A stretch of DNA of 64,000 nucleotides from Gracilariopsis chorda (Eukaryota > Rhodophyta > Florideophyceae > Gracilariales > Gracilariaceae). The DNA lies in assembly GCA_003194525.1 (NCBI GenBank), contig NBIV01000043.1:186001-250000 (forward strand), read 5' to 3'. The notes under the pieces are model-generated. The model was not told the origin of the DNA, searched no databases, and worked only from the letters and a program-made list of their open reading frames with translations. The stretch's first letter is position 1; every line of letters begins with the position of its first letter. The position numbers and the translations under genes were made by a program. Below are positions 1 through 64,000 of the stretch, in pieces.

Positions 1-160
1 TCGCTCGAGCGACGAATGATGAACGTTGGGCCTCGCGGCGGAAGGGCCGGTGGAGGCGCGCGAGCGCGCGCACGCACGCGCAACAGCGCCACGTGTGCAA
101 CTGCAACAAGCGCTAATTGTTCATTTAACTTTACTCCGTACCTGTACTGCTCTTCTCCGC

Positions 161-3100
161 TCATGCAGCTTTGTTCCGCCGCACGTCGCGTTCCCACACG
201 CGTAGCCGGTCCACCATGTTCGGCTTCACCAGTTGGCGGATCGACAAAACCGTGAAGTCCAGCACGAAGCCGCCCACCATGATGACCGCAGCGCTCAGAT
301 AGAACAGCGGCGAGCTGAACAACGCCACCAACTGCCCCTCCATCGGGTAGTCCTGGAACAGCGAAATCGACAACGGCACCACCGCCACGTACACCCCCAG
401 CGACAGCGCCATGAACAACAGCACAATCCAATTCAGCGTGTGCGAATGCAGCAGAATCTTAAACAGCGTCATCAACGTCACAATCGTCGAGTTTGCCAGT
501 CCAACCAGAAACAGCCCACTGTCCCTTCCGTCCGAGAACCCAATTCTCAAGTACCCGAACAACAGGTACACCCCAAAGAACACCACCACCGCATGCCACA
601 GTCCGTACAACATGGTGTACTCCAGAAAGCTCTTAATCGAAAACAACTTCTTATCCCGGTTCGACCCATACACAGACGGGAAGCGCAACGCAGTGCCCTC
701 ATCAACATCGCGTTCGAAAATCCCGTACAGAAACGGCGAAGCCGACGTCACAATCACATTAAACGCCGCCGAAATCCACTGATTATTGAACGTAACCCCG
801 CTAACAAACGCAAACGGCTGGAACAGCACCTGAGTCAGCGTGAAGAAAATGTTCTTGTAAAAGCTAAGGTTGATCATCCCAGCCGTTCGAACCACGGAGA
901 ACCGCCCATGCAAAGCGGTCAGTCTCAGCAGATGCTTGAATTCACCCACTGCATAGTCCGCCGATCGCGCCGCCTGAGTGCCTTCCTTCCCATAGATCCC
1001 AACCCCGACATGCGCTTCCTGAATCATCGACACGTCGTTTCCACCATCCCCAATCGCAAGCGTCACAGCCTTCCTCTCCTCGCGCACAAGACGAACAACA
1101 AGCGCCTTTTGCAGCGGCGTCACGCGACAGCAGATCACCACCTTGGCATGGTCAGACAGCGCCATGAACAATTCGGCATGATCTTCAATCGCAAAGCTCA
1201 GCGATTTGCCGTCGATAATAATTCCAACTTCCTTTTCCTCCACCTTCTTCTTATCTCGCAGCGAGAGCCGACGAGCAAAGTTCGCAATAGAGGAGCTTCG
1301 AGCTCGTTCAAACGAGCGAGGTTCCTCATCGAGAATGTGGTCATCCAACGTACCACTCAGCTGACTTCGAACCTCCTTCGACGTCGCGCCCTTGATATGA
1401 CGCACGTCCATGTCGCGGTCAAGTAGATTCGCAGAGTACCCAATATTCTCCGCAGTTTCACGCTTGTCACCCGTCAGCACCCACAGTTTCACTCCAGCCT
1501 CGCGCATGAACTTGATTGTTTCGGGTACCTTGTCCTGCAGCTTATCCTCCACAGCCGTGGTAGCAATGAATTCAAGATCGGTCTCAATTTCCGCACTCAA
1601 GGCAGACACCTTGGCTTCACGATCGTCCAGCGAGTTACTGGCCTCCTGGAACCTCGCAAACCACGGTTCAAACTCCTGCGGTGTAAAATCACGTTTCGCA
1701 AACACAAGCGTTCGCAACCCCTCTTTGGCAAACTCGTCAATGTGGTCTTGTACCAGTTGCATGTCAAGGTTGTTCCTCAACAGGGGAAGCATGATGGTAT
1801 CCGCGCCCTTGGTGTACATTCTGATCTTCCTGTCGGGACATTTGAAAATCATGCTCATCCTCTTACGGTCAGAATTGAACTCCAGTTCGGCCAGCGCGGT
1901 GTACTCTTCCTCCGTGCCAAAGTGGTCGATCACAAGGGTGTCAATTGTGCGTCTGAGCAGGCCGATACCGTACTTGCGAGCAGAGGTGACCAACGCGACT
2001 TCATCTGGACTCTGACCCTGGTATGAAGGCAAGCCGTCGTTGCTATCATCATCGCTTTGATTGGCATTGGCAGCGTCAGCCGATTCAGTTTTCTTCGAAT
2101 TCCGGAAAGCACGCATCTTCTTCTTCTTCTTTCCATCACTGTCGTCATCGTCAAACAATGGTTCCGAACCTTCTGATTTGGGTTCCGGAACAACGCTATG
2201 ACACAACGCCATAGCAAGCAACAAAAGCTTGACAGGCTTGACATCTTTCTTAACAGCGTTGTGCATGTCGCGTCTCTTCTTACGGATGTTATAAACATTG
2301 CCGCCAGCAGAACATGCAATATACCTCATTTCATTTTCCGTAAGCGTGCCAGTCTTGTCACTGAGAATATGTTCAATTTCGCCAAGCGTCTCATTCAAAT
2401 TGGTAGCACGAGCAGCGACGGATCTTCCCTTAGTCTTCATTCGATAATCAGCCGACATGAACAAAGCCTGTATAACGCGGATAAACTCCAAGGTGACAAA
2501 CAGCGACACTGGAATGAACGTGGAAAACAGAATCAAGAACGTTCCCAGACTGCGAGCAAACACACTTCCAGAGCCTCTGTCACTAAATTCATCCATGTAC
2601 CATTGCCCCTCCGCCTGGTTGGCCTGCAGAGCGGCGGCGGCGCCCGAACAGGCAGATATGAGAATGGCGAGAATGACAAACAATATAAGCACAATCCAGT
2701 TGAGTTTCTTCTCCACATTTCCCATCTTGCTTGGCGGGTTTCTCATGTTGAGAGCGACCTTGGTGTCAAAGCCTGTGTACACAGCAAGGCCGTACACATA
2801 ACTGGTGTTTCTCAAGATGCTGCCACGAAGAAGTAGGTTGGAGGCAGAAAGTGGGGCCGGTTCATGTCCGGAAAGCAAGATAGAGGCGTCAAAATCGTAT
2901 AAAGCAGTTGCAGGTTGTTGTGCGCGGACCTTCCCATGCAGACTGAGCAGTTCTGAGGGGTACTTGAGGTCTGAGGTCGGGGCTGCACAAAGCGTTCTCT
3001 TGAGATTTGACTCGCCGTCTAGATTGGCGGTTGAGACGTAGGCAATACCGCCGTCGGTGGAAGAGTGTAACAAGACCATATCGCAAGGAAAGACCTGCCC

Positions 3101-3700
3101 CTTTCGCAGAAAAACAATGTCACCGACCGCAATATTTCGCGAGGCTACGGTTCGATGTATCTCCGGTTGCAAGTTGAGTGCGATCAACCTATCGCTGAGA
3201 GACTTTGAAACGAGCGAAACTTTACGGTCTACAGCGTCGACACTCTCAGGCCGTCTAGCCATAATGATTTGCTTCTCAGAGTTTTGACGGCGGTCTTCAG
3301 CCGCTCGTTTGCCGTCCTCATAAACATCTCTAGCAAAGCCAAAGCCCACAACGACCAAAAGCGGCAGCACACTAGCGGCCGGGGTGGAGGGAGACACGCC
3401 CGGCACGAAGGAGACAATGGCAATGACAAGGAAGTAGAAATTAGCCACTCTTCGAAACTGCTCGAAAAGCGCCTTTGGAATCATGTTGAGCGCGTTATAC
3501 TTGGCCGTTCTCAACTGGTTGGACGGGAAATTTCGCGACGCATTTGTGGAATGATCGTTGAAACGAACGTAGCGAATGCCGGATTGTTGGTCCTTCTGCT
3601 CTTCGGGGGTGAGGATTGAGGTGCGCTTTGAATAGAGGGAGCGGGAATGAGAGAGCGACGGTTGAGACATGCGCTGTTGCGCATCGTCTACAGGCTCCAT
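161..3700 (-). CDS. P4-type ATPase, putative phospholipid flippase
   Basis: This 1,179-residue protein is a complete P4-ATPase, a membrane pump that moves phospholipids from the outer to the cytosolic leaflet at the cost of ATP. Visible motifs are DGES (residues 228-231, actuator domain), PVSL in membrane segment 4 (397-400), the phosphorylation site DKTGTLT with Asp448, KGAD (631-634), TGD (743-745) and GDGGNDV (884-890). Paired hydrophobic segments lie near 82-120 and 335-410, and about six more follow residue 935. A run of acidic and lysine residues (about 516-530) is inserted in the nucleotide-binding domain. The length is normal for the family and the frame has no interruption, so no introns are needed. 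The start was taken at the first Met, which leaves a normal Ser-rich cytosolic N-terminus. P4-ATPases usually need a CDC50 beta subunit, and none is encoded in this window. The lipid substrate cannot be read from the sequence. Confidence 0.97.
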   Translation of the reverse strand: MEPVDDAQQRMSQPSLSHSRSLYSKRTSILTPEEQKDQQSGIRYVRFNDHSTNASRNFPSNQLRTAKYNALNMIPKALFEQFRRVANFYFLVIAIVSFVPGVSPSTPAASVLPLLVVVGFGFARDVYEDGKRAAEDRRQNSEKQIIMARRPESVDAVDRKVSLVSKSLSDRLIALNLQPEIHRTVASRNIAVGDIVFLRKGQVFPCDMVLLHSSTDGGIAYVSTANLDGESNLKRTLCAAPTSDLKYPSELLSLHGKVRAQQPATALYDFDASILLSGHEPAPLSASNLLLRGSILRNTSYVYGLAVYTGFDTKVALNMRNPPSKMGNVEKKLNWIVLILFVILAILISACSGAAAALQANQAEGQWYMDEFSDRGSGSVFARSLGTFLILFSTFIPVSLFVTLEFIRVIQALFMSADYRMKTKGRSVAARATNLNETLGEIEHILSDKTGTLTENEMRYIACSAGGNVYNIRKKRRDMHNAVKKDVKPVKLLLLAMALCHSVVPEPKSEGSEPLFDDDDSDGKKKKKMRAFRNSKKTESADAANANQSDDDSNDGLPSYQGQSPDEVALVTSARKYGIGLLRRTIDTLVIDHFGTEEEYTALAELEFNSDRKRMSMIFKCPDRKIRMYTKGADTIMLPLLRNNLDMQLVQDHIDEFAKEGLRTLVFAKRDFTPQEFEPWFARFQEASNSLDDREAKVSALSAEIETDLEFIATTAVEDKLQDKVPETIKFMREAGVKLWVLTGDKRETAENIGYSANLLDRDMDVRHIKGATSKEVRSQLSGTLDDHILDEEPRSFERARSSSIANFARRLSLRDKKKVEEKEVGIIIDGKSLSFAIEDHAELFMALSDHAKVVICCRVTPLQKALVVRLVREERKAVTLAIGDGGNDVSMIQEAHVGVGIYGKEGTQAARSADYAVGEFKHLLRLTALHGRFSVVRTAGMINLSFYKNIFFTLTQVLFQPFAFVSGVTFNNQWISAAFNVIVTSASPFLYGIFERDVDEGTALRFPSVYGSNRDKKLFSIKSFLEYTMLYGLWHAVVVFFGVYLLFGYLRIGFSDGRDSGLFLVGLANSTIVTLMTLFKILLHSHTLNWIVLLFMALSLGVYVAVVPLSISLFQDYPMEGQLVALFSSPLFYLSAAVIMVGGFVLDFTVLSIRQLVKPNMVDRLRVWERDVRRNKAA

Positions 3701-5121
3701 TTCGGCGGGTTGGGCGGGAGCGAGGGGGGTGGCGGGGGAGGTGGGACGCGGTGAGAGCGAGCCGCGACCGTGTTGAAGACGCCGCGAGGAGGGGAGGGGG
3801 CGATGACCTGCCTCAGTGCCGGGCGGGGGTGGCGCACTGTTTTTTGCACTGTTGGTGGCGGATGCACGTCAGCACAAAGCGCAACTCTTTTTTGCGGCGC
3901 GGCACAAAAACCTTCACGCGACGACTCCAGCGAGGACCGTTTGGGGCCGCAACAAGCGGCGCCCAATAACAGAGCGCATCTTGTCTCCCCTCCTTCGAAA
4001 GAAGGACAATGTTGATTGGTCCATTCCCACACCGTTGGAAGCGCCATCCCAGCGCACTACGCTCTGCAAAGCGCGTCGCACGGCTGCACGCTGCGCCACG
4101 CTACTTACGTAGATACGTATACGCTTGGTAGACTGAACAGTTGTATTTGCGTGCTCCATGTCGTTGAGGCCGTGTCCGAGTTCATGACGTTGTCAGTGTA
4201 TATCTCAGCCACACTAACCGACACCCCGCCCACAGAGCGTCCCTCCTCCCCGCCATATTCCGCAACTGCCTTTGGAAACGCCTCCCTCACAACCCCGTTC
4301 ACGACTCTCTTTCTTCCGCCGCTCGTCGCGAAACGCTTAAAAAATTTCGTCCTCCCCGTCGTCAACCGTGGTCCAAAGCCTCATCAATTAACAGAGCCTT
4401 CTCTTCCGCCGGATGCAACGCTGCGTACCGCACAACTGCCTCAGATTGCGCGAATCTCTCGCTGTTGATACGCAGCGCGGGTACGAAGGTACACGTTTGC
4501 ATGCTGTCTGATTTGAGTATAGTTCCCAGTCATCCTGTCCGCTGCGCTCATCCGGGACGGTAACGCCGCCGTTCTGAAACGCATGTCTAATCGGTTCTGC
4601 CCGCGCCTGTTGTGCATTTCGCAGTCGCGTCAACTGCTGTGTTAATCAGACTTGTAGCACAGCTTTACATTTTATAACACTGTCGAACTTACTCGGTACC
4701 CAAACTTCGTCAACTTCAAAGTCGTCATTGTTCCTGCCGTAGCAGTAGGCAACCATCGATTACTACCGCCGAAAGCAGTACGCATATGATGAACACGCAC
4801 CCATCGATAACTATCGATTTCGCAAAGCTGCCATTCTACCTTTGTCCAAACCATTATTCTTGCACTCTGTCTTCCATCATACCAACCCCACAGCCCTCCA
4901 TTCATTCCCACACACACTGCTCCTCGCCCACAACCAACGTCCAACCACCGCCAACGTACAACATGTGGCACTTCCACGTCACTGGACAGCACTCTCAATC
5001 ATGGAGCCAAAACCGCCACTCATACAATCCTTTCCACTCCACTGCTACACTGACCCCCCTTCCCCCACCCTCTCTTCGAAAACGTCACTGTCACTGCTGC
5101 CACCGCTTTCCGACACACGTC
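3701..5121. other. Intergenic region upstream of the P4-ATPase
   Basis: No supported gene lies here. The first 400 bases next to the ATPase start are GC-rich with G-runs and C-runs and probably hold its promoter and 5' leader, but no TATA box stands out. The open frames in this stretch overlap on both strands and are low in complexity. A small palindrome, ATCGATA-ac-TATCGAT, lies at 4803-4818. Confidence 0.6.
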
Positions 5122-5124
5122 AAT

Positions 5125-5154
5125 GAGAGGATCCGAGAAATCACAGTTTCACAG
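5125..5154 (+). repeat. Harbinger left terminal inverted repeat
   Basis: The arm begins GAGAGGATCCGAG and matches the reverse complement of 9257-9286 at 29 of 30 positions. The target copy AAT lies immediately to its left. Confidence 0.93.
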
Positions 5155-5388
5155 ATTTCCCAGACCCCAGCAGTAGCGACATTCCCTTGCTTAGAATCTA
5201 CACTGCTCAAAAGTTACACGTAGGTGCAAGGTTTCTTTTCATGTGCACTTGTCAGTATTCATAACACGAACAGCTGCAACGTTTCGGCCACCGTTCTGCT
5301 TAGATACTCAACTGTTTCGGTTTGTTGAGAATGACATTCTACATAAAAACCGACGTCTTTCGCACAATACATTCGCATTAAACACAAC

Positions 5389-6100
5389 ATGCAACGCTCT
5401 CGTATGGCAATTGCAAATCTCGTTGCACTCGCACCATCTCGAAAACGTCTCTCTCCTGATTCCAACCACACAGACCAAGAGGAAGATTCGTGTACCGACG
5501 CAGAAGAGTCAGGTCATGAAAGAAAATATGAGGCACAAAACTACAGCGTTGAAGACGAAGAGAAACTGCTGGATATTGTCCATAAAGTGGATCCAATTGG
5601 TCAGAACGGATGGGCCAGAGTGAAAGTAGCATATGATGAATACGCCAAGTGTAATTACAAATCTTGTAGAACTGTGTCAAGTCTGAGGAAGAAGTATGAT
5701 AAATTAGTTTACACACCAAAACTTACTGGCGACCCAACATGTCCGTTATCAGTGCGTAGAGCCAAACGAATTCAAAATGAAATTTTCGCGAAGATGCATG
5801 CTACAATTTACAATAGCAACCTGCAGAAGAAAAGAAATCAGAATACCGAACGCGAATTAGAAGCTCAACCAGAGAAATTCAACGATAGACGTACCAACGA
5901 CCCAAATTCAATTCAACCTATATTCCAGGGGTCTTCGAAAACGATGGCGTATTGAAATGAACAAAACACTTCAGGAAATATCATATTCTATTCGCATTCT
6001 TGCCGAGAGCAATGTGAAGAATCGAGAGTCGTTGGTCACAAAAGAAAATTTAAACGATGCTATTGAGGCCGCAATAAGACGAATTCACCAGAACATGTAA
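5389..6100 (+). pseudogene. Harbinger Myb/SANT-like DNA-binding protein
   Basis: In Harbinger transposons a second protein with a Myb/SANT-like fold binds the ends and helps the transposase enter the nucleus. The first frame (5389-5955, 188 residues) has an acidic, Ser-rich N-terminus. About residues 48-115 form a trihelix-like domain recognisable by the spaced pattern GQNGWARV, YDEYAKCN and SLRKKYDKLV, followed by a basic helix. This resembles the oomycete-type Myb-like family found next to such transposases, which is an inference from pattern. Near 5940 the reading continues in another frame through a coiled-coil-like tail ending at the TAA at 6098-6100, so there is either a one-base shift or a small intron that I cannot define. 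The gene faces the transposase, as in related elements. Confidence 0.7.
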
Positions 6101-6299
6101 CAAACTTGGTATGAACTTTTCACTGGCAGAAAAGCGACACTACAGGCAGTTGAGACAACTCTTCGTTCCAAAATCTTTTCATGAGGGTTGCCCATAGGGT
6201 TCCAGATTGTCCCAAGTATAGAAGAGACTGTTTGTACAATGATTATCGCTCACATATTTGTGGGAAGTGCTTTCAACGGCGACAGTGAATTCTGAGGCG

Positions 6300-6867
6300 C
6301 TTGGGCGCGAAATGGAGAAACAGCAAAAGCGGTTTGGATCGAACCGCGAACGATTGTGAAGGGATACGGCGGAATGTTTGAGTTGGCTTAATAAGGGCAT
6401 TTCGAAGATGAGATTGAAGTGATCTACCCTTTAGGAACCATTGGGGTGCGCTGGAGATCTGGAGTTGATCAACGCGGAATCGGAGAAAGTTCGAGATCTG
6501 GCGCTACAGATCTTAGTGTCGTATAGGGAGGACGCTGGGCTAACGGCGATCAGTGCTTGCGCGAATAGCGGAGAGGAAAAATGTGTGGCACGATGCTATT
6601 CTGCTTCTCTTTCCTGCTGGAGGAAGAGCGGATGCCACCGTTTGTGTTTGCAGACGAGCTGAATCAGTGGCTGGACCCAAACAACGAACTGAAGATCATG
6701 AGCATGATGTTTGAGGATGCAGGGAAGGAAGAGTCGCCGCAGAGTTTTGTGATCACGCCCAAGTTGCAGCTCATCATTCCGCTGAGCAGATCAAGAGGCA
6801 CATCATCTTCAATGGCATGGTGAGAAAAAAGGACGAAATACTGGTGGCTGTACAACCAGGTGTGTGA
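6300..6867 (+). pseudogene. SMC5 C-terminal fragment, captured in Harbinger
   Basis: SMC5 is an ATPase of the SMC5/6 complex that acts in chromosome repair and segregation. This fragment covers the end of the protein: a short coiled-coil piece (near 6300-6360), LGCAGDLELI (from about 6438), LQILVSYREDAGL, the decayed ABC signature region read as NSGEEK where the family has SGGER, and the Walker B region FADELNQWLDPNNE where SMC5 has DEINQGMDPxNE. It then reads FVITPKL and the last residues HIIFNGMVRKKDEI, with a stop at 6865-6867. The family match is by motif order. The text runs through all three frames with shifts near 6578 and 6780, so it cannot be expressed as SMC5. The N-terminal nine-tenths of the gene is absent. 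It reads toward the next fragment, 406 bp downstream. Confidence 0.85.
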
Positions 6868-7273
6868 CTTGTTGTGAATGGCAGAGCGCCCCGTCTCGTC
6901 TCGACGTTCATGGCAGTCTGCGTGTTGGGCGCATTAAGCCGCCATGTCATGGCTGGCGCTGATTGGTCCGCTGCGTGGCGCTAAATCTGCGTGGCAGCAA
7001 ACGCTGTGCAAGTGACGGGACGTGCGATACCGAGTGTTTGCTGCATTCTGGTGCAAAGTCGGGAGGGTGCTGCAAACACATGGCCCATTTGCGAAGAGGT
7101 TCCTCTTTGGCCGCTGTTGTTCTTTACCGTTATTGCATTTCGCCCGAACGTGCTTAAAGCAGCCATGGCTCTCCCATGTTCGCGCCGGCGTCACCCTCCT
7201 TCCCCCTGCTCACGCCTCTTCGTCTCTTCTTTCTCGCTGTTTGCCCGCTCGTTCTTTGTCTCCTGTCAAACCG

Positions 7274-7912
7274 ATGCCGTTCGCTATGACCCACACTTCC
7301 GCCTTTTCTAGAATGCGTCGAAAGCAGTTTTCACAACTTGACCGCTCTAACGTCGTCTATTTCGACTACAACGGCCCATGTTCCGTGCCGAAGTCGCTCC
7401 CTGAACAGCACATATCAAATATTTCCTCCAACGGGTATGGTATCCCGCATTCGGCCTCACTGCCGTTATCAGCTGCCATCGCCGCCTTTCATGGCGCCAA
7501 GACAACGGTATTGCGCTTCTTCAATGCGCAAGATCACAAATCATCTTCACTGCAAATGCCTCCTCGGCCATTCACCTCGTCGCGCAAACCTTTCCTTTCG
7601 ACCGCCATTCTACGTTATACCTCACCGCCGACAACCACAACTTCATGCTGGCGCTCAGGGAGACGGCCAGATGCCTCGTTACAGAACCATGCTAATTCCC
7701 CTACAATCTCGCCTAACGCTTTCGCAGCCTCTTTCATATCTCTTACAAACATACCGCCCCCACTGCTTCGCTATCGTTGTTCGCCTATCCAGCGCAGTCC
7801 AAATTTTCTGGCGTTCGGCATGATTTGCACCTCGTGCAGCACGCCCACTCCAAGCAAATACACGTCAGAAGGAGCCGTACACAGTCCTTATTTCAATGTA
7901 TCCACCTTTCTT
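7274..7912 (+). pseudogene. Molybdenum-cofactor-sulfurase-like N-terminal fragment
   Basis: The family is a PLP-dependent class V aminotransferase that adds the terminal sulfur to the molybdenum cofactor. The fragment starts at a good Met (7274) and reads MRRKQFSQL, VVYFDYNGPCSVPKSL and IPHSASLPLSAAIAAF. After a frame change it reads IFTANASSAIHLVAQTFPF, then TLYLTADNHNFMLALRET, and after another change FAYPAQSKFSG. These match in order the family's opening dimer and PLP-site segments, including the FAYPAQxNFSG hallmark. The fragment ends before the PLP-binding lysine and abuts the 3' end of the Harbinger transposase. It uses at least three frames, so it is a pseudogene. It lies on the same strand as, and just downstream of, the SMC5 tail, which suggests that one contiguous chromosomal segment was captured. 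Confidence 0.82.
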
Positions 7913-8910
7913 GTGCGATAGTTAGAAAGGTGACAGGCCACGCTGAGCAGTCTGCCTCGTTTACGGGAGTTGGATGGAAGTGTTGTACTCAAGCGGCGAA
8001 ACGGTGCACGCAACCCCCGAACTCCCCACTCTGCACTCTGCCGCTCGCTCGGATATAACCGTTGAAGCAACAACTCTATTGCGGCGCACTCGTCGGACTT
8101 GGGAATAGTCTTCATCTCATTGAGCTTTCGTGCTCGCAGAACCTTTCCATTTGTCACCCGTGTATTGTTGACAAAGGCGCTATCACCCAGAATAGCATAA
8201 CCAGGAGGTGTGATCGTATCGTCTTTTAGAGAGGGCCAATACCGTCCTGAAACATAGGCGAGTTTACTATCATGCCAACTTCCCGGAAAGTTTAACGCAG
8301 CGTGTATTATCTCGGCCTTGAAGTTCCACACAAGAAGGTTCGTTACCTCAACCTGCTGCGTGAAAGCTTGAAAATACGCATTCTGCGCATCCATATTGTC
8401 GAAACTAACACATTTGAAACGCACTCCGTCTGTCATATCGAACACTCCCCGCAGTGTATACCCATACGATCGATACTTCTGCAACAGCTGTGTTGATTCT
8501 TCCATTTCGGCGACAGTTGGCCATACGATTCGAAACGCCTAGTAGATTGGGTCTCTCATCACATCCCACAGAATCTCCAACGAATAGTCTAACCATTCCG
8601 ATAGTGAACTTGGCGTGATTCCAAAAGCTCTGCATAGTTCGTACATCACATCTTTTGTTCGTATGTACGAAATTGCAAGCCCCAGCAAGTCGTCTGAGTT
8701 GAGGAGAGGCTTTCGACCACGGGAAGAAGTAGTATGGTGAAATGGAAAACCATTGTGCACTTCCCATATTCTTTTGTCAAACCATGGAAGAAGTTCACCA
8801 AAGAATAAGAATCGAGGCACCGATAGCGCCACAACAAACTGAGAGTCATCGCCGTTTTTCAGAAGACATTGCCATGAAGTTTCTTGGCAAAGGGGGGTGT
8901 TGTATGCCAT
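7888..8910 (-). pseudogene. Harbinger DDE transposase, one in-frame stop
   Basis: This is a transposase of the DDE_Tnp_4 type that cuts and pastes the element. Reading from 8910, the N-terminal half contains a helix-turn-helix-like stretch (LLGLAISYIRTKDV, ITPSSLSEWL). One TAG at 8539-8541 interrupts the frame, which then resumes without any shift to 7888, giving about 340 codons in all. The catalytic acids can be placed at FDMTDG (first Asp), ILGDSAF (second Asp) and AEWGVRGL (Glu). FPGSWHDSKL and the ending FRRL are also typical of Harbinger transposases. The stop falls just before the first catalytic Asp, so a full enzyme could come only from readthrough. The 3' end overlaps the captured cofactor-sulfurase fragment by a few bases. 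Confidence 0.88.
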
Positions 8911-9256
8911 GTCTATTGTACTTTAACATTCGGCACGACTTGTTGTGCGACGGTCGAGATTGATGTATTACAAAGAGAATGTTGGTTATTGCAACGGCAA
9001 GGATGAGAATAAGCTCTACGTCTGAATCCATGTGAGCTTTGAGAAAAGAAGATTTCATCACATTAGAGTTAGTCGATGATCATTTATGCGTAAAGAGAGA
9101 TGGAGTGCTTGTTTTCTTACTCAAATCTTGCTTCCCATTGCACCATACAGCAATTGCGAAAGTGTGGCGTCTAAGTGCTTGGGGTCACAGTTTCCACACT
9201 TTCAGGCAACAAGACGAGCATTTCTAGCCTCTCTGATTCGCTCCATGTTTGTGAAA

Positions 9257-9286
9257 CTGTGAAACTGTGATTTCTCGGATCCTCCC
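9257..9286 (-). repeat. Harbinger right terminal inverted repeat
   Basis: This is the reverse complement of the left arm with one mismatch. It is followed directly by the target copy AAT at 9287-9289. Confidence 0.93.
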
Positions 9287-9345
9287 AATAAATATCCCTC
9301 TGTAAAGCGCACAGAACAAACCATATCAGTTATTTGGTTGACCTG

Positions 9346-9998
9346 TGAGTGTCATGTTGCACGTTGTCATGACACCGGACGATATCAGTCCTTTTTGTAC
9401 CCTTGTTCACTGGAGGGCAGGTCAGAAATAGAATCGTACCTCGAGAGTACCAGCACAGGTGTGCAATGCCAATGTAGTAAACAGAAACAAACTGCGTCAA
9501 ATAACCAATTTATTACGTAGCAAGGGAACCAAGTAGTGATTGTATAACACAACAAGCGAACAAGCTTGGGAAAATGTAGCGAAGAGACTGCACCAGCGGA
9601 TAACCTACGCGATCAAAACCTTAGATCTAGCGTATTGCTGATGACCACGCCCAATATAGCACCACGGCCAACACGCACGACCAAGGCTTCAGGTCTAGTA
9701 CGCTGCCGAAGTGCACCGTGCCACAAATGATGAGCCTAAACAAGGGCGGTGTTAGTAAAAGTACGTTTAAAGGTGCGGGAGACCAAGCCGCACTAAGTGA
9801 AAGGGTAGGTGGGGAAAAGTGTGGTTGATGGCAAGGAGGAGCAAACTGCTCTAAGAGAAGGTGGGGGATGCCGAAAGGAGTAGAAGTGGTCTGGCCCGAG
9901 TTGGCTTGGAGGTTGCCGAGCTCGGGCTTTTATAGACAATTAGGCTGGGCGCATAATCTCTAGTTATGCATATTAGGTCTAGGTAATAACTCATAACA
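9346..9998 (-). mobile_element. Solo LTR, LTR-retrotransposon fossil
   Basis: This 653-bp block has TG...CA ends and is flanked by the perfect 5-bp repeat ACCTG (9341-9345 and 9999-10003). Read on the minus strand it has a TATA-like box (CTATAAAAG, near 9930) followed about 400 bases later by an AATAAA-like signal near 9505, the usual order in an LTR. No coding sequence or second LTR is present, so it is what remains after recombination between the two LTRs of one element. Its family cannot be told. The intact duplication suggests moderate age. Confidence 0.78.
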
Positions 9999-10003
9999 AC
10001 CTG

Positions 10004-10532
10004 TCAGGGGACACATCCTTGCCATGACGGACCAGCTTGGCAAACGGTATTATACCTCGTAGGGTATTTCTTTTTGTGCCTTTGAGCGGACGACACCGCG
10101 GGCGACGCGACGTTTGCAGGTGCGCCAAGAGAATGGAGACGGAGCCGACGAGCAGCACAGGATCGAAGCTGGGAGGTTGGCGACATTGGCGGCGGCGGGT
10201 GCGGTTACTGCGACGCACTAAAGTCGCCGGGCTACGCGACGGCGTGGGCGGCGGATGGTGGTGCGCGTGGTTGCGTGGCGGCGCGGACGGCGTACGGACA
10301 AGCGGGCGGCATGCATATTTATGCGTGAGCATGCCCTTGCCGTGATGGCAGAGCATGTAAATTTCGGAGGCATGCCCTGCCATCATGGCAAGGGCATACG
10401 TCCACGTTCACATGACCCTTTAGGAAATCCCATCCTGCACTTCGGCCACGTGTGCAAATTGCAATCAGTTGCCGCGGGCATTTGCAGTCGATGTTTCTGA
10501 GCACTACGTCACCCACCGTGGTACGTGTGGCG
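10004..10532. other. Short intergenic stretch with a long hairpin
   Basis: No gene is supported. The sequence is GC-rich from 10080 to 10310. It holds one imperfect 27-bp inverted repeat, listed separately. Confidence 0.5.
10331..10397. repeat. 27-bp inverted repeat with 13-base loop
   Basis: The arms 10331-10357 and 10371-10397 pair at 25 of 27 positions around the loop 10358-10370. The arm starts ATGCCCTTGCCGTGATGG. It could be a miniature-element core or a transcript hairpin; no target duplication is evident. Confidence 0.8.
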
Positions 10533-10536
10533 TTAT

Positions 10537-10569
10537 CCCCGTGCTGGTTCAGTGAACATTTTCGTTCAC
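10537..10569 (+). repeat. Left terminal inverted repeat, piggyBac-like element
   Basis: It begins CCCCGTGCT and ends in GTGAACATTTTCGTTCAC, itself a small internal palindrome. It pairs with 14159-14191. Confidence 0.85.
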
Positions 10570-11569
10570 TTTCGAACGCCGTGAATTATGGAGATTTTTG
10601 GAGAACCAATTGCCGCACAGTGAAATTCTCTAGATCACTGTAGAACCTCACCCAGCTAATTGAAGAGATTCACCGTACATGTTTCTCAAATGCTCAAAAC
10701 AAAAGAGGTCTTTACGTAGACGTTTGCTTCAGATACCATGATTTCGCGTTCTCTTCAATTTTTTGCAACTCAACTACAGAAATTGTCGCCCTGACCAAAA
10801 CACGTTTGGAATGCCAAAAACTTCAACACGAAAAGCACACTGGTTTTCAACATAACCCACACTATTTTGAAACTTTTGTTCCACCCTTTTTTGTTAACAC
10901 TTTTCTGCCTCGTTTAATACAATCACTGCATAAGCAAATACAACAATATGTAGCTTTCGCCTTCACCAGTACATGAAATGAAAGATTTGCCAACCTTTTC
11001 GTAGTATCATCATCTCTTTCATAGTTCTGTAATACATTTTTTGTGTACATCAGTTTCATCACAACAATTTCCGAAAGATTAGATGATGGTAAAGCTGATG
11101 ACGTTTTCTGCACGGAGAAACGCGTTTATTCCACTGCAAACGCTTTTGCCAAATTCTTTTCAAAGGAATAAAATGACATGCACTTTATATCATTATGTCG
11201 TAAGTTTCTGTAGCTCCTTTTCTGTATGGTTTTTTGGTCTCCAGTTGTTAAAATCAAGTCTATATTACGAGCAGTAAGCAATCTGAATACAATTCCTGCA
11301 TTCTTAACCTGAGCACAGATTAGTCTTCAAATAACGCTGAAAATCGGGTTTCCAGATGAAGTTGCATACGACAAGTTCTTCATGTTTCGACTAGATTCAT
11401 CTACGTCTTCTTTTAAATAATTCGAGTAAACCAGACACGTCAATTGTATCATTCGAGCGGTAACAAGCGGTCCTTGCTTCGAGCAAAGATCTTTTCAGGC
11501 ATTGCTTAGGTTATAGAATGAACCGAAAGAGAACAAATCAGTGGCATATGCTTTCTCCAAAAGATCGCC

Positions 11570-13872
11570 TTAGGCTTCCGGAATGTGTTTTGCTTCATGC
11601 CCAACCCATTTAAATGCAAATCTTTGTATACCAGACAAACAGAATTTGTAGCTAGCCAAGACTTCTCGAGAGAATTCGAGTAGTACAGCGCATATTATAC
11701 CACCCAAGCCAGTGTTGCTGCCTTTTGCAACAACAAAAATGACTTTCTCATTCCCCAGCACGGCTGCGTAATGTATGCATTGCAGTCGATAGGCTGATGT
11801 CGGTACCAGTTTATGAAATAGTTTTGTAGCATACTCCGAGAAGCCATTACCAGACAAATGCACAATTTCACAGTAGCTTTCACAAACGCTCTTTGCGGCC
11901 TGAATCGTTCTCAACGAGGTCATTGTCTTTATCTCAACGGCCATAGCATTTTTTTGTCTGCCATCCCGGTACCCTACAAGTTCATCAGGACTACCAGCCA
12001 AAAGCAAGACATCTTTTCCTCCCAGTAACCTCACAGTTCTAATATGCTCAATAGTGATGCTCCTGTTTTATTTCTCACGCGTGTTATAGTCTGTCTGGAA
12101 TGCTTCCCCTCGTGACCCAAGTTTCTTTGCGAAGAAGTTTTGGAGCAGCTTTAATATTTTGCTTTCATTCACAGGTCCTTCTTCCATTCCTGATGTAACA
12201 GTCAAAGGCTTCATAAACCATGCCCCAAGCGACGCCTCAAACAACCGTTTGCGAAACCCTTCTGTACGAGACTCCCATTGCTGCGTCTCACTCATTTCTT
12301 GCACCGCTTGTGCTGGAACCGGTAATGTGAGTGATCGATCTGCTACAGCGTTCTGTAGGTCAAGAACTTTGTCATTTAATTGCTGCTTAAGAAGTGATGA
12401 GGGTTGGCGCTGCCCTACTCTTCGAAGAATTGTCAGCAATTCTTCCTTCCGTAGGAGACGCAAATTATCCTCTGTTGCCTCCATTACTTGCTGAACTGCT
12501 TCATATCTGCCATTTTCATCGCTCTCATAGTTTGTTTCCCGCATTCCAAAAACATTGATCACCTCTTTCCACTTACTTCGTATTATCTCTTCGGCACCCT
12601 CTCTCTCTGACAGTAACGCTGTTGCGCCGTGCATAATAACATTTCCTTTCAATACCTCTGCGGCGCACCTCAGACTCTGTTCAAATTCTATACAAAACGC
12701 TGTAAGAAAACCATGAGTCGTCCTAGATGTGAACCAAAATGCCCGCGCAAGAAACCATCCGGAATCGTCTGATTGTAGTATGGTATACCGTTCTCCTCTG
12801 ATCTTGCATAAGAAAATGTATAAAGGGCATATCCGAGAGGAGCGAGCAGCTTGCCCCCGACTATGGCCTTGATTCTCCTGAGCAGCATAACACACGAAGT
12901 GTAAGTCACGAATTTCTTCCACTGTTAGACAACGTCCAGTAAACTCTGTCCATGGGATCAAAGTAAACCGATCTGCCCCGAATAACTTCTGATTGTTAAG
13001 ATATACTGAGGCAATGCGGCCCGAGAAGCTCTCGCGGTAAACCATGGCCTGCACCTCTCTCCCAGACTTTTCTTTTGCTCATCGGGTGGAACTGTACACC
13101 ACTCTGCACCCTTTTTCCTGGACTACCATGCCCTTGTGCCTTTTCCGCACCAGACGCTCCCCAAAAACAAACTGGTAATCAAGATTTCTCTTGTGCATAC
13201 CGATTCCTGTCGCACCACGTCTGTCATTGATATATTTAATGGATTCAGCTCCGTTGTATCCGCGATCTGCTGCAAACATTGCATCCCCCATGGCCTGAGT
13301 AGAGCCTCGTGTTGCCGCGCCCTGAACTAATTGCCCAAGCCGCTCCCAGACGTCAATCATTTTCTCCGCCAGTCTTGAGTATTGACTTGCAATGAATGCC
13401 GAATTCAAAGCGCACCATTCATGAGCTTACTTGGCTCCACAAACAAGCCAGCCCAGTAGTCCGCTGTTGCAATTTGTGTGGCCTCGAGCGCATTTAGCAC
13501 ATGCGTATGCGCCTTATAGTTGCGCAAGTCTTGCACTTCACTGCCATCGACTACCATGCCCGAGGGAGTAAACGAATTAGATTCGAAGTTGTGTTCTTGT
13601 TGAACACTACTTCCTGCGGCGCTATATGTCTTGTCCGACCTACTAATGTGGCTTTCGTTCATGTTGTCTGCGTTACTGTTTCCCAACGCTAACTGGTTGC
13701 AATCGAACATTACGTTGTGGTGGTGGCTTTCTGAAGACCCACTGGCGCGAAACTCAGTGTGCATGTCGTTATTATTGCATGTTAACTGCCCAGAAATACT
13801 TTGCAAACACTGCGATGACGTTACGGGTCGTGCATCGGAGTGGCTTTGAGCGTCGACACAAGTTTTATTCAC
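11570..13872 (-). pseudogene. Transposase fused to PD-(D/E)XK-like nuclease
   Basis: From 13408 to 11570 one frame runs for about 610 codons with only two in-frame stops (TGA at 13079-13081, TAA at 12066-12068). A Ser/Asn-rich upstream frame (13872-13405) overlaps its start in another frame. The first part holds MFAADRGYNGAESIKYI then GIGMHKRN, a pattern like the second acidic segment of piggyBac/IS4-type transposases. The middle has SDDSGWFLARAFWFTS and SKWKEVINVFGM, and I recall such a module from large transposon families of oomycetes and diatoms. The last part has GSPDELVGY followed by AVEIKTM, the D...ExK core of a PD-(D/E)XK nuclease, then YRLQCIHYAAVL, a typical following helix. The nuclease might process ends or copy DNA. 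The lack of frame shifts across this long stretch supports a single fused protein. Confidence 0.6.
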
Positions 13873-14158
13873 CTCTGCAGTGCAGTTTTCGATTGTTATT
13901 GTTCGGTTGCGGGCGTCTGCACTGCGATGAGCACGTGTGCAAGTTGGACGAAGGGGAGTTGAGTGGTGAGCTATAGCTGGTCAGTCTTGAAGGACTGAAG
14001 CGAATGTTCTCTCGAGATCGTCAAGGAATAATGCTACCGTCGGAGAGGGTCAGAGAATATCTTCGAGGCTCATAGAGCAAACATCACCCAGCGTCGAGAG
14101 ACGTTATCTCTGTAACCGATAATTCACCAAAATTCTGCAAAACTCACCTTACTTTTAT

Positions 14159-14191
14159 GTGAACTAAAATGTTCACTCTGTGAGCACGGGG
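14159..14191 (-). repeat. Right terminal inverted repeat, piggyBac-like element
   Basis: It ends AGCACGGGG and is followed by the target copy TTAT. The match to the left arm is interrupted only by a five-base block and one single change. Confidence 0.85.
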
Positions 14192-14195
14192 TTAT

Positions 14196-15404
14196 CCCCA
14201 TTTCAAATTAAAATACAGGAGTAGTCAATCTACTTGGAGCAGAAGAAAGCAGTGGGGTAACTCAGCAACTTTGTGGAATATATGCAGTAGAAACTCACAG
14301 ACCAAGCCACAACAGTCGTCCATTTTGGAATTGGATAGATGGGAAAAATTCACAACAATACGGCTGGGTTTTTTATGAGTTTGGCATGGGTGTAGTGATT
14401 GAGAAACTGTCTAATGACGCCAAAACTTATGAAGACGGTCGTGGTCATCGTTCAGAGCTCTGATACCTGGTCGAGTAGTTCGGAAACCACTTCTGGTGGT
14501 TCAGATATGTAGTGGAAGGAAAATGCTTTCAAGTTGTGTCCCATATTCGAAAGATAACCATTCAATCATATAGAGCGTATTTCGTGCAGTGTGACATAAG
14601 CGCGGCAACAGGTTGCGTGAGTTTAAATTCACGCGTTACCTCCATTTCGAGACACGGAGCAAACGGCTGTGATTAGGCATGTAATAGGAGAGATTGCTGT
14701 AGGGGTTCTTGGCGCGAACCAGGAATTCGGAGATCTGCTGCTGGGTATCACAGGGGAGATAAATCAATAAGTTCTACACAAATAGGCGCTTACAACGATT
14801 TTGATAAAAGTACAAAAGTGATCTGAGAATAGTTTGGACGAGTTGCCTGCGGAGTGGCGTCGGATTAGATATGGAAAGTAGGAGCAAGAGACTGTGAATC
14901 AGATTCTAAACCATACGGTTTTCGAAGAGTGTCCGGATATTCGGCGCGTTGGAGATGATTTGTACTTTTGAAATTTAACTTGATTCAAAAAGCAGGGCAA
15001 AACAAGGCGCTGAGGAATGCTCCAAACCCAACTGTAAAAGGAAATTTTCGTTTCCATATGTCGACGTTTTCGCGTTGTTTGTTGACATATGAGCGGTGCC
15101 GCCGTTTTTGTACATTTTACTCAGCAATGCGTTCGTGACTCCTTAGCAGAGAACAATACCAGTGGGGAGGGGCACGATTTAGTGCGTATTTAAATAGTGC
15201 CACCTACGGTATTGTGCCGCCAAAATCAAATGGCACCAAACTGGCGGAATATGAGGGTTCTGAAACAGATGGGTGCAAAACTCACAAACATAGCAAAAGG
15301 CAATTGTTGAAAATGCAATACGGCTCGAGAGTAATACGTGTGATAACATACCTGGACTTGTCGCATCAGATTTTGATAATGACAGTGAAAAGACTATTTG
15401 CAAA
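14196..15404. other. Unassigned decayed sequence with a gag-like fragment
   Basis: Plus-strand text near 14310-14460 reads like an eroded protein (WNWIDGKNS, YGWVFYEFGMGVVIEKL) but I do not recognise it. Near 15010-15165 (minus) the sequence is clearly related to 55610-55730, the start of a gag-like gene. That fossil fragment keeps both upstream sequence and the first twenty or so codons. No intact gene is present. Confidence 0.5.
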
Positions 15405-15640
15405 CAAGGGAAAGCTGCCTTTGGCCGCAAGTAGCGCTTTGCGCCACGACCGAGAGTTTGCATAATATATCCGCAAGAATTTGGGTTAGCGCATAACAAA
15501 ACTCTCCCAAATCAGTGATGGTTTTCTAAAAAGCCTACTGTTTCTTTTGAAACAGAGTTTTTGATGCTTATGAGCAATTGATGGACATTTTGCGCATAAC
15601 GGGTCGTGCTGTCCTTACTATGAAGCAGTAAAACTTTTAA
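15345..15640 (-). repeat. Long inverted duplicate, partner at 16318-16605
   Basis: About 290 bp here match, inverted, the block at 16318-16605. The repeat contains the 3' end of the older Helitron (coding tail, GC-rich hairpin, terminus at 15405) plus about 60 bp of the DNA beyond that terminus. Similarity stops abruptly on both sides. Confidence 0.8.
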
Positions 15641-15843
15641 ATCATTCAAAGATGCTGCAAATACCAATTTGATAAAAAACTGTCAGCGCTTGTCTTTCAC
15701 ATCTGCGAACTTAGAGACCAATTCAATGTGATGCAGGTAAAAACCTTAGCTGAATATTCCTTTCTTCGTCGATGCTCGAAGGTCAAATCACCTTGCGAGA
15801 AATGCTGGTAACAATAAATATCTTTCTATTTTACAAGTGGTGA
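15480..15843 (-). pseudogene. Helitron 2 helicase, last segment
   Basis: On the minus strand the reading IFIVTSISRKVI, then KFADVKDKR, then FFIKLVFAAS follows the same order as the Helitron 3 helicase (FIVTSISRRVI, GFADVKIQ, FPFRLAFAT). The tail ISIKNSVSKETVGFLE is the family's C-terminus. It directly continues the segment that ends at 16642 once the 798-bp insertion is skipped. Several stops are present. Confidence 0.75.
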
Positions 15844-16071
15844 CAAGTAGAAGCGGCCTTCGGCCGCGGGCCGCGCTAGGCGCCGCTGAATAGGGGTGAC
15901 TTTGGGGTCTCTGCAGGCCGTCTTGTGCTCGTTATCTCTCACAAACGGCCTGCAAACCAATGAGGGCCGCCGCGCTGAGAGTGAATATGGAATAGTGTTG
16001 CAGTTGAGCGCCCGCGCGTTGGTGATTGGCTGACACTGCAGTTGTGTATGTAGAGTACAGTAGATTGTAAT

Positions 16072-16147
16072 TGGCTGGCACTGCCAAAATAACTGCAGTG
16101 CCAGCCACTGCGCAACAGTGTGGCTGGCACTGCTGCAGTGCCTGCCA
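16072..16147. repeat. Palindromic GCAGTGCCAGCCA cluster
   Basis: Perfect 13-bp arms TGGCTGGCACTGC (16072-16084) and GCAGTGCCAGCCA (16095-16107) are followed by a second, near-perfect palindrome at 16121-16147. Related words recur in the 5' part of Helitron 1 (near 17110-17230), along with CAG/CTG runs in both elements (16175-16215 and 17020-17095). Confidence 0.85.
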
Positions 16148-16317
16148 CTCAGCAGCTGTAGCAATCAACATGCAGCAGCAGCCAAAGAGCTCTGAGCTTT
16201 GCTGCTGCTGCTGAATTTTTTAATTGGCGCGGAGGCGTGAAAATTGCATGCACTGAAGGGGGGATGGGGTGGAAGGGGGTTTTTTGGCGCAACGCCTCCC
16301 GTCAATCGACAACTCCC

Positions 16318-16605
16318 CCCAATTTCATAATAAGGACGACACGACCCATTATGCGCAAAATGTCCATCAAATGCCCATAAGCATCAAAAAATCTGTTTCA
16401 AAAGAAACAGTAGGCTTTTTAGAGCATCGTCACTGATTTGGGGGAGTTGTTTTTGCGCAAACCCAAATTTATGCGGATATATTATGCGCACTCTCGGTCG
16501 CGGCGCAAAGTGCTGCCTGTGGACAAAGTCAGCTTTCTCCTGTTTGCAAATAGTCTTTTCACCGTCATTATCAAAATCTGATGCAAAAAGTCTAGGTATG
16601 TTATA
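16318..16605 (+). repeat. Inverted copy of the Helitron 2 3' end and its flank
   Basis: In plus orientation it reads the coding tail (ISIKKSVSKETVGFLE, stop), the GC-rich hairpin, a terminus CTCCTG, and then TTTGCAAATAGTC plus about 50 bp that match the outside flank of Helitron 2 at 15345-15404. It lies wholly inside the 798-bp non-autonomous Helitron. Confidence 0.78.
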
Positions 16606-16641
16606 CATGTGTAAATCATTGTAGTACGGGGGGTGTTGACA

Positions 16642-16857
16642 TAATGGATATTTTGAATCATAATAACAGAAACGCCGTACCTCAGTTTCAAATGATGGTG
16701 TGGGACTCGAGTTCGATCGTAGTTATACGTTATTTTAGGTCTTATATTAGTATTTATGTGAACGTTTTCACGGTTTGAACCATGATAGAGATTGATTTTT
16801 GTTGCAGACTTCAAGACAAAGATCCTTCCAGTAAAGAACTACAATGCATTTAGGTTA
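16642..16857 (-). pseudogene. Helitron 2 helicase, middle segment
   Basis: Minus-strand reading NLNAL, then GRIFVLKSATKI, then RTRVPHHHLKLRYGVSVIMI matches the Helitron 3 helicase (NQNAL, SATTIV, GVPRHHLKLKVVVPVMVI). Its upstream end joins in frame to 23368 (IVDKH) and its downstream end to 15843. It is a stranded exon-like piece with at least one stop. Confidence 0.8.
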
Positions 16858-17299
16858 TCTCAACACCCCCCGTACTATAATGATGTTCTCATGTATGAAG
16901 CGGTTGTTATTGATTGACGGGAGAAGTTGCGCCAGCAAATCTCCTGGCATGCCCCCTTCAGCGTGTTCAAAAACTTCTTTTCGCGCAACGTCTCCCTGCC
17001 ATTCAAAACATTCACCACCACCAGCAGCAGCATCAGCAGCAGCAAAGCTAAAAGCTTATTGGCTGCTGCTGTTTGTTGACTGCCACTGCTGCTGAATGGT
17101 TGGCCTTACAGTAAATGACTGCAGTGCCAGCCAGTCAGCAGTAGCTGGCTTGCGCGACACGTGGCTGCCTTTTTGCACTGCACCAGTGCAGCACAACGCA
17201 GTGAGCATATATACTGCACTGGCGCAGTGCCGAATTCGTCTCCCCTGCTGACAATAACCACTATTTTTCATCCCATTCAGGCTTGGCCAATAGCGCAGT

Positions 17300-17885
17300 G
17301 TAGTAACCTTTTGCTACTTTGGGCACTGTTGCTGGCCTGAGACCTAGACTAGGCCGAGCTCGTGTGCATTTCGCCACAAGAGTAACCCACTAAGTACCAC
17401 GGTTCTAGGAAAGTTCAGGAGCTCCTCTGAGGTATACTGATCGTTTGACGGCGATCCAGGAAGTCTCGGGGTTTCTTGGACCTAATACCAGATTGCTGTG
17501 CAGGGTCTGGGGCGGCCGCCGTTTCGTACGTCTTGGGGCCGGAAAGCACACTTCGGTATGTGAGTAAAGGCAGACCAATCCTTACAACTGGACGCGGGTT
17601 AAACATCAAATGGCTTGAAAACCAGCTGGACACACTCCACCCTTCATAATCCAACAGGAGTTTGTTGAGAGTCCTTGTGCTGCGCACGACTGCATGTGGT
17701 AAATATAAGTCTTGGGGCAATATTTTTTATTGCTCATGCGACTATGCCCGGTGGGTGCAAAGGAACAAACTGCAACCATTTTTTCACTTTCAAATTTGTG
17801 TTAAATTGGAGATTAATCTGGAACCCTTTCAAATGTTTTAGCGGTTTCAAAAAATTGAATTGATTGTTTCTTTTTTAGTTAAACT
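17300..17885. other. Helitron 1 non-coding leader
   Basis: No gene is recognised. A 101-codon minus-strand frame at 17415-17720 (DYEGWSVSSWF, RIGLPLLTYRSVLSGPKTYE) has a natural-looking composition and might be a captured fragment, but I cannot name it. Confidence 0.35.
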
Positions 17886-17888
17886 TAA

Positions 17889-18500
17889 ATGACGCGAGGA
17901 GGTCCACGTCCAAACTCTGTTGTGGCCAAACCGAACTCTGGAGGTGCTTGAGCAAACGCTGGAGGCGCCAGAGCCAATTCAGGAAGGGCCAGAGCCGATT
18001 CCGGTGGTGCCAAAGCCAATTCGGGAATGGCCAGAGTGAACTCAGGTGGCGCAAGGCGAGGAGCTGGACGACCTCGACGATTACGAGTTCCTCCTGCTAC
18101 AGATGAGATGCCAGTAAATGAGAGCGGAGCGCATGTGCAAGGACTCATTGTTCCGGCCGTGGAAGAGGACGGAATTACTCCTGCACCCACGTGCGTCACT
18201 GGGGCAAGTGGTTCCAGGCGCGCATCACGACCAACTTCCTCTCCTGTGCCTCCATCTCTTCCACCAATGCCTGCCCCTGCTTTCAACGATGAGGGCAACA
18301 CAACCGTTGAGTCAGACGCGCCTCCTCTGCTGCAAGTTGAAAAAGAAGAACAGATGCCCTTTCCGATGGAATTAGAGGAGGGCGAGATCAAGCATGATCC
18401 CTCACAGCCGCCGCAGCATGCTTCTCTGCCGCAAGTTGAAGAAGAACAACAGATGCCCATTCCGATAGCGGAAGAGGATGAGATCACTCCTGCTCCTTGA
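17889..18500 (+). pseudogene. Helitron 1 first ORF, repeat-rich basic/acidic protein
   Basis: The frame opens with ATG at 17889 and carries six or seven copies of a seven-residue unit like RANSGGA, ending in the AT-hook-like RRGAGRPRRL. A Pro/Glu-rich region follows with a repeated phrase (EEQMPFPMELEEGEI, EEQQMPIPIAEEDEI). One TGA interrupts the repeat region. The role is unknown; a basic GRP-type motif suggests DNA binding. It may be the N-terminal part of the Rep-helicase protein or a separate gene. Confidence 0.5.
17905..18055 (+). repeat. 21-bp imperfect tandem repeat inside Helitron 1 ORF
   Basis: Six to seven units of about 21 bp of the type GCC-AAT-TCA-GGA-AGG-GCC-AGA encode the 7-residue repeat. 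The units differ from each other at several positions, so the array is not a fresh expansion. Confidence 0.75.
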
Positions 18501-18884
18501 CACCCGCCGCAGTAGCAGCCGCAGCATTCAGAGTAGTAGCTTGATACGAAAACCATGCAGTGTGCTGGACGTCTGGATCGAGGACTGTATCGCGTGTACT
18601 ATGCGTAGGATACCGTGGGAGATGAAGCTTCGAATGATCCAGTCATCTGTGCAAGCGTTCCAGAGTTTGAGAGCCTTTCCACTGCAGGTCAAATGCCATG
18701 CCGAAGATGTGACGAGCACGCACAAAAGCTCTCCTCCTGCCCGTAACCGGCCTAGAAATTGAGAATTAATAGCTGCAAGAACTGCAGATGCGTTTTGCAT
18801 GGCAAGGAGACCAACGAGGTGTGCTGTGGAATGTGAAGAAAGCCAGGATGGGGCGTCACGTTCCGCAGAAGACATAGCAGCGAG

Positions 18885-21138
18885 TTGTTATGCAGTCTTT
18901 ATAGCCTTAGAGCCTTTAAAAGCTATTTCCTCCACTTGAATACGTTCTTTGCGAAGACTCAATCCTTCATGGACATGTCATACGTGATGGGAGGTGGTCC
19001 CTACTTTCTCCGACTTGAGGGCACCGCAGATCTTGCTCTGCCCAAGCAGAACCACAACAACATGCGCTACCGGTTTCTGTGGGGTACCTGTCCGCCTTCC
19101 TTGGATCCATCTATCTATGTGCATGCCAATCTTCGTGCGTTCATTCAGAAAAACAACATAAGAGACATCGTACCCAAGTTGTACGATGTGAACCAGCTGA
19201 AGCCAGACGTGGTGCGGGAACGTTACCGATCCATGCTTAACACGCAACCGAAACAACAAAAACAAAATGCGGAGACCGCCGTGGATATCAGCTTGCAAGC
19301 AGCAGAATATGGATTAATCGTACGTGGATACGAAGGAACGCGAAGTCCTACAGTCAGTACTCGTCATGCAGGTTCTGGCCCTCTCCCTGAAGATGTTCCT
19401 GGTGGGAGGCCAACCATGATGAGAACGCTCGTGGCTGATCCCACTGGAATGTAGCGAGTGGAGTCTCAGATACCGCGCTTGGTAGAAGGAACCGTAACCA
19501 AAGAACACACTGCAGTGACGACTGCTGTTGCTGCTGTAGCAGGGGCGACTGCGAATGCCGCAAACAATGCGCATGTGTGGTACCGACTTCTAATACCAGC
19601 ATCCAAACTTGCAGAAAAGGGCGCTTTCCCTCTTCTCAACCCGTACGGTGATCAGCACGAACCGTTTAGCACTGGCCTGTTTCTGGATGCAAGGAATTCC
19701 ACACAGCAAAGCTCAGGTCTCAGCATCAACGAATGAAAGCAACGAAACCTCACCTGGGCTGAGAACGCGAAGCGACGTCTGTACTCAGACAAAATCCTCC
19801 TAAACAGCGGACCGTTGATGCAGATGTGGATACTCCGCACGCACACAAAAATTGAGAACATGCAACTACGTTTCCTCAAGAGAGAACAACAGGCATGTAT
19901 TGTAAAAGAGCAAGAGATCCGGCAAGCACAACAGCAAACAGGTCATGTGTCACCATCCCAGTTCGTGCAAATGGGACGCATCTTTCTGCCCAATGACTCG
20001 GTCAAATCAGCAGCGTACTGGGAGAACAAGCGCATGGATGTACAGAAGATAGTAGGGCGGAGAGGACCATCTTCTCTGTTCATTACAATCACCATGAACA
20101 TCTGGATAGAGGACATACAGTGACTGGGGATGGACACCACTAATCGGGCCGCGTTCACGGCACAGAGTAACCCCCCCGCGACCGTTTGACCGAACGGATC
20201 TTATTTCAAGAGTGTACAACCAGTACGCAAACGACTTCATGAAGGAGTTGGAGAAGAACTCGGAGCACATACTTAAAAAGAAGTGCCTGGGGCTTGCATC
20301 AAAGCTCGAGTTTCAAGAGCGCAATGTGTCTCATCACCACATTCTCGTGTGGCTCGAAGGAGGCGTGATTGAAGACGTTCATTTGATCGACGAGCTGATT
20401 CATGCAGAACGTACACTTCCAGGCGAAGAAGATGCGTTGCGTGCCCTCATTCGTTCCATGCACAGGCACCGCCACTTCTTCTATTGCTGGAATTGCGCTG
20501 GGGGGTGCACGTTTGGATACGAACGCAACATGATTGTGCCGGAGATGTAAATTGAAGAACGCACGAATCGCGTGATCTACCACAGAAGAAGGCAACACGA
20601 CTTAAGGATTTTGCCGTACAACCCAACTCTGACCAAGAAGTACCGCTCTCTTATCAACTTCGAACTCACGCAGAGAGGGGGCGCAGTGGCTTATCTAATG
20701 AAGTACGCGTTCAAGCAGCCCAAAGCTGAGGACATGGTGCTCAATTTGAGTGGTGTTAATGAGAAAGACACACCGAACGAGCAGCAACAAGAGCCGCAGA
20801 TGCAGAACGACATTCGTGCATACATGCGAGCGCTTGTGGTAGGCGCCGTCAACGAAGCCTGGAGAATTTTCAAGTTTCGACCTGTTCACATCGTACCAAT
20901 AGTAGAACGACTGGCCATTCATTTGGAAGGAGAACGAAAGTTACTGCTCAGAGGTCCAAATCAAATCCATTCCGCATCGCATCCATCTACGCTGGAGAGA
21001 TACTTTGCAAGGCCCAAAGCATATGCGAACCTCGACTACCTTGCATATTTTGAAAACGTTCGATTGTATAGCACTCTTCCTGCCCGCTTGCTTAACCAAT
21101 GTGACAGAGACAGAACTCAGGTGCCCACAGACGACTGA
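18885..21138 (+). pseudogene. Helitron 1 Rep (HUH endonuclease) region
   Basis: Rep nicks and rejoins single strands in rolling-circle transposition. A Cys-rich piece lies before it (near 18700-18840). From 18960 the frame reads FMDMSYVMGGGPYFL, then GPSSLFITITMNIW (Helitron_like_N), YANDFMKEL, and the HUH motif HHHILVWLEGG near 20330. The catalytic two-tyrosine motif is AVAYLMKYAFK near 20690. The text is interrupted by in-frame stops at 19452, 19734, 20121, 20548 and 21136 and by a shift near 20185. The order and spacing of motifs are normal for Helitrons. The same protein continues into the helicase. Confidence 0.85.
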
Positions 21139-21257
21139 AATCCGCCCATGTACGTGGTACAGTGCATGGAAGACGAGCAGTGAGTCGCAATGATCAGACG
21201 TGTTTCACCGTCCGACATTGAGCTATGTGCTCTGCGCTTTTCTGCTCATGAATCAAC

Positions 21258-23195
21258 TTGAGCTCTTATGAATACGCAAGGAATTTCAACGAGCAGCAGT
21301 ACGAAACTTATCGTGAAACCACGATTGGAATCAGACTACTCGCGGATGGATCCAAGTTTGATATTGCATTTCAAGAAGCAGTGCAGATCTACAGCACACC
21401 CTCCGAGCTACGAGGTCTGGTTGTCACTCTATACCAACAAGGCGCACACCCAGAGAAAATGGCCGTCGAAAACTGGGAGGCGCTTTATAGCGACATACAT
21501 TCAGGAGATGAGCAGCAACGAAAGCAAGAAATGTATCAAAGTGTGGTGGAGATCTCAGACCAGCACGGAGGACGACTGCTTCCCGACCACAGCTTCTTCT
21601 CTCAACACTTACAGCAGTATGATGCAGCATTGACTGACGCGAATCGAGCTACAATAACTCGAGACGCGCGAGTGGTACGAAATGCGTCAACGTTGCAATC
21701 AAGGTACGCGACCTTAAAAACTCGCCAAAGACAAGTCATTGAAACCGTCATTGCCGCATTGTAACAAATGCAGGCACTGCAGGAGCGAACAAGCACTCCT
21801 GGAACCGTTTTCTTCCTGCAAGTATCTGCAGGAACCGGAAATACATACGTGCTACACCTCTTTCGTGATATCGCTGAGTTGGAAGGAATGCTCGCTGAAA
21901 TAACTGCTACAACAGGCATTGCAGCATCTTTGTACGTGGGTGGCTGCACTTTACATAGCCTGCTCAGACTGGGTGTAACGGATAAGGACAGTACAAGCAG
22001 CACTACAGCCACTTTGTCAGAGTACGGTCCTCGATCTCAACGTGCAGACATGCTACGCGAGATGCAACTGCTCGTATTGGATGAGGCGCCCATGCTTTCG
22101 CAAAAGCTTTTTGAACTCATGGATGCGTTGCTCAAAGATCTTCGCTGCAGTGGAATGGAAAACCCGCCTCCGTTTGGGGGCTTGACCATCGTTCTATCTG
22201 GCTACTACTCCCAGCTGCTTCCAGTGGTTCCACAGGTGTACATGGAGGCCCAGCCAAGTGGTAATGTGAGACGATTGTACACAAGCATTCTCAAAACATT
22301 GCTTGGGAAGAGTGATCTGTGGACTTTGTGCTCGGTTCAAGTGCTGCATCTTACCGAACAAGTATGCCAAGCCAATGATCCGGCATTTTCGTCGCTGTTA
22401 CGTTCCATTGGACGAAACACAATATCAAACAACGCTCCAGTACCACTCAGATCTACTGGTGGCATGCAAACTGCCTACCAATTCCTGTGGAAGTGGCTCA
22501 CAACACGACGCAAGGAGGATGTGGATCTCAGCAAAATCCTCACTGCCTCCACAAACCAGTTGGTCGACGAACATAATGCGGCAGCGTTAGATCTGCTTCC
22601 TGTTGATCGCTCTACTCTTCCGTCAGCGACAAACATGCAACCTGACGGTCTACAGAACTCACAGCCCGACGTCATCAACACTTTGGTTCCCGAGTTTGCA
22701 TATCAGTATGCGCGTACTGGATTACCACCTCATAACTTGGACTTGAAGACTGGTGTGCCGGTTATCGTCATTCCGAACGTGCTGCATCCTGCTTTGGTCA
22801 ATGGAGTGCTGTTCGTAGTCGTATATTTCCATCAGTTTACGATGCAGTTGGCTCGATTCGACCAGAACGGACAGGTGCTGGAACGACAACTCTGGCATCG
22901 TATCGACTTCGAGTTTTCTTTTGCAGACATTCGCATGATTCGAAGGCAGTTCCTTATTCGTCTTGCGTTTGCAGCTACCGTTCACAAAGGACAAGAAAAG
23001 ACCTTTGATGGCTTGGTTGTGGATATTCCATCCAACTTCTTCTGTGCCAGTCAGTTGTATGTCTCATTGTCGCGCGTTCAAAGGAACGACCATGTGCTGC
23101 TCGTGCATCAACCGCAGCTTACACCCACGAATGCGCACACAATTCATCCCATGCCTGTGGCCATCGTCAACCCAGTTCTGCCTGAAGCCATTTAG
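21258..23195 (+). pseudogene. Helitron 1 Pif1-type helicase region
   Basis: This SF1 helicase domain is C-terminal to Rep in Helitrons and unwinds the donor strand. Visible are Walker A as VSAGTGNTYVLHLF (the usual Lys is Asn), Walker B as LLVLDEAPMLSQKLFE, motif III GLTIVLSGYYSQLLPVVP, and the late motifs LAFAATVHKGQEKTFDGL and QLYVSLSRVQRNDHVLL. One TAA at 21762-21764 splits an otherwise open frame of about 645 codons. With the Walker A lysine gone, ATP hydrolysis should be lost even if the stop were read through. Confidence 0.9.
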
Positions 23196-23343
23196 TTCTG
23201 CATCCCTCCACAAACGTTATCATATTTCTTGCGTTCTTCATTCATTGAATTAAACTACTTGCTTTTCTGCTTTTACTTTCTCCACCCTTTCTTTCTTCCC
23301 ATCACTTTTTTTCACTCCTTTACCGCGGCACGCAGCGCAGCCC

Positions 23344-23367
23344 GCGGCCGAAGGCCACTTCCTCTTG
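23344..23367 (+). other. Helitron 1 3'-terminal hairpin and terminus
   Basis: GCGGCC-GAA-GGCCAC at 23344-23358 is followed by TTCCTCTTG, ending at 23367. The same hairpin-plus-CTTG layout closes the other Helitrons at 15844 (minus), 15405 (minus) and 54932. Confidence 0.85.
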
Positions 23368-24700
23368 TGTTTGTCCACTATTTGATTTGTTGGCGCAACA
23401 ATCAATCGCTTGAGCTTGATATCTTCCTTCTTTCGTGTTGTAAAGCGTTTCCACAGCAACCTGTACGCTTCTTTTATATCTTATGTAGACATGATTGAAA
23501 GCATTGGAGATGCTGAAAAGGGCACAAGACAAATATTGACCAAAACTTTGGCGAAAATTGATTCATCTTGTTCACAAAGCTGTTTTGTAGGGCGATGAAT
23601 TTTGACTCTTCTGCCCCAAAGCTCGCAATAGTACCATGGAAGCTCCTGTAGGAGACGATCTGGTGTAGCAAGAATTGTTCCATCTCTTTCGGATACTTTT
23701 CTTCTTCTTGGAACCACTGGATGCAGTTACATATAGTAGCTGCCCATAACTATTAACATGCCTCCACAGTCTTTGGTAAAAAATCTTGAGCTCTTCATCA
23801 TAGTTTTGTCAATCTTAAAGAGCATTTTCGGGCACATTCAAGCTTCATCAACAACCGCTAAAACAGTCTTTCTGATTAATTCTACTCTCTGTGATCGTAG
23901 TCCGTACTTGGAAAGTGTCTGACGCTCTCTAATTTGCGAAAATTTGTTATCATCGACTCCCAATCCATGCAAACTATGCAAAGTTCTTCCACCTTCATAT
24001 AGTGCAGCAGCAATACCTTTGATTGCTGTCATGAGCACCAATAGCCTTTCGGGCTTAAGGATATCTCTCCGGAAAGATAGGAGATAGGTCCTCCCTGTTC
24101 CCACTCGTCCTTGTAAGAAGAAAATGCTTGCGTGTGTGTTGAGTTTTTCACCTTCTCTCATTCTCTCTCGGTATCGTACTTCTCTCATTAAGTTGTCAAA
24201 CAATTGCTTATGGCCTTCTGTCAGATCACCATATCGCTCTTTCAACCTTCGCCTGGACCTCCAGGCAGAGCTGCGACGTATTCGAGCTCGTTTCTCTGCT
24301 AATTGGAGTACGCTCTCTCTGAGATGAAGTTTGATACAGTATAATGAAAGAAGGGACAATTTCTGATAAGAAGACTACCACGTCTTTCCCAAATCTCAAA
24401 ATTTCTTCGAATTAATTCCTCTCTTCTTTTTGCTCTGTTTTCCTCGGTTACATCTGCAGTTAGAGCTCTTTCGTGCTTTCCAATCACAGTTTTAGGACTT
24501 ACCCTTAATGAAAGGAAGTTGCCTCCAAGTAACGTAGTTCAGCAGGAGTAGAATGGTATCTTACTGCCTCATCAAAAGCCTTTTTGTACTCGTCACCATA
24601 GATATATAGTCCACGGGCTACTGCCGCTTCTCTATAGGTCGAGTAGATTTCGCACCAAACACGTTTCGAATCATCAAAGGGGCTGAAGGCAGAGTTCATG
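23368..24700 (-). pseudogene. Helitron 2 helicase, N-terminal part
   Basis: From 24700 downward the minus strand reads ARGLYIYGDEYKKAFDEAVR, then LQGRVGTGRTYLLSF (Walker A with Arg where Lys is expected), GIAAALYEGGRTLHSLHGLG, KTVLAVVDEA (Walker B), and WKRFTTRKKEDIKLKRLIVA, ending IVDKHK where Helitron 1 was inserted at 23367/23368. Stops and shifts are frequent. The order matches the other two Helitron helicases in this window. Confidence 0.82.
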
Positions 24701-25099
24701 AGAAATATTCGAAGAGCAAATAGTTCGGGATTTGCGGGAGAAGCAAATCTAATTCTAGTTACAATTCGACAATTTTCGGCTCGTTAAACGAAGTAAATTG
24801 TTGGACTTCCTCAATCCAGAGCAGATTCAGACTCTGGTACAGAGCAGAGAAGCTAATCTTATACACGTAAAGTCTCGTAGTATGTCATGTAGTTCACATC
24901 CATGTACCGAGAGGGACGTTCGAAATACGTTTTCAGCGGCGAAGAATTCAGAAGTCTAGGCAGTGTCACGTTTCGAATCAAAACCCGTCGCTATCCACAG
25001 AGATATATGTCAGGCCTCAATACAGTTGGATCGATTCGAACATGTCTAAAGTCAAAAAGGTTCCATGTAGCTTCAGGCGCGCCCACAGAACCTGTCTCA

Positions 25100-27100
25100 T
25101 GTACGCCCTGATCTCATTTTGAAGCATGTCGCTCTGTGCACCTGATTGGCTTTCTGTTCGACTTGATACAACCAAATCCTGTTCTTTGGCACTCTTGAAA
25201 GCATAATTTATAAGTTTTGCTACATGGCTGCCACCATGGGTTCTTCAACATTTCTGTGAGCCTTTTACTTCATTGTTAGATCGGTATTGTACGGAATCAC
25301 TTTCAAATCTTCTGTCCTTCTTTCTTGATAGCTCACTCGGTCTGTGTACTCATTTATCGTTGTTTCAGCCACAAGTTCTTGTCAATCATACCAAAATCTG
25401 GAACTCCCGTCAGAGGTACGACCACGGCAATATGGAGAGTGTCTGTGCATATTGAATTTCTCTAACAACTTTCGGAGTTCCTGGTCTCCAGGAGAGTCAC
25501 GATGCAGTTCGGATTTGACCAAAGTGTCAATGATCTCATGATTTTCAATTACGACCCCCTCCAACCAAAGAAGATTATGATGATGTGGAGTATTTCTCTC
25601 CTGGAACTCACGTTTGGCAGCAATCACAATGCATTTCAAGCCTAAGAACTCTTCTGAATTACTCTATAGATCCTTCTTGATTGAATATGCATACTGGTTG
25701 TACAATCTAGCAATAAGATCTGGCCTATCAAAAGGACGGCTTCTGTCTCCCTATGGAGAAAGCTTTCGGGCGTTTTTATTTTCCATACTAATCTTTTTCA
25801 TCTCCTCCCGCCATATTTTCATTGGGACTGTGACGAAAAGGGTCGGGGAGACCAGCCAAGCGACGATTGCTTGCACACCCAGTCATTTTTGCCTCCAGTA
25901 CGCTGGAGAGTTATTGTGATTACCTGGAAGGAAAAGTTCACCGGGAGGGTCGAGTTCATCTTTTCCGGTATGGGTTCCAGCCCGCATCTCCCGCTCTTCA
26001 ACCATTCTCATCTGTTCTGTTTACAAGTAACAAAGTCTCAAGTCTTCAATGTTCGTGCTAGTACGAAGCAACCATTGCTGAAGAAGAGTACCACAGTTCA
26101 GCAGCACATTATCGGTGTACAGTCTTCGCTTAGAGTGTTCTGCCCAGGTTAGGCTCCTTTCGTCTCGGTTTTTGGCATCCCTTGATGAAATATATGTTGC
26201 TGTATCATACGGGGCATGAATCTCACCGTAAAGGTAGAGCTGTGGAAAAGCTCCTTTTTCAGCAGCTGCCCAAATGGTGTCTTATGAAGTTTCTTCCATT
26301 GAATCAGGCTTCAACCGGTTGTACATGACAACTCGACGTTGAAGATTTCCTATTGACATGAGATGGGATTCTCTTCCCCCTACCAGCCGCGCAATTGGAT
26401 CTTCTGACCTGAATAGTCCACTTGGCTCTACGAAGAAAGCTCTCATTGCAAGAGGTCTGTCTTGGCTGTCTTCTGATAACGGTCCTGCACCAGAGCGCAC
26501 CTCGGTTCGGGCTTCATGGGCACCTTGATAATTCTGAACAACTAATCCTTCCTAAATAGAGTCTGCAGAGATGTCCATAGTAGATTCGTCCGTTTTTGAT
26601 CTCCTGCGAACACTTTCGTCTGGTCTGAACAAATTTCTATATCTCTGTCGGACAATATCTGGTCTTGGTTGCATGAAGTCGTATAATGTTGGAACCAAGT
26701 ATCGAATATTCGGGTTAGACACCATTCGTCTCGTAAAAGAAGAAGAACAATCCCGTGATTTAAGACTAGAAGGACCTTCCGACCGCAAAAATTTGTAGCG
26801 CACGTCCTGGTCTGGAACAGAAAGAGACGCATTGCCTTTAGGTCAAAGAAATGATGGACCTTCACCCCGAACGTACTTCATATCCATGAACGTGACAACG
26901 GTTGCAAATAACACATTTAGGTTTGCTGATAGGGTTTGAAAAGAACAAAAGCGATATAATTCTTCAAGCAGCGAATTGATATGCACTTCTCTGAAATAAA
27001 TTCCAAGCGATCTGGAGCTTTTGTACCCACAGCATGTTCCTTCTGTCTCCGCACCAAGTAGAACTGTGCCACAATACTTGCTCATACGAATACTAAGCAC
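25100..27100 (-). pseudogene. Helitron 2 Rep (HUH endonuclease) region
   Basis: Minus-strand pieces follow the Helitron 1 order: TFMDMKYVRGEGPSFL (near 26860), LVPTLYDFMQPRPDIVRQRY (near 26690), and NTPHHHNLLWLEGVVIE (near 25580), which is the HUH motif. The pieces use different frames with many stops. It is older than Helitron 1. Confidence 0.78.
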
Positions 27101-27700
27101 CCAGCCCCAATCTTTGGGAGAGCATCGAGTTGCTCGATGACTGTTTGAACTGCACGTCCCACAACACTCTAAAACTGTCCCAGTGATTGGCTGGTAGTCA
27201 GGATGTGAAGAACGTGGACGTACAAGGCCATGACGAATATTTTCTGCCCTTGCATTTCAGAAATATTTTGCTGCGTAGTGAACGCCTTGAAGAGGTCTCC
27301 CAGCAAACCGGATAACTGTCCTACCTCTTTCCTCTTGAATGCAGGAAGAATTAGAGGAGTTCAAGTACATTTTTTCAGGGTTACGAGATTCCTTAACGTT
27401 TTGGGGAAGCTCGGTTCTAGTTCCTAAATCCACCTGCGCGAGCTCATCAGATATGTCCCAATGATGCACGGGCGTAAATTTTCTCTTGGACGATGGCCTG
27501 CTCCCGATCAGGATCCACCATGTCTTTATGGAAGTTGATGTGAATAACAACCCATGTCAGATTGCAGGAACCAGAGATGGACTGAGAGCTTGGACGGTCA
27601 CCTTTCGATGGAGCATGTACCGTCCCTGCCGCTTAAGTAGAGAACTGGTGTTGCATAATAGTTTTCTGCATGATATATACGTATGCATATTATCCTCATG

Positions 27701-29720
27701 GTCTCAAGTTGTTCTCAGCACCAGCAGTACATTGGTATTTTACAGACGTAGTACTTCTCTGATTAGGTATGCATTAAGTTCTTATTTAGTATTCGTTTCA
27801 GACATTAACACATATCCAAGACGGATTCAACTATGTATGCAGCGTATATTTAGTTCTTATTATTGTTAGCCGGGTCTACGTTTGTAATAATGTGTTGCCT
27901 ACGTATACACTACATAGATTAAAACTATTTTTGTTAGAAGGGTATCCGTTTGTAATAGCAGCGCAAGTTAGCACGCGGTCTGCGTTGCGGGCTAAAACTA
28001 GGTGCTAGTCCGGTTGGTCCAACGATGCCTGTCTTTACCTGGCAGTGGGTGCTGCCGAACATACTGCACCTATATCTAGGTCAGCCCGTGGGGGAGGAGC
28101 AGGTGATATACACCTCAGATATACTGTAAACCCCCCTGGGCTGATTGATACTGTCCGTCTATGGGCCTTAACCACAGTGCATCTACAAGTAAATAAACTT
28201 CGAAGGTGCAGGTCCGGCACCTCCACCCGGGCTGGTGCACACCACAGTTTGGCCGTCCGTAGTCCACGTGTGTACGTCCTTCCGCCGTCGGGCCATATCG
28301 CCAGTTAGCCATTCGTGAGTTATCACCTTGACACCCAGATACCAACTGAGCTACCATCCCGGATGGTCGCTTTCCCACATTAACTGATGATAAGCATTGT
28401 TCACCCTTCCAATCAACTCGCAAGAAGAACTGTTCCACTCGAAAAGTTAAGTTGGCTCCTCCTCTACGGTGATGTGATACAGTAAGATCTGACCACATTG
28501 GCAGTGCAGCGTGCCCTGGACCAATTGGTGAGTTTGTCACATGTGCAAGAGTGGCTAACTACTTATTTTACAAGTTTATTTAATTATTTTAGATAGGTAG
28601 TGACACCCCGCTCCTGTGGTGTGGGACCATGCCCTTAGGGCCGGCCCCAACGTATGCCAAGTGGCAGAGTGCACCAGAAGTTGAGCCTCGCTCACCCTTT
28701 AGGTGGATGCAGCGCTCCCTCAACAAGCATGGTCGAGGTAAGCACCTCTTGGCTAAGTGTGGTACAAACTGGTTTCTACAGTCAACCTCTTGGCTTAGCT
28801 AAGACTATTCAGGGTTTAATAACTCGTGTGCACCGTACTACCAACACTACCAATTGGTTACGGAAAGCGCGCCTGATTATCTTTTGCCCATAGAGGTTTC
28901 GTGCTGCCACATCGATTCGGTTACCCAGCTTCCACCCGTCAGGTCGAGCCTTCGTCGCGCTCCCGCCAAAGATTTTCCAAACTGTGAAACCCGCTGGTAC
29001 TTGTCACCCGATTGGTTGTACCACAGTTCACAGCTCCCACAGAGCAGATGAATGGATCACGTACTGCAAAGAAACCAACATTAATGTTTTGCGACTGTCT
29101 GACAACACCTTGCACATCCTTACACGCTGTGATTCTTCAATTAATGAGACATACAAGGCGACAAACAGAGAGGTTAGAGATACTTTGTATGAACAAGAGT
29201 ATATGGCAATGCCAGTATTGCCGTCAAAACTAAGCTTCTAATCGCATATATGGGTCTCTGAATAGTCGCTTGACTAAGCAAGGCACCATAAATATCGGTA
29301 TGTGGCGGATTGACTTCTATTTATTTGATAATTTGTGCGAGAGCCTAGATACAAAACAAATAGTTTCGGGTGATACTTCGCATACCTATGGCAAGGTGTT
29401 AAGATAGACAGTGCGGTCAAGTTACCGCATTTTGTGCTCATTAATTAAGCATGTCGTCCAGCGGGACGAGTTTCCAATGCAAATTATTTCCACAGCAGAT
29501 CAAACGCTGCAACAAATTAATCTTCTCATGGCATTCTCTGAGACGCGGCCTCACTTAAACCGACGGTAAATTGCGTCAAAGACCAAATGCCAATGATTGC
29601 AGAACTCGTGCTGCAGTAATGACAAATTTTGCTTCCTTTATAAATTTCACGAACCAGATGAGTTTACAAAACAGACCCAAGCACACCTTTTGTAGAATTG
29701 GGGTACTGGTTGGATAAGTG
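27701..29720. other. Unassigned region between Helitron 2 and the gypsy element
   Basis: No gene is supported. There is a spaced direct repeat (about 27861-27888 and 27939-27966, both TTGTTAG...GTTTGTAATA). A perfect palindrome with arms ACCATCC and GGATGGT lies near 28350, and a tRNA A-box-like word lies beside it on the minus strand. Composition near 28.0-29.1 kb resembles the neighbouring gypsy element, with ACCAATTGGT at about 28517 and 28851, so part of it may be an eroded relative. Confidence 0.4.
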
Positions 29721-30261
29721 TGTAGTATAACCGAACACGGTCAATGACCAAATGGGTAGTTCGTGTGGACCACGGCTGTAGGGAGCCCCGGGTGGGCTCG
29801 ACCTAGAAGGGGAAAAGAGGGCTACCGGTAGGGTCTGTGGCCGCACCAACCACTAGAGGTGCAAGATAGTCGACTAGTTCTACGTAACAGTGTCGTAGTC
29901 GCTAGGTATTGTGACTGGCGGACTAGTAATACCTGATAAGATCTTGGATAAACAAAATGGTTGAATGTAAAAACTAGTTGGTATCAGAGTTATCCAAGAG
30001 GTGCGTACCGTCTACCATGAAGGGGGAGGAGGCTGACGCTCACCTTGAAGGTGGGCGAGCTCGACTCTCCGTTAACATGGCACGCTCCATTTGCCACGTA
30101 TGAGGTACAGCCTAGTGGTGCAACTCAGTACTGTAGTTAACAGTTAGAACTATTTCTAAAAGTTAAAGTTAAATATTCGGACATACTGCCCTGGTCCAAT
30201 CACCCACGTGGCACACCGAACTGGTATTTTGCACACCACTTTGGTACCGAAACCCACTATA
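29721..30261 (-). repeat. Gypsy 3' LTR
   Basis: It is the partner of 40820-41360 with the same length. On the minus strand it ends in CA. The plus strand contains TGGTATCAGAG at about 29982, which equals a common initiator-tRNA primer site but lies inside the LTR. A few bases at the outer edge are ambiguous because both copies end CTATA. Confidence 0.88.
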
Positions 30262-30665
30262 GAAGAGGCCCCGCTCCTACATGCAGCCACGAGCCCGTGG
30301 ATGCCACTTTAGTCCCAAATGCGTTGTTCTGTCCCGGTGTGCACCCGTTGGTCAGTACCCAAGCGGCGCTTGAGCACCAGCCTTAGTGCTGTCCCCGTCA
30401 GCATCGACCAAAGCGACCAACGTGGTTTCGTATCCCCCCCCCTGCAGCCTGCCGTCCTTTGCCGTTTGGTCAATTTCCTCTCCGTCGTATCACCGGGTCG
30501 GTCTCCTTGCTCCTTCTTCGTGGCGCGTGGGACATTTGAGGCTACTTTCGTGATTCCTACTGGATCGATACTGTCTCCGTTCTCGTCCAACCGTGACCAT
30601 TTGGTATTAGCGCAACACTGCTTGGTCCCAGTGCAACGCTGTCTGCCTCTGCTTCCGACCATTCG

Positions 30666-31133
30666 GTGATAATCGCGACGCCTCCATGGTCCTTGGCTCT
30701 CAATCCCAGCGCTTTTCACGGCCATTGGGGTCATCTTTTCCGTGGACCATTGCAACATGGACTGACCATCATGGTTCATCAACATGCCAAGAAGGCTCCC
30801 GTACCAAACTCTGAGACCCATAGGGTGGATTTGATCCCAATGGAGCCGATTGGCGCTCCCTTACCCAAATTGGTTGGCGCCAACGACGAGTCGGCGCATA
30901 CCAACTCTGGTCCGCGTTCTCGGTCACCTGGAAGGTTTTCTCCACCCCACTATTTAGGCGGGTCGGATAGGTTCCCAACCAAGTACCGTCGCAGTCCTCT
31001 CCCATCACCGGTCACCCAGATCACCATGTCTGGTCGTGGTTCTCGCAGCCCTCGTGGCTCCCGCACCGGGCCTCGAAGTGAAATAGCCAAGTCAGTAACA
31101 CGTTGGCGTGGGCGGGGGCGTGGTACTTCGTAG
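30666..31133 (+). CDS. Antisense ORF 1 in gypsy, Arg/Ser/Gly-rich
   Basis: This 155-codon frame lies opposite to pol, just inside the 3' LTR. Its C-terminal half is rich in Ser-Arg and Gly-Arg (SGRGSRSPRGSR, RWRGRGRG), which looks like an RNA-binding tail. The product is unknown. Whether it is expressed cannot be told, and the element is a fossil. Confidence 0.3.
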   Translation: MIIATPPWSLALNPSAFHGHWGHLFRGPLQHGLTIMVHQHAKKAPVPNSETHRVDLIPMEPIGAPLPKLVGANDESAHTNSGPRSRSPGRFSPPHYLGGSDRFPTKYRRSPLPSPVTQITMSGRGSRSPRGSRTGPRSEIAKSVTRWRGRGRGTS

Positions 31134-31378
31134 ACCCTGCCGCTTCCAAACCAAATTGGTAGCATGCCCGCTCCCGCTTTGGCCAAAGTGGTAAACCTAG
31201 TGGTTACGCGAGTTTCTCGCTGGGACTCACGTGCTACATGACCCATATGTGGTTACGGCGATCACCCACGATACCTCCCATATGAATGAATTTGTCCTGC
31301 TCCCGTCGGACCTCCGTCGGGAGTTGTTGCAAACCAATTCCTGGCCGATTCCGGTAAGCGAACCCCCTGGTCAACAGT

Positions 31379-32251
31379 TTGAACACGCGGATTTTTTTGC
31401 TGTACTTCTCTTGGGAAAGGTGGGACAGTCACCCTTTGGCAGTCATTCCGCACCACCCACCCAGAAGGGATAAGGAAATACGCCATTTTCCGGGTCTTCC
31501 CAGCTGCTTCTTCTATCGGGCTCACCATTCACCGTTCAGCTACTTCATCCCACCAACCATTCCTGGTGATTTGCTTTATCTCAGCAGTGATTTTGAGTTC
31601 CTGTACGTCAGACGACTCGTTGATGTCTTCTTCTCTGCGGGTCCTTCACCAGATTGGTTGAAACTGGACCTTGATCTGGTGGCCTCCGAGTCCCCTTATG
31701 ACAGGATTCATTGGCTTGACCGTAAAAGGTGGGATGGAGACGACGCATCGGAGGCACGCATTCGTCACCGAAACAGTTTGGTCAAGACCATGCATGGTTA
31801 TCACCTCATTGAGTACTTCTCTCAGAGTACTGAGGCTCGCCGACAATGGTACGTGCAGCTAACAGGCTGGAGAAATGAGTACGAAGCACCGCAGTGGTTA
31901 TCGGTTCCAACCCCTCCGGTACTGGCCTATTTTGGAAGCCTGAACCGGGAGGTTAGTCATTGGTACTACACCTTATGGTCCGTTGCGATGTGCGAATGGG
32001 CGTTTCTGGTCGCCCTGTTGGCTTTGGAAGCCGGCTGTCACGGTATCACATGGAACTTGCGTTGCCCCCAGACGGCCTTCTATACCCATTGGTTCCAACC
32101 AGTTGGTCGCCTCTTCCGTTTAAACATGCATTTGATTCAGTTGATCCGCCGTCTAGGTATCTCCGACATCGTCACCCGTACTGGTTACACCGAAAACCAC
32201 TTGGACAACTACCTCCGTGCTGCTGAGAATCACCGGTGTGGTCCTGCCTAA
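31379..32251 (+). CDS. Antisense ORF 2 in gypsy, unknown 290-residue protein
   Basis: This frame of 290 codons reads on the strand opposite to gag-pol. The composition looks like a folded protein, with many Trp and Tyr residues (PDWLKLDLDLVA, WYVQLTGWRNEYEAPQWL, CEWAFLVALLALEAG). No known domain is recognised. Antisense ORFs at this position are known from some plant Ty3/gypsy families, for example Grande and Retrosat-type elements, so an accessory gene is plausible. Confidence 0.45.
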   Translation: MNTRIFLLYFSWERWDSHPLAVIPHHPPRRDKEIRHFPGLPSCFFYRAHHSPFSYFIPPTIPGDLLYLSSDFEFLYVRRLVDVFFSAGPSPDWLKLDLDLVASESPYDRIHWLDRKRWDGDDASEARIRHRNSLVKTMHGYHLIEYFSQSTEARRQWYVQLTGWRNEYEAPQWLSVPTPPVLAYFGSLNREVSHWYYTLWSVAMCEWAFLVALLALEAGCHGITWNLRCPQTAFYTHWFQPVGRLFRLNMHLIQLIRRLGISDIVTRTGYTENHLDNYLRAAENHRCGPA

Positions 32252-32352
32252 GTGTGGGAAGTGTGGGATCATGATCGTCAAAGGGTTCCTCACCGAGTGA
32301 GCGAGCTCTGCCTGGTGACGACCACATAAGGAAAGAAGCCCAGTATGGGTAT

Positions 32353-33078
32353 GTGGTCGAGACTCCCGAAGTTCTCACCCCTGCAATTTCTATGGACCTT
32401 ACTTCTGGTCAGCGCCCTCTTGTTCCTCCGTCGAACACCGCTCCCGTACCGCATAGGGGTCCATTCCAACCAATTAGTCTTGTAAGTAATCCAATGGGAG
32501 GGGGTAAGCCCGTTACTGCCCCTGAGGTGACGTACACGCTAATCCATATCCAGCATCTGTGCGTCATCCACCTTAACCATCCTGGTCCGTGTTCGATTCC
32601 GGAAGCGCTCACCCTTTTGAAAGCGCTTATTCCGCGTCATGCGACTTATGTGGAAACGTTAAACCAACTTGGTGGATTCTGGACCAACTTCCAGGCGGAA
32701 TTGTACCGTGCAGTCACTCACCACGTTGGTGAGCTTTCAGACCTTTTAAAGGAAGCAAGCTCCACTGGGGATCAACTTATGGGTACCTTTGCAGGTCCGC
32801 TTCTTGCATCTGGAGTTCGGTACTGGGTGGGGAATGTGCTGATGCCCGCGCCGAGTATCTCCGCTCCGGGTCCTTCTGCAACGGTCCCGCCCAACTATGC
32901 AAGTGCTCCACCTACCACTCAGGGCTCCAACCCCAATGGGTCTCGCCGTGTGGGCCCAGTGGGTATTTGGGGACATGGCAGCGTGGGTGCGCCGCCCTCC
33001 TCCAGTCATCCGTCTGGTACCGCTGCTGGACCCGCAGGTGGTCCGAATTTTACTCCAATGATGGAGGTTTTTCCGTAA
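32353..33078 (+). CDS. Antisense ORF 3 in gypsy, Pro/Ser/Gly-rich tail
   Basis: A 241-codon frame follows ORF 2 closely. It has a helical middle (PEALTLLKALIPRHATYVE, VGELSDLLKEASSTGDQL) and a low-complexity Pro/Ser/Gly tail ending at 33078. Function unknown. It may form one transcript with ORF 2. Confidence 0.4.
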   Translation: MVETPEVLTPAISMDLTSGQRPLVPPSNTAPVPHRGPFQPISLVSNPMGGGKPVTAPEVTYTLIHIQHLCVIHLNHPGPCSIPEALTLLKALIPRHATYVETLNQLGGFWTNFQAELYRAVTHHVGELSDLLKEASSTGDQLMGTFAGPLLASGVRYWVGNVLMPAPSISAPGPSATVPPNYASAPPTTQGSNPNGSRRVGPVGIWGHGSVGAPPSSSHPSGTAAGPAGGPNFTPMMEVFP

Positions 33079-34150
33079 CCAAGCGGTCGATAGACTATCT
33101 TAGTTCACCCCTTTGTGGCCGATAAACCTACTTTCATCCTTGCGTAACCTCCTTGCCTTCTCTTTCCTGTTCTTTCTTACCAAGACGGTCTAAGCTCATG
33201 GAGCATCTCCCGCACAGGGAGTGGCGGTCTCGGAACCTTTGGGTGGGACGTGCAGGACACTCTTCTACGTGGTTTCACGTGCGCGTAGCGCATGAACCCT
33301 GTGGTGGTCGGCCAGCAATGATACCCACGCGGTTTACATACCCTCCTTGGGCGTATGCATCTAAGCGTGGCACCGAGCCTTGGATGTTATTGGCAAGGCG
33401 AATCAAAAAATCACGTGCGCAAATTACCCCCTCAGATGGTGCCAAAAACCGCATTTCACCTTTTTGGTCCTTAGCTCCGAAACGCTGGTGTTTCAGAGGC
33501 TGAGAATGGCCAGTTTGCGCTCCCTGCACGGTCAAAATACTTAGATTTTTTGAGCGAGCGCGCGCGCGCGCGTCACACACATTACTGTTTACTGAATCGG
33601 TTACCAAATCGCCGTCGTGTGCATAGCGTGCTGACTAGCTCGGTGAATAAGAAACTCCCAATTTTTTTGAGTTGCATATTGGCGGCCTTCGCGCATCGGG
33701 TAGTCGCGTGCACCGCGCGCGTGCACGGCGCGCAGCCAAACTGCCTCCCTCTCCGTGGTCCGTGCACTCACCAAGTGGTTGGGTCACATCTTCCTTAACG
33801 GTGCTCTCTTCCATGTTCGTCTTCTTCATCTTGAGCTTCGTATGAGCGAGCGCATCCAGGGTTGTTGTCCTTATGGTCAGTTCCCATTTACTATTAGGTT
33901 ATTAGTTAAAGTTAATACCCCAGCGGTCTAGGTCGCGATTGAAATCCCCTCCCCCCTTCTAAGAGTGGTGTACCACACCACTCAAGGGTGAGGCAGGGCC
34001 TGTCCTCGCTTGCGCCAATACCGCACTATGAAGTTGCTCGGGATATGACCAGGTGGTTCTAACGTATCCGATTCGGACGACCATCCGTACCACCTTACAC
34101 GGTACCGAATACCTCGAAGGGTGTGCTCATGACCAGCAATGCTTTCAATT
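33079..34150. other. Gypsy internal non-coding stretch
   Basis: Nothing coding is supported. A short GC dinucleotide run lies at about 33553-33571 and a GCGC-rich patch near 33710-33735. Confidence 0.5.
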
Positions 34151-34155
34151 GCACA

Positions 34156-37100
34156 CTACGTGGTTACCGGTGGGTGAGATTTTGCAAACGGATCTCCAGA
34201 AGTCTGATCTGTCTGTACCAAGTTTGGTGAAGGTATCACGACGGGGCCAAGGTTGGTAGGGTCGCTCGTAACCGCGCCTTCCCGGGGAGGGGACGAGTTG
34301 AGTTGTACCACAGGTGGGTCAATGTGTGGGCCTTTTCCCGATGTAGCCTGGGAACCTACGGGTTTCCTGGCCACTGGGGGTTGTGCCGCCGTCAGTTCCT
34401 GAACGGACCTCGGGGCCTTTGTCACGCGATCGACCGAAATGGTATTTTCCAACCCGTCCATCAGTACCGTAGCGGTATGAGCGTCCACTCGAATCACCTT
34501 GTAAGGTCCAGCAGCCCTAGGGATGAGTGTAGAATTGATGTCCGCATCAATTCTAATGTCGTTCTTCTCCTCGGCTGGCGTGGGCCTGTGACCATCAGGT
34601 GGAATGTCGATAAAGACACATTCCCCTGCGACCACTTTGGTGAATTATTGTACCTTCTGGTCATAGTGCTTCTTGTACCGCTGTTGGGCCTTCGTGTTTC
34701 TGGCTCGTGCATGACGCATGGCTGCACGAAACCTTCTAAGGATGTTTTTCTTGACCTGTTCAGGAGTAGTTCCACCTGGAGGGTTACTGTTTCCCGGTTC
34801 AGTGTCAAATACCATCGCTCAATGCGCACGCGACAAAAACAAATCGAATGTTGTGTGGACTGCGTAGTCTGGTGGACTTGCAGGTTATACGCGTATGTTA
34901 ATGGTTGAACGTACTCGTCCCAACTAGTTTGGTGTTCCTCCACGTAATGTCAGAGTCTTTCTACGAGGGTCTTATTGTACCGTTCCACTTGACAATTCGT
35001 CTGGGGGTGGTAAGCGGAAATGAAGTAGTGCTTCACACCCAGCATGGTATAGACCGTGTAGAATAACTTCGATGCAAGGTTCGAACCGTTATCGGTAAGC
35101 AAGTAGAGCGGAGCACCATAGGGTTATACCCAATTGTTAACGAACGCCTTCGCTAATGTGGTCGACTTTGTATCCCTCAGAGGTATCGCGCGGGTCAACT
35201 TCGAAAACCTTTCGGTGATTACAAGTACGTACTTATTACCCTTGTCGGTCTTCGGAATTGGCCCTATCAGGTCTATGGCAATAAATTCCAACGGGCCCGC
35301 TGCGGGGAAAAGCTTCAGGTACTTCCTGTGCTTTCGCAAATCACCTCTGGTCTTCACGCATGATGCGCACTGACCTACGATGGTATATATACCGTGGGTC
35401 ATATGGGGCCAACAAAAAATTCCTCCTTAGAGTATATTATAACCAAATTGCTCCTGGATGACCTGCAAGGCGAAGGTAATGCAAGAGATGCAAAACCCTG
35501 GACCGTAGGGATTCTGGAACGACCTTTTGGAGGGACCCATCCAGGGGGATCGTCTCACCAAATAACGATTATGGTCGATGTCGAACTGTGATCCAGATGT
35601 CCCGATGTGGTCCGACAACCTTTTGCAGTACTTGTCCTTGGCTTGAACTTCTAGGAATTTCTCTCGGGTAATTAATGCGTCCATTCGGTCATTCTGATCC
35701 GCGACCAAAATTGGTGACTCTCCCCGTGAGGGTTCTGGTTCCGATTCTAGAAATATACCGGTGATGGTTTTATCACCCATTTGTCCGCTCCTACATATGG
35801 TGAAATAGGAGATTTCGTCCTCAAACTCTTTGGTCTCTAACCCATTGGTGTTAAGGCGCGACATAGCGTCAGCCACGTTGTGATTTATACTTGGACGGTA
35901 CTGGACATCGTATTCGAATTCTAATAGGCGGAGTCTCCATCGGGCTAGCCGTCGGGAGGCGTCCGCCAGTCCGATTATCCAACTAAGAGCATCGTAATCT
36001 GTCCTTAGGGTAAACTTAACACCATACAGGTACGGTCGAAGCATGAACATGCTCCACACTACCGCTAGGTACTTCTTCTCGGTCACGGTGTAGTTTTGCT
36101 CTGTCTGGGACAGGCCTCTACTCCAATAACCAATTGGTAACTTATCCCCGTTCTCTTGGTTCTGCATGAGGTAGCAGCCAATTTGGGCGTCCGAAGCATC
36201 GGTATCGAGGGTTTAGGGTAGACCAGTTTTGGGTATTGCCAATATTGGTGAATGGAGAAGGGCAGCTTTCAGCTGTTGGAAGGCTTCCACTTCTTCAAAC
36301 TCTAGGCAATCGAAACGATCTGGTTGACCTTTCATAAGTCTTCGGTTCAGGGGTGCCGCAAGTTTTGCGAACCCCTTGATGAACCTACGGTACACATTGC
36401 AAAGATCTATAAAGGAACTAATATCCGTCTTGGAGGTAGGAATAATTGCCTCCTGTACCGCACGGATATTCCGCTTGGTGCTCTTCAACCTTCCAGGGCT
36501 TATAGTGTATCCCAAGTACTCCACTGTTTGGTCAAAGAAGGTGCATTTCCTCAGTTTGAGGGAAACGCCCGCCTCTACCAGGAGTCTCAGTACTGTACCA
36601 ACATGGTCAAAGTGTTCTTCTATCGTTCGGGAGTAGATGATTACGTCATCTAAGTATACCAAAGCGGTGGTCCATTTAACCTTAGATAGGATACTGTCCA
36701 GCGCTCGCTGAAACGAGGCTGGCGCATTCTTCAGACCAAATGGCATTCGGAGAAACCTGAATAAGCCAGCGTGACAAGTAAAAGCGATCTTGTATCTGTC
36801 CTCTTCGGGTATTTCCATTTGCCAATAACCACTGTTGGTATCCCATGTGGTAAACATTTTCGCATCCCCTAGGGTATCAATGCACTCGTCCATTCGTGAT
36901 ATTGGGTAAGAATCCTGCACCGTAACGGAATTTAGTTTTTGATAGTCTACACAGAACCGCATACAGCGATCACCTCTCTTTTGGACAAGGACCACTGGGC
37001 TCGCCCACTCCGCATTTGCGTGTTCGATTACCCCCTCACGGAGCATGCGCTCCACCTCCTATAGCTCCACCTCACGGACCTTGGGACCAGCTCGATAGGG

Positions 37101-38321
37101 TTGTTGGTGGATGGGCCTCGCACCGGGTATGAGATCGATCCGGTGCTTGGCGATCTTGATAACTCCGAGGCGCCCCGACCACATGGTGCTATACGGTTCT
37201 AGCATATCGAGAAACTTCTCCCTAAGGTTCTCATCTTCGATATCAATATGGACTTCTTCCTTCCAGTCTACTGGTTTCTCTTCACCCTCATGGTCTTCTA
37301 CTTCTGTCTTCTTCTCCTTCTTTCCACCTTCATGGTCCAAGAATTCATCTTCTTTCCGTCAATGGTCTTCATCTTCTCCCTTCTCTTCTACTTCTCCTTC
37401 TTGGTCATCTTCGTTGCAACTTTCTCCAAATGGTCTTCGCAGTGGACCATGACGTTCTGCGGGGTTAGGCTTTGCGATTTTGGTATCGCCTCCCCCTTCC
37501 CTAGGGTGACCGACCTCGGTTGACCTCACAAGGGCAAAGATGTTTTCCGGCGCTGGGTAAGAATGACCAATTACGGTATTCTTCGGTAACTTGGCGGGTT
37601 TATCCCCAGAGTTGCTGACGTATACCGAGAATGGTTGGTTAGGAATATTATCACGTATACTATTCGCAATTAAGGTCACGTGTTTCTTCACCAGTTTGGA
37701 ACCGTTCTGTACCAAGATGAGTCCGTGTTCCTGACAGGTAACGGGAACAACCATTTGGGTCATCGGAGGTATTGTTACCCGTCGACTTAGCCGTACCTTA
37801 TTGGAGACCGTACCTTTAGATTGTGAATGTTCATCTTAACCAATCCACCCTTGGGGTCCTTTGTGGTCACCAATAATGGCAATCTGCGGTCCTTCATTGA
37901 ACAGGACCGTGCGAGCCCGTGGGAAGATCGCCCGGACGTGGCCATCGATAAACGTAGTGCCAAGGATGCACCTCGTGGCCAGTTGGTTGACAACGATAAA
38001 CCGAACGTGGAACTTCAAGGTGCTGACAATTACTATCAGGTCGATGGTTCCACGATCCAATTACGGACGATTGTTTGCATCTACCAAATGGTTGTTGAGG
38101 ATACAGGGCTGTACCCTCTTCAAGCTTGCGCTTCAAAGAATGTTGGCATTCACCAGATTTGGTCCTGCCCTACTGTCCAGGACGGCTACCGTTGGTACCA
38201 TGTGGTTTGCAGTAATCCCGAGGGTGATGTTTACCTTATAGTTACTGTGCTTTAGAATGCATATAGGAACCGATTGTTCTAAAATGCCTTCTACACCAAT
38301 CAAAATTGGTTTATCATCCAT
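34156..38321 (-). pseudogene. Gypsy pol region: protease, RT, RNase H, integrase
   Basis: The protease segment lies near 38133-38321. Reverse transcriptase (36213-37055) shows ASPVVLVQKRGD, FRFLRMPFGLKNAPASFQRA and the active site VYLDD. RNase H (35427-36167) starts with YWSRGLSQTEQNY and includes FTLRTDYDALSW. The integrase core (35124-35402) includes PLEFIAIDLIGPIP and VLVITERFSK, and a C-terminal part with YKVIRVDAHTATV lies at 34156-34635. This order defines Ty3/gypsy. The region is a broken fossil. Confidence 0.9.
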
Positions 38322-38398
38322 ACGTAAACCACTTGGTTCTGGAGGGACTTCCAGGTGTAAACGGTTGGGGGTGGCCTCTACTCCAACCGTTCGCCGTT

Positions 38399-40686
38399 TT
38401 ACGCCTGATGGCTGACATCAGGGGTTTCCTTGACATCTGTGACCAAATGACCATTCTGAATTGCCGATGCATGCACCGTGACGTTGGGCCTAGGGACCGT
38501 ATTGGTAGCATTTTTCCCCGTGTTAGGTACCAGTGGTTTACCCATTGGTCCAAACATCTCCGTATGGTTCGCCTGGCGTACCTTCGACAGAGCATCCGGA
38601 ACTTCGGGCGGTACGTTGGGGCACGTGGTGGCCAAATGGTGCGGGGAGAGGCAGAACCAACAAAGGTACTTACCAGTCTTCGGGTAACGAAATACCACTG
38701 GGTTGGCCCTCGGTACTCTGGTATACACCTGCGAGGATGCACTTCGGAATGAAGGAGTCCCGCTTAAGATGTAGGCACCTCGTTGATTATACGGTACGGT
38801 CAATACGTTATTGGCCATGGGGTATGAAACAAACTTGGGTGTGGAACTTCCTGGGGATGGGTTCCCCTCCATTACGTTGCTGGACCATTGGGTCGAGGGA
38901 GACATCGTGAGACTCCCAAGTGGAGAATTCACCAAATGGATGACTTCGCTGCCTGAGGTTTCCACAGTGGTTCCCCCTTCCGAACTGGTTGTTTCCTTGA
39001 CATGGTGTACGGACCGCTTCGGTTTCCCCTTTATTGTCTGTACGGGTGGGGTGGGGGTAGTTCTCCTCCCCTCCCGTACGGTGTCACCAATTCCCTGGGC
39101 ATACTTCGCAAGGGTATTATAGTGGAACTTACGGTGGTTAGCCATGTAGTTGCGTACCTGAGACCTAATAGACTTGTGCACGTTATCAGCAAACATGGAC
39201 TTTAACCGAGCAGTGGTGAAGACACTCCCACAGCGGGAAGCCGTTGCCCAAAGGGTGATAGCAAATTCCAATTCGGTCTGGCCGGGCCTTTGCCTGTGCG
39301 CCAACACTTCCCCATAGGCTTCCTGTATTACCTCATCGGTCGCATATGTTTCCAAAAAGAAATTCACCACGTAGGGATAATTGGTCAACATCTCCAATTG
39401 GTCCTCATCCACCGCCATATTGTTCCCCTGCAGCCGGCTGTGCAGCAAGTCTGCAGCTTGACCCTCGAGGTAAATTTGGAAAAAAATGGCAGCTCCTTTT
39501 GAAACCCTATTCTGGTCACATGCGATCTTGCAGCTTTGCAAGCAATCAATGACCGCAATGGGATCATCGCCTGAAATGCGCGTCTCACTCATTTGGTAAC
39601 TAAGCTTCTTTTGATGCTTCGTTATCCGCTGAGCAACCACTTTAGTGTACTCAGGATCCCTGTTCTTGAACCTATAGGTCCGATAGTCAACCGCTTTGGT
39701 GAACAGGTCGTTAAGCGGCTGGATAACCTCAAGGTCACTGTCAGAGTTTTCGCCCGACGCTGACGACTCGTACCGTGTGGTTCTCCCCTTACGGTGCGGC
39801 TTCCCCTGTCTCCGACGGGGTTTGTTCCTTCTGGTCTTTTTACCTTTTCGTTCATCCTCATCCGAGTACGAATCGGTGTCCGAGTTTGAAGAATCGGGGT
39901 CCGACCGGTTTCCCCTGTTCTTCTTACCCTTAGATGGTCTCTTCTTACCTTTGGATCTTCGTCGCCGCTCTTCCTCCAAGCTCGACGAACCACCATCATC
40001 ACCACCAGGGTCGCCAGCTCCAGCGCCCTGCCTGACTCTACCAATGGGTTCCGGGAGGTAAAAAACATCGGGGCCCTCGTTCGCGCGAGGCTCTGCCCCA
40101 GACTGGACTCGGTCGATATGTGAGTCACCAGTTTGGTCATTGGGGAGGTTGGGGTTTTGGACAGCAAGAACTTCCAGATACCCATGCAGTTTTCCCAAAC
40201 TTGGTCGCTTAGCAACTGGGCTGCTGTGCGTATCTCTGGTTAAACATTTGCGGAGGTCTTCCAAAGACTCTTGCATCATAAGGTCGACGTACTCCCGAGC
40301 TTACTGCTCGAGAAAATGAAACCTCAAAGCTGGTAACCGGTCGTGTAGTTCGCGGACTGCACGCTCAATCACCGTTTCAGTAATGCTCTCCAAGTCCAAT
40401 TTGGGTATCCCCACAGATGATCGGTCACCTTTAGTTTCACCAATTGGTCAGATGCAGAGTCGGGCTCCAGCCCCACCGGAGTCCCAATCCCACCTGCATC
40501 GATAGCCTGAGGAGCAATGAATCGTGCCCTCTGCTCCTTCTCGGCAGCATAAACCAGGTTGGTGTTTACCCTGAGCAACGTCTTAGGGTTATCCGTTGAC
40601 GGTACCAACAGGTCATTGTCTGGTGCCTCAGCTGCGCCGTGGCTCGACGATTCCATGGAACATGTGATACGTAGCTGCATATCCAA
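38399..40686 (-). pseudogene. Gypsy gag region
   Basis: A 626-codon frame (40279-38399) plus an upstream piece form gag. It has a highly charged, Ser/Arg/Lys-rich segment (EEERRRRSKGKKRPSKGKK), a retrotransposon-gag helical core (YLEGQAADLLHSRL, ATASRCGSVF) and one CCHC zinc knuckle, CWFCLSPHHLATTC. Gag forms the particle and binds RNA. The region is part of a fossil element. Confidence 0.85.
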
Positions 40687-40819
40687 TAAAAAAGTGGGTC
40701 ACAGCAATTGTATCCTAGTGGATTCCAAAGACCAAGCAGTATTCAAATTTCGGTTCCTTCCCAAAATGCTTCGTTCAAAACCAAATGGTACTTCACAATT
40801 CGAGTTCGGGAGACCAAAA

Positions 40820-41360
40820 TGTTGTATAACCGAACACGTTCAATGACCAAATGGGTAGTTCGTGTGGAGCTCGGCTGTAGAGAGCCCCGGGTAAGCTCGA
40901 TTTAGAAGGGGAAAAGAGGGCTACTGGTAGGGTCTGTGGCCGCACCAACCACTAGAGGTGCAAGATAATCGGCTAGTTCTACGTACTACCGTCGTAGTCG
41001 CTAGGTATTGTGACTGGCGGACTAGGAATACCTGATAAGATCTTGAAAAACCAAAAAGGTTGACTGCAAAAACCAGTTGGTATCACAACTATCCAATAGG
41101 TGCGTACCGTCTACCATGAAGGGGGAGGAGGCTGACGCTCACCTTAAGGGTGGGCGAGCTCGACTCCCCGTTAACATGGCACGCTCCATTTGCCACGTCT
41201 GAGGTACAGCCTAGTGGTGCATCTCAGTGCTGTAGTTAACAGTTAGAACTACTTCTAAAAGTTAAAGTTAAATATTCGGACTTACTGCCCTGGTCCAATC
41301 ACCCACGTGGCACACCGAACTGGTATTTTGCACACCACTTTTGTACCTAAAGGCACTATA
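40820..41360 (-). repeat. Gypsy 5' LTR
   Basis: It is the partner of 29721-30261. Just inside it, on the minus strand, the element reads TTTTGGTCTCCCGAAC, which could be a primer-binding site beginning TGG, but the tRNA is not identified. Confidence 0.88.
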
Positions 41361-42260
41361 CGACAAAATGGGTAATAGTTGTCATTTAACTGCTCTGAGA
41401 GAAGCGTTAAATACCAAAGATAGTTTCCAGATAATGGTGGCATAGAGCTTATGAATTTTGCTCTCAGAAAATAGCGAAAAGAAGACCATTTGGTGACAAT
41501 TGCCGCTGATTTGCTTTTAGGCTTGTGGTTGGGGGAGTGTAGATCAGTGTGATGTTTTTATAAATACCCCACATGGCCAAGGACGGAAGGGTGAATCACG
41601 ATGCGGCGAGTAATATTGCATGTTTAGTGAACTTAGAAAACATCGTTGGTGGACAAAATCTTTGTAGAATTTCCCCACTGAAAGTGTTAGCAGTTAGAAA
41701 GGCTTCAATTGAGACAGGATGTAAGTTTAGAAAAATGGTTTGCCAAAAAAGTGGCCTTCGAGGCTTCCATTAAGTAGCTGCAAACTTTAATATAAAGTAC
41801 TCAAGAGTAAAAACTTTTTCGTCCTTCTTTGAGAAGAAAGAATAGTTGATAGGCTGTAAGAAGAAGCATTTTAGTTTTGATTAACGTTTATTGTGAAGCT
41901 GTTCGCTTTTTTTTCAATTCATGCACCAAACAAGTTTGGCATTGCATTACCTTAACAAAAAGCAAGAACTTGTGTTACCTTAATACTGCCGTAACTACTA
42001 AGTTAGTTCTGCCATAGTTTGCACTATGGCGGTTTACTACTAACAAGATTGATGGCTGCTATGCCAAAGCAGACCACAAGTTTCAACAGACGATAGGAAG
42101 TCCAAGCTGTGTATTTGTCTCAATTTAAGCCCTTCCTTGTCTACCATCGGTGCAGGAGAGACCAAAAGCTGGGCAAAATTTTACATTTTTTAATGTCTTG
42201 AATGTGTTCGAAGTTGAGACCTTCTGACCGGTACCTACTGTAACGACAAAGAATATCTTA
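41361..42260. other. Unassigned AT-richer spacer
   Basis: No gene is recognised; the only frame of note (41573-41773) has no known motif. The last bases (42240-42269) belong to the repeat into which the MULE inserted. Confidence 0.5.
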
Positions 42261-42269
42261 CTCAACCTT

Positions 42270-42509
42270 GGGAAAGGGCTAAACTACACAACGTAGATAG
42301 TGTAGGCGAGTCAGCGCGCATTTGCCCCAATAAAAAGAGAAAGTCAGTGGGCACGTGCCACGGCGAGCTGCACAAGTGCTCGTGCCACTTGAGATCTTAC
42401 TGTAGCCAATAATACGCCCTTATTTTGGATTTCAAACAGTAGAACCGCAGAGTCAGGGCATTCCCTCTATCCCTGCTTTCTCCGGCCGCCAAGCCAGCAT
42501 AACGTAAAT
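42270..42509 (+). repeat. MULE left terminal inverted repeat
   Basis: About 240 bp, starting GGGAAAGGGCTAAAC and ending ...AACGTAAAT. It matches the reverse complement of 49537-49775 with scattered single changes and one or two one-base gaps. Confidence 0.93.
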
Positions 42510-42664
42510 GAGATGTAGATGCAGTCGAGATTACCGCGTGGCGTCGTCAAAATATGTGGGAATGACAGATACGTCAGGTACTACGTCCTTCTTCACATCT
42601 TTGACGACCGTTTCAAAGGCTACTGACTCTCTCTACGTCCCAATCTCCTTCCCTGACCACTCTC

Positions 42665-45210
42665 GTGTATTGGTCTATTGCTTTGAGCAATGGAGCAAAA
42701 AAAGCGTCTGATTACGTAGACATTCTCCCAGAACATGAACTATTTGAAACCTTTACGTCGTTCTGGGAGAATCTTGAAAAGCGTACGCAAATGCGCGTCA
42801 ACCATGGCACTGCGAGTTACGAAGTTCTTTTTGCGGTTGTGAAGGACCATGTAGCCAGAATCCTGATCGCAGAAGGCAAGAAAACATCACCGGTTTCTTT
42901 GGTACACAGTTCAAAACCTGATTCGGAAATGTGTAGCGATTTGATCTCAACAGCTGTGTTGAACATGGTACCTTCTGTTGGTGTGGCTTTTGCCTCATTT
43001 TCTATTGGAGTGATGCTGACAAGACTATCGAAGTCATTCAAGGGAAAGAAGGAAAACATACCGGAAGAGAATTTGGAAATGTTCAAGAAGTGGTTTACCT
43101 TTAAAGGTAATGGTGATACAGAGATAAACACCGTTTTAGTCCAGTTGAACATTTCTAACAGCCACTGGGGTGTTTGGTAGGGAAGAAAATTGTCAATGCG
43201 GCACGGGGAACGCAAAGATGGACGGTTTGGGTTGGAGACAGTCTTGGAATGTCTGTTGATCGAAGGATTCTGAAACGGTTCTCTTTCTTGTTTCCCTTTT
43301 GTCTCACAGGAGACGAAGCGCTACGTGCGGTGATATTGGAGCGGAAGTACATGCTACAGGTAAAAGGTTTTAAGCGACAAAAGGACTCGAACAGCTGTGG
43401 TTGCTATGTTGTTTTCCTTTTCACCATGTTCAGTGCAGACCACGGCTGTATCCCGAAGCGAACCTACGCCTCTGGGTACAGCCGAGCGTTGTCTGAGAGG
43501 ATTCGATGGATGTCCATTAGAATCCGGATTCTACACATACTCATGGCGAAGGAGTTCTTTCAAACCGACATTGTTACTGAAACAATGGTCGTACGGCTCC
43601 GGTCGGAGCATCGTTTAGAACTCCTTCGCATGAGGAAGGAAGGTAAAAAACGGCAGCGTAGGAAACGAGACGTGGAGCAGAGCATTGGGAAGCAGACTGG
43701 AAAGGAAGAAGCTAGAAAGGAAGAAGCTGGAAAGGAAGAGGGAACGGATGTGAATACAGTTCTGGGAGAACGGAACGCAGGAGAAGGAAAGGTCTTGGAT
43801 GCTTTCAACGACCCCTCTAGAGAGACGAATCTTCAGCCAATGCCCTTGGGTACGCGTGACTCTGAGGCGCGTGCTATACGGAAAAGCCAGCGAATAAAGC
43901 GTGTTCATGAGCTGAACCAAAGTCCTGTTCAGAGCAGTAGGGTGTGTCTACCCCTGAAGATTCGCATGAAGGGACGAGTGCAGTTTTCTGATTCTGCCCT
44001 GGTTGTAGCGGACATTGTGAACACATTGATTGAGATATGTGTATCACAGCGCTCTGAGGTGGTGCACAAAGCGCTAGATGAGAAAACTGGAAGACGTTCT
44101 GGAGTAGGTGGAGTATCAGGTGTAGAAGAGGAGCAGAAAAGGATTCAGAATGGAGAAGGTAGTGAAGTAGACATGGACATTGACGGACATTCACCAGCAA
44201 AGACGATCAGTCGGACAAAGGCACAGGTAGAAGTTGAAGCAGAAGAAGGAGCGAAGGATATCATGGCGTCTTCCAAGCTGAAGGCACAAACTGAAAAACA
44301 GATTGAAGAGAAAAAGCAGGCTTCTGAGAATGGTGGTCAAGCTCAAGAGCTGAATGAAGAGCTGGCAGCCTGTTCTGATGCTCAGATACAGGAGAAGCCG
44401 CACATGGAGCTACCATCAAGGAATGTGTGTGAAGGACGAACTACGAAGACCGGTTCATGCACTGAGGTTCAGGCAGACTTCCAAGAGAGATTTGAAAAAA
44501 ATGGAAGGCCTTCAGAAGTTGATGTGAACCTTCAGGACGGTCGTGAGTGTAAGACAGAACTTGCGATGTCAAACGAGAGGCTTGTCTCAGCTCTGAAAGG
44601 TTTAAAGGAGGTCTTTGACCTCTCTGCATTGATTGCATACATCGCTAAGAACTTTGGCTACCTCTATGGTGTACAATACTTCTCAGTATTGCAGGCGAGG
44701 AAGTCGAGGTCGTCTGCGCTGCTCACCGGAAAATTGCGGTGTCTGCGGCACAAGTCGCAGTGCCACTCCAACATTAGGGCAACGTTCTATCCCATGGCAA
44801 GATGTTGGGTAATTGAACAGGACCTGATACACAGGCACACCCCCCAACAACTTCCATGCCCCGATGATGTTGTGAGAAGGAGGTTTGAAGGTATTTGCTC
44901 CTCTTTAGCCTCCCGTCTACGAGAATGGGAAGAGCACATACGGAAAAATGGAGAATATGTACGTCTGTCATGCATATTTCGAACCATACCCCCCTTCCAG
45001 GGAGCCGAGTTCTACAACCGCTCATTTTGCTACCTCCTAGAGCATTCACATGGACCTTTATCTCAAAGCGATGCAGAGACAGGTAGCGAAGGCGATATGG
45101 CGTATGGCGACTCCAGTGGGGCTGAAGACTTTTATTCCTTCTATTGCGTGTTGCATAGCACGAAATGCCCTGAGAAGGGAGGTGTTTTTGATGGCCGTGC
45201 TTCGCAATGA
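42665..45210 (+). pseudogene. MULE Ulp1-like cysteine protease with charged tail
   Basis: Ulp1/C48 peptidases cleave ubiquitin-like modifiers. The catalytic parts are visible: His in SNSHWGVW (codon at 43163), Asp in VWVGDSL (43237), and Gln plus Cys in RQKDSNSCGCYVV (Cys codon 43396). The His lies at the end of one frame (42665-43180) and the rest opens in another frame from about 43174, so a shift or a short intron falls between them. After the protease the 678-codon frame continues into a long Lys/Glu-rich, coiled-coil-like region with repeats (KEEARKEEAGKEE). Near its end is a more compact domain (RRRFEGICSSLASRLREWEE). The stop at 45208-45210 is a TGA, and the next frame continues without a shift. 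It may serve transposition or free the transposase from SUMO; this is not known. Confidence 0.8.
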
Positions 45211-45213
45211 GGA

Positions 45214-46149
45214 GTGCACGAACCCAAACCCGAGCTTTGGAAGCAACAATCCTCAGTTCCACAGGATGGAGGTAGGCCGGTTTCCAATCTACCGAAGAGG
45301 CCGCAGCAAGGACCTATCTCAGGGGAAGGCATCGGGAAGGGTGGCGTAAACGATTTAAAATGCTTGGATGAACTTCTGAATAACGCGTTTAACGTCGAGA
45401 GTGGCGTAAGAGGCAATTTTGGCATTAGCTGTTTTGAAGCTGACCGCCCTGCTGCTTCTCCGAACTCCTCAACACAAACCGTGGACGCGAAATGCGAGCG
45501 TGCACCCCACAGCGCTGTGGGCGCCGAGTTAGGCTCAAAAATGAGTGAGGAAAGTGACACCCTCAATGCAAACTTTGCATATGCGCAGCAGGTTTCAGAT
45601 GAGCAATCCGTTGAAGAAGAGGAGGAGCTGCTCATTGATCGATTCTTAGATGACGAAGAGGAGGTTCCTTCATGCTTCTTCGAAGACTCTGGTGGTGGCA
45701 TCCTGAATGAAGAAGAATCGGAATCGAAGGAGAAGGATGGCCTTGGAGAGAAGGACAAAAAGTACTGGACAGAAGATGGTGATGAAGAACTGCGCACGGA
45801 ATCCGTACAGAACACGATACCGAATGAGAGAATTGAGGAGTGTTTTAAAGCAGCTGTCTTAGCTTATCTGGAAACCCTTCCTCTCAATGCTCCTGGTGTC
45901 ACGGTTCTGAAGGAAGTTCAATTTATGGCGGACTGCTTCGGGTACAGCTTATTCGTAAGGACGTCTATATACTTTGGAGAACGAAAGCGATCTCTGGATA
46001 AGGCAAAGTCTTCCAAGAGTCGTGTTGCTGAACATGGGAATAGAAGGGTTTTGAAGAAGGGAATCTTGAAGTGCAATCAATACATTAACAAGATGAGGCG
46101 ATGCCTCTTCTCGATAACGATTAAGACGGAGGATTCTGGGCAGGGGTAA
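45214..46149 (+). pseudogene. MULE transposase N-terminal region
   Basis: This part is in the same frame as the upstream protease region and the downstream transposase core. It begins with an acidic, Ser-rich linker (VEEEEELLIDRFLDDEEE). From about 45830 it has a compact domain (ECFKAAVLAYLETLP, FGYSLFVRTSIYFGERKR, ILKCNQYINKMRRC) resembling the FAR1/WRKY-GCM1-type DNA-binding domain at the front of MULE transposases. It ends at a TAA (46147-46149) that sits in a GGTAAGATGG sequence, so a splice donor is possible there. Confidence 0.6.
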
Positions 46150-46158
46150 GATGGTGGA

Positions 46159-48475
46159 ATGATCTACGTGGCTAATTTAAATGGTTGTAAACATGGACAT
46201 GGTCCCTCTGAGAGCTTTGGTATTAGACATCTCAAGCCGCAAATGCGTCCTGAAGCGATACATATGACGAACGATTTGCATATGAGCTTTAGAGATACCA
46301 TACGATACCTGGAAGACAAGTACAATCAAAAGATAAATACGGTATCGGCAAGGAAGAAGTTGAGGTATGCTTCCTCCACAAGCAATCCCCGCAATTTGGA
46401 ATGTGTAAGGTTGTGTGATCTGCTCTTTTCGTTGAGCCAGGAGGATGCAGGGAATAAGGGATTCTTCGCTGCGGATGATTCGGGTAGGATGAAGTACGCT
46501 TGTTGGTCGTTTCGAGAGTGGATGGAAGACTACCAGAAGTTCGGCATTGTTTCTGGGGTATCTATTGATTGTAAAGCCATAGCCAATAGATACGGTTTCC
46601 CTCTGGTCACCATTAATGGAAGAGCCAATGATGGTCATTTGTTGACATTTTTCATGGGGTACATGTGCTCCGAAACAGAAGAGGACTTCGTACGAATTCT
46701 GTCCTACTTCAGGTCTATAGTCACCGTCTCACCGGCGATGGTAGTGATGGACCAGAACACTGCGTGTATAAATGCAGCTGAGAAGGTGTTCAATTCGTTC
46801 TATATAAGCCTCGACGAATGGCATCTGAACGAGAATCAGAAGAAGAATGTGGCCAATTGATGTAGAAAGATTGGTAAGATGGAGTGGATGCACGATATGA
46901 AGAAAGACCTGTTCAACCTCAGAAAGTCATATACGTCGGAAACGTTTTTCGAAAGGAGAAGAATGCTAGAATCCAAGTACTTTGATGCTTTTGACGATCG
47001 TCTCCCTGTGTGGTATAAGTACTTGTACCAATATAAGCCGCATATGCTGGGGTCTTGCTTCCGAAATGCGGCTATACCTACACGTTACATGTTCCAAGGA
47101 ACTGGCTACACCGAATCTTCTAACTCTGCATACAAGAAGATCATTATATCGAAGAAGATTCCCTTGTGCAAGGTTCCTTTGGAGGTTCGGCGTATATCCC
47201 AAGAACGGGCTGATACCCAGAACTTGGAGCTTGTACGAACCATATCTTCTCAAAGTGGGAGATATCGGAAGACAAGAGAGCTTGAGCACTTTCTACCTGT
47301 AGAAGTTGTAAACAGCCTGGTGGCTGAGTGCACGAACTACGCCTTGGCGCACTTCGTAGATTTGAGCTTTAAGCCCTCGAAGAACTACATTCTTTCCAGC
47401 ACAGAGTTTGTGGATTATTCACAGGAAGCGTGGCTGGAAGCACTCAGAAACCTGGGAAGTAGTTCAACCCCAGCAATTGGACCTCTAGCTCGCTTTAAGT
47501 TGAAATGGGGAAGCCATCTGAGTCAGAGCCGGAATGCGTCGGTGGATGAAGAGCGCTCATCACAGGAGACTGTTGTGAAATTCTCAGAAAAGGTATACGG
47601 GGTCGGGGAATGACGTTGAGGCAGAGTTTATTGGTGTCTGTTCCTGTGGGCAGCCGTGGTCCGTTGGCTTTGCTTGTCGTCACATGGTTCGATGTGCTGT
47701 GGTTTATCAGGAAGAACATCTGCAGTTCCCTGAACTACGAAACATACTAGGATACTTCATACCTCTTGAAGCGCTTTTCTCTACATACTGGAGAAAAGAT
47801 ACTTCTGCTATGACAGTCCCATACTTGGCGAAACTCAGGTCACAGACCAGGTACTTTAACAACGAGGAGATGGATGACCGACTAAGCCGTTTTGATGAGC
47901 CGACGGAGAAAGAGTTGATCCCCATTGACTCAGATATACTTAGAACCAGTAGAGAAGACTTGGAAGTAGATGGGTACAATACGTACATGGAATGAAAAAA
48001 CCTCTACGATGCTTTACATCGACAAGCTACTGGAATTGGACGTGTTGCGGTGAGTGGAGTTCTACGTATTTTAAGGGATGCCATCGCGGACATTCAGCAA
48101 GGAAAAGCGACACAGTTCGAAGCTAGAGGCACCTTTAAAGCAAGGCTGGCTTCATTAACAGAACACGGGAAAGAAACAGAGAACACTGTCACTTTACTGC
48201 ATCCATCTTCTTCTACAAAAGATTTCAGTTCATCAGAGACCCGTCTGCCAAACAATGGACGCCACAGGGCAGAACGGAGAAAGAAAAGCTCCTTGGAGCG
48301 CACGAGAAAGCGAGCGAGGACAAGCCCACATTCATCCCAAGAAGTGTCTCAGAAAGACTGTCACCCACCTTCAACATCCTCAGAACCAGCTGTGGCACCC
48401 TCAACTTCCATAGCCCAGAACGTGCAACACAAAGCACTTCGAATTATTTCAAAGTCTCTCGGACACATCCACTAG
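46159..48475 (+). pseudogene. MULE transposase core and SWIM zinc finger
   Basis: The DDE triad can be placed: Asp in VSIDCKA (codon 46567), Asp in MVVMDQN (46750) and Glu in GYTESSNSAYKK (47113), with the linking motif LDEWHLNENQ. One TGA (46858-46860) lies in the frame between the second Asp region and the Glu. Near 47600 the frame changes and a SWIM finger follows, CSCG...CRH (47639-47683), the usual C-terminal DNA-binding element of MULE transposases. After another TGA (47993) the same frame runs to 48475 with a basic Ser-rich tail. All known parts of a MULE transposase are therefore present, in order. Confidence 0.9.
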
Positions 48476-48815
48476 CTGTAGCATTGACCACATGCGTTTG
48501 ATCCCTTTCCTTCTTCCATAATTTCTTTTAGCTCTTTCTGTTCTTCATAAAAGCCTTGAGTTCTTGCTTCTTTCGCCTTCTGCTTCCCTTTAATTCTTTA
48601 TACAACTTCTAGATATCGTCGCGTATTCTAAAACCTCGTCCAAGAACGCGTGAACAGTCTTCCTTGAATCTGAGAAACCCGAAATGGAAGCCCAGTTGGA
48701 ATTGTTCCGTGCACCTTGATCACTGAAAAGCCAACGTATCTGTGAAAAGACTAAACAATAGTATCACCTGAACTCATGAACAAACAATCCAATCCAACTC
48801 GCACCATAAGCCGCA

Positions 48816-49443
48816 TCAAACGCGTAGCCGCAGTCTTAGACTTAGAGCGAAGAAGGTTCTCAATCTTCTCACCATGTTCTCCCTCTTCTTTTCATCCGGT
48901 AGCAAAGCAGTTATTCTTCCGAAGAACTCGGCAAACGAATGTACAGCCAAGCTCGCCTGCCACTTTGGATCTAAAACTTCCTGCAGATCACATCCCAAGA
49001 ACTTCAACCCAAATTCTTTCCTATCACACGGATCTAGCTTGGTATTGGCGATTTTTGCGCGAATAAATCTCCCCACAAACTCACCAGAGAGTGCGCTGTC
49101 AATCTGCATATCAAAAAGGTTACGAAAATGTTAGTAAAAGCATTCGCTGAAAATAGTTCGCTCGATTCGTGAGTCTACTAGACCTGTAAATAACTCCATA
49201 ACCCTTTCCTGGTGTTTGATCGATCTTCGAACTGAACGTTGCCATTAGTTCCCCATGCACAAAGCCTTCCAAGAATTTTCGGAACAGTCCAGTGAAGACG
49301 CTCCTGATGTCAGAGATCCTACGCGAGAAGCTCATGTCGAAGGCGAAAGGCTCACCTAAAAGCTGCCAAAAATACCCGACAGAAGCCGGCTGAGATGTTT
49401 TTGTAGAATTCTCTCCAGTCGAGTTTGAACAGACGTAGAACAA
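48816..49443 (-). CDS. Unknown minus-strand gene near the MULE right end
   Basis: Two frames on the minus strand (49443-49120 and 49109-48816) look like one protein of about 200 residues. Between them the minus strand has CTAAC (a branch-point word) and ATATGCAG just before ATTGACAGC, so a short spliced intron is likely. The text includes FTGLFRKFLEGFVHGELM, TPGKGYGVIYR, DSALSGEFVGRFIRAKI and SFAEFFGRITALLP. I do not recognise the family. It runs convergent to the transposase, so it is either a second MULE gene or a captured host gene. Confidence 0.5.
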
Positions 49444-49536
49444 GCTTGCAGAGCACGATCACGATTCCGTAATCCTCTTCTCCCTCGGCTACGCTCACCC
49501 GTCTGCACAAAGATGGCGCCAAATGGCAATTATGGT

Positions 49537-49775
49537 ATTTACGTTGTGCTGACTTGGCGGCCGGAGAGAGCAGGGATAGAGGGAATGCACTGACTCTGCG
49601 GATCTACTGGTTGAAATCCAAAATAGGGGCGTATTATTGGCTACAGTAAGATATCAAGTGGCACGGGCACTTGTGCAGCTCGTCGTGGCACGTGCCCGCT
49701 GACTCTCTCTTTTTATTGGTGCAAATGCGCGCTGACTCGCCTACACTATCTACGTCGTGTATTTAGCCCTTTTCC
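49537..49775 (-). repeat. MULE right terminal inverted repeat
   Basis: About 239 bp, ending GCCCTTTTCC, followed by the target copy CTCAACCTT. Confidence 0.93.
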
Positions 49776-50230
49776 CTCAACCTTCTGTTCTCTGCACACC
49801 AAATAGAGTTATACCGCACTACATTAGTCAATCACCTTATCAATATACCAAGGGTACTTACCAACTTGGCAATGCCAAGATCCTTGAGGCCGGGGTAAGA
49901 ATAGGCCTCGTCCTTGATGGTTTGTCAGAAATACATACGAGGCTCAAACGTTTGTCATCAACTCAAAAATCAACTACCAGAGCACCTGAGATAACTCGTT
50001 CATTGTGTGCTTTCCGTCGATACCAGATAGACTGATGAAACCTCGGACTTTATCAGGACTTCCCGGCGGTACATAAGCGAATGCTGTGAAATTAGACGGG
50101 TGCTTTGGCATGTTACACCGCTCTGACTTTCAACGGAATCCTCAAGAAGATTAACAACGCATAGTCTCGTTGTCGGAATAACTGTTACGCTTCTAAACAG
50201 GATCACGGGATACTTCAGAGTGCCAACAAG
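49776..50230 (+). repeat. Unnamed repeat, copy A (split by the MULE)
   Basis: This copy matches 55745-56175 over its whole length. It contains a short frame, LEAGVRIGLVLDGLSEIHTR, then LKRLSST and FRRYQID before a stop. A second piece follows, ILKKINNA, then RCRNNCYASKQ. The left edge of this copy (42240-42269) now lies on the far side of the MULE. The function and the element type are unknown. Confidence 0.75.
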
Positions 50231-52850
50231 TGTGCGGACCACAAGTGTGGCACACTACAGTAGTTGTATCCTTAGTTTATTTTGACCCAATAGTACTTAA
50301 GGGAGGACGACCTTGCCGTTTCACCTTGAAGTAAAGACAAGCTGTGACTCAGCTCTGAGTGTATCGCTTGCGCGAAGTGACGAACTCCTTCTCGAGTTTT
50401 ACCGCGTTTCGTCTCGTTATAATCACCCGCACAGTATCACCAAGTACCGCTGATCTGTCTTACCGCGTGGGTTCGCCCAGTGTTCACTGTTTTTACCGTT
50501 TTGGTTACTTTCTATTGTGGAAATAGATAGCCATTTGACTCAGTATTGAGTTTTGCCGAGCTGGGTGAACAAGCAACACCCCCCACCGCCCGGTCTCATT
50601 CGGCTTTCCGCACGACCCGCCCGGTTGTACCTTCAATTTTGGTTTCTCCCCTTTTTCGCTTTTCCCTTTCTGGATTCTCCGTGGACCAGAAAACCGTTTA
50701 CACGGACCTGTACACTACGTTGAACAGCTGGTAGCCCGATTCTCGGCATCAACTCTGTCGGTATAGCCGGAATCCACTTCAGTTTTACACCCGAACACCT
50801 TGTGGTAGGGAAGGCTCTTTCGCTGCGCCTACCTCACAAGAGACCAAGGCTGCAAACACCTTGGGAGGATTCCCCGCCTAGGGACATTGCCCCAAACAGG
50901 TACCGCCAAGTATTTAGTGGAATGAGAAGCACACAGTGTCACGAACTCGTCAGCAAAAAAGTTGAGGTCACTGGATATTTCCGCAGCGGGGGCTTTGACG
51001 GGTATCCAGTGCACAAAGAAGTTTCTGGAAGCGTTTTCCATCGCTCTCGAGAACAAAAGAGCGGTGGCGGAGAGCCTGTAGCCGCATCTTTCATGTGATG
51101 AATGGGAACGTTCTCCATTTTCACAATGAACATGGAGTCAATTTTCACATGTTCGTTGAAGGTTGTGAGAAGGTGGACCAATGATACCTTTCGAGAACCT
51201 AGCAAGTTTCCTGTGGATGCTCATGGATGGCATGAGGAGAATGCGTTCGACTGTCAGAAATCCAGGTTATCGTCAGCACATCACTTCTGTACCAGATCCT
51301 CTTCATCTCCTTCAAAGAGACCTGCGTGTAGAGATGAAAACGCTCAGAAAAGCGCTGCCCGTTTCCAACGGGCTTCATGGGAAGCTTTCCAGTCTTCATA
51401 AGATACGGAATCTACCTTACCGAAGCGATGCAGAACGGTACTAGCAGCAGAAGCTTGCGCTTGATAAGATCTGTTTCGTTGTTGTACGTGGGAATGGTTA
51501 TATTGCTCTCGCTCAAAGAACATTGACAAGGAATTGAATCTTGTGAGAGTTCCCAAATATGGGGCTATGTGATACAACATTTAGCAAGATGGAGCAGATT
51601 CCCTTTAAAACGTCGAAGCGAACGGAGAACAAAAAGTTGTTCTCGTCTCGAACAAGACGTTTTAAATGGCGAAAGTGGGTTTACCGTCAACAAAAGTCCA
51701 AAGTTGAATAGAAAAGATTCGCAGTCCAGTTATTGACGAGAAAGCTTTTCTACCGACGAAACACAAAGATGGGTTATAGAGCAGAGAATAACACTTTTCA
51801 GACATCAGGGATCCATTGCTGAGTTGCATTCCCTTGCGATCAGAGCAATATCCGAGTGGACTGCTTGTCCATGGGTTTACGATGAATGAGTTGTAAAGCG
51901 TTAAAGCCTCTGCAACAACCCCTGTCTTTATTGCCATTTTTACTAATATTGGGCTAATTGGGGTTCCGGAATCATTCCTGAGCTGTTTGGTAAATAGATA
52001 GGGCGCGTGGACTCTGGATCTCCACGGAGATGCTGTGAGTCTCATGAATAGTGGCAAAAGTCCGGTTCTGGTGGTTTTTTTTGAGAAGCTTCAATGAGAG
52101 AGCACTCGCCTTTCATTTCTTCTGTTTCTGTTTTGAAACCTTGCTTGATGTGCGGAGTTACTGTCGTGCTCGTTGTGCTTCTAAAAGGCTGCAAAGCTCG
52201 CTAAACTCTTCCATTAGATTTATTTTAGCCTCGGTATAGGTCTTTTCGGGAGTGTTTGGATCAAAAGTGATATTTCTTACGAATTTAACTTCTTCATTGA
52301 TAATGAATCTGCAGTATTTGCTGGTATCGAACATGTTTAGAGTTATGGAAGGTCCCTTAGTCATCCTCGGTAGATAGCTCACCACAGCCTCATTGTTCTA
52401 GGTGACTTGAAGAACACAGTTTTTTAGATGCTTATTCTTGCGAAGAATGGTTTCAGTGTTGTGATTTGGCTGTGGTACGGCGTCATCGCTCTAGAGAAGT
52501 TCAATGAATGGATTGATGAACTCTAAAAGTAAGTTGTGAAGAGACTTGACCATATTTTCCTCAGGCTCGACTTCAAACGTCTGACATCTTTTCGCTAAAA
52601 ATGTGAGCTCAATTTTGGAGTGTTTGAAAGATTATTTTGCTGAACATGGCCTTGATTAACAAAAAAGAATTGCCAACATATTATTAATCTGTGATGAAGT
52701 TAAATACCTCACGTAAATCAAATGACTGAAAGCCAAGCCACGAACGCGAAAACTCTAAACTACCTAAAGATTACTCTGACAACGAACAAGTTGACCCCTT
52801 ATAATACATGAATAAACGCACATTTATTTCCCTCCAAATGACTAGCCAAT
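50231..52850. other. Unassigned old sequence
   Basis: Frames on both strands are short. Two minus-strand stretches look protein-like (52385-52158, with NITFDPNTPEKTYTEAKINL; 52057-51662, with SPILVKMAIKTGVVAEAL), but no family is recognised. Nothing else is supported. Confidence 0.4.
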
Positions 52851-54932
52851 GGTAATCAAACGATTTGCCCTACTGGCGCAAATTGGTCGAGCACGTGTAA
52901 GATCTGTCACCCTCGACACTGCAATAGCCCTTGGACTATATATCCAAGGTGACCAGTACGAAACGACTTTTGATTAGGCAGTAAGATACCATTCTACTCC
53001 TGCTGAGCTCCTTTATTTGGTCGTCACTTCCTTTCAACAAGGGTTATATCCTATAACTGTGATTGAAAAGCACAAACAAGCTCTAACTCCAGATATGACG
53101 AAAGAAAACAGAGCACAAAAAGAGAAGAACTAATTCGAGAAGTCATTCAGATTTTGGACAAACACGGTGGTCAGCTTATCAGAAATGATCCCTTCTTTCA
53201 TCATACTGTATCCAAACTTCATCTGAGAGAGAGCAAACTGCAATTAGCACAGTAACGAGCTGAAGTGAGTCGCAGCTCTTCTTCGAGGTCCAGGCGAAGG
53301 TTAATAGAGCAATATGATGATCAAAAAGAAGGTCAGAAGCAAGTTTTTGACAAAATAATGAGAGAAATACAATAACGAGAGGGAATGGGAGGGTCGGAAA
53401 AACTCAACACACACGGAAGCGTTTTATTCTTACAAGGACGAGCTGGGACTGCGTACATCTATCTCTTATCTCTGCTGAGAGATATGGTTGAGCAAAACGG
53501 CCTATTATTGCAGATGAAAGCCACAAAAGGTATTTTTGCTGCACCATATGAAGGCGAAAGAACTTTTAATAGTTTGATTTGATTCGGAATCGATGAAGAC
53601 GAAAATTTGCAAAGTAGAGAGCGTCGGATACTTTCCAAGTACGGACCATGATCACAGAGGGCAAAACTAATCCGGAAGAATGTTTTGCTGGTAATTGATG
53701 AAGCTTCATTGTGCCCGAAAATGCTCTTTGAAATTGTGACCACCGTACTGAAGCAATTAAGAAACTCTACCAAAGACTTTGGAGGCATGGTCCTATTTAT
53801 GGCCGGCGACTATATGCAACTGCTTTCAGTGGTTCCCAGAACGAGAACAGTATCCATAATGGATGGAACAATTTGTATTATTTTTGTGAGTCTCCTATGG
53901 GAGCTTACATGGCACTCTTGATAGCTTTGGGACAGAAGAGTCAGAGTTCTTCGGCTTACAGAACAGGTCGGTCAACAATATGATCCAGTTTTTGCCAAAG
54001 GTTTGCTTACGACTAGTCGTGAGACGTTTGCAGCATCTGCAAGGGTTCCACTCATGGCTACATCGGATGTACCCGAACCATACAAGTTGCTTTGGAAATG
54101 GTTTACAAAATGGAAGAAGGAAGATGTCAAGCTCAACCGAGTGATAGTTACGACAACAAATCAACTAGTTGAGGAAGATAACCAGAATGCATTGGAGTAT
54201 TTCCTAGGAAGGATGTATGAATTCACGTCTGCAACGACGATCGTTCCCAATCGAGGGACAACCGGGGAAAACGTTTACGCAAATAGTATCATTGGACTGA
54301 ACTGATGTATAATTACGCTCCAACTGGAGTCCCGCGCCATCATTTGAAACTAAAGGTAGTTGTTCCTGTTATGGTGATTCAAAATTTAATTCATCCGCAC
54401 TTGCTAATTGGAAAGATGTTTATCGTTACCAGCATTTCTCGCCGAGTGATTCATCTTTCAGGCATTGATGAACATGGGGAAGTTCAGTAAAGATTTTTAC
54501 TGCACCGTATTGGCTTTTTCTTTGGGTTTGCAGATGTAAAAATCCAAAGTAAAAAGTTTCCTTTCAGATTGGCATTTGCAACAAATGTGCATAAAGCGCA
54601 TGGACACACTCTGAAAAAAAAGATAATTGACTTTGGAACAAACTTTTTTTCGGCGAGTCAGGTCTATGTAGAGCTTTTGCCAGTGAAAACATCTCATGAT
54701 GTGTTACACTTAACCTTCATAGTGAAGACGAGACGCCCCGCAATGCGCACGATTTTCATCCAATGCCGGTAAGCATCAAAAACCCTTTCGTACAAGAAGC
54801 TGTAGACTTTGTAGAGGGGCATTATTAATTTGACCCATTTTGGTTTTTATGCGTAAACCAAAATTTGTGCGGATATCTTATGACGTTCGACCGCGGCGCG
54901 AAGCACCGCCTGTGGCCGAAAGCCGCTTCTTG
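52850..54932 (+). mobile_element. Helitron 3, 5'-truncated
   Basis: Only the helicase half and the 3' end remain. The 3' terminus is ...CCGCTTCTTG at 54932 before a T, with a GC-rich hairpin region as in the other two Helitrons. The left edge is approximate. No Rep motifs are present. The text is rich in stops, comparable in decay to Helitron 2. Confidence 0.75.
52860..54834 (+). pseudogene. Helitron 3 helicase
   Basis: In order the plus strand reads AIALGLYIQGDQYETTFD, RYHSTPAEL, FLQGRAGTAYIYLLSLL (decayed Walker A), NVLLVIDEASLCPKMLFEI (Walker B), GGMVLFMAGDYMQLLSVVP (motif III), GVPRHHLKLKVVVPVMVI, RLAFATNVHKAHGHTL, and the C-terminal tail HPMPVSIKNPFVQEAVDF. Frames change several times. 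It is closest in wording to Helitron 2. Confidence 0.8.
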
Positions 54933-54940
54933 TTAAAACG

Positions 54941-55696
54941 CTAAGGTTTTCTCTGACGGCGGCACGTAAATTGAGTGAATTTAATGAAGGCATAGATTAG
55001 ACTACTCAAAGCTGCAATTGTCAGGTCAATTACATATGGTGGCGCAATATTCTTAATGCCCTCGATTTGGTCGTTTTGTTTGTGGTCAAAATTGTGCTTG
55101 GCCTGTGCGACATACTTTTTTTCATGAACTGGGTCACAATCGTAGGTATGAAGTGCCACAGTAGCGTGAACTTTCTTTTACATTTGGTCTGTAACATTTT
55201 CTGTGGCAACTTGGATAGCTTCGACCCAACTTGTAACATCACGGCGATAATCTTGTAGATCATTTTTATGATTCAATATCGGTAGATCGGTACGCGCCAA
55301 AGGTTTAAAAGACGCTGGGACTAGGCCCATTACTGTGGAAGGTGTGGCTATGCTAGGTCGATCGTGCACGCAGAGTACAGGGACGTAGGCAAGAGACGGG
55401 GGACGAATAGGGACGTAAATGCCGTTCTGTGTCAGGATGTTCTCTCTTCCTGCGCCGGACGAGGTTGATGCTTGTTTACTTATCTCTTTTTGGGCTTCGT
55501 GGTGCGCTCTATAGGTACCAGAGTGCCCGAGGAACCGGGGAGCTGCGCGAGATCGAAGCGGGGGCTGAGTGTTTGTGCTAGCTGTGAAGTCGCCTGCAGC
55601 CGGATGCGACATATTCAATGTATTATACGACGATACTTTCTTGTCGTTTGCTGGCATATTAGTAGTGCCTCTATTCTTGTACATTTTATTCGGCAA
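54941..55696 (-). pseudogene. Gag-like retroelement fragment (fossil)
   Basis: From 55696 downward the minus strand encodes a Ser/Ala/Pro-rich N-terminus followed by a helical part (KNDLQDYRRDVTSWVEAIQV, then TYDCDPVHEKKYVAQAKHNF), a pattern like a Gag protein of an LTR element. It stops at the 3' terminus of Helitron 3. A related start lies at about 15010-15165. The element is broken and only this part is in the window. The Gag assignment is an inference. Confidence 0.45.
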
Positions 55697-55734
55697 TGCA
55701 TTTGTGGTGTTTACCAGAGAACAATGAGAAGAAA

Positions 55735-56175
55735 GAGTATCTTAGTCAACCTTCTGTTCTCTGCACGCCAAATAGAGTTACACCGCAACTATACTCAATC
55801 ACCTTATTAATATGCCTGCCAAGTTCCTTGAAGCAGGGGTTATAAGAACAGGCCTCATACTTGATGTTTTGTCAGAAAGACATACCAGGCTGAAACGTTT
55901 GTCATCAACTCTGAATTCAGCTACAAGAGAAACTGAGATAAGTCGTTCATCGTGTGCTTACAGTCGGTACCAGATAGACCGATGAAACGTCAGACCATAT
56001 CAGGACTTCCCGGCAGTATAAGCGACTGCTGTCGAAAGTAAGCTGGCCTTCTTGCCTGCATTACGGTTTTGACTTCTAGCAGAATCATCAAGAAGATTAA
56101 CAACGTCTGTGCTCGTTGTCGGAATAACTGTTACGCTTGTAAACAGAATCACGTGATACTTCGAAGTGACAACAT
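55735..56175 (+). repeat. Unnamed repeat, copy B (MULE-free)
   Basis: The sequence AGTATCTTAGTCAACCTT continues straight into CTGTTCTCTGCACG, whereas copy A is interrupted by the MULE exactly at this point. It therefore serves as an empty site. It ends in similarity near 56175. Confidence 0.8.
55812..55985 (+). CDS. Small ORF of the unnamed repeat, 57 codons
   Basis: ATG at 55812 to TGA at 55983-55985. The peptide reads MPAKFLEAGVIRTG, then LKRLSSTLNSATRETE, and ends YSRYQIDR. Copy A keeps the same reading (LEAG..., HTRLKRLSST, RYQID), so the frame has been conserved between copies. Downstream, 56069-56296 reads KKINNVCARCRNNCYACKQN, a possible zinc-binding segment that could be a second exon. 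The function is unknown. Confidence 0.4.
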   Translation: MPAKFLEAGVIRTGLILDVLSERHTRLKRLSSTLNSATRETEISRSSCAYSRYQIDR

Positions 56176-56296
56176 GAGCTCCGCGCCAACAGCAACGCCA
56201 AGTTCAGGAACAGAAGAAGGTGGCTCGGGAAAGGACAAACAAATAGTCAGAAGAGCGATCCAGCTCGTTGGTGCCCCTACTGTGGCAAGTGTGTGA

Positions 56297-57016
56297 TTCG
56301 ACCCTCTGTACATCAACTTCTTTTGTTACCACGGTAGAAGATTCTGATGTTGTCTTTTCTCTGATGCATTGTTCTGGTCTTGTTGTTGAATTCTGACTTT
56401 CTCAGGCATTTTGGTCGAGGTGATACTCGTAAGTTATCTGCAGTTGTTCCTGTACATGTTTACACTCAAATAGATCGTATAAACTTGAACCTAACGTTGA
56501 CACACACTCCTTTTGTGCTGGACATTCGGTTCTTTATCATGCAGGTGCGTATGAAAACCACAAAACAACGTGCACAGGTATATCCTCGCCCCAGAAATTG
56601 AAGTCAAAGAGCAAATCGAAAGCCAAGAGAAACGTATAATATGCCATTTGGACATAGAGCGTACGTCTACGGTCTAAAGAGTAAAGGGTTAACCAAAGCC
56701 CTGTGGGTTTGAGGTGCACTGTGATTAGAAAAGTGCCATTCAAACGGCTCATTGCATTGTGGGTCATAATTTGTAATGCATTAGTTGTGAGCGAAGGCGA
56801 GCGTCGTGAAGAGGTTGAATGATGCACATAATAAATATTGCGTGTTAACAAAAGCGCAACCGAAGAAATGCGTAGGCTCAGTAGCAGGAAACTTTGCTCG
56901 AAGAGGCAAGTGCGACTGGCACATCTCTGCTGCTGCATCAGTAAACAATCCTCAGAATAGTATATCACTTCGAAAGTTCTGTCCGTCTCATCTGCTAGTC
57001 TTTGTGATAGCTGAGA
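56297..57016. other. Intergenic region downstream of the phosphotransferase-like gene
   Basis: No supported gene. Frames on both strands are short and unrecognised. Confidence 0.5.
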
Positions 57017-58430
57017 TCATTCTCTATGACGACCAAATGTGCGGCAAACATGAAGCTTCAGCTCATCAAAATAATACTGCCTATGACTTCCCTCCGCTTG
57101 CTCGAATATATCAACACGAGATATTACTGACTGCACAGAGTACGCCTCATGAATAAGAACCAACAGTTCCCGGAGCCTTTCTATACTCTCATATTCTTTC
57201 CAGTATTCCAGATAGAAATCAAAATCGAAATCGTTGAACTCGTATCCACACTGAATGGGTAGCAATACAACATCAAGAAATGGGAACGATACTTGCGTAT
57301 AAAACATGTCAATGAACGTGCACTTCTCATCTCTTAAAATCGTGTTAACCGATTCCACGTCCCCATTCACAACGGCCAACGGCACCTTGTACCCGTCTAT
57401 CTTATCGAACAACCGTTCCAAGTACCTCCGGTATTCGTCCTTGTACTCGACTTCATCAGTGTAGCGCTCCAACTGTTCTTCGTTCATTCTCTCTCGTTGC
57501 GCTTTGAACCACAAAGGATTCTCCATTACCTGGTCAACCGCTGCTTTCAGCGCTTTCCCATCTACTTTTGCGACGCCTCGTTCCACCAGCTCCTGAACGT
57601 GTGATACAGATTTTTTTCTGCACCTCTGCCCAATAACATGTCACTCGCTTCGCCATATCCAAATCGGTCTCGAACAATTCGTACGGGAGGGTCTTTCCGT
57701 AGTCTCGCATGAGCATCCAACCTCGCTCCATGTCCACCGCCAACGGTTTGTTGAACGTTTCCGGCATTACCTCAGCAAGTGCGCATGTCACTCCCACTTC
57801 ATTCCACCACCTCATGCGCTTCGAACATTTCATGTAGAAGAGCGTCCCCGACCTCACTCTCACCTTTAACACGCAACTGCCCAGCCCATGTTGAAGCTTC
57901 TCGATACTCTCCACCTCCTCCCCAAAATCGCTCAAGTTTCTCTTGATCCACGTACTTGCGCTCTCAAACCAACCCGCACCGGAGAAGGAGTACAACCGCT
58001 CACCGTTCACCTCCAGCCCATGCACCTTGTACTTTTTCAGATACTCTCTAACGGTTTCAGATGGAGGAACAAGCGCGACTTTGTCAGCAGCAGACTGTGT
58101 CACCCATTTGCAGTTCTTTGGAGCCTTTGTGCTCCGTTCGCCAAGCACTTCAAACACAATGAGTGTCTGCCACGATTCTTCAAAAGACCAGCATTCCACG
58201 CGTAGGAAATTCAGTTTTAAGTCGTGCTTTAGTTTCATTTGAACCTGATCAAGAACGTCTCTGAGATAATGCGTCACGGTGCCACTGTATGGGATTGTGG
58301 GAAGCTGACTATTGCTTTCGACCAAGAAAGAATGGTCGCTTGGGCGAGCAACAATAAGGTAGTACATTATCGATAGTGCGTACGATCCAATGGACTGCTG
58401 CCGAAGTGGTTGCTGTCTTGATGAATGCAC
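57017..58430 (-). pseudogene. Phosphotransferase-like (APH/choline-kinase fold) gene, one frameshift
   Basis: The product would belong to the aminoglycoside-phosphotransferase/small-molecule-kinase fold. The upstream frame (58430-57534) has a long N-terminal region, then VLKVRVRSGTLFYMKCSKR (ATP-site strands and Lys), WWNEVGVTCALAEVMPETFN and GWMLMRDYGK. The downstream frame (57586-57017) has VVNGDVESVN, at the place of the HGDxxxxN catalytic loop, and FIDMFYTQVSFPFLDVV, the metal-binding Asp segment. Note Asn where His is usual. The two frames join perfectly if one base of a seven-base A run (57611-57617, T on the plus strand) is removed, giving about 470 residues. The best start may be the Met at 58367. 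The shift may be a sequencing error in a homopolymer or a young lesion. The substrate is unknown; it looks like a host gene. Confidence 0.7.
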
Positions 58431-59711
58431 ACAAGAGAACGAAGTAATAAGCGTATTGACTTGACGCCAAACAGATCCTTCTGGTTCGATGTAAAGCAGG
58501 CACGATATGAAGCAGAATGTTGATAGCTCTTGGATGCGTCGACGGCTGAACTGTCGTTGGTGATCGCGGGAAGAATAACTTTAAAGAGAACAGCACTTGT
58601 TCAACAGCTGTTCTCTGATGATGAATACTTCGGCACTTCAGTGATTCAAAAATTCGAAATGTTGCGTGCAAGGATGTCACCAGCTCCGTAAAGGGACAAG
58701 CCAAACCCAAGTCAACATACCGCACTCTGTCGACGACGCACCACACTTCACGCGGCCACGCCGCACCTTCGTCAACAATACACCATCGGTCCAAGGGCTC
58801 GATGGCAGTCACAAGAGGCGGGCGTCGCAGCCGGGCTGTGTGTGCCATCCTGCCGAACTTTTGCAGTCTTTGATCGCACTAACCGACAGCCATCTTTCAT
58901 TCGATACCTCAAAGACGGTTGTACGAGAAAATGTCACGAGAGAAGGCCTATACCGAGTTCTTTGTGAGCAGTTTGTTGTGTTCATGGAGGTTTATTCCAA
59001 ACGTATAGGAAACGGCAGGTCTCTTGCTTCTTCGTTACCAATTGCGAGTGCTGGCGTTTCATGATAGAGAAGGCTTTTTCTTTCGTAGCAAGTTTTACTG
59101 TGTCCTCGGAAGTAGGCATATCGCCCACGAAAAACAACAATCACAACAGCACTGAACCAGCGCTGCTCGCTGCAACATCACTGCTTGCGGTGACCGGTGC
59201 TGTCAGAACTGGCGCATTGCCCTTTCCGTGGACCGCCGCGTCATCCAACATTCAGCAACAACCCATCTCCGGGAACGTGCAGGCGAATCAAAGGAGGTCG
59301 CACCAGCACTACTTGCTGCTGCTGTGGCTTCCGACGCACACTATTTCCGTCCCAGACGGCAACGCATGTGCGGTGAAAGCGTCGCGGGCTCCTAAGTCTT
59401 GGAGTACCATATCCGCGCTGTCCTTACCCTCTCATGCCACAACCCACCTCCTTTTCGACAGCCATGTAACAGCACAACTCTCAACCGCATCTGCGATGGG
59501 CTTGCTTTCCGTACCCGCCCGATCTGCAGCTACTGGTTCTCCGAATTCCACACCAGTGCCATCCGTACCACCAGCCCCGTCACCTGCCACCTCCGTGTTT
59601 GCTCCAACGGACACGAGACAACTTGATTCTACTGTATGGCCTTTGTCATGAACCGAGGAACGTTCCCTTTTCTTAGTGGTGTCTCCTTTGCTGTGAATGG
59701 CTGTAACAGTC
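58431..59711. other. Upstream region of the kinase-like gene, no firm gene
   Basis: A divergent pair of plus-strand frames (58666-59064 and 59061-59651, the second Ala/Ser/Pro-rich) overlap other frames and show no motif, so I do not call them. A minus-strand frame at 58848-58640 (WCIVDEGAAWPREVWCVV) could be a 5' exon of the kinase-like gene but has no independent support. Confidence 0.4.
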
Positions 59712-59749
59712 GTTCAGTGAAACGTGTAGACGTACACGTTTCACTGAAC
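59712..59749. repeat. Perfect 17-bp hairpin with 4-base loop
   Basis: The arms GTTCAGTGAAACGTGTA (59712-59728) and its exact reverse complement (59733-59749) surround GACG. No other part of the window contains this word. It could be an RNA stem, a protein site or a small element end. Confidence 0.95.
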
Positions 59750-61608
59750 CTGACGGTCAGAGTGTCAACGAAGCACCGCCGGCGGCTCTGGTTGACCTTG
59801 TGCGGGGGTCAAGCCGCCAGGCACTACCCCGCGTTTTTCATGGTAGCATCGCGGTGAAAAACTCCCACCCTGGGTTCTCACCGCGCTTCCCTTCCCCTTT
59901 CGTTTTCTACTCCCCTCGCAGAGTTCGCACACGCCACACCCGACGCGTCCCCACGTTCACCTGCTTGGAGAACTTTCGTTCGCAAGTCTATTGAAACTAC
60001 ACCAGCATCAGCACACCCCTTTGCGATACCACTACTTCATTTATTGCGCTCCCGTTTACGTGGCAAAGCAAACTCATGTCTGAACTTGTCTGCAGTCTTT
60101 CCCCGAAACCCCGCGATCATCACCTCTCGATTTACGTTCAACACATAGACGCGCTCTGGGACTTGCCTTTTTTGGAGTGGACTTCCAATTCACAATCTCA
60201 CTTGCCGGATTGGGGGAAACATTCCCCCATTTCTGCAGGCTCCAAGTAGCCTCCGAATTAGCCCTGAGTATCCTTGATTGTTTAACCTTGGTAGCCTCTT
60301 TTGGCAACACTGCGCCGGACTACAACCCGCCTTACTGGCAGTGATTTTTTGACTTGCAGAATTGGGGGAAACATTCCCCCATTTCTGCAACCTACGGACT
60401 TCGTCGTATTTCGAGAACATCTGCCGAGCTCGCGTATGGCAACATATGGCTCAAAATCATCTTGAGTCTCGCCACTACCTTGGGCATTGCGGATTACCGT
60501 CGCCACTGGACTTTCACCGCGCTAGTGCGGTAGTGAAACAGTCTCCCTCTCGCGCTTCCATTTCATTTTTGCCGTTATCCGTTGTGCTTAATCTGATCGA
60601 CTTTCCCCTTGGGTCTGGTGCATCTCTACCACGTACGTTGCCGAGAGCCATGCGACTTCTCAGCAAACTGTACTTTGTGTTTCCACTCTTGCTCTTCAAC
60701 CACCGATGGAACCTCGCGTAATTGTTATCACCCGGAAAGAAACCCCTGCTCCATTCCCCTCGTTCCCGCGCTGCGGAGACGCGTGTAGGTTAGAGGCTTC
60801 TTGAACATATCCGTGTCGTTGAACAACCCTTGCCATCGGCTTGGCGTCTGGACTGACCACCTGAAGCCTCTGCGCTGCAACTCTTTGCCACTACTACACG
60901 CTTCGCACCCCCGCGCTGAAGTAACCACTATACATTCCCGCCGTTTGCGTACGTATAGCGAATCGGCGCTACCTCCCCAACATAAAAACTTAGGTTGGGA
61001 AGAAAGTCCCGCCACTCCACCGGAAGCTGCGTGGAGTTGAGCATTCACCAGACAGGAAGCTTGCATCTGTGATTAAGGGCCTCGGTTTCCATTACCCCTA
61101 CGTGGAAGTTGGCACTCTGACCGCAGATATAGTTCGAAAGCTGAGCACCGGCAGGGAATCGAGTGGGGACTTGAACTAATCTGAGGGCTATTAATCACAC
61201 CGTATAACCGGCTCTGCTGGGGTGTGCGCTGCGAATCCTCGGACACAGGGTGTCTCATCGTTCAGCCCGGACTAAATCGTGGTTAGTGATAGCAGAGAAA
61301 CCTTTGCCGAGCAAGCATCTGCAAGGAACTAGAGGAGGTTTACTGGTGAAAACATATCCCTTGTTAGTAACCTCTCCTGGACGTTCTGTAGGAAAGAGCG
61401 CACCAAGTTCTGGTTTGTGCAGAACTTGTAATGCCGCAGCAAATCACAACTCACCGGGAGAGTCTAACCAGCAGTCAGAGGTCTGACCTTTAGGGCTTTA
61501 GGAAATAGCATCTTCTGCCAGTGTCCCTGTTAAGAAGAATCCCTCGCCCGGTAGTGGACCGGTGAATATAACAAATTACTACTCTCCTCTCTCACTGCCA
61601 GTCTCTCA
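59750..61608. other. Region before the copia coding part
   Basis: No gene is supported. It probably includes the 5' LTR and leader of the copia element, but because its 3' LTR is outside the window the boundary cannot be set. It contains the palindrome pair at 60209-60389. Confidence 0.4.
60209..60389. repeat. Two identical 29-bp repeats, each with a palindromic core
   Basis: The words at 60209-60237 and 60361-60389 are identical over 29 bp and lie 152 bp apart. The core is TGGGGGAA-ACA-TTCCCCCA. The sequence between them is not duplicated. Confidence 0.9.
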
Positions 61609-64000
61609 TTGACGGATGGGGATCGAGTTACATATACAAGGCGCGTGCCCCGCTTACAACGGAACGCAGACTACTATACTTGGCTTATTTACGTTTGCGA
61701 CTTGATGCACGCCTCACAAGCACTCTTCATGCTCAGTCAAGAGCCACCCATAGAGGGACAAAGTACCGCCCAAGCGCGAAAGCGCTGGGACGATGCTGAT
61801 AGGAAAGCACGTTCTATTACCGTGCAAACCTTAGGTACACAACCCATCGTCGCCGTCTCAGACCTACTTGAACGAGAGCATTGCACCTCATTAGAACTAT
61901 GGGCGAAGTTGGAATCAACCTATAAGAAGGACAACATCCAGTCGAAGATGAACCTCCGTCAACGTCTAAGCGGTATGATATTCCATGAGAGTGACGACAT
62001 ACAGAAGCACCTACACGACATGGAAACCATCTTCTTAGAGCTTGCACGCTTAGGAGATCGACTACCTGATCCCGAACGCACCGCTTGCCTACTTAGAACA
62101 CTCCCCGAATCTCTAATGGCGATTACTCTCCTAGCTGACGCCATTAACATGGAATACGATCAAGTTGTTTCCCTCGTACGTTCTGAAATGGACAAAAGAA
62201 AGCATCGAAAGTCCGCAACTACCTCTGAGGGACAAGAAACAAATAAAGCGCGACAACATCCCTACCCCGCAGCCGAGATATCTCAAGCCGGACCAAAACA
62301 TTCTACATTCAAATCCAAGAATGTCAGATGCTGGAACTGTGGTAAACTAGGACACATTCGCGCCGAATGCAGAGTAAAAAGAGCGATTGACCGCGCAAAT
62401 AACAGAAATCTTAAACGCGAAAGGAATCGCTTCCACAGGAGAAACAAGAACAAAAAGCAAGGACCATGGGACTCAAACAGGCATGAAAAAAACCCACACC
62501 GAAACAATAGCCAACGATATAACATTGAACAAGAGCCACGAGGTTTCGTTGCAATTGCTAAGGCTATGTCTTCCTGCTTTGATAGTAAAGTCAACTCATG
62601 GCTGGAATGTGGAGCGACACATGTCTTTGTCAACGACAAATCATTGTTCTGGGACTATTGCCGTACTGGAGACCAAACAGTGCGCACATGCGACCGCCAG
62701 TCTAGGATCGAAGGATATGGAACAATAAGACTCCCACTGGGAGACGGATTGAGTCTTCCCACAAAACACACACCATCCTTCGACTATAACCTCATTTCCC
62801 TCTCATTCCTTGCACAACACACTCGTGTAGAATTCTCGAACAACTCAGATTCCACGTGCTTCATCATCAAACATCCGAACTCTGGTGATGTACTCTACCG
62901 GTCACCACAATGGGACGGACTATATCCGTTTCCGAACCCTATTCCCCAGCCAAGAGCACAAACGGTAACCCCGTTCCCAGGTGACACCGCCAAAGACTGG
63001 CACGACAGACTTGGTCACACAGGAAAGGATAAGCTCTTGTCCTGTTCGAAACAATCGATAGGGATCCCAAACCTCTTACGCTCCGAGATATACAACATCC
63101 AATGCTCAGACTGCATTGAAGCAGGGACAAAACGGGCTGCAGTGGAACCCTCATCATCAACGGCCACGAAACCCCTAGAGCTGGTGCATACAGACCTTAC
63201 TGGTCCGATTACCCCACCTTCTTTACAAGGCTCGAGTTATATGCAGGTTCTCCTTTATGACAACACAGGGTCGTCATCTATATACTTTATGGATAGGAAA
63301 CGGCAGTTCTTCCCTTCCATAAGATGGTACAAGGTGCGCGCAGAGAACGAGTTATGAGGCAATAGACTCTACCGCGTTCGCCTTGACGGGGCGGGTGAGA
63401 ACCGATCTGACGACTTCATTGCATACGCGTCAGAAAACGGAATCGTCCTCGAGTACACTCCGCCATACGCCCACCAGTCGAATGGAGCGGCACAAAAGAT
63501 CATCCAAGACCTTTGGAAAACTGCAAGGACAATTCTGCACGCTTCAAAACTCCCTCTAGAACTATAAGAAGAGGCGATTTCCCACGCTTACTGGATACGT
63601 AACCGCCTACCAAATTCCCGTGTAGGTATGCAGATTCCCTACACACTATGGTTCAAGGGAAAGCCAGACTTCTCGAGACTTCTGAAGTTTGGACAAAAAG
63701 GGACATGCATTTATCTACAGGTCAGAGACTGCTCCAAACAAAAAACTCTTGCCTCGAGCACTTCCCGGACACTTTGTTGGAATGCAAAGCCTACGAACTC
63801 TGTACCGGATCTACATTCCTTCGCTACGCAAGGTAGTGAAATGTAGACAACAGGACTTCACGGTCACAAAGGAAAGACTCCCTTCAATCAATCAACTGAT
63901 TGATTTCTCCTCATTGAAACGAAAAGAAGGCGAAAGCAATATGCGAGATGCCGGCGAGGAACATATGGACGTATCTCTAGCTCAGTGCTTGGTATCAAGG
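61609..64000 (+). mobile_element. Ty1/copia retrotransposon fossil, runs off the window
   Basis: The plus strand encodes a UBN2-type gag with helical core (LESTYKKDNIQSKMNLRQRL) and a CCHC knuckle CWNCGKLGHIRAEC (near 62330). The protease region, the GAG-pre-integrase segment WHDRLGHTGKDKLL, the zinc-binding CSDC and the integrase core start LVHTDLTGPI then follow. Beyond 63357 integrase text continues to the window edge. Gag, protease and integrase in one run, with integrase ahead of the polymerase, fits Ty1/copia. The element appears broken, with at least two or three breaks in view. Confidence 0.88.

What the first reader, a model, noticed from the sequence alone, without database searches (positions are those of the whole stretch)
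6100..7912. A Harbinger transposon has captured a two-gene piece of chromosome
Inside the inverted repeats of the 4.2-kb Harbinger element lie, on one strand and 406 bp apart, the last part of an SMC5 gene (through its own stop codon) and the first part of a cofactor-sulfurase-like gene (from its own start codon). The simplest reading is one acquisition of a contiguous 1.6-1.8 kb segment spanning the border of two neighbouring host genes, with the intergenic promoter included. Pack-type capture by Harbinger elements is much less documented than by MULEs or Helitrons, and capture of a gene border is rarer still.
Basis: partly seen in the sequence, partly recalled or inferred. Interest (0 to 1): 0.78.

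Follow-up and report, generated by a model that had tools for sequence, protein, structure and literature searches.

The report
Harbinger transposon carrying two host-gene pieces
A decayed cut-and-paste transposon in a eukaryotic genome carries, between its own two genes, the tail of one cellular gene and the head of another, most simply one copied stretch of chromosome; such captures are already known in this transposon superfamily, so this is an attractive but not unprecedented example.

Summary
A 4,162-bp PIF/Harbinger-type element lies at 5125-9286: TIRs alike at 29 of 30 bases, AAT on both sides, a DUF6818 ORF on +, a DDE_Tnp_4 transposase on -. Between the 3' ends of these genes lie decayed remains of the SMC5 C-terminus (6447-6867 secure, weakly from 6324, ending at TGA) and the N-terminus of a probable molybdenum-cofactor-sulfurase-like protein (7304-7851 aligned; candidate ATGs 7274, 7286, 7313), both on +, 406 bp apart. 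Both are far above chance: SMC5 E=6e-8 in one uncorrected frame; sulfurase frameshift-tolerant score 254 against at most 56 in 218 control tiles. No internal TIR or nested element was found. One capture of a gene border is the simplest reading but is inferred: no host genome is held, and no donor or second copy was found. The rarity claim is too strong: host exons and introns in grapevine PIF elements (Pifvine-3) and Pack-PIF elements are published. Because it carries a transposase gene, this is a transduplication in a (formerly) autonomous Harbinger, not a Pack-TYPE element as defined in PMC8903248. Likeliest origin: template-switching gap repair. Lesion counts hint, not firmly, that the insert moved with the element.

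The parts
5125..5154 (+). left terminal inverted repeat, flanked outside by AAT
5347..5955 (+). DUF6818 ORF (stop to stop), probable second (Myb-like) Harbinger protein
   Evidence: Pfam DUF6818 E=3e-10; Myb-like role inferred
5861..6100 (+). probable continuation of the same ORF in another frame after a frameshift, ending at a stop at 6098-6100
   Evidence: frameshift inferred, no relative available; 0 Pfam families for this piece
6324..6867 (+). SMC5 C-terminal pseudogene fragment with its own TGA stop; 6447-6867 secure (about 2 frameshifts), 6324-6446 weakly aligned (3 in-frame stops); left edge uncertain
6868..7273 (+). 406-bp spacer, GC 57%; presumed host intergenic region with the 5' leader of the second gene
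   Evidence: host origin inferred
7274..7851 (+). N-terminal fragment of a probable molybdenum-cofactor-sulfurase-like gene, ATG candidates 7274/7286/7313, 3 frameshifts
7888..8922 (-). DDE_Tnp_4 (Harbinger-type) transposase ORF with one in-frame stop
9257..9286 (-). right terminal inverted repeat, flanked outside by AAT

Best explanation
A once-autonomous PIF/Harbinger element acquired about 1.5-1.8 kb of host chromosome between the 3' ends of its two convergent genes. The segment ran from inside the last part of SMC5, over the intergenic region, into the first part of the neighbouring cofactor-sulfurase-like gene. The likely mechanism is repair of a double-strand break inside the element (spontaneous or left by excision) in which synthesis switched to the host locus and back, leaving host DNA as filler. 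The fragments then decayed without coding function. Shown: the element, the two fragments, their order, orientation and decay, and the absence of a recognisable internal TIR. Inferred: one event rather than two, the host adjacency, the repair mechanism, and (weakly) that the insert was present at the last transposition.
For: TIRs, matched AAT flanks, transposase and DUF6818 ORF enclose the fragments. Tail-then-head order on one strand, with SMC5's own stop and the sulfurase alignment starting near the N-terminus of its bacterial relative, is what a gene border would give. A GC segmentation finds one GC-richer block (best 6260-8104, likelihood ratio 40), although it overruns into the transposase. 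Third-position GC of the fragments (0.74 and 0.61) resembles the window's P4-ATPase gene (0.62) more than the transposase (0.48) (61 and 85 codons only). Lesions: 8 in 1,174 bp of captured coding sequence against 2 in 1,741 bp of transposon coding sequence, binomial p=0.013, but only 5 in 999 bp against 2, p=0.066, if the weakly aligned 5' part of SMC5 is left out. The insert sits at 0.45 of the element's length without it; breakpoints biased to internal regions are reported for gap-filled Pack-TIRs (PMC8277862, passages).
Against: No donor locus and no second copy, so contiguity is untested. The gap-filling model predicts preferential capture of nearby sequence (PMC8277862), yet no donor lies in this 64-kb window (self-BLAST; 218 control tiles). 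AAT is not the usual TAA/TTA. The lesion excess is not significant on the secure part alone. The two junction zones share no word of 9-14 bases, though this is not a true microhomology test because the exact junctions are unknown. The left 170 bp (6101-6270; GC 42%, CpG o/e 0.39) differs from the rest of the insert and is unexplained.
Confidence: 0.66

Rival explanations
1. Two separate captures or filler pieces (SMC5 tail and sulfurase head) that happen to lie head-to-tail on one strand.
For: No donor locus was available; gap repair could switch templates more than once (inference).
Against: Needs two events to give one strand, one gene's end and another's beginning; the spacer shows no repeat elsewhere in the window by self-BLAST at E<=1e-3.
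Confidence: 0.15
2. Host DNA was inserted into, or rearranged within, an already immobile Harbinger copy, so the insert never moved with the transposon.
For: Only one copy is known; PMC8277862 (abstract) reports that single-copy Pack-TIRs in animals arise mostly by transposition-independent gap filling; the lesion excess in the fragments is not significant on the secure part (p=0.066).
Against: With all frames counted the fragments carry more lesions than the transposon genes (p=0.013), though the donor could already have been a pseudogene.
Confidence: 0.14
3. Two neighbouring Harbinger copies trapped chromosomal DNA between them and the outer TIRs moved as one element.
For: Model described for Pack-TYPE elements in PMC8903248.
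Against: No internal TIR remains at up to 3 mismatches, and each transposon gene is present once, one on each side of the insert.
Confidence: 0.04
4. The fragments belong to a separate nested element.
For: None convincing.
Against: Among 14-base end pairs tried with left ends 5950-6299 and right ends 7830-7959, the best had 10 of 14 bases and a 3-bp repeat; others had 8 of 14 with 4-5 bp.
Confidence: 0.01

Closest known systems
Pifvine-3 PIF elements of grapevine (PMC2528002; passages seen)
   Same: A PIF/Harbinger family with transposase-bearing copies whose members contain sequences matching host exons and introns; 3-bp TSD, TIR 23 bp
   Different: There the extra DNA is a long 5' region, in some cases shared by multiple copies and matched to host sequences; here it lies between the two transposon genes, in one known copy, with donor unknown
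Zm-Pack-PIF and other Pack-TYPE elements (PMC8903248; passages seen)
   Same: Host coding DNA between Harbinger-PIF TIRs
   Different: Pack-TYPE elements are non-autonomous by definition there; this one carries a transposase gene
Pack-TIRs of animals (PMC8277862; abstract and passages)
   Same: Internal host filler in a TIR element, attributed mostly to gap filling with template switching
   Different: 'Harbinger' has 0 occurrences in that main text; whether any contain gene borders was not checked

Membership tests
PIF/Harbinger superfamily | Harbinger-type DDE transposase | tested here: met
   DDE_Tnp_4 5.8e-13, model positions 2-158 of 158; one in-frame stop. DDE_Tnp_4 as the Harbinger transposase domain is recalled
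PIF/Harbinger superfamily | Second protein with SANT/Myb/trihelix motif (definition in PMC8616336) | tested here: inconclusive
   A second ORF matches DUF6818 (3e-10) but no Myb/SANT model at E<=1
PIF/Harbinger superfamily | Terminal inverted repeats | tested here: met
   29 of 30 bases matched, 2 sites in the window
PIF/Harbinger superfamily | 3-bp target-site duplication, mostly TAA or TTA in grapevine PIF | tested here: inconclusive
   3-bp repeat present, but it is AAT; one given 3-bp match has a 1 in 64 chance at even base frequencies
Pack-TYPE transposon (PMC8903248 definition) | Captured coding DNA between TIRs | tested here: met
Pack-TYPE transposon (PMC8903248 definition) | Non-autonomous; no transposase match | tested here: not met
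   DDE_Tnp_4 match in the same element
Single capture of adjacent host genes | Donor genes adjacent with matching spacer | not testable with these tools
   no host genome; nothing confirmed in genome and viral contigs
Molybdenum-cofactor sulfurase | N-terminal class-V aminotransferase fold of this branch rather than a SufS-type desulfurase | tested here: inconclusive
   Aminotran_5 6.4e-10; far closer to 2 unannotated plasmid ORFs than to NCBIfam sufS (3.2e-6) or PDB desulfurases (best 2.4e-4); branch motif recalled; C-terminal domain not in the fragment

The most novel reading that the evidence does not exclude
The captured gene border is used by the transposon: SMC5's 3' end serves as terminator for the DUF6818 gene, and the captured intergenic promoter drives an antisense transcript across the transposase gene that limits its activity.
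Probability: 0.04. Interest if true: 0.6.

Novelty: new member of a known kind. Interest (0 to 1): 0.36.

Why it matters
In the passages I read, host-gene capture by PIF/Harbinger elements is described for flowering plants. A clear case in another eukaryote (the host here is unidentified), inside an element that keeps its own transposase gene and spanning a gene border with its promoter region, would show that DNA-level template switching can move whole intergenic regions. It gives one testable prediction: SMC5 and a cofactor-sulfurase gene should be neighbours in this host.

Tried and rejected
Host genome search: none held. Other element copies: self-BLAST of the window shows only the TIR pair for this element; TIR DNA pattern in viral contigs, 0 matches; transposase halves in viral contigs, 0 confirmed of 7 and of 4 candidate stretches. 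Donor loci: sulfurase peptide in genome contigs, 0 confirmed of 47; SMC5 alignment, 0 of 242 in genome contigs and 0 of 72 in viral contigs. Those collections hold prokaryotes and viruses, so these misses say little. The metagenome collection was not searched because its stated cap is 0. PDB gave no relative for the main transposase piece at E<=1, nor for the first SMC5 frame alone (5 weak hits at E<=10, none SMC). NCBIfam on the transposase halves and DUF6818 ORF: one sub-threshold unrelated hit, E=0.088. Rfam at gathering scores and tRNA scans of the window: 0. A truncated transposase C-terminus was suspected from recalled relatives, but no relative could be fetched, so it is not claimed. 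Paper searches, seen as listings unless stated: 606 papers, 20 listed; Chondrus crispus + Harbinger, a recalled guess at the host; one listed; 37, 20 listed; 6; 1, on Helitrons; 1; 1; 0 each.

Full report
What is there. The element spans 5125-9286 (4,162 bp). Its TIRs match at 29 of 30 bases, 28 of them in a row, and a 22-base TIR pattern occurs only at these two places in the window at up to 3 mismatches, with a shuffle mean of 0.00. AAT flanks both ends. On + a DUF6818 ORF (Pfam E=3e-10) runs from 5347 (stop to stop) and seems to continue in another frame to a stop at 6098-6100. On - a DDE_Tnp_4 transposase (E=5.8e-13) runs from 8922 to 7888 with one in-frame stop. The two genes converge, and the host fragments lie between their 3' ends.

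SMC5 fragment. The uncorrected frame 6569-6820 matches PDB chain 9lwi_I, SMC5 of 1,101 aa (human from recall), at E=6.1e-8. With frames joined by eye the match extends to residues 911-1074 at E=3.9e-18 (all 5 hits at E<=0.001 are SMC5), and the reading then runs to TGA at 6865-6867. The match is secure from 6447 and weak from 6324 to 6446. Pfam SMC_N remains below its curated cut-off (19.1 bits joined, against 40). Frame joining inflates scores, so I used a control. A frameshift-tolerant alignment of the plain DNA to another SMC5 stretch (from PDB chain 8i4v_A, copied) scores 147, while the best of 218 control tiles scores 46. The tiles are 1,132 bp, half-overlapping, from both strands of the window, leaving out + strand tiles that overlap about 6000-8100. 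The fragment has frameshifts near 6592 and 6777 (a third call at 6506 I take as an edge effect) and, in the weakly aligned part, three in-frame stops (6357, 6420, 6432).

Sulfurase fragment. Single frames are weak (Aminotran_5 E=0.052 and 0.3; no PDB hit). Joined, Aminotran_5 is 6.4e-10, and tblastn finds 2 plasmid records, E=5e-18 and 2e-17, at 35.7% and 32.6% identity over 91% of the query. The DNA aligns to those proteins from 7304 to 7851 and to 7848 with scores 254 and 226, against control maxima of 56 and 61, with three frameshifts in each alignment. NCBIfam gives cysteine-desulfurase matches (best sufS 3.2e-6), and PDB gives desulfurases and a related aminotransferase (best 2.4e-4; 22 sequences at E<=1). 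The assignment to the molybdenum-cofactor-sulfurase branch rests on the closer match to the two plasmid ORFs and on a recalled FPAQSNFSG-like motif that they share; neither plasmid record has an annotation over the match, so the subfamily name is likely rather than shown.

Gene border. ATGs at 7286 and 7313 are also possible, and the aligned homology begins at 7304. The spacer has GC 57% and no repeat elsewhere in the window by self-BLAST. Tail-then-head on one strand makes one contiguous capture the simplest reading. It was not tested: no host genome is held, and scans of prokaryote and viral contigs gave nothing.

Age and mechanism. Counting all frames I find 8 lesions in 1,174 bp of captured coding sequence and 2 in 1,741 bp of transposon coding sequence (binomial p=0.013; 0.026 with one fewer). 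On the secure part alone it is 5 in 999 bp against 2, p=0.066. The counts depend on frames chosen by eye, and the DUF6818 frameshift has no relative to confirm it. So there is only a lean towards the insert having ridden in the element while the transposon genes were still under selection; a donor that was already a pseudogene would look the same. No internal TIR or convincing nested element was found. A filler near the middle of a TIR element (0.45 of its length) fits gap filling by template switching, as described for animal Pack-TIRs (PMC8277862; abstract and passages). Against it, that model predicts nearby donors and none lies in this window. The two junction zones share no word of 9-14 bases, but the exact junctions are unknown, so microhomology between donor and element is untested.

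What is known. Grapevine Pifvine-3 elements contain sequences matching host exons and introns, in some cases shared by multiple copies (PMC2528002, passages). Pack-PIF elements are reported in maize and rice (PMC8903248, passages), and a review counts Harbinger among the main sources of Pack-TYPE elements in Arabidopsis (PMC8616336, passages). So the kind is known. My searches (listings, partly capped) showed no title that I recognised as describing this case; I read passages of four papers only.

Noticed in passing
window 42270-49775: A Mutator-like element: 240-bp inverted repeats 93% alike, 9-bp flanking repeat CTCAACCTT, and a MULE transposase domain in the ORF 46150-46860 (E=8.6e-9).
   Followed up: partly
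window 42605-43300: By eye, residues like a Ulp1-type protease in the ORFs at the left of the MULE; Pfam found nothing for 42605-43177 (E<=0.01) or 43159-45207 (E<=0.1).
   Followed up: partly
window 29721-41360: Direct repeats of 541 bp, 93% alike, around a reverse-transcriptase and RNase H region on - (35427-37058): probably an LTR retrotransposon; no convincing TSD was found.
   Followed up: partly
window 21765-24624 and 52921-54172: PIF1-like helicase ORF (2.5e-29) next to a 1.25-kb segment repeated in inverse orientation at 78% identity about 28 kb away; possibly Helitron remains.
   Followed up: no
window 61555-63357: Copia-type gag and pre-integrase domains in one ORF near the right end of the window.
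   Followed up: no
window 161-3868, - strand: Phospholipid-translocating P-type ATPase in one uninterrupted 1,235-codon stop-to-stop reading frame, suggesting an intron-poor eukaryote.
   Followed up: no
window 6101-6270: Stretch between the DUF6818 stop and the SMC5 homology with GC 42% and CpG o/e 0.39, unlike its neighbours; origin unexplained.
   Followed up: partly
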